This document shows positions 1-64,000 of a DNA stretch of 64,000 bases, piece by piece. Location: NCBI GenBank assembly GCA_002356455.1, contig AP017968.1, positions 2,294,001 through 2,358,000 of the forward strand. The letters run 5' to 3'. Every line of letters starts with the position of its first letter. Positions within the stretch are counted from its first letter, which is position 1. The notes below the pieces were generated by a model. The model had not been told where the DNA came from and did not search any database. It was given only the letters and a program-made list of their open reading frames with translations. The DNA is from Fusobacterium varium (GTDB lineage Bacteria > Fusobacteriota > Fusobacteriia > Fusobacteriales > Fusobacteriaceae). Made by a program: the position numbers and the translations under genes.

Positions 1-1308
1 GGGGAAATCTTTGCAAAGGATAATGATATTGAAGTAATAAAAAAATTTACTGACGTAATGTCTGGAGGAAACAGAAATAGAAAGGGATTTCTTGAAGCTC
101 AAAAATATTTAGAAGATCATAAAAATGAAATAGATTATTTTATTGCCTATGATGTGTCAAGAATAGCAAGGGACGCATTCGCGTTCCTTTCATTATTCAA
201 TAAATTAAATCTTTTAGGAGTAAAGTTAAAGCTAATAAATAACCCTACATTAGATAGTGATAGCCCTATGGGAAAGTTGATTTTAACTATATTAGCTGCT
301 ATCTTTGAGTTTTTCCGATTTGATAATGCAGATAGAGTAAGAGATAATATGATTATAAGAGTTAAAGAAGGAAAGAGAATGAACAATGCACCCTTTGCTT
401 ATAGAATGATAAATAAAAAAATGGTAGTAGTTCCTGAAGAGGCAGAGTTAATAAAATTTATCTATAATGAATATTTAAAAGGACATGGAATAGTAGCTCT
501 TGAAAAAATGACTGGTAAAGATAGGAGTAGTATAAAACAATGGCTAAATAATAAAGTTTATGCTGGCTATAATGTCTTTGGTGCTAGAAAAATGAATAAA
601 ACTACTTTTAAACCTATGAAAAACCCAGACGCAAACAAAATTGTAGAAGCGAAAGGAGACTGGGAAGCCATAATTGATATAGAAACTTGGGAAAAGGTAG
701 CGGCTAGAATGAATAATAATAGAGAATTTAGAATAAGGAATGTTGAAAAAACCTCTTATTTGTTATCTGGACTTTTATTCCATACTTGTGGTTCTAAATT
801 TAGAGGAAATGCAGGAAGAAAAGGTACTAATTATTATAGATGTATTGGCTGCAACAAAAGTATAAAAACAGATACTATAGATGAAAAAGTTCTTAATGAG
901 CTGTTTAATAATGAGTTCTTAAAAGAATTGAATAAAAGTACAGGAAAAGTGGAAAATAAGAAAGAAAAAGCCCTTATTAAATTAAGAAATTACAAAGCTT
1001 CTTTAAAAAATAAAGAAAAGAAATTGATAGATTTATATACAGAAGATTTAATCTCCAAAGATGAATATATAAACAGAAAAAATGAAATTAAAAATTCTAT
1101 AATAAATACAGAGGCAGAATTAATCCTATTAGAAAATGAAAAGGAAGAAAAGAAACAAAATATTGACTTTGCTAAAATGTTTGTTATGGCACTTAGTAAT
1201 TTAAAAAATGCAGAGAGTAAGCAGGAAGCTAACAAAATTCTAAAAATGATAATAAAAAAGATAGAAATAGATGATAATAAAGAAGTTTTTATTCATCTTA
1301 ATTTTTAA
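1..1308 (+). CDS. Large serine recombinase, 5'-truncated by window edge
   Basis: The frame is open from base 1, so the gene starts outside the window; the ATG at 58 is internal. About 435 residues are visible. They hold the end of the resolvase catalytic domain (DVSRIARD motif, then the helix region), a recombinase domain (about residues 120-230 of the visible part), a degenerate zinc-ribbon (HTCGSKF ... YRCIGC) and a long charged coiled coil near the C-terminus. This order is typical of large serine integrases that insert phages or conjugative elements. The catalytic serine lies off-window. A terminator follows at once. It probably marks the right end of an integrated element to the left. 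Family assignment is firm; the specific element is unknown. Confidence 0.9.
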   Translation, partial: GEIFAKDNDIEVIKKFTDVMSGGNRNRKGFLEAQKYLEDHKNEIDYFIAYDVSRIARDAFAFLSLFNKLNLLGVKLKLINNPTLDSDSPMGKLILTILAAIFEFFRFDNADRVRDNMIIRVKEGKRMNNAPFAYRMINKKMVVVPEEAELIKFIYNEYLKGHGIVALEKMTGKDRSSIKQWLNNKVYAGYNVFGARKMNKTTFKPMKNPDANKIVEAKGDWEAIIDIETWEKVAARMNNNREFRIRNVEKTSYLLSGLLFHTCGSKFRGNAGRKGTNYYRCIGCNKSIKTDTIDEKVLNELFNNEFLKELNKSTGKVENKKEKALIKLRNYKASLKNKEKKLIDLYTEDLISKDEYINRKNEIKNSIINTEAELILLENEKEEKKQNIDFAKMFVMALSNLKNAESKQEANKILKMIIKKIEIDDNKEVFIHLNF

Positions 1309-1345
1309 AAAGACCAATAAGTTATAAACTCATTGGTCTTTTTTA
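1309..1345 (+). terminator. Intrinsic terminator after the recombinase
   Basis: AAGACCAATAAG pairs with CTCATTGGTCTT (one mismatch) around a 7-base loop, followed by a T run. It begins directly after the stop codon. Confidence 0.85.
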
Positions 1346-1400
1346 TTAAATAAAATTAGATTTATGCCTTATAATAGGCTAATAATAATTTTATAAATTA

Positions 1401-2306
1401 TTATAAGAAATTAAAAACTTCAATATATTTTATATCTACACCTCTAATTTTAAAAAGTTTTTTTAAAAGAAAAATTGAAGTTTTTCTATCTATTGGATAT
1501 CCTACTTCTTCAAATATTTGAAATCCATATAATGCTTTTTCAAGCGTATTTTTTAAATAATTATTAATATTTTCTTTAGTTTCTCCATATTTATATAAAA
1601 AGGCTGTAGCTAGATTTACTTTCCCATTTTTCTTATCTTCTCCCATATCTGTTAAGTCATCTAAAGCTTGTAAAGCCATTCCTATATGAAATAAACCTTC
1701 ATTATAATCTTTTAATAAATTATTATCTTCTAATAATAAAGGAACTACCAAAGAAAGTTGTAATAACTCTCCCCCAATTCCTTCATGAATATCTTTTTCA
1801 ATAATATTAACAGATGGATATTTGTTATATAAAGATACATCTCTTAAACTTTCACTTTTGGCAATAAAAAAAAGTTTTTCTAAAAGACGTTTAAATACTA
1901 TAGAAGAACTATCTTTATTTTTTATTTCATTATTTATAATATTTTGATGCAGCATTAAATTAAAAATATTATTAGAAACAATTTCTACAATACCATTTAT
2001 TTTAGTAATACTTTTATTTTCATTATCTATTATATTATCAGTAGATGTTACTATTGAACGTAAACAAAAGATAATTTTTCCATATGATATAATTTGTTTT
2101 TCATTAAGTTTACTTTTTATTAAAATTGATACCATAAGTAATGTAAAAAAATTTTTTTTAAAATTAATGAGAAACAATCCTGAATAAGAGAAATCAATAT
2201 TATCTTTAAAATTAAAAGATTTATAATCATTTTCTAATTCTTGAAGAATTTTTAAATATAAATTATTTGATTTTTTAAAAAGATTTATCAATTCTAAGTT
2301 TTTCAT
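1401..2306 (-). CDS. Polyprenyl-synthetase-like (isoprenoid synthase fold) protein
   Basis: 301 residues, mostly helical. Two Asp-rich motifs sit where trans-isoprenyl synthases bind Mg2+-diphosphate: DNIID in the N-terminal half and LDDLTD followed by GEDKKNGK in the C-terminal half. The first motif is DNxxD rather than the usual DDxxD, and the rest is divergent, so this is unlikely to be a housekeeping farnesyl or heptaprenyl synthase. The length resembles ComQ-type enzymes (about 300 aa) that prenylate small peptides; this is only an analogy. The start lies 2 bp after the stop of a tiny upstream reading frame, suggesting translational coupling, and there is no strong ribosome site of its own. 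It sits in the island-like edge next to a serine recombinase. Confidence 0.65.
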   Translation of the reverse strand: MKNLELINLFKKSNNLYLKILQELENDYKSFNFKDNIDFSYSGLFLINFKKNFFTLLMVSILIKSKLNEKQIISYGKIIFCLRSIVTSTDNIIDNENKSITKINGIVEIVSNNIFNLMLHQNIINNEIKNKDSSSIVFKRLLEKLFFIAKSESLRDVSLYNKYPSVNIIEKDIHEGIGGELLQLSLVVPLLLEDNNLLKDYNEGLFHIGMALQALDDLTDMGEDKKNGKVNLATAFLYKYGETKENINNYLKNTLEKALYGFQIFEEVGYPIDRKTSIFLLKKLFKIRGVDIKYIEVFNFL

Positions 2307-2308
2307 AA

Positions 2309-2429
2309 TTATTTATCCAGTGATTCAGAGGATATTACATTATTGGTTTTTGTTGCTCCGCTTGTACCATCAATGCTACTACAACCTAAAATAAACATAA
2401 AAGCAAATGCAAAAAATATTTTTATCATA
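2309..2429 (-). pseudogene. Mini-lipoprotein gene with a 1-base frameshift
   Basis: A GGGAGG ribosome site lies 8 bases before the ATG at 2429. The frame starts MIKIFFAFAF but, as printed, runs into a stop after 16 codons. Removing one base from the T5 run at codons 10-11 gives a 39-residue product with a hydrophobic leader, lipobox FILGC-SS and a short polar tail ending SLDK, whose stop lies 2 bp before the isoprenoid-synthase start. The 121-bp length fits one inserted base. It could be a broken gene, a slippage variant or a sequence error. Confidence 0.5.
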
Positions 2430-2521
2430 TTTTTAAACCTCCCAAAATCATTTTAACTTATTTTACCATAAATAATATTAAAAGAATAATAATATTTATT
2501 TTAAAAATTTTTAATACAAGC

Positions 2522-3772
2522 TTAATGGAGCTTACTTATTATATAATCTATATGAATAGTTATATCTGAAAGATTTTCAAAGTTTTTTAATAATTTTTTA
2601 ACTAAAATATCAGATATTTTATGTGCTTCATACAACGTCATAGTTCCAGGAAGCCTCACATGCATTGATAAAAAAATATTTGATCCAGATTTCTTCATAA
2701 TTATATCATGTACATTAGTTATTTCTGTATTTTTATAAATATATTCTTCTATCTTTTTTATAAAATCGCTATCTTGAGTTTCTAATATAATATTAGCTGT
2801 AGCTAAAATAGAAGCAATTCCTTCTTTAAAAATAAGAATAGAAACTACAAAACTTAATATTACATCAAATATGGGATTTATGTATACTGAAAATAAAATA
2901 CCAAATATAACTCCTACAGAGGAATATACATCACTTTTACTGTCCTTTGCATCTGAAATTAATGCAATATTATCATTTTTAATTCCTATTTTTAATTTAT
3001 TTTTATACATATAATATTTTATTACCATAGAAATGAAAGCTATAATAATTAATTTAATATCTGGTACTATGCTTAAATATTCCCTTTTTAAAAATTTAGA
3101 AATTGATAATCGCCCTAATTCAAAGCCTGTTATAACAATAATAATTCCTAGAATTATACTAATAATAGATTCTATTTTTTCATGTCCATAAGGATGTTCA
3201 GCATCAGCAGGCTTTCCACTAAAATACATACTCATCAAAATTCCAAAAGATGTAATAACATCTGAAAGAGAATTAATCCCATCACTTAATAAACCTTGAG
3301 AATTTCCAAATTTTCCACCTAAAATCTTTATGGTAGCTAAAAACATATTTTGAAAGATAGAATAAGTTACTATTCTTTTATTTGTTTTTTCTCTAATTAA
3401 TTTTTTTTGTAAATTTTCTAAAAACATCCTTTTATTAGAGCTATCATAAGAAAAATCAATTTTTTTTAAAAAAGTAAAATTTATTTTTTCATAAGAAAAA
3501 ATTTCTTCTATACCATTACTTATTGCAACATTAATTAAAAATTTTATTAAATTTTTTCCTTGTGATTTATATCTATGGCTTTCAATTACATAAATGTCAT
3601 AAATTATATATTTTTTTTCTTGTACCAGAAATTCAACATAGCCAATTACTTCGTTCCCATCAATAGAACAAAAATATTTAAATCCTTCCGATATTCTTAA
3701 ATTTCCCCTAATTTTTTCCAGCATAGGCAAATATTTAACATTATTTTTTTCATCACAAATTTTATATTCCAT
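2522..3772 (-). CDS. GNAT acetyltransferase-like domain fused to a CDF cation efflux transporter
   Basis: About 416 residues. Residues 1-110 look like a GNAT fold (GYVEFLVQ strand, YVIESHRYKSQG acetyl-CoA loop). From about residue 125 a cation diffusion facilitator follows: GLLSDGINSLSDV and DAKDSKSDVYSS carry the metal-binding Asp residues of the two site-A helices, HPYGHEKIES is the family's inter-helix motif, and about 80 C-terminal residues form the cytoplasmic dimerisation domain. The CDF part would export divalent metals (Zn, Fe, Mn) using H+ exchange at the inner membrane. I chose the ATG at 3772 because GGAG lies 6 bases ahead; the ATG at 3784 has no ribosome site. The gene stands alone. 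The role of the acetyltransferase part is unknown. Confidence 0.85.
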   Translation of the reverse strand: MEYKICDEKNNVKYLPMLEKIRGNLRISEGFKYFCSIDGNEVIGYVEFLVQEKKYIIYDIYVIESHRYKSQGKNLIKFLINVAISNGIEEIFSYEKINFTFLKKIDFSYDSSNKRMFLENLQKKLIREKTNKRIVTYSIFQNMFLATIKILGGKFGNSQGLLSDGINSLSDVITSFGILMSMYFSGKPADAEHPYGHEKIESIISIILGIIIVITGFELGRLSISKFLKREYLSIVPDIKLIIIAFISMVIKYYMYKNKLKIGIKNDNIALISDAKDSKSDVYSSVGVIFGILFSVYINPIFDVILSFVVSILIFKEGIASILATANIILETQDSDFIKKIEEYIYKNTEITNVHDIIMKKSGSNIFLSMHVRLPGTMTLYEAHKISDILVKKLLKNFENLSDITIHIDYIISKLH

Positions 3773-3981
3773 AAAATACTCCATTTAATAAATTTTTTAA
3801 TTATTAAAATCTTATCATATTTTTTATAATTATTACTGAATTATATGATTAAAAATATAAAAAAGTCAAATAAAATATATCAAAATTTACTTTTAGATAA
3901 TTTAAAAAATCTTAAAATTTTTAAGTTTATACTTTTTATTTATCTAATTATAATTTTAAAAATAAAAATTTTTATGATTAT

Positions 3982-4011
3982 AAAAAAATCTCTGTTGCTA
4001 ACAGAGATTTT
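3982..4011 (-). terminator. Terminator of the fructose operon
   Basis: Perfect 12-bp stem AAAATCTCTGTT / AACAGAGATTTT with a 3-base loop. Read on the minus strand it ends in a T run directly after the fruA stop. Confidence 0.9.
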
Positions 4012-4016
4012 TTCAT

Positions 4017-5870
4017 CTAAATCTGATTTACTGGTTTTTTCCAAGTTCCTAATATAAAAGCTGTAACCAATGACCCTATAACTACTGATATAAGATACAT
4101 TACTGGGTTAGTAACTACTGGGAAAACAAATATTCCACCATGTGGTGCTGGTAATAATACTCCAAAGAACATTGATAGTCCTCCAGCGATTGCTGCTCCT
4201 ATTACACTTGCAGGGATAACTCTTATTGGGTCAGATGCTGCAAATGGAATAGCTCCCTCAGTTATGAATGATAGTCCCATAATGTAACAAACTTTTCCTG
4301 CTTCTCTTTCATCTTTAGTAAATTTGTTTCTAAAGAATGTAGTTGCCAAAGCTATTCCTAAAGGCGGTACCATTCCTCCTGCCATTACAGCAGCATGAGG
4401 TGCATAATTTCCAGCCGCTATCATAGCGATTCCAAAAGTGAAGCTCGATTTGTTTACTGGACCTCCCATGTCTACTGCCATCATTCCTGCCAATACAGCT
4501 CCAAGAAGAATAAGGTTTCCTGTTCCTAAAGTCTCAAGAAAATTAGTAACTCCTGAATTCAATGCTGCAATTGGGTCTATAATCACTCCATACATTAAGG
4601 CACCTGTAATAAATATCCCAAACAGTGGATATAATAGAACTGGTTTTATTCCTTCAAGACTGTTAGGAAGTTTACTAAATATTTTCTTCAGTAATACAAC
4701 ACTATAACCACCTAAAAATCCTCCTATAAGTCCTCCTAAGAATCCACCACCATTATTCAGAGAAATAAGTCCTCCTACCATTGCTGGAGCAAATCCTGGT
4801 CTATCAGCTATACTCATTCCAATAAACCCAGCCATTACTGGAACCATAAGGAAAAATGCATTTCCTCCTCCAATATCATTTAATAATTTCGCTAAAGGAT
4901 TAAATGATGGATCACTTGGATTACTTGCATGTATACCAAACATAAATGAAAGTGCTATTAATATTCCTCCACCTACAACAAATGGAAGCATATTTGAAAC
5001 TCCTGACATTATATGTTTATAAAATCCAGTTCTTTCTTTTTTAGAAGAAGATGCCTTTTCTCCTGATACTGAATATATTGGTGCTGTTTGAGCTACAGCA
5101 TTTTTTATAAGTTTTTCAGGATTTTTTATTCCTTCTTTTACAGGAACAATCTCAACATGCTTTCCTGCAAATCTATCCATTTCAACATTTTTATCTGCTG
5201 CTACAATTATTCCCTTTGCATTTTTTATTTCTTCATCTGTCAGTTCATTTTTTACACCAGTTGAACCATTTGTTTCAACTTTTATATTAATTCCCATAGC
5301 AAGAGCTTTTTTGATAAGAGCATCTGCTGCCATATAAGTATGAGCTATTCCTGTAGGACAAGCTGTTACTGCTAATACATCAGGCATTCCTGTATCTCTT
5401 TTGTCAGTTTCTTCTTCTTTTTCCATATCTGTTGATAATATTTCTATGACTTCTTTTGGTGAAGCAGCATTTAAAAGCCTTTCTCTCACACCATCATCTA
5501 ATAATGTTGTTGTAAGTTTTGAAAGAACTTCTATATGTGTATCAGAAGCATTTGCTGGAGCTGCAATCATAAAAAATAATTTTGAAGGTTCCCCATCTAA
5601 CGAATCATAATCTACACCTGCTTTAGATAATCCAAAAGCAATACTTGGAACTTTTACTGCACTTGTTTTAGCATGAGGAATAGCTATTCCTTCTTCTAAT
5701 CCAGTTGAACTTTGTGATTCTCTTTTCAGTATTTCTTTTTTGTATTCATCTTTATCATTAAGTTTTCCTGCTGCACTTAGTATTTCTACCAGTTCATCAA
5801 TAATTTGGCTCTTATTAGTTCCTTTTAAATCAAGGTTGATACAATTTTCAGAAAGCATATTGTTTATCAT
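4017..5870 (-). CDS. fruA: PTS fructose-specific transporter EIIABC
   Basis: 617 residues in the order IIA-IIB-IIC. IIA (about 1-145) has the phosphoryl His66 in GIAIPHAK; IIB (about 163-260) has the phospho-Cys171 in ACPTGIAHT; IIC (about 285-610) is the membrane channel with many glycine-rich helices. It imports fructose and phosphorylates it at C1 using phosphate from HPr. The GGGGGA ribosome site precedes the ATG. It is the last gene of fruR-fruK-fruA, with a 12-bp gap after fruK, and its product fructose-1-phosphate is the substrate of FruK. Length and motifs are complete, so it should be functional. Confidence 0.96.
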   Translation of the reverse strand: MINNMLSENCINLDLKGTNKSQIIDELVEILSAAGKLNDKDEYKKEILKRESQSSTGLEEGIAIPHAKTSAVKVPSIAFGLSKAGVDYDSLDGEPSKLFFMIAAPANASDTHIEVLSKLTTTLLDDGVRERLLNAASPKEVIEILSTDMEKEEETDKRDTGMPDVLAVTACPTGIAHTYMAADALIKKALAMGINIKVETNGSTGVKNELTDEEIKNAKGIIVAADKNVEMDRFAGKHVEIVPVKEGIKNPEKLIKNAVAQTAPIYSVSGEKASSSKKERTGFYKHIMSGVSNMLPFVVGGGILIALSFMFGIHASNPSDPSFNPLAKLLNDIGGGNAFFLMVPVMAGFIGMSIADRPGFAPAMVGGLISLNNGGGFLGGLIGGFLGGYSVVLLKKIFSKLPNSLEGIKPVLLYPLFGIFITGALMYGVIIDPIAALNSGVTNFLETLGTGNLILLGAVLAGMMAVDMGGPVNKSSFTFGIAMIAAGNYAPHAAVMAGGMVPPLGIALATTFFRNKFTKDEREAGKVCYIMGLSFITEGAIPFAASDPIRVIPASVIGAAIAGGLSMFFGVLLPAPHGGIFVFPVVTNPVMYLISVVIGSLVTAFILGTWKKPVNQI

Positions 5871-5882
5871 AATTTGTCCCCC

Positions 5883-6797
5883 TTATTTAATTTTTTTTAT
5901 TTTAATATTCTTTAATAAATTCTCCATAGTTTCCAGTGTTGTCAATCCTTCAGAAAATGCAGTAGCACTTCCTGATGCAATGCCATATTTATATGAATCT
6001 TCTATTGAGTTTCCACCTGTTATTCCATATATAATTCCTGCTACCATTGAGTCCCCTGCTCCTACTGAGCTTACAAGCTTTCCTGCAGGTGCATTTCCAA
6101 GATATACTCCATTTTCAGTTATCATTATAGAACCATCTTTACCCATAGATACTATGACATTTTCACTTCCCATATCTCTTAACTTTTCTCCAGCTTCTAT
6201 AATTTCTTCAATTGTTTTAAGCTCTTTTTCAAAGAATTCCGAAAGTTCATTTTTATTTGGTTTAGTTAAATATACTCCTGCTTCAAGAGAATATTTAAAT
6301 GGTTCATCCCTAGTATCAAGTATAACTTTTACTCCTTTTGGAATTTTTCTTATAATATCTTTATATATTTCATTTCCCATAGTTTTAGGAACACTTCCTG
6401 ATAATACTAATACATCTCCATCTTTTATTTCTTTCATACTATCTAAAAGTTCTTTTTTATTTTCTTCAGTAATTACTGGTGATTTACCTGATATCTCGCT
6501 TTCTTTTTCCTCTGTTTTCATTTTTATATTTATTCTTGTATTTTCTGCAAGCTCTACAAAGTTTCCTTCAACTCCATAAGTTTTTAGGCTGTTTTTTATA
6601 TAATCCCCTGTAAATCCACCTACAAAACCAAGTGCAGTATTTTCTCTTCCAAAATTTTTTAAAACTTTAGATACATTTATACCTTTTCCCCCAGCTAAAG
6701 TATACCCATCTTTAAGTGAATTTAATTCTCCTTCTACAAATTTATCCATCACAATATAGTAATCTATAGCAGGATTTAAAGTTACAGTGTAAATCAT
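5883..6797 (-). CDS. fruK: 1-phosphofructokinase
   Basis: 304 residues, PfkB/ribokinase family. The N-terminus VTLNPAIDYYIVMD, the AGGKGINVS substrate loop near residue 35 and the C-terminal anion-hole/catalytic motif GAGDS (residues 246-250, catalytic Asp249) are all present. It phosphorylates fructose-1-phosphate to fructose-1,6-bisphosphate in the cytosol. The gene starts 1 bp after the fruR stop, so translation is coupled, and is followed by fruA. Tagatose-6-phosphate kinases are close relatives, but the fruA partner decides for FruK. Confidence 0.95.
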   Translation of the reverse strand: MIYTVTLNPAIDYYIVMDKFVEGELNSLKDGYTLAGGKGINVSKVLKNFGRENTALGFVGGFTGDYIKNSLKTYGVEGNFVELAENTRINIKMKTEEKESEISGKSPVITEENKKELLDSMKEIKDGDVLVLSGSVPKTMGNEIYKDIIRKIPKGVKVILDTRDEPFKYSLEAGVYLTKPNKNELSEFFEKELKTIEEIIEAGEKLRDMGSENVIVSMGKDGSIMITENGVYLGNAPAGKLVSSVGAGDSMVAGIIYGITGGNSIEDSYKYGIASGSATAFSEGLTTLETMENLLKNIKIKKIK

Positions 6798-6798
6798 T

Positions 6799-7530
6799 TT
6801 AATCCTCCTTTTTTCTTATATTTTTTTCAAGTTCCATTGGTATTTTTCCATTTGTTATTAACGTTCCTTCATCTAAAGAAGCAAAATTTATAAAACTGTT
6901 TGCTTTAAATTTTGATTCATCGCAAAGAAAATATACTTCTTTACCTCTTTTTATAGCTTCACTTTTTACAATTACTTCTTCAGGATCAGGTGTGGAATAT
7001 CCATCAAGTGTAATTCCATTAGCACCTATAAAAGAAATATCAAAATTATAATTTTTTAATGCAAGAGCTGCTGTTGCCCCTACTGTTGCTCCTGTCTTTA
7101 TCTTAACTTTTCCACCTATAAGGTAAGTTTCTATTCCAAGTTTTGTAAGTTCTTCCATGTGAGTAAATCCGTTAGTGACTACTTTTATATCTGTTTTATC
7201 TTCCAAATATTTAATCATACATTCTGTTGTACTTCCTGCATCTAAAAAAATAATATCTCCATTTTTTACAAGAGCTGCTGCTGCTTTACCTATTTTATTT
7301 TTTTCTTCTGAAAATACCATTTTTTTATAAATGATATCTTCTTCTTTATTTTCTATCAAAACTGCTCCACCATGAACTCTTCTGATTTTTCCTTTTTCCT
7401 CAAGAAAATTAAGGTCTCTTCGAACTGTTGCTTCTGATACATCCATTTCTTCTACCAATTCATTCAATTTTATATTCTTTTTATTTTTAATCAGTTCCAA
7501 AATCAAATTATATCTTTCAATATTAAGCAT
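6799..7530 (-). CDS. fruR: DeoR-family repressor of the fructose operon
   Basis: 243 residues from the ATG at 7530. An N-terminal winged helix (LNELVEEMDVSEATVRRDLNFLEEKGKIRRVHGGA, the DeoR signature) is followed by a DeoR sensor domain resembling phosphosugar isomerases (VTNG, DAGSTT, GANG motifs). The open frame extends to 7587, but that longer start would lie inside the promoter; AAAGGGGG ahead of 7530 fixes the start. It is the first gene of the operon, so it is probably autoregulated, with fructose-1-phosphate as the likely inducer (by analogy to other FruR proteins). Confidence 0.9.
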   Translation of the reverse strand: MLNIERYNLILELIKNKKNIKLNELVEEMDVSEATVRRDLNFLEEKGKIRRVHGGAVLIENKEEDIIYKKMVFSEEKNKIGKAAAALVKNGDIIFLDAGSTTECMIKYLEDKTDIKVVTNGFTHMEELTKLGIETYLIGGKVKIKTGATVGATAALALKNYNFDISFIGANGITLDGYSTPDPEEVIVKSEAIKRGKEVYFLCDESKFKANSFINFASLDEGTLITNGKIPMELEKNIRKKED

Positions 7531-7558
7531 TTTATTCCCCCTTTCTCTTCTTAATTTT

Positions 7559-7587
7559 ATAATATCACTCTTTTTATTAAAAATCAA
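7559..7587 (-). promoter_or_regulatory. fruRKA promoter
   Basis: Minus-strand TTGATT (7582-7587), 17-bp spacer, TATTAT (7559-7564). The transcript would start near 7552 and leave a leader of about 22 bases before fruR. Confidence 0.75.
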
Positions 7588-7805
7588 TCATTTTCTTTCA
7601 AAACATTTCAAAATTTTTCACAAAATATATCATTTTCCTTTCAAACTCTATCAAAGATATAATTTACGTTTTTTTATAATATAAAAAAATCATAAAGTTT
7701 TATTTTAAAACAATTTTTTTCTTGATTTTTCTTTCTCTATTTAAGATTATTCTAATTTTCCATTCATTTTCCTTCACTTTTTTATTTTTCTTTCAAATTC
7801 AATCA
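7584..7805 (-). promoter_or_regulatory. Candidate FruR operator repeats upstream of fruR
   Basis: A shared core, TTTGAAAG on the minus strand, recurs in three longer similar blocks: 7584-7610, 7630-7655 and 7783-7805, each with a TGAT/TGAA element one helical turn upstream of the core. A weaker copy lies near 7764. The first block abuts the -35 box. The spacing suggests cooperative repressor binding or DNA looping. The rest of 7588-7940 is A+T-rich with no gene. Confidence 0.55.
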
Positions 7806-7946
7806 CTAATATAGAAAATAATCCTCTTCTTTAATCAAAACTATTTTTTGATCTATAATCCATTAAAAAAGCAAAGAAAATTTTTCATATAATTTAAAAT
7901 AAAATATGATAGAACATTGACGAAAATAAAATTATAAATATAAAAA

Positions 7947-8042
7947 AAGCTGACATATTAATTCAGAAATACAATTTTAGAATTATTCAGTAAAAATTTA
8001 CTTTTTAATTTCTAAAATTTATTCTAACTTTTAAGTCAGCTT
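7947..8042 (-). terminator. Branched terminator-like structure after the MazG-like gene
   Basis: Outer arms AAGCTGAC / GTCAGCTT enclose about 80 bases with smaller inverted repeats (AGTAAA-TTTACT; TTTTAGAA-TTCTAAAA). Read on the minus strand it ends in a T7 run just after the stop codon at 8049. Confidence 0.5.
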
Positions 8043-8048
8043 CTTATA

Positions 8049-8390
8049 TTATAATTCGTTATATTTTTTTGAACATCCCCTAGCTTTTTCCACTGGATAT
8101 TTCTTTTCATTGAGTTTCATTTTTTCTTCAACAGCATCTAATAAATTTATTCCCATCTTATCACATATTAACAATAGATAAACTGCTACATCTGCTATTT
8201 CATATTTTATATCCTGATAATTATTTTTTTCTGCCTCAGCACTGCTTTTCCATTGAAAGCACTCCAACAGTTCAGCTGCCTCTAATGAAAGGGATATAGC
8301 CAAATCTTTAGGATTGTGAAACTGGCTCCACTCTCTGTCATCTCGAAATTTTTTTATAATTTCATTTATTTTATCAAATTTTTCCATCAT
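8049..8390 (-). CDS. MazG-like nucleotide pyrophosphohydrolase
   Basis: 113 residues from the ATG at 8390, chosen because AGAGGTG lies just before it; the open frame continues to 8423. The all-alpha NTP-PPase motif is intact: SLEAAELLECFQW (EExxE-like metal site) and EIADVAVYLLLICDKMG (second acidic pair). Short single-domain members resemble the dCTP pyrophosphatases that clean modified dNTPs from the pool. It follows cca with a gap of about 40 bp and is probably the last gene of the same transcript. Confidence 0.85.
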   Translation of the reverse strand: MMEKFDKINEIIKKFRDDREWSQFHNPKDLAISLSLEAAELLECFQWKSSAEAEKNNYQDIKYEIADVAVYLLLICDKMGINLLDAVEEKMKLNEKKYPVEKARGCSKKYNEL

Positions 8391-8429
8391 ATATGCACCT
8401 CTTAAATATAAAAATTTTATCAAAAAGAA

Positions 8430-9776
8430 TTAATTTTTTAAAATTATTTTATACTGCTCTGCAAAATTTAAAAGAACTTCTCTACTATTATTAGCAGGAT
8501 CTTCCAATACTTTGCCTAAAAGATACTTTAATGTTTCTCCTATATCTTTTCCTTTAGTAATTCCTAAATCTATCATATCATTTCCATTTACCATAAGATC
8601 TTTTATAGATACAGGTTCATTATTATTACATATCTCATAATATGCTATTTTTAATTTATCCAAAGCAGTAAAATCAAATGGAGGTTTATGAGCTATTCTG
8701 TCTGCTTCCATTAATTTAAAAAGTTTTGGCATATTTTCATAACCTATTTTATCAATTAATTTTTTACAGTATTTTTTATTGCTATTTTTTGAATTATTCA
8801 AATGATTAGCAATTAATAAGGTAACATTTTTTACAATCTTATTTGTATATTTCATTCTTAAAAGCATTTTCTCAGCTAAAACAGCACTTTCCTGTTCATG
8901 TCCATAAAAATGTCCTATTCCATTTTTTAAAATATAAGTTTGAGGTTTTCCTATATCATGAAGCAATGCTGCAAGTCTAAGTTCTATATCACCTTCAATA
9001 GAGGCTACCACTTTTTTTATATGTTCATCCAATGTAAGATTATGATGAGAGTTCCTTTGATTAAATTTTTTTGTTTTTGTCCATTCGGGAATAAGATACT
9101 CAAGTATTCCTGTTTTTTCGAGAAGTTCTATTGCTGAACCAGCTTCATCAGCTGTTATTATTTTACTAAATTCATCCCTCATTCTTTCCATAGATAATTT
9201 TTTTACAAGAGGTATATATGGAAGAATCTGTTCTATATCGTTTTTATTATTTAAATTTTTTGTTACAAGAAATCTTATAAATCTCATAACTCTCAAAGGG
9301 TCTTCTTTTATACGTTCTGAAGCCTCTCCTACAAAGCGAAGATTTTTATTTAATATGTCTTCTACAGCATTATCTGCATATTTATAATTTTCTCCATCAA
9401 ATGCTATAGCATTAATAGTAAAATCTCTTCTTTTTAAATCCTCTATTATATTATCTGTAAATTCTACTTCCTGTTCTCTTCTATCTTCTGGTACACCAAT
9501 ATCTTTTCTATATTTAGCTATCTCATAATGTGTTCCTTTATATTTTATCTGAATTATTCCAAAAGACTTCCCAATCTCCTTAGGATGAAATTCCTTAAAT
9601 ATTTCCAATAATTTTTCATATGAAAGATTTGTTACAAAATCACAATCTTTTGGTCTTAAATCCAGAAGAGAATCTCTCACATATCCCCCTACTATATATC
9701 CTTCCCCATATTTCTGAATAAGCTCAAGAATGTACTTTTCATTTTCTCCAAGTTCTATTTTTTTTAATTTTTCCAT
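8430..9776 (-). CDS. cca: CCA tRNA nucleotidyltransferase / poly(A) polymerase family, with HD domain
   Basis: 448 residues. The class II nucleotidyltransferase head has GGYVRD (30-35) and catalytic DCD (Asp44, Asp46), followed by RRDFTINA and the ERIKEDPLRVMRFIRF neck. A C-terminal HD domain starts around residue 245 (LLHDIGKPQ, His273-Asp274). It adds or repairs the 3' CCA of tRNAs; the HD part can give phosphatase or phosphodiesterase activity as in other HD-containing CCA enzymes. It starts 3 bp after the preceding nucleotidyltransferase gene and is co-transcribed with it. Confidence 0.9.
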   Translation of the reverse strand: MEKLKKIELGENEKYILELIQKYGEGYIVGGYVRDSLLDLRPKDCDFVTNLSYEKLLEIFKEFHPKEIGKSFGIIQIKYKGTHYEIAKYRKDIGVPEDRREQEVEFTDNIIEDLKRRDFTINAIAFDGENYKYADNAVEDILNKNLRFVGEASERIKEDPLRVMRFIRFLVTKNLNNKNDIEQILPYIPLVKKLSMERMRDEFSKIITADEAGSAIELLEKTGILEYLIPEWTKTKKFNQRNSHHNLTLDEHIKKVVASIEGDIELRLAALLHDIGKPQTYILKNGIGHFYGHEQESAVLAEKMLLRMKYTNKIVKNVTLLIANHLNNSKNSNKKYCKKLIDKIGYENMPKLFKLMEADRIAHKPPFDFTALDKLKIAYYEICNNNEPVSIKDLMVNGNDMIDLGITKGKDIGETLKYLLGKVLEDPANNSREVLLNFAEQYKIILKN

Positions 9777-9779
9777 ATT

Positions 9780-10760
9780 TTATTCTCCTTTGAGCAGAAA
9801 ATCTTTATATATTTCTATTACAAGTTTTTCTATTGATTCTATATCTACATTTTTAGGTATCATTATCAGTTCAGGGGTATCTTCAAATTTTTTAAGTTTT
9901 ATTTCCAATTCCTCCACCAATTCAATTACTTTTTCAAATTTTATTTCTCCCATTTTTATTTTCATTATAAGTTCTCTTTCCTGCAAAGGATACACCAGAT
10001 TTCCAGTAGTTAATATTTCTATTGCCTCCAGTAGAAGTCTTACAAGGTGTGAAGCATATTTAGTATCATATCCTGATTGTTTTATAAGTTCCTGTCTGTT
10101 GCTGCTCTCTTTTATTATTTTTTCTATTAATTCACAAGCATTTTTGAGAGTAAGATTAGAATTTATATTATATTCTCCTATTCTATAAACATCTCCTTTT
10201 ATATCTCTCTGAATAAAATTTTTTCCAAAATTTTCCTCTTTTTTCATCTCAGGAAGAAGAATTTTATCAGATTTATATTTCTCAATCATTTCTTTTATAA
10301 AATCTCTAGCTGAATAAAGTTTTTCAAGATTTTCTTTTTTTACATAAAGCTTATGTTTTTGTGAATTAGCAAATCCTGAAAATTTCTCGATAAGTTTTTG
10401 TGAAAGAAATAAGTGTCTGTTATCTAGCAATTTTCTTCCATATTCATTTATATATATAATATTATCTTCATCTACAAAGAGAAGTTCCATTATATTTGGA
10501 TTATTTCCTGCTGCCAAAGCAACAAATCTTTTCAATTCGTAAAAAGTTCTGTCAACTGCTTTAAAACTGTTCTTTCCATTTTCAAGTTTAGATTCTATTC
10601 CTAAATCTACCTGTTCCAGTTTATGAAGCCCAATATGATATTTCCATGGGGCAAGAAATACCCCTGTATAATCTTTATCTGAAGAAGGTGTAGACAAACC
10701 ATAGAGGTGACTTCCTGTTCTTATTTCTAATATTTTTCCATTATTTACTAGTTTTTCCAT
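9780..10760 (-). CDS. Predicted nucleotidyltransferase (COG3541-like)
   Basis: 326 residues. The polymerase-beta-type signature GSHLYGLSTPSSDKD (residues 16-30; Asp28 and Asp30 as metal ligands) opens the protein, followed by a conserved FVALAAGNNPNIMELLF stretch and a helical C-terminal part. The family is widespread but its substrate is not established. A promoter lies just upstream and cca follows after 3 bp, so a role in tRNA or RNA end metabolism is possible but is inference from neighbourhood. Confidence 0.75.
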   Translation of the reverse strand: MEKLVNNGKILEIRTGSHLYGLSTPSSDKDYTGVFLAPWKYHIGLHKLEQVDLGIESKLENGKNSFKAVDRTFYELKRFVALAAGNNPNIMELLFVDEDNIIYINEYGRKLLDNRHLFLSQKLIEKFSGFANSQKHKLYVKKENLEKLYSARDFIKEMIEKYKSDKILLPEMKKEENFGKNFIQRDIKGDVYRIGEYNINSNLTLKNACELIEKIIKESSNRQELIKQSGYDTKYASHLVRLLLEAIEILTTGNLVYPLQERELIMKIKMGEIKFEKVIELVEELEIKLKKFEDTPELIMIPKNVDIESIEKLVIEIYKDFLLKGE

Positions 10761-10787
10761 TTTCTCACCTCTTTTTTGATTTCTATA

Positions 10788-10816
10788 ATTATATACTGCT
10801 TTTCATCTTTTTTCAA
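10788..10816 (-). promoter_or_regulatory. Promoter of the nucleotidyltransferase-cca-mazG cluster
   Basis: Minus-strand TTGAAA (10811-10816), 17-bp spacer, TATAAT (10788-10793), followed by AGAGGTGAG before the ATG at 10760. Confidence 0.75.
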
Positions 10817-10823
10817 ATAGAAA

Positions 10824-10857
10824 AAGGTTAGAAACCAGTTTAGCCATCTCTAACCTT
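10824..10857 (-). terminator. Terminator after the enolase-superfamily gene
   Basis: Perfect 9-bp stem AAGGTTAGA / TCTAACCTT with a 16-base loop, followed on the minus strand by a T-rich run. Confidence 0.85.
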
Positions 10858-10873
10858 AATATAAATTATTATT

Positions 10874-12049
10874 TTATTCTATAGTTACTTTCACAGAATT
10901 ATTCATAGCACTTTCAGATAATTCATTTCCCAGTCCTGGAAGTTCAGGAACTTTATATTTACCATTTACTGGCTGATAATCATAAATACAATAAGATTTA
11001 TTATATGGAGTCAGATTTACAGCATGATGTTCATGTATTACAAAGTTTGGTATAACACATTCTAAATGAAGTGCCACAACATTTGATAGAGGACTTCCAC
11101 AGGCATGTCCCTGTACTCCTACATCATAAGCATATGCCATATCACATATTTTTTTCCCCTCAGTAATTCCACCACAATTTCCAAAATCTGGCTGTATCAT
11201 CTGTACTGAACAATTTTCAAAATATTGAGCATACTGCCATCTTGAATAAATACGCTCTCCTGTTGCAATTGGTATATTAAGTTTATCAGACATATATTTT
11301 GTAATTTTAGGGTAAGGTGTAGTTGGTTCTTCAAAACAGAAGATATCATATTTCTCTGCCATTTTTCCTAATTGTAAAGCTGATTGTGCATCTGTATAGG
11401 AATGATTTTCTATTATGATATCAACATCTGGTCCAATGGCTTCTCTTACAGCAGCTATTCTTTTTTCTACAATATTCAGATATTTTTTACTTAAAAGTCC
11501 AAGCCTGTCATTGTCATTAAAGAAACCATCTTCTTCATCATATAAAAAGAAATCAAATTTTACAGCATCATAACCTTCTGCAACAGCTTTTTTAGCATTT
11601 TTTGCATAATCTTCAGGAGTTCTGGCAGGTATTCTTACTTCTCCCCAGCCAAACTGAAGCTGACTGGCATAACATCTTAAATTATCCCTCTTTTTTCCAC
11701 CTAAAAGCTTATACACTGGAACTTTAAAATATTTTCCTTTTATGTCCCAAAGGGCTATATCTATAGCTGATATTGCTGAAAATGTTACTGGACCTCCATT
11801 TTGCCCCCAGAAAGTTGAACGATATAATTTATCCCATATAACTTCATTATCCAGAGGATCCATTCCTATTACCATTTTTGCCAGTTCCTGAAGCATTCCA
11901 AAAGCTCCTAATGCTCCCACATCATAAGCCATTGCAGCTTCCCCATCTCCATATATTCCCTCATCAGTATAAATACGGCAGACTATTGGACGCCAGTCTG
12001 GTCTTACATCTGTTCCTAACTGCATAACATCAACTTTTACTATTTTCAT
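10874..12049 (-). CDS. Enolase-superfamily sugar-acid dehydratase (mandelate racemase group)
   Basis: 391 residues. An N-terminal capping domain is followed by the barrel with KFDFF (around 164-168), metal ligands at Glu214 (IIIENHS), Glu240 (CFEEP) and Glu265 (TGER), and a catalytic-type His315 in GHACGSP, plus the late HEHH motif. The pattern fits galactonate/mannonate-type acid-sugar dehydratases that make 2-keto-3-deoxy acids; the exact substrate cannot be read from sequence. It lies 52 bp downstream of an NhaC-type transporter and the two are probably co-transcribed under the divergent LysR regulator, suggesting that the carrier imports the acid substrate. Confidence 0.8.
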   Translation of the reverse strand: MKIVKVDVMQLGTDVRPDWRPIVCRIYTDEGIYGDGEAAMAYDVGALGAFGMLQELAKMVIGMDPLDNEVIWDKLYRSTFWGQNGGPVTFSAISAIDIALWDIKGKYFKVPVYKLLGGKKRDNLRCYASQLQFGWGEVRIPARTPEDYAKNAKKAVAEGYDAVKFDFFLYDEEDGFFNDNDRLGLLSKKYLNIVEKRIAAVREAIGPDVDIIIENHSYTDAQSALQLGKMAEKYDIFCFEEPTTPYPKITKYMSDKLNIPIATGERIYSRWQYAQYFENCSVQMIQPDFGNCGGITEGKKICDMAYAYDVGVQGHACGSPLSNVVALHLECVIPNFVIHEHHAVNLTPYNKSYCIYDYQPVNGKYKVPELPGLGNELSESAMNNSVKVTIE

Positions 12050-12101
12050 ATTACTCCTCCTTATGTGGAAATAATTCCTATTTTATACTTCCATTTTATA
12101 T

Positions 12102-13454
12102 TTATGCTTCTGTCTCAGCTTCCTGATATAATTCAATCCCCATTTTTTCCTCTTTTGTTCTTAAAAGTCCAAACTGAATAGTAATTATTGCTGCTATTGC
12201 CAGTAAAAATGGATAATAGGAAACTCCTGCTATTGCAAACGGTGAAAGACCTGTCATTGTACTTGCAAGAAGCATCTGTCCACCATGTGGTATTATTCCC
12301 TGCACTGCACAGCTGAAAATATCAAGAAGACTTGCTAAACGTTTTGGTGCTATATTATAAATTTTAGCAAATGTTTTAGCTAAAGGTGCACTTACAAGTA
12401 TTGCCACTGTATTATTTGCCATTGAACAGTCAACAAGAGATACTAATGCAGATATTCCATATTCTGCCCCTCTTCTAGAATGGATTCTCTTCTCCAATGA
12501 ATTTACGAGCCAATCAATACCTCCATATTCTTTAGCTATTCCTGTGAGTCCACGAAGTACTATTGCAATTATAATAAGTCCTGACATACCATTAATTCCT
12601 TTAGCTATAGCTTGAGCATATGTGGAAAAAGTAAGACTTCCTGTTATAAATCCTATTACTCCACACATTCCTGTTCCAAGAAGCAAGACAACTATAACAT
12701 TCATTCCAAGTAAGGCTGTTATTAAAACTATAATATAAGGAACTATTCTAATAATATTATAAGTATATTCTCCTGTTAATTCCTCTCCTGTTCCAACAAA
12801 ACTATAACATATTATTGCTACAACAGCTGCTGGCAATGCAATTAAAAGATTCATTTTAAATTTTTCATTCATTTTGCATCCAGCTCCACGAGTTGCTGCA
12901 ATTGTGGTATCTGATATTATTGAAAGATTGTCCCCGAACATAGCTCCCCCTAAAACTGCTGCTATAGCTATTGAAGGAGAAATATTAGCTTTTTCAGCAA
13001 GTCCTATTGCAATAGGTCCAATTGCTGATATTGTCCCCATAGAAGTTCCCATAGCAGTGGCAATAAGTGCTGCTATAATAAATATTCCTGAAAATATGAA
13101 CTTTCTTGGTATTATTGAAAGTCCCAGATTAACTGTGGCATCAACTCCCCCCATCCCTCTGGCTGCACCTGCAAATGCTCCTGCCAGAAGAAATATTATA
13201 CACATAAGAATAACACCTGAATCTCCACCATGTTTAGAAATAATATCAATTTTAAAATCTACTTTATCTTTTCCCATAATAATAGCTGCAACTAATCCTC
13301 CCAAGAGTGCTGCTTCTCTAGGTACCTGATTAAATGGTTTCTCTATACCTATCAAAGTAAAAAATATTCCTGATCCCAGATAAATAATTAAAAAAACTAT
13401 CAGTGGAAAAAATGCTTTTACTCCATAATCTTTTTTTGCCTGTAAATTTTCCAT
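12102..13454 (-). CDS. NhaC-family Na+/H+ antiporter-like carrier
   Basis: 450 residues from the ATG at 13454, chosen because GGGAGGAAGG precedes it; the open frame runs to 13508 without a ribosome site. About 11-12 membrane helices, with the family stretches MGTSMGTISAIGPIA, GGAMFGDNLSIISDTTIAATRGAGCK and LVDCSMANNTVAI. The family exchanges Na+ for H+ or for organic anions (malate/lactate antiporters belong here). Pairing with an acid-sugar dehydratase favours an organic-anion role (inference). Confidence 0.85.
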   Translation of the reverse strand: MENLQAKKDYGVKAFFPLIVFLIIYLGSGIFFTLIGIEKPFNQVPREAALLGGLVAAIIMGKDKVDFKIDIISKHGGDSGVILMCIIFLLAGAFAGAARGMGGVDATVNLGLSIIPRKFIFSGIFIIAALIATAMGTSMGTISAIGPIAIGLAEKANISPSIAIAAVLGGAMFGDNLSIISDTTIAATRGAGCKMNEKFKMNLLIALPAAVVAIICYSFVGTGEELTGEYTYNIIRIVPYIIVLITALLGMNVIVVLLLGTGMCGVIGFITGSLTFSTYAQAIAKGINGMSGLIIIAIVLRGLTGIAKEYGGIDWLVNSLEKRIHSRRGAEYGISALVSLVDCSMANNTVAILVSAPLAKTFAKIYNIAPKRLASLLDIFSCAVQGIIPHGGQMLLASTMTGLSPFAIAGVSYYPFLLAIAAIITIQFGLLRTKEEKMGIELYQEAETEA

Positions 13455-13566
13455 ACCTTCCTCCCTTTTATCAGTATAATCAATTTTATCTTGGACAGCG
13501 CAATCCATGTTCTAAATTTGTTCTGTATATTTATAAATTCATCATTTAACATGTTTTTATAACGCA

Positions 13567-13596
13567 AGTATAGCACGACAATTTTATAACTGTAAA
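13567..13596 (-). promoter_or_regulatory. Promoter of the nhaC-like/dehydratase operon
   Basis: Minus-strand TTTACA (13591-13596), 18-bp spacer, TATACT (13567-13572). Transcription would start near 13560. Confidence 0.6.
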
Positions 13597-13618
13597 ATAC
13601 CTAAAAAATATCTCTAGT

Positions 13619-13635
13619 TATAACCAATAGTTATA
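13619..13635. promoter_or_regulatory. LysR-type operator between nhaC-like and lysR
   Basis: Perfect inverted repeat TATAAC-N5-GTTATA, matching the LysR T-N11-A form. It is centred about 67 bases upstream of the predicted nhaC-operon start, the usual position for LysR activation. Confidence 0.65.
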
Positions 13636-13688
13636 CCCTGTCTAACCTTCTTCTTATCTGCACAATACTCTTAAGTAGAATTTAAATA

Positions 13689-13716
13689 TGGACTTTCTCC
13701 TGATTTTAAGTATAAT
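13689..13716 (+). promoter_or_regulatory. Promoter of the LysR regulator
   Basis: TGGACT (13689-13694), 16-bp spacer, TATAAT (13711-13716), 35 bases before the ATG. Confidence 0.65.
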
Positions 13717-13751
13717 TATATTAAGGATTTCTAAATAAAGGAGTGGTATAG

Positions 13752-14684
13752 ATGACTTTTCAACAGATTCAATATATAATAGAAATTTCAAGATGTGGTT
13801 CAATCAGCAAAGCTTCTAAAAATCTGTATGTCGCCCAGCCTTATTTAAGCAAACTCCTAAAGGAGTTAGAAGAAGAAATTGGAATAACTATTTTTAATAG
13901 AAATATAAAGGGAGTTGAACTCACTGATGAAGGAAAAGAATTTATAAACCATGTAAGACCACTTTTAGAGCAAAAGAAAAAAATTATAGAAATGTATTCC
14001 CATCATAAAGCAGATCCTGCTATGTATATAGCTATTTCCACACAAAGATATCCTTTTGTTATAAAAGCTTTTATAGAATTTTTCAAGAAAAAAATTATAA
14101 ATAAATTTGAAATTCATATAAGAGAAGTTGGAATGTATAAAGTTATAAATGATGTCTATGAAAAGAGAAGCGCTTTAGGAATAATATTCATTTCTGAATT
14201 AACTGAAAAATTTTTAAAAAAAGTGTTAGCTTCTAAAGATATTGAATTTTATGAAATTGTAAAATTAACTCCCTGTGTATTTTTTCATAAAAACCATCCT
14301 CTAGCTCAAAATAATGAAATAAATTTAAATGAACTTTATAATTTTCCTTTTGCTTCCTTTGAAGAAGAAGCTTCTGCATCTATGGACTTTGCAGAAGAAT
14401 TTTTGTTTTATGATTTTAATCTTATAGAAAAAAAGATATTTGTTGAAGATAGAGGTACTATGATAAATATACTCACTAATACAAATGCTTTTTCTATTGG
14501 AACAGGAATACTGCCATTTGGATATGCTGGTCCTGAAATAATAAGCAAACCTATTATTCAGTATAAAGATGAAATAAGATTGGGGTGGATAAAACTTTCC
14601 AATACAAAATTAGATGATGATATGGAATTATTTATAGAAAATATAAAAAATATTGTTTCTGAAAGTATTCAAAAATTAAATTAA
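13752..14684 (+). CDS. LysR-family transcriptional regulator
   Basis: 310 residues. The N-terminal winged helix (FQQIQYIIEISRCGSISKASKNLYVAQPYLSKLLKELEEEIG) is the LysR signature, followed by a periplasmic-binding-protein-like effector domain from about residue 90. It is divergent from the nhaC-like/dehydratase operon, with an operator in the shared 240-bp gap, so it most likely activates that operon in response to the transported acid. Confidence 0.9.
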   Translation: MTFQQIQYIIEISRCGSISKASKNLYVAQPYLSKLLKELEEEIGITIFNRNIKGVELTDEGKEFINHVRPLLEQKKKIIEMYSHHKADPAMYIAISTQRYPFVIKAFIEFFKKKIINKFEIHIREVGMYKVINDVYEKRSALGIIFISELTEKFLKKVLASKDIEFYEIVKLTPCVFFHKNHPLAQNNEINLNELYNFPFASFEEEASASMDFAEEFLFYDFNLIEKKIFVEDRGTMINILTNTNAFSIGTGILPFGYAGPEIISKPIIQYKDEIRLGWIKLSNTKLDDDMELFIENIKNIVSESIQKLN

Positions 14685-14729
14685 CATAAAATTATTTTTA
14701 TATTAAATTCCAAAAATTAAATTATACTG

Positions 14730-14781
14730 CTTGAGATATTATCTAATACATTATTATTTTAGATTTTACTCAAGTTTTTTT
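14730..14781 (+). terminator. Terminator after lysR
   Basis: CTTGAG ... CTCAAG outer stem with an imperfect inner A/T stem, followed by T7. Confidence 0.7.
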
Positions 14782-14810
14782 ATTTTTATAAATTTAAAAA
14801 ATAAAGTAAC

Positions 14811-14839
14811 TTGACTTAATAAAGTTAATGTGATAATAT
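14811..14839 (+). promoter_or_regulatory. Promoter of the DUF302 secreted protein
   Basis: TTGACT (14811-14816), 17-bp spacer, TAATAT (14834-14839). The transcript leader of about 130 bases contains a mini-ORF. Confidence 0.7.
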
Positions 14840-14887
14840 AGAAAAAAGGGTATAAAGAAAACTCCAAACTTAAAGGAGGAGATTAAA

Positions 14888-14905
14888 ATGAAATCAATAA
14901 ATTAA
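14888..14905 (+). other. Five-codon leader ORF with a strong ribosome site
   Basis: AAAGGAGG lies 8 bases before ATG AAA TCA ATA AAT TAA (MKSIN). It is upstream of the DUF302 gene in the same transcript. It could be a leader peptide or the scar of a lost gene; nothing identifies its role. Confidence 0.35.
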
Positions 14906-14974
14906 TCTGTATATTTGAGATATAAAAATACTTAAATTTATTATTTTAGTTATATAAATATCAGGAGGAACTCT

Positions 14975-15463
14975 ATGAAATTAATTCTGCTTTTACTCTT
15001 AATCAATTCATCTTTTTTATTTGCAGCTAATCTAAATTCTAAAAAAAATAAAACTCAAAATGAAAGTATTATTATTGAGGAACCTTTTATTAATTATACC
15101 AGTTCTTATGACTTTGAAAATACAATAATTACAATTGAAACAGAGTTGGAAAAATTAAATATTCCAATTTTCGCTAAATTTGATCATTACCAAAATGCAA
15201 AGGATGTAAATCTAGATTTAAGAAAAACAACAGTAATTGTATTTGGTGCTCCAAAAATAGGTACACTTTTAATGCAGGCTAATCAAAATATAGCTTTAGA
15301 ACTTCCATTAAAATTATTGATATTGGAAAATAATTCTGGAAAAACTATAGTAAGATTTAAAAAAATGGAATCTATAGCTAAAGAATACAATTTAGAAAAT
15401 AATGATATTATCAAAAAAATGGATCAACTATTAGAAAATTTATCTCAAAAATTAATAAAATAA
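14975..15463 (+). CDS. Secreted DUF302-family protein
   Basis: 162 residues. A signal peptide (MKLILLLLLINSSFLFAA) is followed by a low-complexity linker and a DUF302 domain: a YDFENTIITIETELEKLNIPIFAKFDH start, then LRKTTVIVFGAPKIGTLLMQANQNIALELPLKLLI, the best conserved block. DUF302 proteins are small alpha/beta proteins of unknown function, often periplasmic. It has its own promoter and a terminator on both sides. No catalytic residues are evident. Confidence 0.85.
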   Translation: MKLILLLLLINSSFLFAANLNSKKNKTQNESIIIEEPFINYTSSYDFENTIITIETELEKLNIPIFAKFDHYQNAKDVNLDLRKTTVIVFGAPKIGTLLMQANQNIALELPLKLLILENNSGKTIVRFKKMESIAKEYNLENNDIIKKMDQLLENLSQKLIK

Positions 15464-15468
15464 AAATA

Positions 15469-15535
15469 AAAAAGAGGTTGATTAAAAAGTTAGTTTTTAT
15501 TTCTAACTAAATGAATCAGCCTCATCTTTTTTAAT
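15469..15535. terminator. Bidirectional terminator between convergent genes
   Basis: AAAAGAGGTTGATT pairs with AATCAGCCTCATCTTTT, with a small inner hairpin; A and T runs flank both sides. It serves the DUF302 gene and the opposite ASCH-like gene. Confidence 0.8.
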
Positions 15536-15545
15536 TTTATAGTAT

Positions 15546-16001
15546 TTATTTCAACTTAGATTTCTCATAATTATAGGGAATACTTGTTCCTGTAAGGACA
15601 TCTTCTATCTTTTCTATAATAAGCCAGTCATCCATATTTCCCTGTCTATCAAATTCTAATGGTTCAATAGTTTCTAATTTTTCAAATTCAACCAAGCAAA
15701 GACATCTTTTATGCCAACGCTCTTTCTGTCTGTCATTTAAATTTAAATTTTTTTGATTTTCTTCAAGTATTTTTCTAATTTCATCATCAGATAATTTCAT
15801 ATAATTCTGAACACTTTTCACTACTGCTTTTTCAGTTATTTTAGCTGTTCCTTTTTTCATAAAATATAATACTTCCCCTTGGAAAACCCTGCTGTGAGGT
15901 ATTTTTCTTCCAGCTGCACCACGAACTATCATCGTTTTTGTTCCATCTTTGATTTTATCCAACACTTTTTCTTTATCATTGCAATAAACTAAATGAACCA
16001 T
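15546..16001 (-). CDS. ASCH/PUA-like small cytosolic protein
   Basis: 151 residues, no signal or membrane segment. The region MIVRGAAGRKIPHSRVFQGEVLYFMKKGTAKITEKAVVKSVQNY has the turn-and-strand pattern of ASCH/PUA-like beta barrels that bind RNA or modified nucleotides, and the C-terminal half has a WHKRCLCLVEF strand. I do not recognise a named family with certainty. It lies head-to-tail with, but separated by a terminator from, the giant autotransporter. Confidence 0.5.
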   Translation of the reverse strand: MVHLVYCNDKEKVLDKIKDGTKTMIVRGAAGRKIPHSRVFQGEVLYFMKKGTAKITEKAVVKSVQNYMKLSDDEIRKILEENQKNLNLNDRQKERWHKRCLCLVEFEKLETIEPLEFDRQGNMDDWLIIEKIEDVLTGTSIPYNYEKSKLK

Positions 16002-16038
16002 ATCTCCCCCTCAATGTTTCAAAATAATTTAATTAATA

Positions 16039-16067
16039 ATCAGGCTGCTCCACTAGAACAGCCTGAT
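16039..16067 (-). terminator. Terminator after the giant autotransporter
   Basis: Perfect 9-bp stem ATCAGGCTG / CAGCCTGAT, 11-base loop, 7 bases after the stop; a T/A-rich tail follows on the minus strand. Confidence 0.75.
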
Positions 16068-16073
16068 GTTATA

Positions 16074-19000
16074 TTAGAACTTATAATTAAATCTTACTCC
16101 ATATTTAACTGATGAATCTTTTCTGTGACCTTCATCTGCAGCTTCCACTTCAAATGTCACTCCCATATGGTTTGCTTTCTCTATTGTCAAACCTACTTTT
16201 CCTATGATTTTTCCTTCCTGTTTCTCTGGAGTAATCAGGCTGTAGTATCCTTCCCCTCCATTTTTAAGTCTGGCTTTATTTCCATCATAGTTTTCACCAA
16301 GTTCATACGCATATTTTACATCTCCAGTCAATTTTACTGAAATATCATTTCCAGCATATATTTTTTGATGCGCTTTTATTCCAGCTCCTAATTGTGCACT
16401 GAAATAATCATTATCTTTGATTTGAACTTCCAAACCTCCATTACTTCCAGCCCTTTCTTTAAACTTTCCTATTTTTCCATATTCAAGATCTAAATCAGTA
16501 TATATATCAAGCTGGCTTGAAAGATCTGTATATATTGTTTTACTAAGTTTATTGTCAAAACTTACTGAATAAGTGTTATAGTCAGCTTTATTCTCATAAG
16601 TTTTGTTAAGTTCAATTTTTCTTTTAGCTATATGTCTATTATATCCTAATTCTACCCTAGATAACAATGAAATTTTATACTCATCACTAAAGTTTTTAAC
16701 ATTATGTATCCCTGCTCTCAATGAATATACATCTTCTTTTGAACCGCCATCATCAAATTTAAATTTAGATCCTGCAAATCCTAATGTATAACCATATTTG
16801 CTTCCATATTCAGCACCTTCTTTCTCTTTCATATAAAGAACTCCCATTACTTTATAATCATAATCATCTATTCCAAGTGTTGAATCTTTATAGTTTCCAT
16901 CAGTATAAATAATACTATATTTGCTGCTGTCTTTTGTTAAATTGTATGAAGATTCCAATTCATAAAATGAATTATCAAAAGCTCTATTGATATCCTGCAT
17001 TCTTCCCTGGATAGTTGCATAAATATCTCCTCTCAGCTCTGCAAGAGTTCTAGTGGCTTCTTTCTCGAAACTTCCTGTATCCAAACCATCCAGATATTCA
17101 TTTAAGCCTTTCAATATATCTGCATCTCTGCCCATTCCATTGCTATTTTCCAATATATTATCCAATCCTTTATCAAGAGCATCAAACTGTTCTCCTATAG
17201 TAAGGTCAGCATATGGTCTTTTTACAATAACTAAATGCCCATCACTTGTGACTTTAGCTATAAATAGAGGAGAAGTGACAGGAGTAAGTTTATTTCCTGT
17301 TATAGTTCCTGCTGCTGTATTGACAAAATCTTCTATTAAATAAGTTCTACCATTTCCTGTTGAAGCAAAATTTGAAAGAAGTTTTACTTCTCCGCTTACA
17401 CTATGTGCATTGAACAGTGGAGTTCCAGTTGTTACATCTACATATGCCCCATTAACTATTATAGAACCTGCTGTTGAAAGTGTTCCTCCAATAGCCACAT
17501 ATTTATCATTTATTGTGATATTTCCTTTTGAATCTACAACAACACTTCCTATATTGGCAGTAGAAGATGTTCCTGAAGTATCTTCAGCTTTTCCTGTTCC
17601 AGTAACATATATGTTTCCTCTGTTTACTACTTTTCCACTGCCTTCTATTCCTGTTCCATTAACTACATTGATAGTTCCATCATTTACAAGTTCAGACCCT
17701 ACACTTAAAAGCATTCCAACACCTTCAGTTACATTTATAACAGCATTATTGATTATTGTTCCGCCAGCATATGCTGCCATACCTACAGTAGAAGCTCCAC
17801 AAGCAGCTAATGTTCCTCCTAAATTAATAGTTCCATTATTTACAGCAATTGCTCCATCTCTTACCAGAACACCAATTCCTCCATTATCTATATTCATAAT
17901 TCCATTATTTGTAAATTTAGTTCCTGCTCCTGTTCCAAATACTCCTAATGAATGATCATGATTTACAGTTATTGCAGTTCCTGCTGTATTTACAGCTTTA
18001 CTTCCAGAAGACAGATAGATTCCAACTGAATTTTTGTGTTCTGCTACATTTGCATGGTTTCCTCCTGGTACAGTTGTAGCTCCCACTGTTATATTTCCAG
18101 TATTTGTTATGTCATTATTCCCAGAGGCATAAATTCCAACAGCGGCTTCTCCAAGTACCATATCTGCATCATTATTTATAGTTGCAGTATTTGAAGTAAT
18201 GATGTCTGCTTTTCCTTCTTCCTTTATTACCTGTTGAACATAGATTCCATAACCTCCATCTCCTACATTCCAGTTTCCAGCTGAAGCAGTTATAACTCCT
18301 GTTCCCAGAGCTTTATATATTCCAATAGATGCTTCTGATGTTCCTTTATTATCTACTGTTATATCTCCAGTATATGAAATATTTCCATTTCCAGAACTTA
18401 CTATTCCAACACTTTTTCCAGCTCCTACAGACATATTTCCTGATACCAGCATATTTATATCTTTTCCATAAACACCTACAGCTTTATCAGTTCCAACTGT
18501 AATATTTGGGGCTGTTACAGTCATAGTTTCTGTACCAGTTCCTGCTCCATAGATACCTACGGCTCCTGCTCCAACTGAAATAGGTGCTCCTGTCTGTGAA
18601 ATATTTCCTACATTCACTCCATAGATACCAATGCTGTTGGCTCCTACTGATACAGTTCCTGTTCCTGTATATGTTCCTCCATCAAGATATACTCCTATTG
18701 AAGACTGTACTCCTGATGAAGAAGTTCCAACAAGTACAGTTCCTCCTATATTTAATGCTCCCCCTTCATTATACAATCCGATATTTTTATCTCCTGATAC
18801 ATCAATATTTCCAGTTACTGCTACATTATTGGAAACAGTTCCTTTTACCATTATTCCTACCTGATTCCTTCCTGTTGCTCCAATGGTAGTTCCTGCCAAT
18901 GTTCCAGAAGATTTATTTAATATCAATCCAATAGTATTATTTCCAGTTTGATTTATTGTTGGAATAGTTCCAACTGAAGTAACACTGTCATAATAAATTC

Positions 19001-22000
19001 CTATTGAATGTTTCTCTGATGTTCCAGCTTGTACAGTTATAGCAGTAGTTCCAAATGATGGAGCTGAACTTTTTACATAAGCACCTATTCCTCCATTTTT
19101 TGCTGTAATAGAAGAACCTAAAGTATTTACACTTCCTCCTTCTGCTACTATTCCAATTTTATTGTCAGCTACAAGATTTCCAGAGAATGTGAGATTTCCT
19201 CCATTTGAATATACAAATACTCCATCTGTTCCTACACTGATTTTTGAAATATCGTTTATTATAACAGAAGAAGAAGCTCCATTTACATATACTCCTATTC
19301 CCTTATCTCCTGCTGAAATATTTGCAGAAGTTCCAATTGTTATATTTGAGCCGCTGTCAGCTACAAGTCCTATTGATGTTTCTCCATTTCCAACTCCAAT
19401 AGTTCCATTAACTGTTCCAGTTGTTCCTTTAGCCAATACTCCTATACTGTCTGCTCCCAAAGAAATTGTTCCTATATTTAAAGGTACTCCAGTGACATTT
19501 TCCAATACAACTCCTGTATTATTAGATGATCCAGCAACTGAAGTGATATTATTTGATATTATTCCAGTTACTGTCCCTTTAATATATACACCTATTCCAT
19601 CTGTTCCTGTCATAATCATATTATCATTCTGTATTGATAGAGCTGTTCCGTTATTAGAAGAATAGATACCAATTCCATCTGTTCCTACATTGATTTGCCC
19701 TGTATTTGCTACATCAGCAATATCTGTATATATTCCAATAGAGGCATTACTTGATGATTTTCCTGAGGCAGTTATTATACCACTATTAGCTATTGTTATT
19801 CCTGCTCCTGGAAGTGAACTTCCTTTCATAGCTGCAAGCCCTATTCCACCTGATGATGCTGTTATATTTCCAGAATTTGATATACTTTGCGGTGTAGTTG
19901 TTCCACTGTTATATTCTCCTAAAAGTCCTACTGCTCCATCTCCTACATTAAGATTTCCTGTTGATGACAGACTTCCATTAGATGTTGATGCAAGTGAACC
20001 TGATCCTGTGACATTTATATTATTTCCAAGAGTAAGATTTCCTCCATTATTAAATATTCCTATTCCTCCACCTGACAGGAAATTAAATGTCAGGTTTCCT
20101 GTTATTCCAAGATTTGCAGTTCCTTTATCTACATAGATACCTGCTCCTCCATCAATATTCAAAGTTGCATTTCCTGTTGTCAAAGTAGAATACTCAGTTA
20201 CATATACTCCTACTCCTCCTTCAGTTTTTACAGTTCCATTAAGAACTAAATCCACCCCTGTAAAAGTTCCAGTATCATTTCCTAAATAGATTCCTACTCC
20301 ATTTCTGGCATTTACACTTACATTGTTTATAGTATAAGTTGATGTTATTCCTTTATCTAAAAGTATCCCTACAGATGTGTCTAATGTATTCACTCCAGTA
20401 GTTATCACTGCTCCATTTAATGAAACTGTACCATCTAAGATATACGTTCCTACTGATCCTGTTCCTGTTGTAATATTTCCTGATATTACTGAATTATTCT
20501 TAGCTGTAACTCCTATTGCTCCTGTAGACGCTGAAGAATTTACTGTAAAATCAATCTTAGCATTATCACCGTAAACTCCCACAGCTCCTGAAGCTATATC
20601 CAGAATTCCAGATTTTATTTTATTAGAACCTGTATTTTCCAAATAAATACCTATTCCGCTTGTCACTACTTCTATTTTTCCTGCTGACCCATCAAAGCTA
20701 TTTCCTGCCCCCTCTACATATACTCCTGTTCCTTTATCTGTAGTTATAGTTCCGCTGTTTTTCCCTAAACTTGAAGCAGTCCCTGAAATATACATTCCAA
20801 GATTTTGTCCAGCATCTGTTATTGTTCCTAGATTTTCTACAGAAGCAGTATTTTCTGCTGCCATTCCCACTGAAGTAGTTCCTAAATCATTAAGAAATAT
20901 TTTTCCTGCAGCTGAATTTATTCCCTGACCATTTTCAGAATAGACTCCTATTCCTCCCGCTCCATTTAAAGTAATATCAGCATTTGAAGTATATCTAGAA
21001 TTTCCTCCAACAAAAGCTCCTATATTTCCAGCCTTTCCTGCAAGAGTAGTAATATCTGAATTATTTGAAAGATTTATTCCATCTGCTGCATATATTCCTA
21101 TTGTATTTCCATCTTTTAGATTTATTTTAGAACTGTTAGTTACAGGAGAACTTCCTGTTCCTTTGCTGTAATACACACCAATATTTTTATTTGAAGTGGT
21201 ATTTTCGACATTGATGTCTCCTCCAACAGCATATGCCCCACTTGTAAGATACATTCCTGTTCCTATTCCTGCAGTTGTTTTTAAAGTTAAGTCTGTTGCT
21301 GCTCCTACTCCTATATTTAATTTTCCACCATCACCATACACACCAATAGCGTCATTTTCAGCAGTTACAGTTCCTCCTATATTTGAAGCTCTATCTACAA
21401 ATATTCCAGTTGTTTTTGCTCCTGTTGCCTCAACATTTACAATAAGGTCATTCTCTCCTTTTGAATAAAGTCCAATAGCCTGATTGCTTACCTGTATTTT
21501 CCCATTTCCTATGTATGAACTTTTGCCTGATGAGTTTTCAAGATATATTCCAACTGTTTTATGTCCTGTAGTCACTGGTGTTCCAACTCCATTTACATTC
21601 AAAGTTTTTCCAGCATCTAAAGTTACCTTAGCTCCATTTTTTCCATAAGCAAAGATATTTTTATTTTCATTAGACTGAGAAAAAAGAATATTGTCTTTTA
21701 TTTCAACTTCTGCATTCTCTGCAAATACTCCTACACTTTCTTTTCCAGTAAAAATAATACTTCCTAAAGCATTTAATTCTGCCTTAGCCCCATCTTTTAC
21801 ATATATTCCAGTAGAACTATCTGCTCCTAAATTTATTGTTCCTCCATTTGAAACTGTATTTCCTGTTCCTGAAGCAAACATTCCAATGTGTGTAGAATCA
21901 TTTATATTTATAGTATTACTGTTAATAATTTTTCCTGCTGAAGTATACATTCCTATTGCTCCTGTTTTTCCAGATAATAGATTTATTATTCCAGCATTAG

Positions 22001-25000
22001 TAGCAGTATTATTTAGACTTCCTTTTTTCAGATATATTCCTACTCCATCTTTTCCTATATCCAATTGGGCATTTGAAACAAAATTAAGATTTTCTGCATA
22101 AACAGCTGTTGCTTTTTCAAGATTCTGAGTATTTATCCCAAAATTTAAAGTTTGTGTTTCTGCTCCAGTTCCTTCACCTTTGTAGAATATAGCTGTTTGT
22201 CCTGTTGTTCCGCTTCCATTTTGATTTAAAGTTAAAGTTGTTGTATTAAGCACTGTCTTTTCATTAGCTAATACTCCTATTGCATTTGTACCTAATTTAA
22301 GTGCTCCCACATTTGTCACTTCTGAATCAAAAGCAGCATAAATACCTATAGCTCCTGTACCAACTGAGATATTTCCAGTATTTTCTAAAGTTGCATTACT
22401 TCCATATATACCCACTGCCATTTCTGAGCTTGTAGAATTTCCTATATTTATATTTCCACTATTTTTAGCTGTTGCATCAGTTTTTGTCCCAGATGGTTTA
22501 TTATTGAAAGCATATATCCCTATATTCCCTTCTCCTGCCAGTTCTATATTTCCGCTGTTTTCGATAGATATAGTATTTTCTCCTGCTTTCCCTCCAAATT
22601 CATCTATTATTGGTGTTCCCAATGGCTGTTGCTCTCTATTAGTCATTCCCAATATACCAATAGCTTTATTTCCAGCTACTTTTATATCCCCTTGAGCTTT
22701 TACTTTACTTCCATTTACAGCATATATTCCTACACCTTTATCATTTACAGGTCCACTTCCAGTTTCTACTTCTATAGTTGTTCCAGCCTCTGCATTTATT
22801 TCACCATAATTTATGTATAATCCAATAGCTCCTGAACCTCCAGAATCAGTTCTATTTGCAGATATTTTAGCTCCGCCATCAAGAGAGTTGTATTTTAAAT
22901 TAATTTGAGTGTCAGCTACAGAAACTGCTGCTTTACTTGAACTCATTTCGAGTCCAACAACCTGCCCTTTAAAATAGTCATTGGCATATGTACTGTCTGT
23001 TGAAGCATTTACTTTTACTCCAGCTGCTACATCCAATTTCAATCTTTGAGCCAAAAATCTTCTTGAATAAAAATATCCATCTGAAGTATTCACAGTAGAA
23101 AATTTATCCATATCATTATCAATAGTAAGATCTCCTCCATCTACTGCTGCTACTTTATATTTGTCATATGTTCCATACATATCAGTTCCTGGGTTAATAT
23201 TTATATTTCCACCTAAAGCAGTTATTATAGTTCCCTGAAGATTTGAGCTCTGCAGTCCTGCTGCATTTTTCAAATTAGCAACTATAGCATCATTTGACAT
23301 CATAGTTATAGTTGTATTACTCAATTTTATAGGTCTAGATGCTTCTGGAATATTCAAATCCATTTCAATTCCTGTGGCATTTCCACCAAGTATTATTTCA
23401 GCACCTGTCAAATCAATTTTTCCAACACCATCAGAATATGCTGCATAACCGTCACCACGATATTCTAATTTTGCATTATTTAAATTGATGCTGCTTCCTG
23501 CACCAAAAGAAGCAACTCCTGCTGATCCATTTTTTACATTTATGTCTGCTCCCTGTATATTTATAATAGAACCATTTCCAGCATAAACTGCCAATCCTTT
23601 TGTTACAGGGTTAGAAGAATCATCAACTGTTATTTTCAAACTTTTTCCAGAAGTAAGTGCTATTGTTCCACCATTTCCATAAATACCTGTTGCACCATTT
23701 TCAGCTTTGATGACAGTATTATTATTTATTGTAGTTGCTCCAGTTCCTGTATTATACAGTCCTGATGATTTTTCTCCATTTACTTCTAAAGTTCCTGAAA
23801 GATTAAATTTTCCTTCATTAGAAATAGCAGCATTTTTTTCAGACCCTGTCATTTTAATTGTTCCTGTATTTTCTCCCTGAGTCCACTTATCTACATACAT
23901 TCCTGTACTTTCTTTGCCACCTAGAATAATAGTTCCAGTATTTCTAATATTTATTTTAGACGATAATGCTGTCCCAGTAGCAGATAATCCTGTAGTCTGT
24001 ATAAGACCACTCCCAACAGTTATATTTCCGCTGTTGTATATATGCTGTGTCTGTCCATTAGAATGAGCAACTGTATTTCCACTGCCACTGGTACCAGTAG
24101 TTGTGATATCAGCCTGTATCTGAATTCCATATTTATCAGTTCTTATAAGAGTGCTGTTAGTCGCCCCAGTTCCTATATTAAAGTTTCCCATTACCTGATT
24201 ATTAAATATAAAATCATTAGTATTATTAGCAGAATAATCAAGCAGTCTTAAAAATCCTATTACTTCATTTCCTACTATCTCTACATTAATTCCAAAAAAG
24301 TTAGATATTGGATTTGCTCCACTTAACACACCATGATTCAAATTTCCAGCTTCTGTATAAGGGCTTGGAGCTGAAGAAAGAGATTTTCCTATAGCAAGTC
24401 CTACATTCTTCTGTCCACCAACAGTTATTTTTCCTGCTCCTCCTGATACAGTTACATCATCATAATATACATTATTGGAAGTAAATATATTCTTCATTCT
24501 ATAACCATAGTTATTTTTACCATTTACCTCAATATTTCCAATTTCAACATCAACTGGAATATAAGTTTGAGCTGTATAAGCACCAAAATCTATCCCTATA
24601 CTATTTTCATTATTTATTATAATAACCCCTGTATTTTTAGTCTGGTTATTATTATACTTAGTTCTTCCTGTTTCATTAAGAGCTTCTGTATCTATCATTA
24701 TTCCAATAACATTATAACCAGAATTCAATGTTATTTTTCCTTTATTATTAAATATTGAATAACCAACTCTATTATCCTGACTATCCCATAATTGATGCTC
24801 TACTCCTACAAGTATTTCATATGTTGTTCCTGATACTGGATTTATTTTAGATGAACCATTCAATACTAGTGTTCCAGTGAATTCTGCTGTCTTTGCTCCT
24901 CCACTTTGTCCCAGCCATCCTGATGACAATCCTCCACCCATAGATGGGAATCCATCAGATGTGTGTCGTCCAGCTGGATTATGACTTAGAAACATCTTTG

Positions 25001-26246
25001 TATATACACTATCTGAAGTTCCATAATTCATCTGATAATTTCCACCAATAATAGCATTATGATCTCTTAGTTCATTTATAAAAGCATTTGTTTTTCCTGT
25101 ACTTCCTGGAGCCAATATCTCACTAAAGGAATACTCTACTGTAGTTGAAGCATGTATATTTCCGTTGCTCCATGTAGTGACATTACCTCCAGCTGTGATT
25201 TTTATTGGATTGGCTTCTGTATTTCCTGGAGTTGAATAATTTTCATAGTTTTCTATTACTATGTTGGCATCTATACTTCCTCTCTTAGCCCCATTTTGCA
25301 CTGACCCTATTCCATATGACTGCCCAAATCCCGTTCCTACAAAGTTTAAAGCTGGTGGAGTAAATTCCACTGGTGCTACTATTGTTGGTGTAGATGGTGC
25401 TGCTGGTGGAATTATCATAGTTGGTTCATATCCCTCAGGTGCTGCTGGGAGATTTACAACTATATTTTTTTCTGCTGGTTCAGTTGGAGTTGGAATAACT
25501 GGTGCAGTTATTTCTATTTTATCCACTGCTGATGGTGTTACTACAGTTACCGTCACTCCACTTGGTGCTGATGGCGTTCCTGGTTGAGTTATAGATATAC
25601 TTGGTATTGTTATTGCAACTGGATTCACAGCTCCTGGCAGAGCTCCTAATACAACATTTGGTGTAGTTACATTCACAGATACACTTGGATTAATTTCAGG
25701 CATTTCAGGTTCTAAAAGCTGAATATTGGCTCCTAAATCTATTTCTTCTCTAAATACTGAGGTATCTACAGCTACCCCATTCCCTGACATTATTTTGTCT
25801 TTTCCAATATTCCCAGAAGATTTCAGCATAGATTTTCCAGCTCTTGTTCCATAATATTCATTTACTGCATCTATTGTTTCTTTAAATTCTTTTTCTGTTC
25901 TGTCTTTTGTTTTTCCATTATCCAGATACTGATAAGTAAAAAATACCTGTGTACTTGATATTAGAGGTTTAGAATAAAAATCTCCCTTTCTTACAAGCTC
26001 TACAAAATCTGAATTATATTCTTTTATCAATTTTTCATTTTCAGCTATTTTCCTTTTTATTTCTTCTCTTTCTAATTCAATTCTAGTTAAAATATCTCCT
26101 TTTGTTTCCTGTATTTCCTCTGCTGTTATCCCTGCTCCTAATGATATTCCTCCTGTTATCAGAAAAGCTATCAAAATTGAAAAAGAGAAACTGACTTTTC
26201 TCTTTAAAAATCTTTTTAGAGATTTTTCTATCTCATTTTTTCTCAT
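16074..26246 (-). CDS. Giant type V autotransporter adhesin, 3390 aa
   Basis: Residues 1-40 are the fusobacterial autotransporter N-terminus (EIEKSLKRFLKRK, long hydrophobic core, cut near SLGAG). A charged coiled segment (40-150) and a Pro/Thr/Val-rich stretch (about 180-320) precede a passenger of nearly 2800 residues made of degenerate beta-helix repeats (GxIGVYxxG, GNITVG, NTGTIN types), Asn/Gly/Thr-rich and almost free of cysteine. The last 270 residues form the beta-barrel (YSIIYTDGNY ... FEVEAADEGHRKDSSVKYGVRFNYKF) with the terminal Phe needed for outer-membrane insertion. It is likely a surface adhesin of the RadD/Fap2 type. It is preceded after 12 bp by a small secreted coiled-coil gene in one operon. 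Long plus-strand frames across it are composition shadows. Confidence 0.93.
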   Translation of the reverse strand: MRKNEIEKSLKRFLKRKVSFSFSILIAFLITGGISLGAGITAEEIQETKGDILTRIELEREEIKRKIAENEKLIKEYNSDFVELVRKGDFYSKPLISSTQVFFTYQYLDNGKTKDRTEKEFKETIDAVNEYYGTRAGKSMLKSSGNIGKDKIMSGNGVAVDTSVFREEIDLGANIQLLEPEMPEINPSVSVNVTTPNVVLGALPGAVNPVAITIPSISITQPGTPSAPSGVTVTVVTPSAVDKIEITAPVIPTPTEPAEKNIVVNLPAAPEGYEPTMIIPPAAPSTPTIVAPVEFTPPALNFVGTGFGQSYGIGSVQNGAKRGSIDANIVIENYENYSTPGNTEANPIKITAGGNVTTWSNGNIHASTTVEYSFSEILAPGSTGKTNAFINELRDHNAIIGGNYQMNYGTSDSVYTKMFLSHNPAGRHTSDGFPSMGGGLSSGWLGQSGGAKTAEFTGTLVLNGSSKINPVSGTTYEILVGVEHQLWDSQDNRVGYSIFNNKGKITLNSGYNVIGIMIDTEALNETGRTKYNNNQTKNTGVIIINNENSIGIDFGAYTAQTYIPVDVEIGNIEVNGKNNYGYRMKNIFTSNNVYYDDVTVSGGAGKITVGGQKNVGLAIGKSLSSAPSPYTEAGNLNHGVLSGANPISNFFGINVEIVGNEVIGFLRLLDYSANNTNDFIFNNQVMGNFNIGTGATNSTLIRTDKYGIQIQADITTTGTSGSGNTVAHSNGQTQHIYNSGNITVGSGLIQTTGLSATGTALSSKINIRNTGTIILGGKESTGMYVDKWTQGENTGTIKMTGSEKNAAISNEGKFNLSGTLEVNGEKSSGLYNTGTGATTINNNTVIKAENGATGIYGNGGTIALTSGKSLKITVDDSSNPVTKGLAVYAGNGSIINIQGADINVKNGSAGVASFGAGSSINLNNAKLEYRGDGYAAYSDGVGKIDLTGAEIILGGNATGIEMDLNIPEASRPIKLSNTTITMMSNDAIVANLKNAAGLQSSNLQGTIITALGGNININPGTDMYGTYDKYKVAAVDGGDLTIDNDMDKFSTVNTSDGYFYSRRFLAQRLKLDVAAGVKVNASTDSTYANDYFKGQVVGLEMSSSKAAVSVADTQINLKYNSLDGGAKISANRTDSGGSGAIGLYINYGEINAEAGTTIEVETGSGPVNDKGVGIYAVNGSKVKAQGDIKVAGNKAIGILGMTNREQQPLGTPIIDEFGGKAGENTISIENSGNIELAGEGNIGIYAFNNKPSGTKTDATAKNSGNINIGNSTSSEMAVGIYGSNATLENTGNISVGTGAIGIYAAFDSEVTNVGALKLGTNAIGVLANEKTVLNTTTLTLNQNGSGTTGQTAIFYKGEGTGAETQTLNFGINTQNLEKATAVYAENLNFVSNAQLDIGKDGVGIYLKKGSLNNTATNAGIINLLSGKTGAIGMYTSAGKIINSNTININDSTHIGMFASGTGNTVSNGGTINLGADSSTGIYVKDGAKAELNALGSIIFTGKESVGVFAENAEVEIKDNILFSQSNENKNIFAYGKNGAKVTLDAGKTLNVNGVGTPVTTGHKTVGIYLENSSGKSSYIGNGKIQVSNQAIGLYSKGENDLIVNVEATGAKTTGIFVDRASNIGGTVTAENDAIGVYGDGGKLNIGVGAATDLTLKTTAGIGTGMYLTSGAYAVGGDINVENTTSNKNIGVYYSKGTGSSPVTNSSKINLKDGNTIGIYAADGINLSNNSDITTLAGKAGNIGAFVGGNSRYTSNADITLNGAGGIGVYSENGQGINSAAGKIFLNDLGTTSVGMAAENTASVENLGTITDAGQNLGMYISGTASSLGKNSGTITTDKGTGVYVEGAGNSFDGSAGKIEVVTSGIGIYLENTGSNKIKSGILDIASGAVGVYGDNAKIDFTVNSSASTGAIGVTAKNNSVISGNITTGTGSVGTYILDGTVSLNGAVITTGVNTLDTSVGILLDKGITSTYTINNVSVNARNGVGIYLGNDTGTFTGVDLVLNGTVKTEGGVGVYVTEYSTLTTGNATLNIDGGAGIYVDKGTANLGITGNLTFNFLSGGGIGIFNNGGNLTLGNNINVTGSGSLASTSNGSLSSTGNLNVGDGAVGLLGEYNSGTTTPQSISNSGNITASSGGIGLAAMKGSSLPGAGITIANSGIITASGKSSSNASIGIYTDIADVANTGQINVGTDGIGIYSSNNGTALSIQNDNMIMTGTDGIGVYIKGTVTGIISNNITSVAGSSNNTGVVLENVTGVPLNIGTISLGADSIGVLAKGTTGTVNGTIGVGNGETSIGLVADSGSNITIGTSANISAGDKGIGVYVNGASSSVIINDISKISVGTDGVFVYSNGGNLTFSGNLVADNKIGIVAEGGSVNTLGSSITAKNGGIGAYVKSSAPSFGTTAITVQAGTSEKHSIGIYYDSVTSVGTIPTINQTGNNTIGLILNKSSGTLAGTTIGATGRNQVGIMVKGTVSNNVAVTGNIDVSGDKNIGLYNEGGALNIGGTVLVGTSSSGVQSSIGVYLDGGTYTGTGTVSVGANSIGIYGVNVGNISQTGAPISVGAGAVGIYGAGTGTETMTVTAPNITVGTDKAVGVYGKDINMLVSGNMSVGAGKSVGIVSSGNGNISYTGDITVDNKGTSEASIGIYKALGTGVITASAGNWNVGDGGYGIYVQQVIKEEGKADIITSNTATINNDADMVLGEAAVGIYASGNNDITNTGNITVGATTVPGGNHANVAEHKNSVGIYLSSGSKAVNTAGTAITVNHDHSLGVFGTGAGTKFTNNGIMNIDNGGIGVLVRDGAIAVNNGTINLGGTLAACGASTVGMAAYAGGTIINNAVINVTEGVGMLLSVGSELVNDGTINVVNGTGIEGSGKVVNRGNIYVTGTGKAEDTSGTSSTANIGSVVVDSKGNITINDKYVAIGGTLSTAGSIIVNGAYVDVTTGTPLFNAHSVSGEVKLLSNFASTGNGRTYLIEDFVNTAAGTITGNKLTPVTSPLFIAKVTSDGHLVIVKRPYADLTIGEQFDALDKGLDNILENSNGMGRDADILKGLNEYLDGLDTGSFEKEATRTLAELRGDIYATIQGRMQDINRAFDNSFYELESSYNLTKDSSKYSIIYTDGNYKDSTLGIDDYDYKVMGVLYMKEKEGAEYGSKYGYTLGFAGSKFKFDDGGSKEDVYSLRAGIHNVKNFSDEYKISLLSRVELGYNRHIAKRKIELNKTYENKADYNTYSVSFDNKLSKTIYTDLSSQLDIYTDLDLEYGKIGKFKERAGSNGGLEVQIKDNDYFSAQLGAGIKAHQKIYAGNDISVKLTGDVKYAYELGENYDGNKARLKNGGEGYYSLITPEKQEGKIIGKVGLTIEKANHMGVTFEVEAADEGHRKDSSVKYGVRFNYKF

Positions 26247-26258
26247 AAATCTTCCCCC

Positions 26259-26819
26259 TTAGTTTCTCCCTGTTTTCACTTTTTGTTCCATTGTATCTAA
26301 TTTACTCAAGTATTCATTAAGCCTTTTATTTTCAGATGATAAAATCTGTATTTCATCGTTTTTTAAAATAAATTCTTCATGTACTTCATCAAATTTTTGA
26401 CTTAAAAACACTCTATTTTCTTCTGCTTCTGCTCCTAAAACTTTTTTAAGCTCTTTTATTTCCTCTTCCTCTATTTTCAAAAATGACATTCTTTCTTTTC
26501 CTGCTTGAAATGCTGTAGCTGCTGCTGTTGTTCTCTCTATTGAATTATTTTTACTTCTGAATACTTTTTCTTCAAGAGATTCACTCATGTCTTTTCTAAT
26601 ATCTTCAAGAACTTTCTTCCCCTTTTTTTCCTTTTCTTTTTCTTCAGCTATTCTAGCTTTTTCAGCATCATCTGCTGCTTTTTGTTTTAATTTTTCTTCA
26701 AGTTGTATCTCTTTTCTTATTTGTTCAAGAACTTTTTTTCCTTCTTTTTCATTTATTTCTTGTGAATAAATCATTGTTATACAAGATAAAAAAAGGAATA
26801 CTGCTGCCATTTTTTTCAT
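26259..26819 (-). CDS. Secreted coiled-coil partner protein upstream of the autotransporter
   Basis: 186 residues: a signal peptide (MKKMAAVFLFLSCITMIYSQ) then nearly continuous charged heptads. An internal duplication is visible: GKKVLEQIRKEI near residue 28 and GKKVLEDIRKDM near 67. A second coil runs from about 120 to the end. It has no FadA-like sequence that I can see. Small coiled-coil secreted genes preceding the large adhesin resemble the radABCD arrangement of F. nucleatum, so a chaperone or presentation role for the autotransporter is a reasonable inference. GGGAGAAAG gives the start. Confidence 0.75.
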   Translation of the reverse strand: MKKMAAVFLFLSCITMIYSQEINEKEGKKVLEQIRKEIQLEEKLKQKAADDAEKARIAEEKEKEKKGKKVLEDIRKDMSESLEEKVFRSKNNSIERTTAAATAFQAGKERMSFLKIEEEEIKELKKVLGAEAEENRVFLSQKFDEVHEEFILKNDEIQILSSENKRLNEYLSKLDTMEQKVKTGRN

Positions 26820-26956
26820 AATCTTTCTCCCTTTTAATGTATTTTATTATTAAGAATAGTTTTTTATATTTTGATCCCTCCTTTATTTTTGACGCACAAA
26901 TATTCTAAATATAAGAATTCAAGAATATGTTTTTTATGTTTTTCAGCTAAAAATAT

Positions 26957-27013
26957 AATTTTGTAAACAAAATTCATTTATAGAATTATAACATATATTT
27001 TTTACGCACACAA
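26957..27013 (-). promoter_or_regulatory. Promoter and candidate operator of the giant-autotransporter operon
   Basis: Minus-strand TTGTGT (27008-27013), 17-bp spacer, TATAAT (26985-26990). Just downstream of the start, the perfect palindrome AATTTTGT-N2-ACAAAATT (26957-26974) is placed as a repressor operator. The leader is about 160 bases. Confidence 0.65.
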
Positions 27014-27100
27014 ATAAAATAATAATAGCTTTTTCATTCATATGTTCATATCTAGCTTCTTTAATTGCAGATATATAATGTTTTTTCTATACTTCAATAT

Positions 27101-27203
27101 ATGAAAAAAAGACTGCACAAACAGTCTTTCTTTTCGTATTAATATCTCATTTTTATTTTTTTGTTCTCTATTAACACAACTCTCATTTTCCTATTATTTT
27201 ATC
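27101..27203 (-). ncRNA. Candidate small RNA (about 100 nt) with its own promoter and terminator
   Basis: A consensus promoter (27210-27237) would start a transcript near 27203 that ends at a hairpin AAAGACTG / CAGTCTTT (27108-27129) followed by T7 on the minus strand. No annotated gene lies between. A 15-codon frame starting MRVVLIENKK with a weak AGG site is present, so a small peptide is the alternative. The upstream symporter operon has its own terminator at 27336-27360, so this terminator is otherwise unexplained. Confidence 0.5.
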
Positions 27204-27209
27204 TTTTCT

Positions 27210-27237
27210 ATTATAATTTCTTATTCTGCTGTATCAA
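27210..27237 (-). promoter_or_regulatory. Promoter of the candidate small RNA
   Basis: Minus-strand TTGATA (27232-27237), 16-bp spacer, TATAAT (27210-27215). Confidence 0.6.
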
Positions 27238-27335
27238 TTATAATTTTTTCTCAGGTTAAAATTATGCACATATTCCAAACCAAAATAAATATATATTCTC
27301 TATTTAATATACAAATATTGTAAAAAACAAATAAA

Positions 27336-27360
27336 AAAAGGAGCTATTTCAGCTCCAGTT
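27336..27360 (-). terminator. Terminator of the AGCS/amidohydrolase operon
   Basis: Stem GGAGCT / AGCTCC with a 5-base loop, followed on the minus strand by T7, 27 bases past the stop. Confidence 0.85.
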
Positions 27361-27386
27361 TTCTCTAACTATAATATTTAACATTT

Positions 27387-28835
27387 TTAATCTTCTTCAT
27401 AGAATAATTTTATTTTATCTTCAGGTTTAACTTCCTCTTTCAAAATATATTTAGTTTTATAATCTTTAAATAATTTAAAGAAAGTTCCACTTAATGAAAG
27501 CATAACAGCTATATTAATAAATGTTGGCACTGCTGTTGTAAAGTCAGCAAACAACCATACAGTTGATCCTGGCATTCCAATAGTAGTCGCCATAACCACC
27601 ATTACAAATCCTGGTACTGGATAGAATATTTTATAGAACTTTAATATTCCATCTTTTAACTTAGGAGATGATTTCATAAGGTGTCTTAAAATAATTTCAT
27701 AGTAAGCATACCATCCAGATGAAGTAGTTACTCCAAACAGGAATATTCCAGTTGCTATGAATATTTTACTTGCTGATCCCATCCCAGTTGCAAAAGCATT
27801 TAGAGTAAGAGTAGCTCCAGTTGCTCCACTGCTCCATACACCTGTGATAATTATAACAAGACAAGTTAAAGTACAAACTACAATTGTATCAATAAATACT
27901 TCAAATGCTCCCCATAGTCCTTGCTTGATAGGATGATCAGTCTGTGCAGAAGCATGGATCATTGGAGAACTACCCCATCCTGCTTCATTACTGAATACTG
28001 ATCTTGCCATACCAATTCTCATTACCTGACTGAAAGCTGCTCCAGCAAATCCTCCAGCTGCTGCTGTTCCAGTAAAAGCTCCTTTAAATACAAGTCCTAG
28101 TGTTGCAGGAAGATTTCCAATATTTATAGCAACTATATAAAGTGCTGCTCCAACATAGAATATACACATAAAAGGAACTATTTTTCCAGCTAGTTTTCCT
28201 AGAGATTTTATTCCTCCAATAATAAGAATATAGTTACATACAATATATATGATACTTGCATAAATTATTTTAATACCAAATGCTGCACTTACAGCTTCTG
28301 ATACTGTATAGTTTTGTACTGTTATGAAGAATGTAGAGAATATTCCACCACCAAATATAGCAGCAGGTATAAGCCACCATTTATGACCTTTTTCTTCTCC
28401 AAGACCTTTTTCCATATAATATGTAGGTCCTCCATATGGATCTCCTTTTTCATCTTTTTCTCTATAGTAAACTCCTAGAGATACTTCTGCCATTTTTAAT
28501 ATCATTCCTACAAAAGCTGCTATCCAAAGCCAGAAAAGTGATCCCGGTCCTCCTACTGCCATAGCTGTAGCAACTCCACCTATATTTCCTACACCTACAG
28601 AACCTCCAATTGCTGTTGCAACTGCTTCAAAAGGAGTTATAAGCCCTTTTCCCTCTCCCTCAGCCTTATTTCCTTTTTTAATTATCTTACATATAGTTTC
28701 TGAGAAAATATGTTTAAGATGAAATACTTGGAAAAATCCAGTTTTAAAAGTAAAATAAAATCCAGTTCCTAAGATGATTACTATTATAGGTAATCCCCAT
28801 AAGAAATTAACCAAAGCTTCAAAATACGCCAACAT
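27387..28835 (-). CDS. AGCS-family sodium:alanine/glycine symporter
   Basis: 482 residues, about 11 membrane helices. Family hallmarks include GTGFYFTFKTGFFQ at the N-terminus, AIGGSVGVGNIGGVATAMAVGGPGSLFWLW around 95-125, and FSNEAGWGSSPMIHASAQTDHPIKQGLWG near 285-310. It imports small neutral amino acids with Na+. It is the third gene of an operon after a gamma-glutamyl hydrolase-like and an amidohydrolase gene, so it may take up amino acids coupled to their release from derivatives, or carry the derivatives themselves. Confidence 0.93.
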   Translation of the reverse strand: MLAYFEALVNFLWGLPIIVIILGTGFYFTFKTGFFQVFHLKHIFSETICKIIKKGNKAEGEGKGLITPFEAVATAIGGSVGVGNIGGVATAMAVGGPGSLFWLWIAAFVGMILKMAEVSLGVYYREKDEKGDPYGGPTYYMEKGLGEEKGHKWWLIPAAIFGGGIFSTFFITVQNYTVSEAVSAAFGIKIIYASIIYIVCNYILIIGGIKSLGKLAGKIVPFMCIFYVGAALYIVAINIGNLPATLGLVFKGAFTGTAAAGGFAGAAFSQVMRIGMARSVFSNEAGWGSSPMIHASAQTDHPIKQGLWGAFEVFIDTIVVCTLTCLVIIITGVWSSGATGATLTLNAFATGMGSASKIFIATGIFLFGVTTSSGWYAYYEIILRHLMKSSPKLKDGILKFYKIFYPVPGFVMVVMATTIGMPGSTVWLFADFTTAVPTFINIAVMLSLSGTFFKLFKDYKTKYILKEEVKPEDKIKLFYEED

Positions 28836-28848
28836 TTTTTATACCCCC

Positions 28849-30438
28849 TTAAATATTTATATATAGAATCTCTCCACCAATGACTGTTGAATCAATTTTA
28901 GTAGAAAGTATCTCACTTTTATCAATAGTAAATATATCTCTATCCAATACAACAAAATCTGCCAATTTACCTATTTCTAAACTTCCTTTCTTATTTTCCT
29001 CAAAAGATGCATAAGCACTATTTAATGTATAACATCTCACTGCCTCTTCTACAGATATTCTTTCATTTGGAAGCCAGCCATCCTTTGGATAAAAATTCAT
29101 ATCCTGTCTGTTCACAGCACAATGTATTGCTTTTATTACATCTGCACTATCTACTGGAGCATCTGAACCAAAGCAGAGTTTTATTCCTTTATTCAGCATA
29201 GTTTTCCAGATATATGATTCCAAGCTTCTTTTATATCCAACTCTGTCTTCCACTATATGTAAATCATAATCCAGAAATATTGGCTGAATATATACTATAA
29301 TATCTAATTCTTTTATTCTGTCTATAAGTTCCATTGTTGTTATTTGACAATGTACTATTCCATGCCTTTTTCTATTGAGAGCAGGAAGTTTCTCAAAGCT
29401 GTCTAATGCCATTTTTACAGCTCCATCTCCTATAGCATGCACTGCTATCTGATACTCCAATGAATCTGCATATTTCACTATTTCATCAAATTCTTCCTGT
29501 GTATATGTTACTACTCCCCTGTTGTTATCTTCCCCTTCATAAGGCAGCTGCAGTAAAGCTGTTTTTCCTCCCAGTGATCCATCCAGTAAAAGTTTTATCG
29601 GTCCCATTTTAAATCTTTCATCACCAGTTCCAGTAAAGTATTTATGCCCAGCAAGTTCTTTTATTCTGCCTTTTGTAGGCATAAGCCCCTGTTCATAAAC
29701 TCTTATTTTAAGTTTTTTCTCTCTCTCTAATTCTTCATATGCTTGTATCACTTTTTTAAAGTCTTTATCTGGAAATGATTCAAAATCATCTGTCTGTACT
29801 GATGTTATCCCCATTGCTAAAAATTTTTCCTGAGTTTCCAATATTATATTTTTCATTTCCTCAAGTGAAAGTTTAGAAATATGTGAATAAACAAGATACA
29901 ATGCATTTTCTGTAAATACACCCTTGTCATAATCTATATCTCCACCAAAACATTCTGTTTCAGGTGTTATACCACATAATTCCATAGCTTTGCTGTTAAT
30001 TACTGCCACATGGCCACAAGCTCTTGTATAACACACTGGTACATCTTTGGATATTTTATCTAAATCTCTTTTTTCAGGTATTCTCTTCTCCCCCAAGAAA
30101 AGATCCTGATTCCATCCTCTTCCTAATATCCAACCCCCATAAGGTAAAGTTTTTTTCCCAAGTACAATAAGTTCTTCTATACTTTTACATTCATTTAATC
30201 TTATCTTTTTTCCTGTATATCCATAATTCATGAAATGTACATGACTATCATTAAATCCTGGTATTACAGTTTTTCCTTTTAAATCAATGATTTCTTTGTC
30301 TTCTCTTTCTTTAAATCTCTCCAATACATCTTCTGTATTCCCTATAGACACTATTTTTCCGTTTTCTATAGCCATTGTTTCGTATATAGTATTTTCAGAA
30401 TTAAAAGAATGTATTCTTGCATTCTTAAATATCTGCAT
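28849..30438 (-). CDS. YtcJ-like metal-dependent amidohydrolase
   Basis: 529 residues. It belongs to the amidohydrolase superfamily with the HVH metal motif (His66, His68, GFNDSHVHF), FKMGPIKLLLDGSLGG, AVHAIGDGA, HCQI and the late SDAPVDSADV motif that supplies the last metal ligand. YtcJ relatives hydrolyse N-substituted amides or imides; the substrate is unknown. No signal peptide is present, so it is cytosolic. It overlaps the operon with almost no gap after the gamma-glutamyl hydrolase-like gene and 13 bp before the symporter. Confidence 0.88.
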   Translation of the reverse strand: MQIFKNARIHSFNSENTIYETMAIENGKIVSIGNTEDVLERFKEREDKEIIDLKGKTVIPGFNDSHVHFMNYGYTGKKIRLNECKSIEELIVLGKKTLPYGGWILGRGWNQDLFLGEKRIPEKRDLDKISKDVPVCYTRACGHVAVINSKAMELCGITPETECFGGDIDYDKGVFTENALYLVYSHISKLSLEEMKNIILETQEKFLAMGITSVQTDDFESFPDKDFKKVIQAYEELEREKKLKIRVYEQGLMPTKGRIKELAGHKYFTGTGDERFKMGPIKLLLDGSLGGKTALLQLPYEGEDNNRGVVTYTQEEFDEIVKYADSLEYQIAVHAIGDGAVKMALDSFEKLPALNRKRHGIVHCQITTMELIDRIKELDIIVYIQPIFLDYDLHIVEDRVGYKRSLESYIWKTMLNKGIKLCFGSDAPVDSADVIKAIHCAVNRQDMNFYPKDGWLPNERISVEEAVRCYTLNSAYASFEENKKGSLEIGKLADFVVLDRDIFTIDKSEILSTKIDSTVIGGEILYINI

Positions 30439-31167
30439 TTATTCTACCTCACAACTTGCCACAAATTTTTCAAATATTTTTTTCATTTCTGTATTTCCCC
30501 TAGCAGTCATCATTTCAGGATGCCATTGAATTCCATAAAGGAATTTATGAGCTTTCATTTGAAATGCTTCTATTATTCCATCATTAGTTACAGCTATTGT
30601 AGTCAGTCCTTCTCCTATTTTGTCTATAATCTGATGATGGAATGAGTTAGTAGCTATCTCTTTACCATACAGCTCAAAAAGTATGTTGTCCTCTTCAATA
30701 ATATTTACTCTATGAGTAGCCAGTTCAGGATAAAGATCCTGTCTATGTTTTTGAGCTTCCTTTCCATAATATCTTAAGTCTTGAAATAATGTTCCATTGA
30801 AGTAGATATTTAAAATTTGGTGTCCTCTGCATATTCCTAATATTGGTTTTTTAGTTTTCAAAAATTCTTCAACTATAATCATTTCACATTTATCTCTTTC
30901 AGGCGAAATTACATTTATTCCCTCTTTAAAATCCTGTCCATAGAGAAATGGATTCAAATCTGCTCCCCCTGATAAAAGTAATCCATCTAAAAGTTCAAGT
31001 TGTGCCTTTATTACTTCTATGTCATCAGTAACAGGAATAACTACTGGTATTCCTCCCCCTGCTACTACCGCTTTAGTATAATCTATACTTACTGTAGTTC
31101 TATGATAGTTTCTTAACCCTTCTTCCTTCTCATGAGCTGAAGTTATCCCAATTATAGGCTTTTTCAT
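30439..31167 (-). CDS. Gamma-glutamyl-gamma-aminobutyrate hydrolase family (PuuD-like)
   Basis: 242 residues, class I glutamine-amidotransferase fold. The catalytic triad is visible: nucleophile Cys113 in GICRGHQ, His216 and Glu218 in QWHPEM. LLLSGGADLNPFLYG is the family's conserved block. PuuD-type enzymes release glutamate from gamma-glutamyl-GABA or similar compounds. First gene of the operon with the amidohydrolase and the AGCS symporter; together they could strip acyl or gamma-glutamyl groups from amino compounds in the cytosol. The true substrate is unknown. Confidence 0.9.
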   Translation of the reverse strand: MKKPIIGITSAHEKEEGLRNYHRTTVSIDYTKAVVAGGGIPVVIPVTDDIEVIKAQLELLDGLLLSGGADLNPFLYGQDFKEGINVISPERDKCEMIIVEEFLKTKKPILGICRGHQILNIYFNGTLFQDLRYYGKEAQKHRQDLYPELATHRVNIIEEDNILFELYGKEIATNSFHHQIIDKIGEGLTTIAVTNDGIIEAFQMKAHKFLYGIQWHPEMMTARGNTEMKKIFEKFVASCEVE

Positions 31168-31187
31168 ATTATACCCTCCCTATTTGT

Positions 31188-31232
31188 TTGTAGTTCATAC
31201 TACAAGATACAACATTTTTGTAGTTAAGTCAA
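31188..31232 (-). promoter_or_regulatory. Promoter with palindromic operator of the puuD-like operon
   Basis: Minus-strand TTGACT (31227-31232), 17-bp spacer, TATCTT (31204-31209). The perfect palindrome TTGTAGT-TCAT-ACTACAA (31188-31205) covers the -10/start region and a half-site TTGTAGTT recurs at 31218-31225. This is a classic repressor arrangement; the regulator is not in the window neighbourhood. Confidence 0.7.
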
Positions 31233-31334
31233 CAATAATTTTCAATTTTTTTATCATTTGATTTAAAAATAATATTAAAAGTATATATATAGTACACTTC
31301 TCAACATTTATTTTTCTTAAAAAATTTTTATTAT

Positions 31335-31375
31335 AAAAGGACTGACTTCTGTATATTGCAGAAATCAATCCTTTA
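31335..31375 (-). terminator. Terminator downstream of the second autotransporter
   Basis: AAAGGACTGACTTCTG pairs with CAGAAATCAATCCTTT (two G-T/mismatch positions), followed by T/A-rich sequence on the minus strand. It ends the autotransporter plus HU-remnant transcript. Confidence 0.75.
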
Positions 31376-31407
31376 ATTTTAAAAATATATTAAGCATTTC
31401 TTGGTTT

Positions 31408-31631
31408 TTTATTTATCATAAATATCTTTTGATACTCTGAATTTCACTGTTTTTCTTGGATGAATCTTCATAGATTCTTTAGTTACTGGATTGGCTATTA
31501 TTCTTGCTTTTCTTTACTTCAAATATTCCTATATTTATAAATATTAATGAATGACTTTTCTGCAAAGCCTCCTGTATTGTTTCAAGAAATATTTCTATTT
31601 CTTTCAGCGCCTTTCTTGCTGATATTTCCAT
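31408..31631 (-). pseudogene. HU-family DNA-binding protein remnant, N-terminally cut and frameshifted
   Basis: The first frame reads ISARKALKEIEIFLETIQEAL ... FINIGIFEVKKSK, matching helix 2 and the first strands of HU. A shift of frame near 31495 continues with ANPVTKESMKIHPRKTVKFRVSKDIYDK, the HU arm and last strand. About the first ten residues of HU are missing, and its apparent ATG overlaps the autotransporter stop by one base (TAATG). It looks like a truncated HU gene to which the autotransporter end has been joined. Confidence 0.7.
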
Positions 31632-34600
31632 TAGAACTTATAACCCAATCCTGTTCCTACTATCCATTCACCTTTTGTCTTATTCTTTCCAGATTGGTTA
31701 TGTGAATCTCTTTCTACTGCATAGCTTCCCTTTACATCAAACAAGATTCCATTTTCCAGTTCAAGTGTATATTTAGCATTCAATCCTAAGCTATGTTCAT
31801 TCTTATGAGCTACTAAGATATCAAAGCCGCTTCCACCTTTAAATCTTCCTGTGATATATTCTTCATCTGCGCCATTAAGCAGTCTTGTATAGCTTACTCC
31901 AACTGATAATGTACTCTTTCCTTTTTCATGTGGTATCACTTTTTTAAGGTCTAATCCCACTTTAGCTGATGTATAATCAAATGATTGTGAATCTGTTTCT
32001 ATTGCTAAAGTTTTATTTCCCTCATCTGCTCCATCCTGTTTTACATATGTATATGACAGTGTTCCATAAGGTTCTAAGTATAGATTATCTCCAATATTAT
32101 GTGAATATCTTCCATTTAGATAAATATCATAAGTCAAATCATTGTAACTGTCAGAATATTTCATCACTGGTTCTGCTTTAGCAGAAGCCACATTATTTAT
32201 TGCCATTCTATCAGCATCATAATCTCCATACTGGAATCCTGCTCCTGCTGTTACTTTTAGATTTCCAAGATACTTCTTAGCATATCCTCCAATATACAGC
32301 GCATCTCCATCAACTTTTGAGTCATTAGACAAATCAGATTTAAGCTTGTTTCCTCCAACTACTACTCCAGCTTTAAAGCCATCAGATACTCCATACTCTC
32401 CAAGCATATATGCTCCTGTGATTTTTGTATCTGCATCTATATCAGAACTTCCTATATCATAAGTATAGTATCCTTTTCCATAATATGTATCTTTAGTTCC
32501 TCCATCTATATGAGTAAGTCCGCCATATATCATCCATTTTCCTGTATCTGCTTTAAATGAATTTTCAGTAACTATATCTCTGAACATTCCCATTGATTTT
32601 CTTGATAATTCAGAAGAATATGAGTATGGATTTCCTGCATAGATGTCATTTAAATATCCCATAAAAGATGAGAATTTTTCATTAGTATCTGCATTAAATT
32701 CTTTTATACCATCTACAGCCCTCATACTTTGATATATTTTATTTAATTTCTCATAATTTGTATATTCAGGCATTGATAGTGGAAGTGTAGATTTAGTTTC
32801 AACTTTTATTTCTGTATCACTAGTTTTGCTAATGGAGTGTAAATATGAAGTTGTTTCTAAAGTAAATAAATCTCTATATTTAATATCTGGATTTTCCACT
32901 CCATATATTCCATCTCCAAGTTTTATTCCCATATCTATTGTACTTCCATCAGATACTCCATTAAGCACAAGAAGAAGTTTTCCACCATCTGAATCTATTG
33001 TTCCACTACTATTTCCATTCGAAAGTGCATGTTTATTACTATTTGTTCCATCTATTCTTAATACAAGCTCACCGTTTTTACCAATATTAATATCTTTTGC
33101 TCCTGTAATTTCAGAAGTTTCAAATACAGTTACTTTCTGGTTTATATTTATGTTTTCCATATTTGATATTTTATGGAAAAGATTTATATTATCATTTCCC
33201 ACTGCTCTGGAAACGGCTGAACCAAAATTAAGAATATCTCCATTACCTGTTCCACCATCTATATCTCCATTTATTTGAGTGGAATTTCCAATAGATAAAA
33301 TATCATCTCCATCTCCTAAATCAATTTTTCCATTGATAAAAGAATTTCCAGATATATTTACTGTATTAGCTCCTGAATCTCCAGAAATAACAGGAGTAGT
33401 TCTATCTAAGCCACCACCATTGATTGTTACATCTGTACCAGTAAATGAAGCTCCATCTTTAACTGTAACAGCAGTTTTATAGGCATTAATAATTCCACCA
33501 TTAAGAGTGAAATTACCTGCTTTTACTGTTACTGTTCCATTATCTTTATCATATCCAGCTCCATTGATAATAGAATTTGAAATATTTTCATTATTTTCAT
33601 ATTCATTGTATGCGTCCACTCCACCATTTGGAACTATATTTCCTGAACTATCTCTTAAGACTGTATTTATTATAGTATATCCTTCTGTATTTTCTCCAGT
33701 TCCGTTTCCACAAGCAATAGATTTGATAGAAGTAATATTTCCATATACATCTGCGTCAAGAGTTATAGCCATTCCCTGTCCTTCAGGATTAGTGAAAGTA
33801 TTAGTTCCTGAACCATCCTTATCAACTAAAACTGGCATCTGTCCTATTACAAGTCCATAGTTATTGTAGTTAGCAATTCCTGAATTAGAGTCTCCACTAA
33901 TATATATTCCATTTGCACTTCCCATTATAACCCCAGAATTTGAAATTGATTCTATTGTTGATGAGCCAGAATTAGAATAAGAAGAAATTCCATTTTCTGA
34001 ATGCTCTCCACCATCACTATTTCCACTAATAATTCCATAGTTTTTTATATCCCCTATTGCACTAGCTCCCTTCGTAGAATAAGAAAATATCCCATTTCCT
34101 GAATTATCCCCACCATTACTGCTTCCACTTATGCTTCCATAATTTGTTATATCTCCTATTGCACTAGCCTCCTTAGAAGAATAAGAAGAAATTCCACATC
34201 CTGTATATTCTTCACTACCACTACCACTGTTTCCGCTAATAATTCCATAATTTGTTGTATTTCCTATTATACTGTTTGAAGAAGCAAAAGAGAAGATTGC
34301 ATTTCCTGCGAAATAATCACTACGATTATTTGCAATAATAATTCCGTTATTTGTTATATTCCCTATAGTAGAACTAGAAGAATTAGAACTAGAAAAAATT
34401 CCATTTCCTAAAGTATAACCATTTACACTAATAACTCCGTAGTTTTTTATATCTCTTATTGTACTGTTTGAAGTTTCAGAAAAAGAATGAATTCCATGCC
34501 CTACATTACCAGTATTTATTCTAATACTTCCATAATTTATTATATTTTCTATTATACTTGAAAGATTAGAATAAGAATGAATTCCATTTCCTGCATAATC

Positions 34601-35242
34601 TCCAGTATTAGCACTTCCACTAATAATTCCATAATTTTCTATTTTTCTTATTCTACTACTTGAAGTTTCAGAATAGCAAAAAATTCCATTTCCTGTATAA
34701 CCTCCGCCTCCTGGATCACTACCAATAATGCTACCATAATTTATTATATTTCCTATTATACTGCTTGAGGTTTCAGAGAAACAAAAAACTCCATTTCCTC
34801 CATATTCTGCATTTTTAATACTACCACTAATGGTTCCATTATTTGTTATATTTCCTATTGTACTAGTTCCACTATCAGAATGAGAAAGAATCCCATTTCC
34901 TGTATAATCTTGATTTCCAGAACTCTCTATATTTTCATTATTCACTATATTTACTTTAATATTATTTGCATTTACTGTATTATCTATTTTTACAGTTTCA
35001 CTTATATCTACTCCTTCAGGTAATGTCCAGGTAAATTCATTAGCAGAATTTTTTGTTACTGTTCCAATTTCTGTAACATTCCCCGATTTATCTAGTATTT
35101 TAATAGTTGAGCCTTCATATTTTACTGTAACATCTCCAAATGCAAAACTGCTTCCCAATAAAAAAGCTACTACCACTCCCATTGTTATTCTATTCTTTCC
35201 CTTTAGATATCTTTTTAAAGCTTTCTCCATTTCTTTAATCAT
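31631..35242 (-). CDS. Type V autotransporter, 1203 aa, with tandem passenger repeats
   Basis: Residues 1-37 are the fusobacterial N-terminal signal (EMEKALKRYLKGK, hydrophobic core, cut after FAFG). Residues about 113-440 hold ten imperfect repeats of 30-35 aa of the form YxGNGIxSYS..SSxIGxIxNYGxISGS. A beta-helix stalk follows (about 450-900), and the last 280 residues are an autotransporter barrel (GKWMIYGGLTHIDGG ... KGEWIVGTGLGYKF) ending in Phe. GGGAGAGG precedes the ATG. Upstream, 35458-35643 holds a promoter inside inverted repeats that points away from this gene. No equally good promoter faces it between 35243 and 35457, so it may be silent in the sequenced orientation. Confidence 0.92.
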   Translation of the reverse strand: MIKEMEKALKRYLKGKNRITMGVVVAFLLGSSFAFGDVTVKYEGSTIKILDKSGNVTEIGTVTKNSANEFTWTLPEGVDISETVKIDNTVNANNIKVNIVNNENIESSGNQDYTGNGILSHSDSGTSTIGNITNNGTISGSIKNAEYGGNGVFCFSETSSSIIGNIINYGSIIGSDPGGGGYTGNGIFCYSETSSSRIRKIENYGIISGSANTGDYAGNGIHSYSNLSSIIENIINYGSIRINTGNVGHGIHSFSETSNSTIRDIKNYGVISVNGYTLGNGIFSSSNSSSSTIGNITNNGIIIANNRSDYFAGNAIFSFASSNSIIGNTTNYGIISGNSGSGSEEYTGCGISSYSSKEASAIGDITNYGSISGSSNGGDNSGNGIFSYSTKGASAIGDIKNYGIISGNSDGGEHSENGISSYSNSGSSTIESISNSGVIMGSANGIYISGDSNSGIANYNNYGLVIGQMPVLVDKDGSGTNTFTNPEGQGMAITLDADVYGNITSIKSIACGNGTGENTEGYTIINTVLRDSSGNIVPNGGVDAYNEYENNENISNSIINGAGYDKDNGTVTVKAGNFTLNGGIINAYKTAVTVKDGASFTGTDVTINGGGLDRTTPVISGDSGANTVNISGNSFINGKIDLGDGDDILSIGNSTQINGDIDGGTGNGDILNFGSAVSRAVGNDNINLFHKISNMENININQKVTVFETSEITGAKDINIGKNGELVLRIDGTNSNKHALSNGNSSGTIDSDGGKLLLVLNGVSDGSTIDMGIKLGDGIYGVENPDIKYRDLFTLETTSYLHSISKTSDTEIKVETKSTLPLSMPEYTNYEKLNKIYQSMRAVDGIKEFNADTNEKFSSFMGYLNDIYAGNPYSYSSELSRKSMGMFRDIVTENSFKADTGKWMIYGGLTHIDGGTKDTYYGKGYYTYDIGSSDIDADTKITGAYMLGEYGVSDGFKAGVVVGGNKLKSDLSNDSKVDGDALYIGGYAKKYLGNLKVTAGAGFQYGDYDADRMAINNVASAKAEPVMKYSDSYNDLTYDIYLNGRYSHNIGDNLYLEPYGTLSYTYVKQDGADEGNKTLAIETDSQSFDYTSAKVGLDLKKVIPHEKGKSTLSVGVSYTRLLNGADEEYITGRFKGGSGFDILVAHKNEHSLGLNAKYTLELENGILFDVKGSYAVERDSHNQSGKNKTKGEWIVGTGLGYKF
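33915..34906 (-). repeat. Tandem passenger repeats within the second autotransporter
   Basis: Ten degenerate units of roughly 90-105 bp encode the GNGIxSYS ... NYGxISGS motif. Neighbouring units share enough DNA for slippage or recombination to change repeat number. Confidence 0.7.
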
Positions 35243-35457
35243 ATTTTCCTCTCCCCTTGAATTTTATTCTATTTTAAATTAAAATTTTATTTATACTTAA
35301 TTTATTAACTCATTTAAACAATAAAATTATTAATAAATTAGGTAATAAATAACCTGTCATATTATTTCTCTTACTATAATGTCTTTTTAAAAAATTTCTT
35401 TATATGGTTTTTTCCATTTTTCATGCTTATATTTATCTCAAATTCAGCAAAACAAAC
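35243..35457. other. Leader region between the autotransporter and the inverted-repeat promoter
   Basis: A+T-rich, no gene. A short hairpin (AGGT-ATTTAT-like core near 35340-35355) is present and a poor TATAGT box near 35380; no convincing minus-strand promoter. Confidence 0.4.
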
Positions 35458-35643
35458 AAAAGTTCTCTTATATGGATAAAAGCGAACATAAAATAGTCAT
35501 AATTACTTTGTTCACAGGGGGTCATTTTTTTAAAGGTGTTTTCCCTAAAAATATTTTTATCTTGACTTTATCAATTTTAGAGATTATAATTGATAAAGTT
35601 AAAATGTATAAAAGTTCGCTTTTATCCATTAAAGAGAACTTTT
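35458..35643. repeat. 30-bp inverted repeats bounding a promoter: candidate invertible switch
   Basis: Left arm 35458-35487 and right arm 35614-35643 are inverted copies identical at 28 of 30 positions (12 perfect outer bases AAAAGTTCTCTT, two mismatches, 16 perfect inner bases ATGGATAAAAGCGAAC). The 126-bp interior contains a consensus promoter directed to the right. Inversion would direct it to the left, at the autotransporter. The arms are richer in G+C than the surroundings. No recombinase gene is next to it. Confidence 0.7.
35562..35599 (+). promoter_or_regulatory. Consensus promoter with overlapping operator, inside the inverted repeats
   Basis: TTGACT (35562-35567), 17-bp spacer, TATAAT (35585-35590). 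A perfect 12-bp inverted repeat, ACTTTATCAATT (35565-35576) and AATTGATAAAGT (35588-35599), overlaps both boxes as a repressor operator would. In the present orientation it reads away from the autotransporter into a region with no plus-strand gene. Confidence 0.8.
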
Positions 35644-35682
35644 ATTATTTTTATAGTATTAAAGAGGATTTTACTTAGTGAA

Positions 35683-35796
35683 TTAATTCTTATATTGTTT
35701 CATCAATTCTTTTTCTATTCCTGTCATTCTCTCCTCTATTCTTTTTATTCTTTCAGTCAGTGTTCTTATATTTTCTATTCTGAAATTTTTTTTAAT
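35683..35796 (-). pseudogene. Coiled-coil gene remnant upstream of the switch
   Basis: An open minus-strand frame without a start codon reads RIENIRTLTERIKRIEERM then TGIEKELMKQYKN and stops. It looks like the C-terminal end of a small coiled-coil protein, comparable in kind (not in sequence) to the partner gene upstream of the giant autotransporter. Upstream bases (A8 run, stops) destroy the rest. Confidence 0.4.
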
Positions 35797-36154
35797 TTAT
35801 TTGATTTTCTTTTCTATCTGTACATAATACTATGTTAAATAAAGTATGAACAGTGAGGCTATGTGACTGTTTGTGTTTATATGTGAAACTTCTAGTGATT
35901 TTCTATTTATAATTTTTCTTTCCCTGTGTGTATTATTTATATCTTTTATTCTTTTATTATCTTCTTATAAAGACTATCTTCTGATGTCTACAAAAAACCA
36001 GCAACGGTTTTGCCATGAACCGTTTTACCATTAATGGTTTTTATACTAATGGTTAAAAAAATATTTTAGAGAATACTTTTAATAGTATTTTATAATTATT
36101 TTTATTTTTAAAGCAGTTGGAAAATTTATTTTCTGCTTTAAAAGTTTTAATAAA
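35797..36154. other. Gene-free region with two hairpins
   Basis: No supportable gene. It contains AACGGTT-N8-AACCGTT (36003-36024) and ACCATTAATGGT (36027-36038), the latter followed by T5, which could end rightward transcription from the switch promoter. Confidence 0.4.
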
Positions 36155-36206
36155 AAAAATCCATGTATTTCAGAATTTTTATTTCTAAAATTACATGGAT
36201 TTAAAA
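36155..36206 (-). terminator. Terminator downstream of the MurR/RpiR gene
   Basis: Long stem AAATCCATGTA...TTTCAGAA pairing with TTTCTAAAATTACATGGATTT, flanked by A and T runs on both sides; likely bidirectional. Confidence 0.75.
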
Positions 36207-36364
36207 ATTTTTTTTAATATTACTTTCTTTATTATATAAACTTTCTATATTTTTCCCCAAAAAATGAATAAAAAATTAATTTTAAATTTTTTATAAACAA
36301 GTTAATTAAAAATATATACATTATTTATTATCTCTTTAAAGATTTTTCTCATCATATATCAATA

Positions 36365-37213
36365 CTAATTCTCTGATGTGAATAAAAAGTCTTTTACAAG
36401 GCTGTTCTCTTTTAGCTCTGCATAAATACTAGTTTTATTTTTTTCAAAAAGTGCTGTTAAAATTATATTACAAAGTTCCATAGGAACTATATAAGAATTA
36501 AAAAAACCATTATTTTCAACAGATATTTTAAAAACAATATCACTCAAAAAACTTATTTCAGAAAATACATTACTTGTAACAGTTATTATTTTTGCTTTCT
36601 TTTCTTTTGCCAGCTTTACAGCTTTTATCTCATCATTTAAAAATCTGGGAAAAGCAAATATTATAACAACATCTCCTTTTTTTATATGAGAAAAAGCTTC
36701 ATATAGTCCAAGTCCGCCTTCATTTACACATTCTGCATTAAATCCAAGTCTTTTTATATGCCAAAACATAAACTGTGATATAGCTCGACTTGAACCTATT
36801 CCTAAAAAATATATTTTCTTAGCCTCATCTATCATTTCTACAGCTTCATTTACTTGATCAAAATCTACATTTAATAAAAATTCTTTTATATTTTCAAGAT
36901 CAGCATTAACTATTTTATTTGCTATATCATTTTTAGAATTAAAATTATCCCAATTTTTTACTATTCTATCATCTGGACTTGTTTCACTAAGTTCTAAAGC
37001 TATATAATTTTTAAAATCATTAAATTTATTAAACCCCATAATTTTGGAAAATCTTAAAACAGAAGCATCACTTACTCCTATTTCTTTTCCCAAATCTAAT
37101 GCTGATAGAAGCATTACTTTTTTAGGATTTTTTACAAAAAATTCAGCAATTTTCTTTTCTACTTTAGTAAGCGTTTTATAATTTTCCTTATAGAATTTAT
37201 GTATTTTATCCAT
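36365..37213 (-). CDS. MurR/RpiR-family transcriptional regulator
   Basis: 282 residues. An N-terminal HTH_6 domain (LTKVEKKIAEFFVKNPKKVMLLSALDLGKEIGVSDASVLRFSKIMGFNKFNDFK) is followed by a SIS phosphosugar-binding domain (about 120-250, IYFLGIGSSRAIS and VVIIFAFPRF). These sense sugar phosphates or amino-sugar phosphates. It is divergent from alanine racemase with a 153-bp gap, so control of that gene or self-control is likely, though the ligand is unknown. Confidence 0.9.
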   Translation of the reverse strand: MDKIHKFYKENYKTLTKVEKKIAEFFVKNPKKVMLLSALDLGKEIGVSDASVLRFSKIMGFNKFNDFKNYIALELSETSPDDRIVKNWDNFNSKNDIANKIVNADLENIKEFLLNVDFDQVNEAVEMIDEAKKIYFLGIGSSRAISQFMFWHIKRLGFNAECVNEGGLGLYEAFSHIKKGDVVIIFAFPRFLNDEIKAVKLAKEKKAKIITVTSNVFSEISFLSDIVFKISVENNGFFNSYIVPMELCNIILTALFEKNKTSIYAELKENSLVKDFLFTSEN

Positions 37214-37366
37214 ATTTATTCAACCATTCCTTTTCAAAAATAAGTTTCTTATTTAATTATAACATAATTTAACTTTTTCTTGAAATTTTCCTTTTAAATA
37301 TTTTGGGGTGTATTTTTTCCAATTTATGGTGTAGAATGTAAATAACAAAAAAATCAGGAGGAGTGT

Positions 37367-38422
37367 ATGGTTATCAATTCAATTAAAATGGTTATCAATC
37401 AAAAAAATCTATTACATAACATAGATTACTTAAAAAAATTAAGAGGAAAAAATATCCTTCCTGTTGTTAAAGCCAACGCTTATGGACACGGGGTAGAGTT
37501 GATAGTAAAGGCTCTTTATACTGGTGGACAGAAAGAAGTTGCCGTAGCACGTTATGTTGAAGCAGAAAACATCTTGAAAATGAACTTAGGAAATGATTTT
37601 AGAGTTCTCGTCTTTGAAAGTATTGGAGATATTGAATTGATAAAAAATAATCCTAATCTGGACATAGCTGTCAATGATCTTAATGAACTAAAAGATTTTG
37701 TAAAAGCTGGAGTCTCATCTGACAGAATGCAGCTTAAAATAGATCTTGGGTTTGGAAGAAATGGTATATCTCTTTCTGAAATATCTGAATTAGAAAAATT
37801 CACTGATGAAAATAATTTAAAATTTAAAGGAATATTTTCACATCTTTTTGCTGTAAATTACGAAGATGGACTAGAATTAATAAACTTATTCACAGATGTA
37901 GTAAATTCTATAGGAAAAGACAAATTTGAAATGATACATCTGCAAAATAGTGCTGCTATAATGAATTACAATTGTGAAATAGCTACTCATATGAGAGTAG
38001 GAATGCTTACATATGGGTTGCAGGAAGTTGGTTATTTTGATCCAAATTTAAAACAAGTCTTTTCTTTAGAAGGACAGATAGCTGGTGTAAGAGATATTGA
38101 AGATCATAAATATGTTGCATATGAATTAAAAGATGATTTAGATATTGAAGGATGTAAATATTTGGCAAAAATAAAAATAGGATATGGTGACGGTTTTCTT
38201 AAAAGAAATGAAAAAAGTAAATGTATTATTAATAACAAAGAATTTAAAATAGTTCAGGTAACTATGGATAATACTTTTATAGAAGTTGATGGAAGTGTAA
38301 AAGAGGGAGATAAAGTTCTTTTATACAATGATATTACTAAAGCTGTTAATTTCACTGGCATGAATATATATGAACTTTTAACAATATTGAGTCCCAGAAT
38401 TCCTAGGGTATATAAATATTAA
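37367..38422 (+). CDS. alr: Alanine racemase family, PLP-dependent
   Basis: 351 residues, slightly short for the family. PLP lysine Lys35 in VVKANAYGHG, substrate-site block LKIDLGFGRNGIS, HLQNSAAIMN, and MRVGMLTYGLQ precede the C-terminal beta domain with the second catalytic base Tyr273 in KIGYGDGF and LSPRIPRVYKY at the end. It interconverts L- and D-alanine for the cell wall. AGGAGGAG precedes the start. Some relatives act on other amino acids (serine, lysine), which the sequence does not exclude. Divergent MurR/RpiR suggests sugar-linked control. Confidence 0.88.
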   Translation: MVINSIKMVINQKNLLHNIDYLKKLRGKNILPVVKANAYGHGVELIVKALYTGGQKEVAVARYVEAENILKMNLGNDFRVLVFESIGDIELIKNNPNLDIAVNDLNELKDFVKAGVSSDRMQLKIDLGFGRNGISLSEISELEKFTDENNLKFKGIFSHLFAVNYEDGLELINLFTDVVNSIGKDKFEMIHLQNSAAIMNYNCEIATHMRVGMLTYGLQEVGYFDPNLKQVFSLEGQIAGVRDIEDHKYVAYELKDDLDIEGCKYLAKIKIGYGDGFLKRNEKSKCIINNKEFKIVQVTMDNTFIEVDGSVKEGDKVLLYNDITKAVNFTGMNIYELLTILSPRIPRVYKY

Positions 38423-38461
38423 TTAAAATTTCTTAAATAAAAAATAATTTTATCTTAAAAT

Positions 38462-38501
38462 AAAAAACTGAGAAGTCTTATTATTGACCTCTCAGTTTTT
38501 C
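38462..38501. terminator. Bidirectional terminator between alr and the SLC13 gene
   Basis: AAAACTGAGA-AGTC pairs with GACC-TCTCAGTTTT, flanked by A and T runs; the genes converge here. Confidence 0.85.
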
Positions 38502-38502
38502 T

Positions 38503-39945
38503 TTACATCAGCATAGCTGCTATTGGATAACCAATAATTACAGTTATTATAATAGATAATGTCATAAAAATTAGTCCATACTTCATCACACTGCTGGTAT
38601 CAGACCAGCCAGATCCGATAGCCATGGCAACATGAGGCATAGCTGGCGGAGTAGCAAAAGCGTAAGCAGACATCATTCCTATAATCGCTACTACTGCTGG
38701 GCATGATATAGCTCCATTTGTAGCTTGCACCAATGGTATAGCCACTGTTGTCACAACTGTTACAGTTACCATATTTGAAGAAAAATTAGTTTGTATACAT
38801 GCCCATGCTGTAAATGCTATAACAAGAAGCATTGGATTTATTCCTTTAAGAAGAGGGCTTAAAATAGTTATTAAATAATCAGCCAAACCTACATTGGAAT
38901 TTGTCATAGCACTGCCAATAGCAAGAGTTCCTGCTGCCATTATTATACTTGACCACTGTACACCTTTTTTCATTCCTTCAGCAAAATTCAATAAAGGTTT
39001 TCCATTAAAAGAAATAATTGAATAAAGAATTATTCCAAGTATAGGAGGCATAGCAGTTCCCATACGACTTATTTTTGTAACTGCTGGAAAAATATCTTTC
39101 AGCAGACTAGGCAATACCCACAATGCCACTACTAAACAGAATACAGCAAGAATAGTTTTTTCTTTTTTCTCCATAGGCTTTAATTCATTTCTTAAAAAAG
39201 ATACATCTATGTTTTTTATCTGTGACATATCTGGATTCATAATAAATCTAAACATCAGTAAAAGAAGAACAGTGCATATAATTCCAACTGGTATAGCAAA
39301 AGCCATATATTGAGCATATCCAATAGTTAATCCAGTAGCTGTAGTATAAAATCCCATAGCCATAATACTGAATACATGAGCTATTGGAGTCATTCCAGCT
39401 GATACAGATACTGCAAATGTCAATCCAATCATCAGCATATTTCCTATTTTATCACCTTTTTTCAACCCCAATATTTCATTTATTTTTTCCAGTATAGGAA
39501 GAAAAACTACAAAAAGCACTGTTGGAGAAACAAAACATCCTATACATATAATAGCTGCCAGAAAAGAAATTGTAAACATCCATGGTCCTTTTTTAGCTAT
39601 TGGACTTGTAATAAAATAGAGAGCACACCTTTTTAAAAATGGAGTTTCAGATAATACATAGGTACACATAAAAGTACACATCAGAAAAGCAAAAGTTTCA
39701 TTTCCAAAGGAACTAAGAAATACACCTTTAAAACCAATTTCAGGTATCATTCCTATAGCAGCTATACAAAGCAGACTCGGCCAGTCAATAGCTACTGTCA
39801 GCCATAAAAGCAAGCTTCCAGCAAATATCCCTGTTATTGTCATTCCAGCTGGTTTCATTCCTTCAGGAAGCGGCATAAATCTTCCAAAGATAATCAAGGC
39901 AAATGATACTATTATATAAAAATTTCTTTTAGAATTTTGATTCAT
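38503..39945 (-). CDS. SLC13/DASS-family Na+-coupled anion transporter
   Basis: 480 residues, about 12 membrane helices. Two pseudo-symmetric halves carry the SNT-like substrate loops seen in DASS carriers (TFAVSVSAGMTPIAHV and the later QTNFSSNMVTVTVV), consistent with di- or tricarboxylate import coupled to Na+. It lies 9 bp downstream of a flavoprotein gene and both are divergent from a LysR regulator, implying uptake of the substrate that the flavoprotein handles. Confidence 0.87.
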   Translation of the reverse strand: MNQNSKRNFYIIVSFALIIFGRFMPLPEGMKPAGMTITGIFAGSLLLWLTVAIDWPSLLCIAAIGMIPEIGFKGVFLSSFGNETFAFLMCTFMCTYVLSETPFLKRCALYFITSPIAKKGPWMFTISFLAAIICIGCFVSPTVLFVVFLPILEKINEILGLKKGDKIGNMLMIGLTFAVSVSAGMTPIAHVFSIMAMGFYTTATGLTIGYAQYMAFAIPVGIICTVLLLLMFRFIMNPDMSQIKNIDVSFLRNELKPMEKKEKTILAVFCLVVALWVLPSLLKDIFPAVTKISRMGTAMPPILGIILYSIISFNGKPLLNFAEGMKKGVQWSSIIMAAGTLAIGSAMTNSNVGLADYLITILSPLLKGINPMLLVIAFTAWACIQTNFSSNMVTVTVVTTVAIPLVQATNGAISCPAVVAIIGMMSAYAFATPPAMPHVAMAIGSGWSDTSSVMKYGLIFMTLSIIITVIIGYPIAAMLM

Positions 39946-39954
39946 ATTTCCTCC

Positions 39955-41208
39955 TTAGAGTATAGCCCCTTGTTTTTTCAATTCTATTCTTATAGAATCA
40001 ACATCTATATCTTCATATTCAGCCATATATGCTGCTCCTACTCCTGCAGCATGCCCAGTTCCAAAACTTATTCCCATCACACGTACAGAAGCAAATGCCA
40101 TAGAATCAGCACTCACAGTCCTTCCTGCACTCCATAGATTTTTTATATTCTTAGATAATAATATATCTATTGGAATTTCATAGTAATCATTATCTTTTAC
40201 CCATAAATATTCAGCCATTTTATCCAATTTTTGATGATTTTCACAAGGCCAGGCTCCTCTGGCTATTCCTCTTTTATTTTTAACTGCATTCAAAACTTCA
40301 TCTAAAGAAAGTGTATACTTCCCTACAATATGCCTGCTCTCTCTTATCCCTAATTTCGGCCCAGTTGATATTAAAGTACAGTTTTCCATCCCAGGTATAT
40401 ATTTACGAAATGCTTCTATATACTCTTGTGCCTGTCTTCTTGTATTCATTTCACAGGCTGTTAATGTGGAACAATCTAATGATTCCACTTGAACACTTGG
40501 CAAAATAGCATATCCATACTGTTCTGCTTTAAAAATTATTCCTGAATCTTTACTGAGATTTTTAAATCCATCTTTTTTAGCTGCCTGTATTGCTTTTTCT
40601 ATGACCTCTGGAGAAAGTTTTATATTTATGTCAAAATTTCCTATTCTCATAATATTTGTAGACATCTGAGTAATTCCTTCTGGATTGCCAAATATGATTT
40701 CAGCACCAGCTAAATATGCTAGGTTCCCATCTCCACTGGCATCTACAAAAGTTTTTCCCTCAATAAAAATACTCCCTATATCATCTACACATTCAATCAT
40801 TGTTATTTTTGAATTTTCTGTTTTAGTTTTTATCAGAGTACAATATAGCAAAGTTGGAATCTCATTTTCCAATACTAATTCATCCAGTACAAACTTTAAT
40901 GCTTCTGAATCTAAAGGAATAATGGCATTCCCAACTGTAGAAAGACGATATCCATCATATTTGCCTATAGCAGATAATTTATCCAATACCATCTGTCCTA
41001 CTCCTCCTATTATCTGTTTTGGCTCATCTCCATGAGTAAAAAAACCACAATAGGAAGCTACATTTGCATTAGTTGCCTGCCCTCCTAAGCAACTGTTTCT
41101 CTCTATCAAGATAACTGATTTCCCACTTTTTTTAGCTCCTATAGCTGCTGATATCCCTGCTGCTCCTCCCCCCACAACTACAACATCATATTTTAAATTT
41201 CTTTCCAT
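39955..41208 (-). CDS. FAD-dependent oxidoreductase (FAD_oxidored type)
   Basis: 417 residues. A Rossmann FAD site VVVVGGGAAGISAAIGAKKSGKSVILIER opens the protein (GGGAAG near 12-17), followed by CLGGQATNANVASYCGFF, a DASGDGNLAYLAGAE second FAD-contact motif and the C-terminal GRTVSADSMAFASVRVMG loop. Members act on carboxylic or hydroxy acids or are uncharacterised. First gene of an operon with a DASS carrier, so it probably oxidises or reduces an imported acid in the cytosol. Confidence 0.85.
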   Translation of the reverse strand: MERNLKYDVVVVGGGAAGISAAIGAKKSGKSVILIERNSCLGGQATNANVASYCGFFTHGDEPKQIIGGVGQMVLDKLSAIGKYDGYRLSTVGNAIIPLDSEALKFVLDELVLENEIPTLLYCTLIKTKTENSKITMIECVDDIGSIFIEGKTFVDASGDGNLAYLAGAEIIFGNPEGITQMSTNIMRIGNFDINIKLSPEVIEKAIQAAKKDGFKNLSKDSGIIFKAEQYGYAILPSVQVESLDCSTLTACEMNTRRQAQEYIEAFRKYIPGMENCTLISTGPKLGIRESRHIVGKYTLSLDEVLNAVKNKRGIARGAWPCENHQKLDKMAEYLWVKDNDYYEIPIDILLSKNIKNLWSAGRTVSADSMAFASVRVMGISFGTGHAAGVGAAYMAEYEDIDVDSIRIELKKQGAIL

Positions 41209-41242
41209 GTCACACCCCTTTTTATATGTATTTTATATTTGA

Positions 41243-41271
41243 ATTATAACAACAGAATTATTATTTGTAAA
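41243..41271 (-). promoter_or_regulatory. Promoter of the flavoprotein-SLC13 operon
   Basis: Minus-strand TTTACA (41266-41271), 17-bp spacer, TATAAT (41243-41248). Confidence 0.7.
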
Positions 41272-41293
41272 AATCAAAAAAACTATAAAGTTA

Positions 41294-41308
41294 ATAGTTA
41301 AAAACTAT
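41294..41308. promoter_or_regulatory. LysR-type operator
   Basis: Perfect inverted repeat ATAGTT-AAA-AACTAT, centred about 65 bases upstream of the predicted flavoprotein-operon start, the standard LysR activation position. Confidence 0.65.
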
Positions 41309-41315
41309 ATCTAAA

Positions 41316-41344
41316 TTGACAATAAAGTGATAAAAATGTAATAA
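41316..41344 (+). promoter_or_regulatory. Promoter of the second LysR regulator
   Basis: TTGACA (41316-41321), 17-bp spacer, TAATAA (41339-41344), 40 bases before the ATG. Confidence 0.65.
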
Positions 41345-41384
41345 TAATTTATATAATATTCATTTTACGAAAGGAGATTTTCTT

Positions 41385-42311
41385 ATGGACAGGACGCAAT
41401 TGATGTATGTAACAGCTACAGCAAAACATGGAAATATAACTAAAGCAGCTGAAGAATTATGTATATCTCAGCCATCTCTTTCTAATCAAATTATAAAATT
41501 AGAGAATGAGCTAAATATAAAACTTTTTGAAAGAAAAAGACATAGAGTAGAGTTAACAGAAGCTGGAAGGGCTTTTGTTGAATCATCACTTCCTATACTC
41601 AATAGTTTTGGAAAATTAGAACAGCTTATGGGAGAATATGCTTCTATGAATAAGGGAAGTATCAATATTGGAATTTTACCCATTTTTTCTGCATTACAAC
41701 TCCCTGATTATCTTTATGAATTTAAAGAAAAATTCCCCAAAATTGATATGATAATAAAAGAAAGTGGAAGCTCTTCACTAGTTAATTCTATTTTAAAAAA
41801 AGAGCTAGATGTGGCATTTACAATACTTACAGATGTATCTTTAGAAAAATTAAAAACAGAATTGAATATAATAAAATTACAAAAAGATAGAATTGTAGTA
41901 GTAGTTGAAGAAAATCACAGACTTGCTGGGAATAAAAGTATTGAATTGAAAGACCTTGCCAATGAAAAATTAATTTTTTCTAATGATAATTTTCAATTTC
42001 CAAATATAATATTAGATTATCTTAAACTGCACCAAATTCCTCATCAGGTTTCATGCAGCTGCACACAAATGGAAACTATATTTACTCTGGTATCAAGAGA
42101 TTTTGGTATAACATTCTGCAGTGAGGTAACAGCTCAAAAAGAACTTAAAGAAAAAGAAAACAGTAAACTAAAATTAAAAAGTATTCCTCTTCTCCCTCTT
42201 TCTGAGCGTATTATTTATCTTATATCAGGAAAAAATCCGGGTTACCACCCTACAATTGATAATTTTACAAGATTTATAAGAGAAAAATACAATATAAAAA
42301 CTCTCAGATAA
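41385..42311 (+). CDS. LysR-family transcriptional regulator
   Basis: 308 residues with the LysR winged helix (YVTATAKHGNITKAAEELCISQPSLSNQIIKLENELNIKLFERKRHRVELTEAG) and a two-lobed effector domain (VVVVEENHRLAG, FGITFCSEVTA). AAAGGAG precedes the start. Divergent from the flavoprotein/SLC13 operon with an operator between them; it most likely activates that operon with the imported acid as coinducer. Confidence 0.9.
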   Translation: MDRTQLMYVTATAKHGNITKAAEELCISQPSLSNQIIKLENELNIKLFERKRHRVELTEAGRAFVESSLPILNSFGKLEQLMGEYASMNKGSINIGILPIFSALQLPDYLYEFKEKFPKIDMIIKESGSSSLVNSILKKELDVAFTILTDVSLEKLKTELNIIKLQKDRIVVVVEENHRLAGNKSIELKDLANEKLIFSNDNFQFPNIILDYLKLHQIPHQVSCSCTQMETIFTLVSRDFGITFCSEVTAQKELKEKENSKLKLKSIPLLPLSERIIYLISGKNPGYHPTIDNFTRFIREKYNIKTLR

Positions 42312-42595
42312 ATAAACTTATCTGTTATAGAAGAAATTTTTATGACTGTTTTTTCTGTTACTCAACTTTTTGTTTATTTATTGGAAATATATTTTTCTTT
42401 ATTTTTTCTTTGATAATTATTTTTTATCTAACTTAAATATAGATTTTTTCTCATTTTTTCATAATTATATAGTCCTTTTTATTGATATTTTCTATATAAA
42501 CAGATTGACTTAGTCTTCCATGAGGAGTAAAATATTCTTTAAATAAAAATATATTTCAAATTTAGTTTTATAAAACTATATAGAGGAATGGTGTC

Positions 42596-43177
42596 ATGGA
42601 AAATAAAAATAATTTAGAAAAAATATTAATATTTAACAAAGAGTTTGTTGAAGCAAAAGAATATGAAAAGTATCAAACTACTAAGTATCCTGAAAAAAAA
42701 ATAGCAATAGTATCTTGTATGGACACAAGATTAACAGAACTTCTGCCTAAAGCTATGAATCTTAAAAATGGTGATGCAAAAATCATTAAAAATGCTGGCG
42801 GACTTGTTATACATCCTTTTGGAAGTGCTATGAGAAGTATCCTTATCTGTATATATGAATTCAATATCAAAGAAGTTTTTATAGTTGGACATTATGACTG
42901 TGGGGTCAGCAATTTAAATGCTGACAAAATAGTTGAAAAAATGGAATCAAAAGGTATTGATATGAATACCCTGAATACACTTTTTTATTCTGGTATAAAT
43001 GTAAAGGAATGGATGCATGGATTTGACTGTGTAGAAGAATCTGTTGAAAAAAGTGTGTCTGTAGTCAGAAATCACCCTCTTGTTCCAAAAGATGTAGCTG
43101 TTCATGGACTTATCATGGATCCTTTGACTGGTGAAATCAATCTTGTTATAAATGGATTTGATTCAATAAAGAAATAA
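42596..43177 (+). CDS. Beta-class carbonic anhydrase
   Basis: 193 residues. Zn ligands Cys41, His97 and Cys100 with the catalytic Asp43-Arg45 dyad (SCMDTRL ... VGHYDCG) are in place, and KNAGG follows. It interconverts CO2 and bicarbonate in the cytosol. It is short and lacks extra domains, like the small bacterial beta-CAs. GAGGAATGG gives the start. The 284-bp gap upstream shows no recognisable gene. A PopT-like gene follows after 90 bp. Confidence 0.92.
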   Translation: MENKNNLEKILIFNKEFVEAKEYEKYQTTKYPEKKIAIVSCMDTRLTELLPKAMNLKNGDAKIIKNAGGLVIHPFGSAMRSILICIYEFNIKEVFIVGHYDCGVSNLNADKIVEKMESKGIDMNTLNTLFYSGINVKEWMHGFDCVEESVEKSVSVVRNHPLVPKDVAVHGLIMDPLTGEINLVINGFDSIKK

Positions 43178-43266
43178 ATACTTTTATAAAAACTTTTACT
43201 AAAATTTAATTTTTTTATTGTACTATGATATAATAATATATCATTCACATCAGGAGGATTCAAAAT

Positions 43267-44073
43267 ATGTTTAAACTTTTTTTTAAAGGAATAATAATTG
43301 GTGTGGCAAATATCATGCCCGGAGTTTCTGGCGGTACTCTTGCCGTTATTTTAGGAGTTTATGATAAACTGACAGAGGCTATTGGAAATTTTCTTACTGT
43401 TCCTTTTAAAAAGAAGATAGAGTATGGAAAATTTTTACTTCAGATTTGTTCTGGAATGCTTATAGGAATAATCCTCTTCGCTAAAATAATAGAATTTTGC
43501 TTTACTAATTATCCTAGAAGTACTGCAGCCTTTTTCAGTCTTCTTATTCTTCCTTCCATACCTTTTATTATAAAGGGAGAAGACAAAAAAAATAAAGAAA
43601 ATATAACTTCATTTATCATTGGAGCAGCTATTACATTAATATTTGTATTTTTAGACTATCGTTTCGGAAGCGAAACTGATGCTAAAACACTTGTACAGGT
43701 TATAACTTTTTCTTACTGCATAAAGCTTTTCTTTTGTGGTGCATTGGCTGCTGGAGCTATGATAATACCTGGAATATCTGGTTCTCTCCTTCTGCTGATG
43801 CTTGGAGAATACTATAATATACTTGGATTTATCAGTAAGTTTTTTGATGGAGCAGTACACATTGCTAGTTACACTTCTTTAAGTGAAATCATACATAATC
43901 TTTATATAATTCCTCTGACAGTTTTTTCTGTAGGTATACTAATAGGGTTGGTACTGATAGCAAAACTAATTAATATGCTTCTTTCATCAAAACATAGAAG
44001 TGCTACTCTTTTCTTTATAGCAGGAATTATTGTTGTTTCTGTACTTCAAATATGGATAAATCTATATAAATAA
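43267..44073 (+). CDS. DUF368 membrane protein, PopT-type undecaprenyl-phosphate translocase
   Basis: 268 residues, about 8 membrane helices. The family start KGIIIGVANIMPGVSGGTLAVILGVYDKL and its internal repeat AAGAMIIPGISGSLLLLMLGEY are both clear. DUF368 proteins have been shown to recycle undecaprenyl phosphate across the inner membrane for cell-wall synthesis. TCAGGAGG precedes the ATG. The gene is followed by a MITE whose left end acts as terminator. Confidence 0.85.
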   Translation: MFKLFFKGIIIGVANIMPGVSGGTLAVILGVYDKLTEAIGNFLTVPFKKKIEYGKFLLQICSGMLIGIILFAKIIEFCFTNYPRSTAAFFSLLILPSIPFIIKGEDKKNKENITSFIIGAAITLIFVFLDYRFGSETDAKTLVQVITFSYCIKLFFCGALAAGAMIIPGISGSLLLLMLGEYYNILGFISKFFDGAVHIASYTSLSEIIHNLYIIPLTVFSVGILIGLVLIAKLINMLLSSKHRSATLFFIAGIIVVSVLQIWINLYK

Positions 44074-44087
44074 TTACAAAGAAAAAA

Positions 44088-44229
44088 GGGGCTGTTGTAA
44101 ATTGGTAAATTAATTTACTAATTTCTCAGCCCTTTTTATTTTTAAGCATTAAAAAATGCTGATAGAAGAAAACTAAATTCTTTTATCAACATTTTCATAT
44201 TTGAACTATTTTAAATTTGCAGCAGCTCC
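44088..44229. mobile_element. 142-bp MITE related to the IS1182-like element of this window
   Basis: Terminal inverted repeats GGGGCTGTTGTAAATT (44088-44103) and AATTTGCAGCAGCTCC (44214-44229). Both ends match the two ends of the IS1182-like element at 54687-57895, including the inner motifs (ACTAATTT...CAGCC on the left, GGGCTATTTT/GAACTATTTT on the right). It has no coding capacity. It is flanked by an A6 tract on the left and T5 on the right, and its left end folds as a terminator for the PopT-like gene. Confidence 0.75.
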
Positions 44230-44244
44230 TTTTTAAATTCTTAA

Positions 44245-45078
44245 CTAAATTTGAGAAAAAGAAAGCATTATATTTTTTCCTAATCCAGCTACATCTATAT
44301 TAAATATAGATTCTGCAACCATTTTAGATAAAACTATACTGGTAACCATTAAAAATATTGGTTTTATAAATTCGCTTCCTTTTGTCACTGCCATTTTGGC
44401 ACCTAATGTAGCTCCTATTATCATGATACCTGCCATTATAAAAGAATATAAAAAGTTTACTTTTCCCATAGCAACAAACATCATTACACTTGCCATATTA
44501 CTGGCTAAATTCAGTATTTTAGCATTTCCACTGGCATTAGTAAAGTCCATTTTAAATATTCTAATTATAGCAAAAATTAAAAATGACCCCGCTCCCGGCC
44601 CAAAAAAACCATCATAAAATCCTAAAGAAAATGCCATAATGATTCCCCACTTTATATTTTCTCTATTTAATCCATTAAATCTATTTTTCTCTCCCAAATT
44701 TTTATTATAAAGAGAATATAATAAAACTATTATTAATAAAATTATAGCTACTGGATAGAGATATTTAGAATCTATCATAACTACTGTCTTTACTCCTAAT
44801 ACTGCTCCTATGAAAGAAAACCCTGCCAGTTTTCTCACTAAAATCCAGTTAACTTTTCCTGATTGAGCAAATTTAGCACTGCTTGCAATTGTAGAACAGC
44901 ATGCTGCAAACTTATTACTTCCAAGTGCTATATGAGCTGGAAGTCCAGAAGCTAAAAAAGCTGGTAAACTTATAAGTCCTCCTCCTCCAGCAACAGCATC
45001 AATAAATGCTGCTGAAAAACAAGCTACTCCCAAAAAGAAAACTGATAAAATATTAGCTCCTTCCACTAATTCAAACAT
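44245..45078 (-). CDS. TSUP (TauE/SafE) family membrane permease
   Basis: 277 residues, about 8 helices, with the TSUP repeat motifs FIDAVAGGGGLISLPAFLASGLPAHIALGSNKFAACCSTIASSAKF in the first half and GFYDGFFGPGAGSFLIFAIIRIF in the second. The family exports or imports small sulfur-containing anions (sulfite, sulfoacetate, thiosulfate). It is a single gene with no sulfur-metabolism neighbour, so the substrate is open. Confidence 0.88.
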   Translation of the reverse strand: MFELVEGANILSVFFLGVACFSAAFIDAVAGGGGLISLPAFLASGLPAHIALGSNKFAACCSTIASSAKFAQSGKVNWILVRKLAGFSFIGAVLGVKTVVMIDSKYLYPVAIILLIIVLLYSLYNKNLGEKNRFNGLNRENIKWGIIMAFSLGFYDGFFGPGAGSFLIFAIIRIFKMDFTNASGNAKILNLASNMASVMMFVAMGKVNFLYSFIMAGIMIIGATLGAKMAVTKGSEFIKPIFLMVTSIVLSKMVAESIFNIDVAGLGKNIMLSFSQI

Positions 45079-45205
45079 ATTCTCCCCCTATAAAATAATT
45101 TTATATTTATATATTTCAGATTATATGTTTTAAATTAATGAAAGTAAAACAGTATATTAGTTAACACTTTACAAGTAAAAACTTGTGAAGCTTAAATAAT
45201 AATAT

Positions 45206-45583
45206 TTATTTTTCCAGATCTTTTTCTATAATCATAAGTCCATGTTCATATCTATCTATTTTATTATTTAAAATACGCAATGATTCCTTAATATCTTCCA
45301 TTTTATCAATAAGCTGATTTCTTTGTTCTATAAGAAGCCTCTTTCTCGCCTCTACTGTTTCATTTCCTTTTTGAAATAATGCTGCATATTCAATCAATGC
45401 TTCTATCTGGACTCCTGCCTTCCTCATACATTTCATCAACTGTATCCAACGACATGAATTTTCATCATAATCTCTTATTCCGCTTTTATTTCTTGGTACT
45501 GGTGGTACCAATCCAATTCTTTCATAATATCTGAGGGTATCAGCAGTCAAATCAAATTGTTTACTAACCTCTGTAATGGTCAT
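45206..45583 (-). CDS. MerR-family regulator (flavodoxin-linked)
   Basis: 125 residues from the ATG at 45583, chosen because AAAGGAGGTAG precedes it. The N-terminal winged helix (TITEVSKQFDLTADTLRYYERIGLVPPVPRNKSGIRDY) is followed by a dimerisation helix; no cysteine-rich effector domain. It lies 31 bp after the flavodoxin gene. Its operon promoter has a MerR-type 19-bp spacer with a palindrome, so it most likely activates itself and the flavodoxin. Relatives respond to electrophiles or aldehydes (general knowledge). Confidence 0.88.
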   Translation of the reverse strand: MTITEVSKQFDLTADTLRYYERIGLVPPVPRNKSGIRDYDENSCRWIQLMKCMRKAGVQIEALIEYAALFQKGNETVEARKRLLIEQRNQLIDKMEDIKESLRILNNKIDRYEHGLMIIEKDLEK

Positions 45584-45614
45584 ATAACTACCTCCTTTAT
45601 TCAAATTTCAATTA

Positions 45615-46145
45615 TTATTTCAAAGAACCTAATTTATGAAGCCATTTTTCTAAATCCTTATCTGCTTCATTTACACTAGAGCCATAAATAGCTAAACCAT
45701 CTAAAATTTTAGAATCTGAACAAAGATTTTTTAAATCTTTTATGCTGTTTCCTAGATGACTTCCTTCATGAGTACAAAATGGAATTATTTTTTTGCCTGA
45801 AAGATTATACATATCAAGAAATGTAAAGACTGCCATAGGCATAGTTCCCCACCAATTTGGATATCCTAAAAAAATAGTATCATAAGAATCTATATTTTCA
45901 ATTCCCCCTATTATTTCAGGTCTGGCATTTATATTTAATTCTTTTTTAGCCTCTTCTGTAGTTTTATTATAATCTAAAGAGTATGATTTTACAGTTTCTA
46001 TTTTAAATATATCACATTTCAGGAGATTTTGAATCTTTTTTGCTATTACTTCTGTATTTCCAACTGAAAGATTTACAATTTTACCTCCAACATAGTTGTT
46101 TCCCTTGTGAGAAAAGTATACTATAAGTTCTTTTGAAATTTTCAT
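45615..46145 (-). CDS. Flavodoxin-type FMN protein
   Basis: 176 residues from the ATG at 46145 (AAAGGGAG ahead; the open frame extends upstream to 46202 without a ribosome site). Flavodoxin_4-like fold: LIVYFSHKGNN at the phosphate loop (with S-H-K replacing the usual SxTGNT), TIFLGYPNWWGTMPMAVFTFLD and PFCTHEGSHLG around the flavin. It carries electrons or reduces small molecules. Paired with MerR. Confidence 0.85.
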   Translation of the reverse strand: MKISKELIVYFSHKGNNYVGGKIVNLSVGNTEVIAKKIQNLLKCDIFKIETVKSYSLDYNKTTEEAKKELNINARPEIIGGIENIDSYDTIFLGYPNWWGTMPMAVFTFLDMYNLSGKKIIPFCTHEGSHLGNSIKDLKNLCSDSKILDGLAIYGSSVNEADKDLEKWLHKLGSLK

Positions 46146-46238
46146 ATTTTTCACTCCCTTTAAAAAAATTATTAAATTAAGATACATAAAAAAATATTGC
46201 AATGTATTTCTATATTAATTTATGTTTATCTTTCTTTA

Positions 46239-46269
46239 AGTAAATCATATGGAGTTCACTCTAAGTCAA
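46239..46269 (-). promoter_or_regulatory. MerR-type promoter of the flavodoxin-merR operon
   Basis: Minus-strand TTGACT (46264-46269), a 19-bp spacer, TTTACT (46239-46244). The long spacer holds GAGT-GA-ACTC, the palindrome expected for a MerR protein that untwists the promoter. Confidence 0.8.
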
Positions 46270-46299
46270 GAATATTTTTATAACTTTTATCAAAAATAA

Positions 46300-46340
46300 A
46301 AAAGTTTCAGAACCTTCTATTTCAAAGATTCTAAAACTTA
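46300..46340 (-). terminator. Terminator of the mod/moa operon
   Basis: AAGTTTCAGAA pairs with TTCTAAAACTT (one mismatch), loop of 16, followed on the minus strand by T6. Confidence 0.8.
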
Positions 46341-46354
46341 GTTTAATTTTTAAT

Positions 46355-46825
46355 TTATTTATTTTCTAAATGAAAATCACTTTTCCCACCAGTTTTGCTT
46401 ATAAGTTTTATCTCTCCTATAATCATATGTTTATCTATGGCCTTACACATATCATATATAGTCAAAGCTGCTACAGTTACAGCAGTAAGAGCTTCCATTT
46501 CTACTCCCGTTTTGCCAGTAGTTTTTACTGATGCCTCTATCCATATTCTGTCTTCTGCTATTTCAAAATCTATATCTGCTCCAGTTAGAAGTATATTATG
46601 ACACATAGGTATCAAATCCCATGTTTTTTTAGCTCCACATATTCCCCCTACCTGTGCTACTGAAAGAACATCTCCTTTTTTTATTTTTCCATCAGTTACA
46701 GCTTTAATGGTATCAGCTGCCATCTGAATATATCCTCTGGCTATCGCTTTTCTTTTAGTCTCATCTTTCTCACTGACATCAACCATTCTTGCTCTGCCAT
46801 TTTCATTGAAATGTGTAAAATCCAT
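46355..46825 (-). CDS. moaC: Cyclic pyranopterin monophosphate synthase
   Basis: 156 residues, full length. [38 protein letters not shown] and [27 protein letters not shown] are the conserved MoaC blocks. It converts the MoaA product to cPMP in molybdopterin synthesis. It lies 12 bp after the moeA-like gene at the end of the modA-modB-moeA-moaC transcript. moaA is not in the window. Confidence 0.95.
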
Positions 46826-46837
46826 TTTTCCTACCTC

Positions 46838-47854
46838 TTACTTTCCAAACGTACAATTAGGATAATGGCATATTTCACAGCTTTGACAAAGCCCTCCATT
46901 CCCATACATCATAATATCCCTAGTTGTAAGTTTTTCTCCACTTAATACTCTAGGAAGAACTAAATCAAATATAGTTCTCTTTGCAAACATAACACATCCA
47001 GGAAGCCCCATTACAGGCACATTTCCAAGATATGACAACAAAAACATAGAACCTGGAAGAACAGGTGAACCATAACTTACAAGTTCTCCTCCCATTTCTA
47101 TTATAGCTGAAGGTGTTACATCATCAGGATCTACAGACATTCCACCTGTAAATATAAGCATTTCTGCTCCCATATCCAAAAGTTCCTGTGCCTTTGCTTT
47201 TATCATTTCTTTATTGTCCTGTGAAAGAAATTGAGCAATTACTTCACAATCAAATTTTTTAAGTTTATCTGTAACTATTTTTCCAAATTTATCCTCTATT
47301 CTCCCAAAAAAAACTTCGTTTCCAGTAGTTATCATTCCTACTTTATACTTTCTGTAACTATTGACATTTAATATAGGACTTAAAATAATATTTTGCGCCT
47401 TTTCCATTTTTTCTTTATCTACAACTAAAGGAATTACTCTGGCCCCTGCTATAAGTTCTCCTTTTCTTACTGGAATATTATCTGGAAGTGTTGCGAAAGA
47501 AATTTCTCCCAGCATATTAAGATCAAGAAGTTTTTCTGTATCTACTTTAAGTACACCATCTTCTTCAGCATAAAAATTTATTTTTCCCTCTTTTATCTCA
47601 TCAGCCAACCTTATATTTTTTCCTTTTCCTAGCTTTCCAAGAATAAGAGCTGCATCATTTTCATGTATTCCTTTATCTCCTAATTCAAAAACATAAATGT
47701 GATCTTTTCCTAATTTCAGTAATTTTTCTACATCTTCTTCCTTTATTATATGTCCTTTTTTGAAGGCTCTTCCCTTTACTTCACCAGGGATTATCTCTGT
47801 AATATCATGCTGTAATACATATCCTACTGCATTTACAGTTTCAATTTTTTTCAT
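46838..47854 (-). CDS. MoeA-like molybdopterin-binding protein with C-terminal Cys cluster
   Basis: 338 residues. The core is a MoCF_biosynth/MPT-binding fold (YKVGMITTGNEVFFGRIEDKFGKIV, DMGAEMLIFTGGMSVDPDDVTPSAI, VMGLPGCVMFAKRTIFDLVLPRV) after an N-terminal SAF-like region. It is shorter than classical MoeA (about 400) and lacks the usual beta-barrel domain IV, ending instead in CQSCEICHYPNC, a 4-Cys metal-binding-like tail. It may insert or store molybdate on molybdopterin. Its start overlaps the modB stop by 1 base. Confidence 0.8.
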   Translation of the reverse strand: MKKIETVNAVGYVLQHDITEIIPGEVKGRAFKKGHIIKEEDVEKLLKLGKDHIYVFELGDKGIHENDAALILGKLGKGKNIRLADEIKEGKINFYAEEDGVLKVDTEKLLDLNMLGEISFATLPDNIPVRKGELIAGARVIPLVVDKEKMEKAQNIILSPILNVNSYRKYKVGMITTGNEVFFGRIEDKFGKIVTDKLKKFDCEVIAQFLSQDNKEMIKAKAQELLDMGAEMLIFTGGMSVDPDDVTPSAIIEMGGELVSYGSPVLPGSMFLLSYLGNVPVMGLPGCVMFAKRTIFDLVLPRVLSGEKLTTRDIMMYGNGGLCQSCEICHYPNCTFGK

Positions 47855-48522
47855 TACTTTTCTGCTCCTTTAAAAAAATAGTTATATAGACACATTATAC
47901 AAAAACTTATTATAAGTACTATCACCAACAGAAGATTAGCTGTTTCATTATCTCCACGTTCAACTGCTGAATATATGGCAATAGACATAGTCTGTGTCTT
48001 TCCTGGTATGTTTCCTGCCAGCATAAGAGTGGCACCAAATTCTCCCAGAGCTCTTCCAAAAGATAATACTATACCTGCAAGTATATTTCTCCTTATCAAT
48101 GGAAGTATTATTAATCGAAGTATCTGAAAATCAGAAGCTCCCATTTCTTTTCCAGCTTCTCTGTATGTATAGTCCAATGATGAAAATCCTGCTTTTATAC
48201 AATTGTACATAAGAGGCAGAGATACTACAAATGCAGTGATTATTCCTGCCCACCATGAAAATATTACCTGAATATTAAAAAACTTATACAGATATGAACC
48301 TATTATACCCCTTTTTCCAAGGAATATAATGAGAATATACCCAAGAACTGTAGGAGATATAAAAAGAGAAAGATTTATAAGCATTTCAATTATACTTCTA
48401 AGTTTTTTACTCCTGTTTTCCATACCCCATACTAAGAATACTGCTGCTATCAATGTTAAAACAGTGGATATAGAAGCTATTTTCAAGGTTAAAAATACAG
48501 CATTTATATCAAATCTATTCAT
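47854..48522 (-). CDS. modB: Molybdate ABC transporter permease
   Basis: 222 residues, about 5-6 membrane helices. The ABC-permease EAA loop is visible (YREAGKEMGASDFQILRLIILPLIRRNILAG), with GRALGEFGATLMLAGNIPGKTQTMSIAIY, a ModB hallmark. Overlaps the modA end by 8 bp. The ATPase modC is not nearby. Confidence 0.93.
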   Translation of the reverse strand: MNRFDINAVFLTLKIASISTVLTLIAAVFLVWGMENRSKKLRSIIEMLINLSLFISPTVLGYILIIFLGKRGIIGSYLYKFFNIQVIFSWWAGIITAFVVSLPLMYNCIKAGFSSLDYTYREAGKEMGASDFQILRLIILPLIRRNILAGIVLSFGRALGEFGATLMLAGNIPGKTQTMSIAIYSAVERGDNETANLLLVIVLIISFCIMCLYNYFFKGAEK

Positions 48523-49261
48523 TTATTACTTTAAACCCAAATTTATCAAAAATGTCTATCGATTCCTTTGTTGTAAGGAATTTATAAAAATCTTTTACTT
48601 CATCTCTCTCTTTATCTTTTAATATACCACAACTATATATAATAGGTGTGTGAAGTGTATTCGGTACTTCATAAACTATTTCAGCATTTTTCATAACCTT
48701 GCTGTCTGTTTTATAAATCATAGCATAATCAACTTCATATAAATCCACATACTGCATAGCACTTCTGACATCTTTAGAAAGTACAAAGTTTTCCTGCATT
48801 CTATCCCATAATCCTTCATTTTCCAATACCTGTTTTGCATATCTTCCAGCAGGTACTACATCGGGATCTCCTATTGCTACTTTATGATCCAGCATTTCAG
48901 ATAAACTGTCTATTTTTTTTCTTCCTGCTACTACCATTGTGTTTTCAAGAATATCTTTAGAAAATTTTTCAGATACTAAATCTTGCTTTTTTAAATCTTC
49001 CAAGTCTTTTTTAGATGCAAAAAATACAAAATCTACAGGAGCTCCCCCTTCTATTTGCTTTTTCAAAGCTCCAGAGGCCCCAAAATTTACATTTATTACT
49101 ACATTTTTATTTTCTTTTTGATAATTTTCCACTATTTGAGATAATACCTCATTCAAACTTGCTGCCGCACTTATAGTTATCTCCTTTTTTTCTGTTTTCC
49201 CACATGCTGCTAATAAAAAAATCGATACTGCTGCTATCAACGTTGTAAAAACTTTTTTCAT
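48515..49261 (-). CDS. modA: Molybdate-binding lipoprotein
   Basis: 248 residues. A lipoprotein signal with lipobox FLLAAC (Cys20) is followed by a periplasmic binding protein: ITISAAASLNEVLSQI, NFGASGALKKQIEGGAPVDFVFFAS and GDPDVVPAGRYAKQVL are ModA motifs that cage the oxyanion. It captures molybdate (or tungstate) and hands it to ModB. First gene of the operon. Confidence 0.94.
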   Translation of the reverse strand: MKKVFTTLIAAVSIFLLAACGKTEKKEITISAAASLNEVLSQIVENYQKENKNVVINVNFGASGALKKQIEGGAPVDFVFFASKKDLEDLKKQDLVSEKFSKDILENTMVVAGRKKIDSLSEMLDHKVAIGDPDVVPAGRYAKQVLENEGLWDRMQENFVLSKDVRSAMQYVDLYEVDYAMIYKTDSKVMKNAEIVYEVPNTLHTPIIYSCGILKDKERDEVKDFYKFLTTKESIDIFDKFGFKVINE

Positions 49262-49428
49262 CTAATCACCTCATTATTTTATCTTAGACCATTTTATCAG
49301 ATTTAACATTTTATATCAAGAGTTCTAAACTTTATTTTCTACTTTTCTAAATTTTTCAAATACTTTTCCATTCTTTTCTCCAGAAATATATGATATAATA
49401 AAAAAAATCATTATGGAGGCACTAATCT

Positions 49429-49920
49429 ATGTTTAGAACAGCTATAGTTTGTATGAGTGACAAGGGAGCTAAAGGAGAGAGAGAAGACCTTTCAACTAAA
49501 GTAATAGAAAAAATAATTATTGAAAATGGATACAAAGTGACAAAAAAAATATTAATACCTGATGAATTTGAGCTTATAAAAGAAACATTAAAAAATATAT
49601 GTGATAATGATGAAGCTGATTTAATTCTTACTACTGGTGGAACGGGATTTTCAAAAAGAGATGTAACTCCAGAAGCAACATTAGAAATAATAGATAAAGC
49701 TGCTCCAGGAATTCCAGAAGCCATAAGAGCTTATTCCATGACTATAACTAAAAGAGCTATGCTTTCCAGAGCTGCTGCTGGAATAAGAAAAAATACTCTT
49801 ATTATAAACATGCCTGGAAGTCCAAAAGCTGTAGAAGAATCTTTATCTTTTATTATAGATTCTCTTACTCATGGCTTAGAAATATTGGTGGGAAGTTCAT
49901 CTGAATGTGCAAGAAGATAA
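49429..49920 (+). CDS. mogA: Molybdopterin adenylyltransferase
   Basis: 163 residues, MogA/MoaB family: CMSDKGAKGEREDLSTKVI, LILTTGGTGFSKRDVTPEATLEI (TTGGTG phosphate loop) and NMPGSPKAVEESLSFI. It adenylates molybdopterin before Mo insertion. It is divergent from modA, with the two transcripts sharing a 167-bp gap, and completes the Mo-cofactor set here. TATAAT near 49392 is a possible -10. Confidence 0.92.
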   Translation: MFRTAIVCMSDKGAKGEREDLSTKVIEKIIIENGYKVTKKILIPDEFELIKETLKNICDNDEADLILTTGGTGFSKRDVTPEATLEIIDKAAPGIPEAIRAYSMTITKRAMLSRAAAGIRKNTLIINMPGSPKAVEESLSFIIDSLTHGLEILVGSSSECARR

Positions 49921-49927
49921 TACATTA

Positions 49928-49964
49928 AAAAAACAGTCATTAAAATTAATGACTGTTTCTCTTT
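49928..49964 (+). terminator. Terminator after mogA
   Basis: AAACAGTCATTAA pairs with TTAATGACTGTTT, followed by a T-rich tail. It probably also serves the opposite small gene. Confidence 0.85.
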
Positions 49965-50016
49965 TATACAATTTAGTTTTAGTATTAATAAAAATTTGTT
50001 ATCAAAAAAAGTTGTT

Positions 50017-50205
50017 TTATCTTTCTATATTTCTTTCTTGTGCGTGAATATGAGCTGTTATTTGTTTATTTTCTGTTTTTTCCTGTGCTTTTACTTCAAT
50101 TTTGCTCATTTCCAATGGTTTTCCATCACCTGCTTCTGCATATATAACTCCATTTGAACAAATCATCATTGTTAATGCTGATAAAATTATTGCTGTCTTC
50201 TTCAT
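50017..50205 (-). CDS. Small secreted protein, 62 aa
   Basis: Start at 50205, chosen because GAGGAGG lies just upstream. A signal peptide (MKKTAIILSALTMMICSNGVIYA, cut near YAEA) is followed by about 38 polar residues (EMSKIEVKAQEKTENKQITAH...) with no cysteine. I do not recognise the family. It stands alone between mogA and a split MerR gene. Confidence 0.55.
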   Translation of the reverse strand: MKKTAIILSALTMMICSNGVIYAEAGDGKPLEMSKIEVKAQEKTENKQITAHIHAQERNIER

Positions 50206-50436
50206 CTTGCTGCCTCCTCTATTATAGAATTTTATTTGCATCATATAAGAATATTTCTTTATATAAATAATTATAAACGTTCAACTAGGTTTAAGGTCAA
50301 GATTTTTTTAAATAAATTCAATAAAAATTTTGTAGTAAAATTTATCTTTATTTGTTATCATTATATATAAATATAATAAGTTTTAATTTTTAATTTCGCA
50401 ATAAGTTTTCTGCTTAAAATTATTCAAGGAGGAGAT

Positions 50437-51272
50437 ATGCAAAAGTATTTTTTAATTGGAGAAATTTCTGAACTTCTTAAAATTCCACGTTCGACATTAA
50501 GATACTACGATAGAGAGGGCATAATTTCACCTAAATTTAGAAAAGAAAATAATTACAGGTACTATACAAGAGCTCAAATAATAACAATAAAAAAAATAAC
50601 TACAATGAGAAAACTGGGTCTGACTTTAGATGAAATTAAAATCTTTTTTAATGAAAAAACAGATGAAAGAGAAAAAGAAAAAAAGATGAAATATTAATAG
50701 AAAAGGTTTTAGAAAGAATTAATGAAGATATAGAAAAATTAAAAATGGTGAAAAAAGATTTGGAAATTCATCTTGAAAGGATGAAAAAAAGTTCAAAAAT
50801 ACCTATTAGAATTCCTTTTATAGAGGAGATAAAAAATATCAAGGGGTTAAAAGTATATGAAAAAGAAAATCGTAAAACACTTGCTTTTCCTAATAAAAAA
50901 ATTCTGGAATTAATTAATGAATACGATGGAAAAATATTATTTTATATAACTAAAAAAGATCTAAGTGAAATGGACGATGTGAATGTTCTAGGATCAGGAT
51001 ATATTGTTGTAAAAGGTGATAAAAAAGTTGAAGAAGTTATTTTAAAAAAAGGCAGGTATGCCTGCATGTTTTTGAAAGGAAACCATTTTGAAAATAAAAT
51101 TTCAATAAAAAAATTAATTGAATGGATAGAGGAAAATAATTTTAAAAGAGCAAATGATGAAGTTAATATCATAATTGAGCCAGGAAATTTAAGTATAAAA
51201 AAAAGAGAAGATATTTTCTATAAAGTAAGCATATTGATTGAAAACTCCAATATAAAAATGAGGAGGACTTAA
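50437..51272 (+). CDS. MerR-family regulator split by a dnaX-type slippery sequence
   Basis: The first frame (50437-50697) encodes a MerR winged helix (LIGEISELLKIPRSTLRYYDREGIISPKFRKENNYRYY...) and stops after 86 codons. The -1 frame continues without a gap from DEILIEKVLERIN to 51272, giving a coiled linker and an effector-binding domain, about 278 residues in all, the usual size of MerR/GyrI-like regulators. The switch point is A AAA AAG (50679-50685) in register with the first frame, the classic -1 slippery heptamer. No clear stimulatory hairpin was seen. It could be programmed frameshifting, poly-A slippage or a broken gene. AAGGAGGAG gives the start. Confidence 0.7.
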
Positions 51273-51286
51273 AGTCTTCCTCATTT
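51258..51286. terminator. Bidirectional terminator between the MerR gene and the c subunit
   Basis: GAGGAGGACTT pairs with AAGTCTTCCTC (mismatch in the middle); T-rich on the plus side and A/T-rich on the minus side. Confidence 0.7.
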
Positions 51287-51289
51287 ATT

Positions 51290-51943
<654 letters not shown>

Positions 51944-53381
51944 AAAAAAAGCTGAGTAACATTTAAAAAAAATGTTTTACTCAGCTCTCTTTTTTGTATA
52001 ATATAGTTACCACCCTAATTATACAAAGGAGACATTCATGCAAATCAAACATATTATCTCTAAAGTCAATATAACAAATCTTTTAGGTAAAATCAAGAAA
52101 TATTTTAAAAATGAACATTTTGAGGATGTTAAACAGACTATTCAAAAATTCTTAGCTTGTTCTATTGATAAATCTTTTCTCTCTCTTCAATGCCCTAAGT
52201 GTCATGAGGCGCATAAAATTAAAGTTACTTGTAAATCTAGATTTTGTCCTTCCTGTGGTAAACGTTATTCTGCTGTTTGAACTGAAAAAACTTCCACTTC
52301 TCTTATTGATGTTAAACATAGAAGTGTCCTTTTTACTATTCCTGAAGAACTTAGAATGTTTTTCTTCTATGATAGAGACCTTTTAACTAAGCTTGCTTAT
52401 GCTGTTAATGATGTTTTTAAATATCAATTTCATAACATTAAAGCAAAAAATCAAAGAATTCATAAAATTTCAAAATATTCCTCTAAATACTTTACTAACT
52501 CAGATATCATTCATTATGGATTGATTACTGTTATTCATACCTTTGGGCGCGATCTTAAATGGAACCCTCATATTCATGCTATTGTTACTTTAGGTGGATT
52601 CAATAAAAACTTCCAATTTCTTGAAAAAAAATATTTTCATGTCAATTCCATTGCTGGACAATGGAAAAAAATGGTTATTGATATTGTTAAATCTGGAAAT
52701 TATGACAAGCCTGAAATTAAAGCTAAAGCTTATGCTGCTGCTAACTACCTTTATCGCAAAAATACAAGATTCTTTTTCAATGTTGCAAAAAATGATTTAA
52801 ATAATAATATTTATGCAATTAAATATATTGGCAGATATCTGTCAAGAGCTCCTATCGCAGAATATAAAATTGTTGATTTCTATGATAATAAGGTTACTTT
52901 CTATTATGAAAGTCTTGCTGATGATAAACAAAGAATTGAGCTTACTTTAGATGTGGAAACATTTCTTTCCAAATTAATTATTCACATTCCCCCTAAACAT
53001 TTCAAAATGATTAGGCGCTTTGGAATCTATTCTAGAAATATTAAATCAGAACTTAAAAACATCATGAAATTCATGAGAAAATATGTCTCTAAATATTCCA
53101 ATTCTACTTTTTATCAACTTGAAATATGGAACGCTTTTGGAGTAAATCCTTTTTATTGTTTTAAATGTAATGCCAGAATGAAAGTTAAAAAAATATCATA
53201 TTTTAATATACATACAGGCTCCATTTGCTGGAAAGAATATCGCTAAACAGCTGATTAACAATCAGCTTTTTTGTGCTGTCAATTTTAATCTTATTCAATT
53301 AATATATCTAATATGAATACAAAATAATTAACATTTTTTATTTTTTCAACAAATTTATCAAATTATAATTTCCTAAGAAAT
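51944..53381 (+). mobile_element. IS91-like element, copy 1
   Basis: From hairpin GCTGAGTAA...TTACTCAGC at 51951 to CCTAAGAAAT at 53381, 1431 bp, exactly the length of copy 3. The left-end hairpin is preceded by A7. After the transposase comes a hairpin AGCTGATT / AATCAGCT and about 110 bp of non-coding tail shared by all copies. Copy 2 begins directly after it. Confidence 0.85.
52038..53246 (+). CDS. IS91-like HUH transposase, copy 1, interrupted by in-frame UGA
   Basis: The N-terminal part is a zinc-binding domain (CPKCHE ... CKSRFCPSCGKRY); UGA at 52278-52280; the same frame continues to a Y2-type transposase with HUH motif NPHIHAIV and the tyrosine helix YIGRYLSRAPIAEY. Total 402 codons plus the UGA. 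Homologous proteins usually have an aromatic residue, often Trp, just after the zinc ribbon, so UGA may stand for UGG. A hairpin CACTTCT-N18-AGAAGTG starts 15 bases after the UGA. Either recoding or a shared dead codon. Confidence 0.8.
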
Positions 53382-53388
53382 AAAAAAA

Positions 53389-54686
53389 GCTGAGTAACAT
53401 TTAAAAAAAATGTTTTACTCAGCTCTCTTTTTTGTATAATATAGTTACCACCCTAATTATACAAAGGAGACATTCATGCAAATCAAACATATTATCTCTA
53501 AAATCAATATAACAAATCTTTTAGGTAAAATCAAGAAATATTTTAAAAATGAACATTTTGAGGATGTTAAACAGACTATTCAAAAATTCTTAGCTTGTTC
53601 TATTGATAAATCTTTTCTCTCTCTTCAATGCCCTAATTGTCATGAGGCGCATAAAATTAAAGTTACTTGTAAATCTAGATTTTGTCCTTCCTGCGGTAAA
53701 CGTTATTCTGCTGTTTGAACTGAAAAAACTTCCACTTCTCTTATTGATGTTAAACATAGAAGTGTCCTTTTTACTATTCCTGAAGAACTTAGAATGTTTT
53801 TCTTCTATGATAGAGACCTTTTAACTAAGCTTGCTTATGCTGTTAATGATGTTTTTAAATATCAATTTCATAACATTAAAGCAAAAAATCAAAGAATTCA
53901 TAAAATTTCAAAATATTCCTCTAAATACTTTACTAACTCAGATATCATTCATTATGGATTGATTACTGTTATTCATACCTTTGGACGCGATCTTAAATGG
54001 AATCCTCATATTCATGCTATTGTTACTTTAGGTGGATTCAATAAAAACTACCAATTTCTTGAAAAAAAATATTTTCATGTCAATTCCATTGCTGGACAAT
54101 GGAAAAAAATGGTTATTGATATTGTTAAATCTGGAAATTATGACAAGCCTGAAATTAAAGCTAAAGCTTATGCTGCTGCTAACTACCTTTATCGCAAAAA
54201 TACAAGATTCTTTTTCAATGTTGCAAAAAATGATTTAAATAATAATATTTATGCAATTAAATATATTGGCAGATATCTGTCAAGAGCTCCTATCGCAGAA
54301 TATAAAATTATTGATTTCTATGATAATAAGGTTACTTTCTATTATGAAAGTCTTGCTGATGATAAACAAAGAATTGAGCTTACTTTAGATGCAGAAACAT
54401 TTCTTTCTAAATTAATTATTCACATTCCCCCTAAACATTTCAAAATGATTAGGCGCTTTGGAATCTATTCTAGAAATATTAAATCAGAACTTAAAAATAT
54501 CATGAAATTCATGAGAAAATATGTCTCTAAATATTCCAATTCTACTTTTTATCAACTTGAAATATGGAAAGCTTTTGGAGTAAATCCTTTTTATTGTTTT
54601 AAATGTAATGCCAGAATGAAAGTTAAAAAAATATCATATTTTAATATACATACAGGCTCCATTTGCTGGAAAGAATATCGCTAAAT
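53389..54686 (+). mobile_element. IS91-like element, copy 2, split by the IS1182-like element
   Basis: Begins at the same hairpin as copy 1. Two bases after the transposase stop it is cut by the IS1182-like end; its tail resumes at 57896 and runs to about 58009. The 21 bases lost at the junction are exactly the 3' hairpin of the element. Confidence 0.8.
53476..54684 (+). CDS. IS91-like HUH transposase, copy 2, with in-frame UGA
   Basis: Same layout as copy 1, UGA at 53716-53718. It differs from copy 1 by a few residues (Lys/Asn in the CPNC box, Phe/Tyr in NKNYQF, Val/Ile, Val/Ala, Asn/Lys) and by several silent changes. No other disabling mutation is present. Protein sequence is identical to copy 3. 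Confidence 0.8.
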
Positions 54687-54745
54687 GGGGCTGTTGCAAA
54701 TTAGTGATTGATAAACTAATTTGTGCAGCCTCTCTTATTTTACAT

Positions 54746-56183
54746 AAAAAAAGCTGAGTAACATTTAAAAAAAATGTTTTACTCAGCTCTCTTTTTTGTA
54801 TACTATAGTTACCACCCTAATTATGCAAAGGAGACATTCATGCAAATCAAACATATTATCTCTAAAATCAATATAACAAATCTTTTAGGTAAAATCAAAA
54901 AATATTTTAAAAATGAGCATTTTGAGGATGTTAAACAGACTATTCAAAAATTCTTAGCCTGTTCTATTGATAAATCTTTTCTCTCTCTTCAATGCCCTAA
55001 TTGTCATGAGGCGCATAAAATTAAAGTTACTTGTAAATCTAGATTTTGTCCTTCCTGCGGTAAACGTTATTCTGCTGTTTGAACTGAAAAAACTTCCACT
55101 TCTCTTATTGATGTTAAACATAGAAGTGTCCTTTTTACTATTCCTGAAGAACTTAGAATGTTTTTCTTCTATGATAGAGACCTTTTAACTAAGCTTGCTT
55201 ATGCTGTTAATGATGTTTTTAAATATCAATTTCATAACATTAAAGCAAAAAATCAAAGAATTCATAAAATTTCAAAATATTCCTCTAAATACTTTACTAA
55301 CTCAGATATCATTCATTATGGATTGATTACTGTTATTCATACCTTTGGACGCGATCTTAAATGGAATCCTCATATTCATGCTATTGTTACTTTAGGTGGA
55401 TTCAATAAAAACTACCAATTTCTTGAAAAAAAATATTTTCATGTCAATTCCATTGCTGGACAATGGAAAAAAATGGTTATTGATATTGTTAAATCTGGAA
55501 ATTATGACAAGCCTGAAATTAAAGCTAAAGCTTATGCTGCTGCTAACTACCTTTATCGCAAAAATACAAGATTCTTTTTCAATGTTGCAAAAAATGATTT
55601 AAATAATAATATTTATGCAATTAAATATATTGGCAGATACCTGTCAAGAGCTCCTATCGCAGAATATAAAATTATTGATTTCTATGATAATAAGGTTACT
55701 TTCTATTATGAAAGTCTTGCTGATGATAAACAAAGAATTGAGCTTACTTTAGATGCAGAAACATTTCTTTCTAAATTAATTATTCACATTCCCCCTAAAC
55801 ATTTCAAAATGATTAGGCGCTTTGGAATCTATTCTAGAAATATTAAATCAGAACTTAAAAATATTATGAAATTCATGAGAAAATATGTCTCTAAATATTC
55901 CAATTCTACTTTTTATCAACTTGAAATATGGAAAGCTTTTGGAGTAAATCCTTTTTATTGTTTTAAATGTAATGCCAGAATGAAAGTTAAAAAAATATCA
56001 TATTTTAATATACATACAGGCTCCATTTGCTGGAAAGAATATCGCTAAACAGCTGATTAACAATCAGCTTTTTTGTGCTGTCAATTTTAATCTTATTCAA
56101 TTAATATATCTAATATAAATACAAAATAATTAATATTTTTTATTTTTTCAACAAATTTATCAAATTATAATTTCCTAAGAAAT
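54746..56183 (+). mobile_element. IS91-like element, copy 3
   Basis: Same hairpin start (54753) and CCTAAGAAAT end (56183). The right end touches the A7 tract that is the U-tract of the IS1182 transposase terminator. Confidence 0.85.
54840..56048 (+). CDS. IS91-like HUH transposase, copy 3, with in-frame UGA
   Basis: UGA at 55080-55082. Start at 54840 by comparison with copies 1 and 2, whose ribosome site AAAGGAGACATTC is conserved; a longer frame to 54774 is fortuitous. It is identical in protein to copy 2 with a handful of silent differences, so the copies have diverged without gaining other stops. Confidence 0.8.
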
Positions 56184-56214
56184 AAAAAAATAGAAATCTA
56201 TTTTATAGATTTCT
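56184..56214 (-). terminator. Terminator of the IS1182 transposase
   Basis: AGAAATCTAT / ATAGATTTCT stem with T7 on the minus strand; the IS91-like copy 3 ends exactly against the T7. Confidence 0.85.
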
Positions 56215-56279
56215 GCTAATTTATATTTTTATATTTATTTTTAAGTATCAAAAAAAGAAGTAGATGATTTTTTATTTAT

Positions 56280-57758
56280 CTAAGCTACTTTTAATGAGTG
56301 AAGTGTTGTTCCTAAGCGATTATTTATATTTCTGCTTAGATATCTGTTGAAGTTGTAAGCGATACAAAACAAACATATTTCTCTTAAAACACTTTTTTTA
56401 CTTCGAACTTTTAATTTTCGCAATTTCATATCTTCTTTCAAAACTGCAAAAGCACCTTCTACTTGAATACTTCTGTTCATTCTTAATTGTTTTCCATAAT
56501 TGCTTGATACATTCTCTTTTGATTTATTTGATAAAATTCTAAATCTCGCATTGTACTTAATTTTTTTGTTAGTTTCAGGATTCCAAAAATATTGAACTGT
56601 ATTATTTTTGTTAGAGTATAGAAATTCTAATTCTAATCCATCTTTTCTAAATAGTTTATTTTCAGAATGATTATATATTAAATTTTCTACTCTGTTTAAA
56701 TCATTTTTAAACTTTCTGATTTTAGATTTTTCAAAATATATTGGTTTTATATATGAAGTATAGTCCATTTTTTCCAAGTATTCATAATTTGAAATGCTTT
56801 CATATCCTGCATCAGCTACAATATTTTTAATTTCTAAATTTTGAGATGAAATTTTCTCTAAAAATGGAATCAAAGTTTTAGAATCAGAAGGGTTAGAAAA
56901 AATTTCATATGAAGAAATATATTCACTAATCACTCCTATTTGTAGATTATATCCAGGTTTTAATTGACCATTTCTCATATGGTCATCTTTCATTCTCATA
57001 AAAGTAGCATCTATATCAGTTTTTGAATAGCTATTTCTACCATTAAGATTTTTAAAATGATTAGAATATTTTTGATACTTTTCTAAGTATTCTTCGCATA
57101 ATTCTAAATATTTTTGTTCTTTAGATTTTCGCTTTCCTCTACCTTTGACTATTTGAAAATTCAAATTAGAAAGATATGAATATATTTCAAGGAAGTTGTC
57201 ATATTGTAAGTTGAAATCATCATTAAAATTTGAAATTAATTCAAGAATTTTTTCATCTAATCTAGTTCTATATTTCTCAATAGATTTTTTCCAAACAAAT
57301 GTATATTTATTAGCATATGCTTCAATTTTAGTGCCATCAATATATATTGTTTCAGTGGAAATATTTTCCATTTCAAAAATTTTTTCAACGAATTGTTCAA
57401 ATAGATCTGGAAGAATATCTTCAGTTTTTACTAAGAATCTAGAAATAGTAGAGTGATCAGGAATTTTAGAATCTTGTAAAAGAAACCTAAATTTAATATT
57501 TTCATGGCAAGCCATTTCTATATCTCTAGTAGAAGTTAAATTGCGCGAATAGGCATAAACAATGATAGAAAACATTCTGATAGGATGTACCTTTGTTTTG
57601 TAAGAAAATGCTTGCATTAAACTACTAAAATCTAATCCCTCCAATATTGAGCTAAGTTTTCTTACAGGATCATTATCAGAAATTTCATATTGTAAAAAGT
57701 TAAAAAGTTTAGGTTGATTTAATTGAAAAAAAATGTTATTATTAGTTGGTTTTTGCAT
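56280..57758 (-). CDS. IS1182-family DDE transposase
   Basis: 492 residues. N-terminal DUF772-like block (HPIRMFSIIVYAYSRNLTSTRDIEMACHENIKFRFLLQDSKIPDHSTISRF), then the DDE domain: IYIDGTKIEAYANKYTF with the first Asp, IVADAGYES with the second, and a C-terminal R-S-I-Q-V-E-G-A-F block with the Glu. Full length and apparently intact. Its IS carries the ends shared with the 142-bp MITE at 44088. Confidence 0.93.
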   Translation of the reverse strand: MQKPTNNNIFFQLNQPKLFNFLQYEISDNDPVRKLSSILEGLDFSSLMQAFSYKTKVHPIRMFSIIVYAYSRNLTSTRDIEMACHENIKFRFLLQDSKIPDHSTISRFLVKTEDILPDLFEQFVEKIFEMENISTETIYIDGTKIEAYANKYTFVWKKSIEKYRTRLDEKILELISNFNDDFNLQYDNFLEIYSYLSNLNFQIVKGRGKRKSKEQKYLELCEEYLEKYQKYSNHFKNLNGRNSYSKTDIDATFMRMKDDHMRNGQLKPGYNLQIGVISEYISSYEIFSNPSDSKTLIPFLEKISSQNLEIKNIVADAGYESISNYEYLEKMDYTSYIKPIYFEKSKIRKFKNDLNRVENLIYNHSENKLFRKDGLELEFLYSNKNNTVQYFWNPETNKKIKYNARFRILSNKSKENVSSNYGKQLRMNRSIQVEGAFAVLKEDMKLRKLKVRSKKSVLREICLFCIAYNFNRYLSRNINNRLGTTLHSLKVA

Positions 57759-57822
57759 AGGTATATTATATTAGAAATTTGAAAAAATTTTTAGTATTTT
57801 ATACCTTTTTTTATTTTAAAAG

Positions 57823-57860
57823 AAAAAGCTGACAGGAAGAAAACTTCAAGTCAGCTTTTT
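57823..57860. terminator. Hairpin inside the right end of the IS1182-like element
   Basis: AAAAAGCTGAC pairs with GTCAGCTTTTT; ends in a T run on the plus strand and an A run on the minus, upstream of the transposase gene. It may block transcription entering the element. Confidence 0.7.
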
Positions 57861-57895
57861 GGGTAATTGGGCTATTTTGAATTTGCAACAGCCTC

Positions 57896-58009
57896 TTTTT
57901 GTGCTGTCAATTTTAATCTTATTCAATTAATATATCTAATATGAATACAAAATAATTAACATTTTTTATTTTTTCAACAAATTTATCAAATTATAATTTC
58001 CTAAGAAAT
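57896..58009 (+). mobile_element. Detached tail of IS91-like copy 2
   Basis: Starts with TTTTTGTGCTGTC and matches the tails of copies 1 and 3 to CCTAAGAAAT. It is directly followed by the U-tract of the next gene's terminator. Confidence 0.8.
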
Positions 58010-58044
58010 AAAAAAACTGGATAAAATTTATATCTTTATCCAGT
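58010..58044 (-). terminator. Terminator of the GGDEF/EAL gene
   Basis: ACTGGATAAA / TTTATCCAGT stem; minus-strand T7 lies exactly against the end of the IS91-like tail. Confidence 0.85.
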
Positions 58045-58073
58045 CTTCTATGCTTCTCTTTTAATATATTAAA

Positions 58074-60287
58074 TTAATCAATCAACTTTAAAAATTTTGA
58101 TTCATATTCAGCTATTGGTATTGGTTTACTTATAAGATATCCTTGTATTCCATCACAGTTCAGTTGATTAAGCAGTTCAAACTGTTCTTCTGTTTCAACT
58201 CCTTCTACAATTAATTGAATATTAAGATTATTGCATATCTGCACAAAAGATGAAATAAGCAGCTGTGCTCTTTTATTAGCTACAATATTTTTCATAAGAC
58301 TTCTGTCAATCTTCAATGTATCTAAATCATTATCAATAAATAGAGCTATATTGGAATAACGAGCTCCAAAATCATCAATAGACAAAGAATATCCTTCTGA
58401 TTTTATTCTTTGCAATACCTGATGAAGTATATCACTGCTCATCTCTTCATCATTTTCTATTATCTCTATTTCTAAAAGATACTTTGGAATTCTGTATCTG
58501 TTCCATATTTCATTTAATTTATCAACAAAATCAATATTTCTTAATGTGTAACGTGAAAAATTAACACTTATCGGCTTTATATCATATCCTTTTTTTATCC
58601 AATATCTTATAATTTTACATACTTTTTCAAAGACATAATAATCCAATATACTTATAACTCTTGAATTTTCAAATAAAGTTATAAAATTATCCGGCATTAT
58701 TAAATTACCATCATTTTCTCTATAACGTATTAATGCCTCTGCACCAATTATCAAACGATCAAAATCTACTTTAGGCTGCAAAAAAACTTCAAAATGTTCA
58801 TTTGAAATTTCTTCTTTCAAAGTTTTTATATTACAAAGGGCAAGCATACTATCATTTTCATGTCTATATCTATATACATTTGGATTATGTCTATAATATT
58901 CTTTTTTATCATCATACATATTTTTATCTGCAATTAAGATTTCTTTTTCAATATTTTTGCAAGTAGCAAGCCATTTATAACCAACAGCTCCTTTACATTC
59001 CTTGCTTAAAAATAATCTCTGTTTTATTTCTTTAGCCTTTTCACTGAATGTATCTTCTTTCATATTGAGTGCTAAAACAACATATTCATCCCCACCAATT
59101 CTATATATATTTGATTGACAGAATGTAGCCCGCAATATATCAGCTGCTTCTTTAAGAATATCATCCCCATGCAGATGTCCATATAAATCATTTATATTTT
59201 TTAAACCATTTATATCCATGAAAAGTATTCCTATTTCTTCATCTTTATAAGAAAATTTTTCAATATCATCTAAGTATTTATTTCTATTAAATAATCCTGT
59301 AAGATTATCATAATAGCTATTATAAATTAAAATATTATTAAGCTTTTCATTTTCTAAAGCAATACTGATAAAATAGCTTATAGTTTCTACAATAGAAAAT
59401 CTATTAGAATACATTTCTGATGGATTATCAACAACAATATAACTATGTATCTTATTATTTAAAATAATAGGAGATATAATCATACTTGTAATTTTAAAAT
59501 CTATCAACAATTTTGATAATGCTGGAGATATATATTCAATTTCCTTTGAATTATCTATAACTATACTATTTCCCTTAGAAAATTCCTCCCTCCATTTGGA
59601 TGAAGGATTTAACTGAAGATATGTTCCACTTTTTATACACTCTATCTCTTCTGACCTGCTGCTTGCATATGTAACTAAAAATATATCCTGCTCATTTTTA
59701 ACTATATAAGCTCTATCTGCATCCATAGCTTTAATAAGTTTTTCTAAAATTTCAGGAAGTTTTTGATCTAAATTTTGAAATTTATATAACTCTTTAATAC
59801 ATTCAATCGTTATTTCTTCTAATAACAAGGTTTTATTGAGTTTTTCATGTTCTTTTTTTAGTTTATCTTGAATCTCTATTAATTTATTTATATCATAATA
59901 AACTACATAAATAACTGATATTCCATCAATAATTTCATCAGTAAAAGTACCTACAAAACGTATCCATGTATATTTTCCATTTTTACGAGGCATTCTGCAT
60001 ATTTCATCATATTTTTTTTCTCCATTATTTTTAGCTTTTGCTATAGCTGTTCTTATTTTTTCAAATTCTTCTAAATCATTTTTAAAATATTCTTTGCAAT
60101 TATTATTAAATATTCTTTTATATTCCTCTTTTGTATATCCTGTTAATTCATAATAGTAATCATTTGCCCAAACTAAAGTAAATTCATCATTCAGCAAATG
60201 TTTACTGACACTTACTTCCAATGAACTTGTAAGCATATTATATTCTTCATTTAGACTCTTTAGTTCTTTAGTGATTTTACTAATCAT
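58074..60287 (-). CDS. PAS-GAF-GGDEF-EAL cyclic-di-GMP signalling protein
   Basis: 737 residues, soluble. PAS (about 20-135, YELTGYTKEEYKRIF), GAF (about 165-315), GGDEF (about 325-465, catalytic GGDEY at 398-402, DLYGHLHGDDILKEAA) and EAL (about 495-735, AEALIRY at 516-522, SVNFS, EIEIIEND, LSIDDFGARYSN, LKIDRS, VEGVETEEQ, GYLISKP). All catalytic EAL residues are present, and the GGDEF signature GGDEY is one of the active forms. It could make or break c-di-GMP. AAAGGAGAC precedes the start. Confidence 0.93.
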   Translation of the reverse strand: MISKITKELKSLNEEYNMLTSSLEVSVSKHLLNDEFTLVWANDYYYELTGYTKEEYKRIFNNNCKEYFKNDLEEFEKIRTAIAKAKNNGEKKYDEICRMPRKNGKYTWIRFVGTFTDEIIDGISVIYVVYYDINKLIEIQDKLKKEHEKLNKTLLLEEITIECIKELYKFQNLDQKLPEILEKLIKAMDADRAYIVKNEQDIFLVTYASSRSEEIECIKSGTYLQLNPSSKWREEFSKGNSIVIDNSKEIEYISPALSKLLIDFKITSMIISPIILNNKIHSYIVVDNPSEMYSNRFSIVETISYFISIALENEKLNNILIYNSYYDNLTGLFNRNKYLDDIEKFSYKDEEIGILFMDINGLKNINDLYGHLHGDDILKEAADILRATFCQSNIYRIGGDEYVVLALNMKEDTFSEKAKEIKQRLFLSKECKGAVGYKWLATCKNIEKEILIADKNMYDDKKEYYRHNPNVYRYRHENDSMLALCNIKTLKEEISNEHFEVFLQPKVDFDRLIIGAEALIRYRENDGNLIMPDNFITLFENSRVISILDYYVFEKVCKIIRYWIKKGYDIKPISVNFSRYTLRNIDFVDKLNEIWNRYRIPKYLLEIEIIENDEEMSSDILHQVLQRIKSEGYSLSIDDFGARYSNIALFIDNDLDTLKIDRSLMKNIVANKRAQLLISSFVQICNNLNIQLIVEGVETEEQFELLNQLNCDGIQGYLISKPIPIAEYESKFLKLID

Positions 60288-60417
60288 ACACAGTCTCCTT
60301 TTATTTCAGCTTAGCGGTTGGAAGAAAAATTTCTTTATAAATAACTATTATTTTATTTCTAAAAAAATTACATTTTACAATATTTTTTATCAGAAACAAA
60401 TTATTTTTCAGAATTAT

Positions 60418-60459
60418 AGTTATCTAATGAATGATAACTCTTTTTTATCGAAAAGTCAA
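60418..60459 (-). promoter_or_regulatory. Promoter and operator of the GGDEF/EAL gene
   Basis: Minus-strand TTGACT (60454-60459), 17-bp spacer, TATCAT (60431-60436). AGTTATC-N8-GATAACT (60418-60439) is a perfect palindrome over the -10 box, as for a repressor. The rest of the 323-bp gap up to the MprF terminator is A+T-rich with nothing recognised. Confidence 0.7.
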
Positions 60460-60541
60460 GTTATTAACAGTTAATATAGTACTTAAATTCTAATTTATTA
60501 AACAAATTTTTCTAAAAAACAATAATTGAATTTAATAAAAA

Positions 60542-60597
60542 AACTGACTTATAAACAGTTAAAAATTTTCTAAATCTTCTCTGTTTTTAAGTCAGTT
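60542..60597 (-). terminator. Terminator after mprF
   Basis: AACTGACTTA / TAAGTCAGTT outer stem plus AACAG/CTGTT inner pair, followed on the minus strand by T7. Confidence 0.8.
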
Positions 60598-60610
60598 CTA
60601 TATTTATTTT

Positions 60611-63133
60611 TTACTTAGATATAAGACCTTTAACCCCACCTGATATTAATAATGTTACATCTTTTAGTACTTTTGGAAGTGAAAAAACTCCTGAATAAGC
60701 TATATATCGGGGTTCCCATTGAGGATAAAATTTACTTTTAAATAATTTGAGTCCCTGAAAATTATAAAAACTCTCACCATTTTTAAATATAAATAATCCT
60801 ATCTTATTCCATGCAGGAGCAATATCTCTGTTTTCCATTCCAGAAAGAGGTACCATTCCAAGACTGAATCTCTCATATCCCTCATCTTTTGCCCAAAGTA
60901 TTATATAAATAAAAAGATATTCCATTGTTCCACTGATACATGATTTTAAATATCTCATAAGATCAACAGCTGCTTCTTTTTTAGATTCGGTTATCATTAT
61001 ATTTGCAAAAGCTATAATCTCATCATCTTTTTTAAGTACAGCTATTGGAAAATTATTCAAATATTCCTCATCAAAATATCCCAGAGAAAACCCTTTTTCT
61101 TTAGCTTTTTTACTTTCCAGCCATTCATCAGATATTTCTCTCAATCTTTTCATATATTTTATCCCTTCTCCTTTTGGAATAACTTCAAATGTCATATTTT
61201 CTTTATTAAGTTTGTTATATGTATATCTTATATTTTTTCTTTGAGGAATATTGAGAGTAAATTCCTTAAGATCAATTATTCCTTCCTCTCCTATTTTCAA
61301 AAAGTTTAATCCAACATCAAGGTAATAATCTAAATAGTCTTTAGAAACTTCATAAAAAACAGGCTGTTTATTATTTTTTCTGCATAATTCATAAAATTTC
61401 CAAATAGAATCTCCTGCTTTTTCTGTTTTTCCAACAGGATCTCCCATAGCTATATAACTTTTTCCACTTTTACCATACATTACAAAACTTTCTTCTTCAT
61501 CTTCAAATATAACTTTTTTATCATTTAAAAGTACCAGATTTCCTTCTGGATTATCTGAAAAACAAAGACATTTTTTTACTTTTTCACTTACATCTTTACT
61601 TCCTGTCTCAACTATTTCATTTACAGGAGCAAAAAGTTTCCATATACCAAATACAATGAGAGTAGCTGATATTCCGATAGTAGTTCTTAAAAATCCCGGA
61701 AACTCTTTATTAAAAGCTACTTTCCACCATATTTCATTCATATAATCTGACTTGCTGTATGCAAAGAAACCTATATACAGACTTGAAATAGCAACTAGAA
61801 ATATCATCACCATCCAATTGAGTGTAAATTTTTCATTTATAATTGATGTTTTTCTATAAAAATATTTTTTCAGTGGAATGATTATAGCCAATATTATTAC
61901 CAAGAAAAAAGCTTCCTCATAATCCAAACCTTTCAATAACGAAAGAATTATTCCTGCTCCAAGGAAAATTATTGTTGTATAATATGCTCCATTAAGCCTC
62001 TTTTTTATTCCATAAGCAAGTATAAGAAGCACAGCTCCAGTTATACTTCCCAGAAAATGTGATATTTTGATAGTAAACACTGGAAGTATATCCTTTAATA
62101 TCTTTATTCTGTAAATAAGCGGAGGCATACTTCCTGATATTATGAGCACTATTCCTGCTGCAAATATCAGTATAGATATAAGGAGAGGAATGAGAGAAAT
62201 TATAAATTTTCCAAGAATCAGTGATATATTTTTAAGCTCACCTTTTTTTAATAATATTCTATAAATACAATAAGACACAAGTGCTATTCCAAATGGAGCT
62301 ATATAATACAAAAGTCTGAATATTATCAAAGCTGCTACTATTACTGAGGGAGGGTAATATTTTCCCATTAAAGTAAGAAATACATAATCAAAAGCTCCTA
62401 TTCCTCCAGGCAGATTACTTAATACACCTATAATCTGTGCACTAAGAAATATTGGAAAAAATTTGATAAATGTAAGAGAATCACTATGAGGAAGAAATAT
62501 ATATATTAATCCTGATACAAGTACCCAATCTATAAGTGATATCAATATTTGAAATACAGATATTTCAAGACTTTTCTTTTTTGAAAATACTTTATGAGAT
62601 GAATATGATATTGCTATTATTAAAAGAATAATTCCCACTTCTCTAGTCGTATTAAAATAAAAATTGAATCTTGTTAAATCTACTGGTTCAAATGTGAGAA
62701 ATAAACCTCCTACCCATAAAAGTCCTACCCAAAAACTTATATAGCAAAATTTTATTACTTTTATTATACTTTTATAAGGAACATTCCACAAAGAATATAA
62801 ATTAATTCTCAATCCTGATCCTGTAAGCCCTGAAAGACCTATAGAATTAGCAAATGCATAACTTATAAAAGAAGTAAAAATTATTTTTAAATTAGACAAC
62901 TGTAATTTTTCATTTTTAAATGCCAGCACATCATACATAGTCAGCAAAAAATAATCAATTATCACTATACCTATTCCAAGTATTACATATCCACTATTTA
63001 TAGCTTTTAATGACTCTTTTATATCTTTTATACTGTATATCTTCATCTCTTTATGGATAAAATATATCACTACACAGAATATTCCTATTTCAAGTAAGTA
63101 TTTAAGTTTATCGTATCTGCCTTTATTATACAT
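60611..63133 (-). CDS. mprF: MprF-type phosphatidylglycerol lysyltransferase/flippase
   Basis: 840 residues. The N-terminal two-thirds (to about 500) hold about 12-14 helices: first the UPF0104/LPG_synthase_TM flippase (IKESLKAINSGYVILGIGI..., FANSIGLSGLTGSGLR, LSNLPGGIGAFDYVFLTLM). The last 320 residues are the DUF2156 acyltransferase fold (YGKSGKSYIAMGDPVG, FSLGYFDEEYLNNFPIAVLKKDDEIIAFANIM, DLMRYLKSCISGTMEYLFI, GMVPLSGMENRD). It transfers an amino acid from aminoacyl-tRNA to phosphatidylglycerol and flips it, lowering surface charge against cationic peptides. TAGGAGG precedes the ATG. Complete. Confidence 0.92.
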   Translation of the reverse strand: MYNKGRYDKLKYLLEIGIFCVVIYFIHKEMKIYSIKDIKESLKAINSGYVILGIGIVIIDYFLLTMYDVLAFKNEKLQLSNLKIIFTSFISYAFANSIGLSGLTGSGLRINLYSLWNVPYKSIIKVIKFCYISFWVGLLWVGGLFLTFEPVDLTRFNFYFNTTREVGIILLIIAISYSSHKVFSKKKSLEISVFQILISLIDWVLVSGLIYIFLPHSDSLTFIKFFPIFLSAQIIGVLSNLPGGIGAFDYVFLTLMGKYYPPSVIVAALIIFRLLYYIAPFGIALVSYCIYRILLKKGELKNISLILGKFIISLIPLLISILIFAAGIVLIISGSMPPLIYRIKILKDILPVFTIKISHFLGSITGAVLLILAYGIKKRLNGAYYTTIIFLGAGIILSLLKGLDYEEAFFLVIILAIIIPLKKYFYRKTSIINEKFTLNWMVMIFLVAISSLYIGFFAYSKSDYMNEIWWKVAFNKEFPGFLRTTIGISATLIVFGIWKLFAPVNEIVETGSKDVSEKVKKCLCFSDNPEGNLVLLNDKKVIFEDEEESFVMYGKSGKSYIAMGDPVGKTEKAGDSIWKFYELCRKNNKQPVFYEVSKDYLDYYLDVGLNFLKIGEEGIIDLKEFTLNIPQRKNIRYTYNKLNKENMTFEVIPKGEGIKYMKRLREISDEWLESKKAKEKGFSLGYFDEEYLNNFPIAVLKKDDEIIAFANIMITESKKEAAVDLMRYLKSCISGTMEYLFIYIILWAKDEGYERFSLGMVPLSGMENRDIAPAWNKIGLFIFKNGESFYNFQGLKLFKSKFYPQWEPRYIAYSGVFSLPKVLKDVTLLISGGVKGLISK

Positions 63134-63153
63134 ATTTTTTCCTCCTAGTTTTT

Positions 63154-63170
63154 ATACCTATTATAGGTAT
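63154..63170. promoter_or_regulatory. Palindrome upstream of mprF
   Basis: ATACCTA-TTA-TAGGTAT, perfect 7-bp arms, containing a TATAAT box 20 bases before the ribosome site; a regulated promoter is likely, though no clear -35 is seen. Confidence 0.55.
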
Positions 63171-63242
63171 TAGAAAAAAATCATATTATCCTTTTTAAAG
63201 GGAAAAGTGTTATGGGTGAGATATGCTTTTTCTAATATTTAA

Positions 63243-63335
63243 AAAAGAGGTTTATTCTTGAATAAAAATAAAATTTTAGAGTTTTAGCTGATAAACTCTT
63301 AAAACTTAAAGTATTTTCAAGGATCCCCCTCTTTT
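63243..63335 (-). terminator. Terminator-like structure after the DUF3298-type gene
   Basis: AAAAGAGG / CCTCTTTT outer arms enclose AGAGTTT-N8-AAACTCT; T-rich after the outer arm on the minus strand. Confidence 0.5.
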
Positions 63336-63354
63336 ATTTTCATTTTTTTTAATT

Positions 63355-64000
63355 TTAAATTTTTATCTTTATATATTTTTTTATATCTTTTTTATCAAAT
63401 TTAAATATAGGCATTCCACTTGAATATGGTGCTATTTCGTAGTGAGGATAAAGAAATACTACATTATCCCCTTCAAAATACATAACTGTATTCTTTACAT
63501 TTGCTTCAGCATTTTCAAAGAATAATACCTCTTTTCCCTCAGTATTCAAAGCATATCTGCTTCCATTATTTTCTTTGCTTTTAGCTATTATATCATTCAT
63601 TTTCATATTAAAATATTCTTCTGCATTCTCATCAAATATGACATCATAATTAAGCAGAGAATAATCTTTTTTATTTATATTATATGTTTCAGTAGTAGTA
63701 ATTCCATGAGCTCCTCCTTGATAAACATATGTAGTTATAACAAGAGAAAGAATATTGAAATCATTTTCTTTTATTTCATAAGCCATCTTGGCTTCTATTG
63801 GAGTTTCTTTTGTTCCGATATCTGATGAACCTACTAAATTTTCTATTATTATTCTTGCACTTTCCTGAAGAGAGAGGTTCAAATAGGAAATATCTTCATT
63901 TTCTACTCCCTTTATCTGTGGAATAACAATATCATAATTATATTTTTCCTTATTTTCTTTATACTCAAGTTTTTCTACATTAGAATTATCTTTAACTGCA
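63355..64000 (-). CDS. DUF4163/DUF3298 (RsiV-like) protein, truncated by the window edge
   Basis: The frame is open to base 64000 (visible start residues AVKDNSNVEKLEYKENKEK), so the N-terminus lies outside; an apparent TTG start at 63882 is internal. YNYDIVIPQIKGVENEDISYLN is the DUF4163-like part; TYVYQGGAHGITTTETYNINKKDYSLLNYDVIF and ENVKNTVMYFEGDNVVFLYPHYEIAPYSSGMPIFKFDKKDI form the DUF3298 part. Such proteins are usually exported and include the anti-sigma factor RsiV that binds lysozyme; here only the extracellular domain is visible. About 214 residues seen. Confidence 0.75.
   Translation of the reverse strand, partial: AVKDNSNVEKLEYKENKEKYNYDIVIPQIKGVENEDISYLNLSLQESARIIIENLVGSSDIGTKETPIEAKMAYEIKENDFNILSLVITTYVYQGGAHGITTTETYNINKKDYSLLNYDVIFDENAEEYFNMKMNDIIAKSKENNGSRYALNTEGKEVLFFENAEANVKNTVMYFEGDNVVFLYPHYEIAPYSSGMPIFKFDKKDIKKYIKIKI

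Follow-up and report, generated by a model that had tools for sequence, protein, structure and literature searches.

If the promoter that lies between inverted repeats at 35458-35643 of this window (the whole stretch of 64,000 nucleotides analysed, from Fusobacterium varium Fv113-g1) is able to turn round, the autotransporter gene beside it would be governed by a switch; the question is whether it can, what would turn it, and whether it stands alone. The answer that we favour, and consider likely, is that the segment is an invertible promoter sequenced in its OFF orientation, one of about 25-30 that rest on a single family of recombination sites. The flipping of this particular copy, the activity of its promoter and the role of the recombinase proposed below, here called recB, remain inferences.

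Anatomy of the element

The anatomy of the element is shown directly by sequence. Its arms, at 35458-35487 and 35614-35643, are identical at 28 of 30 positions and enclose 126 bp; within the surrounding 12 kb they form the sole inverted pair of 30-mers matching at 25/30 or better (with a loop of up to about 300 bp), and five order-1 Markov resamples contained no such pair. The inverted repeat around the promoter is real and not a product of chance. Each arm is moreover itself a dyad, a feature absent from the original prediction: it holds a 26-bp recombination-site-like sequence in which GTTC half-sites flank a 6-bp core, here ATGGAT. In the left arm (plus strand) this site is GTTCTCTTATATGGATAAAAGCGAAC at 35462-35487, with its core at 35472-35477, and in the right arm (minus strand) it occupies 35614-35639, reading GTTCTCTTTAATGGATAAAAGCGAAC on the minus strand, with its core at 35624-35629. 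The core boundaries were defined from within-pair covariation (see below).

An invertible promoter should lie between inverted repeats that adjoin the start of a gene, and this one does. The sigma-70-type promoter TTGACT-17-TATAAT (11/12 matches to consensus) at 35562-35590 on the plus strand points, as sequenced, away from the autotransporter, and both its motif and its orientation are kept in homologous elements. The presumed controlled gene (31631-35242, minus strand) encodes 1203 aa with a PF03797 beta-domain (E = 3.4e-26), and its start is 215 bp to the left of the element. Inverting the segment in silico moves the promoter to 35539-35511 on the minus strand and gives the autotransporter a leader of about 262 nt. 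The original prediction had described the arms, the promoter, the position of the gene and a leader of about 260 bases, all of which held on recomputation.

Its further claim that no comparable promoter faces the autotransporter nearly held. A weaker match, TTTATA-18-TATAAT (10/12), runs from 35612 to 35583 on the minus strand inside the element, and it faces the gene as sequenced because ATTATAAT, at the overlapped -10, is palindromic. This match has not been kept in the G010 homologues of the element, and promoter-like matches in the region occur at chance level (23 found against 19.8 +/- 4.0 expected), but it leaves room for an OFF state that is leaky. A transcript from the 11/12 promoter would traverse the right arm, where a hairpin is followed by U-rich sequence (z about -4), and it is conceivable that this combination attenuates transcription in either orientation.

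A family of sites with locus-specific cores

The original prediction had called for a genome-wide search with the arm sequence and for a cognate recombinase. Across the Fv113-g1 genome, which comprises a chromosome of 3,965,155 bases and plasmids of 89,623 and 68,063 bases (PMC5720691, Table 1), a 29-base arm pattern allowing up to three mismatches found 26 sites (control, 0), and a relaxed dyad pattern gave 52 forward and 58 reverse matches (control, 1 and 1). Because most sites match on both strands, these matches correspond to some 55-60 places, or roughly 25-30 pairs. With one mismatch allowed, the site occurs in four of 61 Fusobacteriaceae genomes, namely Fv113-g1 and its congeners G008, G009 and G010, where the numbers of pairs are similar, and in none of the other 57. 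No exact copy of the site turned up in genome_contigs or viral_contigs, and searching genome_contigs at the protein level returned no relative. We compiled 88 paired elements across the four genomes, a list that is incomplete for G008-G010. The site family is thus shown by sequence, and the element at 35458-35643 is, very probably, one member of a large family of switches rather than a single switch.

Strong evidence for site-specific exchange comes from the way in which the arms vary. For this comparison 59 pairs were picked by overall arm identity (at least 19/26), without requiring a matching core. Their cores were identical in all but one case (58/59), whereas permuting arms within genomes produced a mean of 18.2 identical cores and a maximum of 32 over 20,000 trials. 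Within pairs, 0.6% of core positions and 16.7% of half-site positions were mismatched; between loci, the corresponding values were 23% and 18%. The half-sites of one locus are therefore no more alike than those of different loci, and conservation within a locus is confined to the core. Positions 11-16 covary within pairs and the neighbouring positions do not; positions 11 and 16 vary across loci yet match within every pair. Because the loci are related by duplication, a Fisher p-value overstates this evidence, and the permutation and the contrast among positions are the safer reading. Nor do we count as evidence the 87/88 matching cores in the full set of elements, which favoured matching cores by construction.

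Tyrosine recombinases act at inverted half-sites around an overlap of 6-8 bp that is identical between partners, which is what these sites present; a serine invertase calls for identity over a 2-bp overlap only, and the covariation of positions 11 and 16 does not meet that description. The core pattern, itself shown, would be expected if a tyrosine recombinase with a 6-bp overlap acts on the sites, and this is the likely reading, though inferred from sequence alone; a 2-bp serine overlap, an RNA stem spanning the whole arm and simple inheritance of transposon ends all fail to account for it. Cores would stay identical within a locus while half-sites drift because exchange requires matching cores. 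One pair alone has cores that differ (ATACAT and ATCTAT): locus L087 of G010 (C1:1564473-1564649), which sits between two neighbouring autotransporter loci that each carry one of its cores and which may for this reason be a recombinant that has become locked.

If segments of this family do invert, both orientations should be found among homologous loci, and they are. Comparison of element interiors with their flanks yielded 196 concordant and 20 discordant pairs, and four loci (L064, L225, L236 and L238) explain all 20 of the latter. The clearest is a pair of sugar-transferase loci in G008, L238 and L237, whose identity rises from 69.9% as they stand to 93.5% after an in-silico flip between core centres, with the inner half-sites swapped and the outer half-sites kept. 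Flipping likewise raises identity from 69.9 to 87.0% for L225, from 78.1 to 84.0% for L236 and from 59.9 to 69.2% for L064.

The locus in the window has its own counterpart in G009, where the order is the same: alanine racemase, RpiR-family regulator, inverted-repeat element, autotransporter, peptidase C26, amidohydrolase and symporter. In the window the regulator (36365-37213, minus strand; 98% identical to its G009 counterpart) and the alanine racemase (37367-38422, plus strand) mark one side of the cassette, and the peptidase C26 gene (30439-31167, minus strand) marks the other. The G009 element carries TTGACT-17-TATTAT facing the autotransporter, that is, in the ON orientation and opposite to homologous elements within G009, and the autotransporter there is a different paralogue from that of the window. 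In the same neighbourhood of G010 (L250, C1:1762000-1771500) no autotransporter lies between the regulator and peptidase C26, and the presence of the cassette here thus varies between genomes; L250 offers an empty-site comparison that could show how autotransporter cassettes come and go.

The existence of flipped copies at homologous and syntenic loci is shown. The comparison of orientations that the original prediction had proposed was run on congener genomes, and its interpretation of the segment as an invertible promoter, OFF as sequenced, is supported by these copies (including that at the syntenic position in G009) and by the matching cores. That the element is an invertible promoter is, on this comparative evidence, likely but inferred, as there are no read-level data on inversion in Fv113-g1.

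The orientations are also strongly skewed, a bias that is likewise shown. Where an autotransporter locus has a clear promoter, this points away from the gene in 45 cases (14 in Fv113-g1, and 11, 10 and 10 in the other three genomes). The one ON autotransporter locus, L064, was scored as unclear in the automatic tally owing to a second match on the other strand, and was called ON from the alignment. Each of these states is an inference from promoter consensus, made on consensus assemblies, and since every one of the 14 tallied Fv113-g1 loci is OFF, it remains possible that the system in that strain is locked, which the same count would also fit.

Promoters that apparently face their gene were seen at other loci, among them L238 (sugar transferase) and L050, whose gene, without a Pfam hit, we take to be chain-length-determinant-like. 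Small HU-like DNA-binding genes (PF00216) directly adjoin family elements at L212, L224, L216, L069, L073, L095, L233 and L234, and at L095, L212, L224 and L234 the promoter apparently faces the gene; nucleoid-type regulators that vary in phase would be unusual.

Candidate recombinases and rival explanations

Among the tyrosine recombinases found, one group of small proteins alone tracks the presence and absence of the sites. Its representative in Fv113-g1, P0002 (recB), has 198 aa and is encoded at 3156432-3157025 of the chromosome, with an identical copy at 3237238; one of these copies is 3.5 kb from a family element. Orthologues in G008, G009 and G010 are 80-90% identical, and elsewhere nothing exceeds 56% except the paralogue P0001 (recA). 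As expected of a tyrosine recombinase, P0002 matches PF00589 (E = 1.1e-21), and its residues R44, H146, R149, H172 and Y181, which we take from knowledge of the family to be catalytic, are invariant. The region around recB, recombinase included, is duplicated in Fv113-g1 as identical copies about 81 kb apart (L139 and L140). A search for inverted repeats near distant P0002 relatives in other genera found none at a strict threshold, but it is uninformative, since it also misses true elements such as L038.

The paralogue recA, 74-76% identical to recB and present in three of the four site-bearing genomes, lies inside a unique inverted repeat of its own, of 26-27 nt (L143:3082-3887, L150:2677-3481, L154:2975-3779 and L158:2042-2825). 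Its segment, built on this different site, provides a fifth flipped case: between G008 and G009 it is 51.8% identical as it stands and 92.3% identical when flipped, with conserved flanks, which links the recA/recB group of proteins to inversion in these species. The recA gene neighbours a cluster that encodes two short proteins, which we take to be FadA-like, consistent with the named FadA pair.

Because recA has its own site and has decayed in G010, whose main sites stay intact, the main family is better assigned to recB. We regard recB as the likely enzyme, an inference that rests on presence and absence in four genomes. In the proposed mechanism, recB would bind both GTTC...GAAC half-sites of each 26-bp arm and cut at the edges of the 6-bp core, the strands would be exchanged between the two arms, and the promoter, once turned round, would transcribe the autotransporter with the leader given above; the flipping of this copy in vivo, the control of the gene by its promoter and the identity of recB as the enzyme are all inferred from sequence alone. 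A bolder reading, no more than possible at present, is that one dedicated tyrosine recombinase runs a genome-wide and strongly OFF-biased switching of adhesins and capsule-type genes, in which locus-specific cores partly insulate the loci from one another, such that each cell shows few autotransporters, perhaps one, at a time.

Other explanations deserve to be weighed against an invertible promoter moved by recB. The presence, within a single genome, of numerous similarly long copies that end in inverted repeats could point to a family of MITEs that spread upstream of surface genes carrying an outward promoter, with no switch involved. This we consider very unlikely, since the 6-bp core alone stays the same in both arms of a pair and the remainder of each arm diverges, flipped copies break exactly at the core, and the elements occupy a regular position ahead of genes, together with conserved flanks; our rejection rests on the core and flip evidence and not on target-site duplications. 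It is less improbable, but still unlikely, that the arms serve a fixed promoter as RNA or transcription elements, for example as hairpin terminators or attenuators, and that the segment no longer inverts in Fv113-g1. The hairpin through the right arm with its U-rich sequence, and the one orientation common to 45 of 46 autotransporter loci, speak for this view; against it, homologous loci and the syntenic locus show opposite orientations, and an RNA stem between the arms would not limit covariation to six positions. A role for the hairpin is nevertheless compatible with a switch, to which it may be an addition.

The remaining alternatives accept inversion but name another agent. The original prediction had put forward, as a distant candidate, a large serine recombinase encoded at the window's left edge, and ~26-bp dyad sites are indeed used by serine invertases. 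That this protein or another serine invertase is responsible now seems very unlikely, and the suggestion failed: a 2-bp overlap leaves positions 11 and 16, which vary between loci and match within pairs, unaccounted for, and the profile does not follow the sites, in that G008, which has them, has a single weak PF00239 match and site-free congeners have several. Both the 6-bp overlap and the presence/absence profile favour the 198-aa tyrosine recombinase instead. A harder alternative to dismiss is that recA or a housekeeping Xer protein does the work, given the closeness of recA to recB and the presence of Xer-type recombinases throughout. Neither is excluded and both remain possible; Xer proteins, however, occur in site-free genomes too, and recA is the less likely agent for the reasons already given.

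Known switches and the wider genome

Invertible promoters moved by tyrosine recombinases are already known, including one for an autotransporter: in uropathogenic E. coli, a member of a different phylum, the ipuS-ipuR-upaE system has such an element controlling an autotransporter and shares recombinases among several switches (PMC6083910). That system, however, comprises three switches with unrelated repeats of 7-16 bp, in contrast to the ~25-30 Fusobacterium loci built on one 26-bp dyad family with locus-specific 6-bp cores. FimB and FimE of E. coli are, like P0002, small tyrosine recombinases, about 200 aa long and made up of the catalytic domain, and they flip the fimS promoter, but the fimS repeats are 9 bp (PMC6083910) and P0002 shares merely 21-22% identity with these proteins over 49-75 residues, so that its membership of their group is unsupported beyond weak similarity around the catalytic motifs. 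In Clostridioides difficile, RecV is one tyrosine recombinase serving several unlinked surface and signalling switches (PMC5903667), although its repeats are mostly unrelated to one another and do not form a single site family with a core rule. Mpi of Bacteroides fragilis is a global serine invertase that uses a single site family to act at the promoters of many surface genes; the likeness extends to that arrangement but not to the enzyme, given the 6-bp overlap and the tyrosine candidate found here. The system proposed for Fusobacterium stands apart from these in its scale, in basing all its loci on one family of sites whose cores are specific to each locus, and in the group of bacteria that carries it.

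The original prediction could name no published example in the genus, and we likewise found no report of invertible promoters in Fusobacterium in the open-access literature; subscription papers and preprints were outside our scope, and priority is not established. The main text of the report on Fv113-g1, a strain that came from a patient with ulcerative colitis and for which 44 autotransporters were described, makes no reference to phase variation, inversion, promoters or recombinases (PMC5720691). If many of those 44 are behind OFF-biased switches, cultures and reference genomes would under-report the surface repertoire. The site family makes the question directly testable, in that public Fv113-g1 DNA reads (PacBio and mate-pair, DRA005489) and RNA-seq data (DRA005507) are available and the core rule makes predictions about which partners each site can recombine with.

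Elsewhere in the window, three nearly identical 296-aa transposase genes (PF04986, Y2_Tnp) are arranged head to tail at 52356-56048 and likely represent the IS91-like element reported for Fv113-g1. To the left of the autotransporter locus, an open reading frame of 3390 aa (16074-26246) and a 186-aa gene that precedes it (26259-26819), both without a Pfam match, probably encode a giant surface protein and its small partner.
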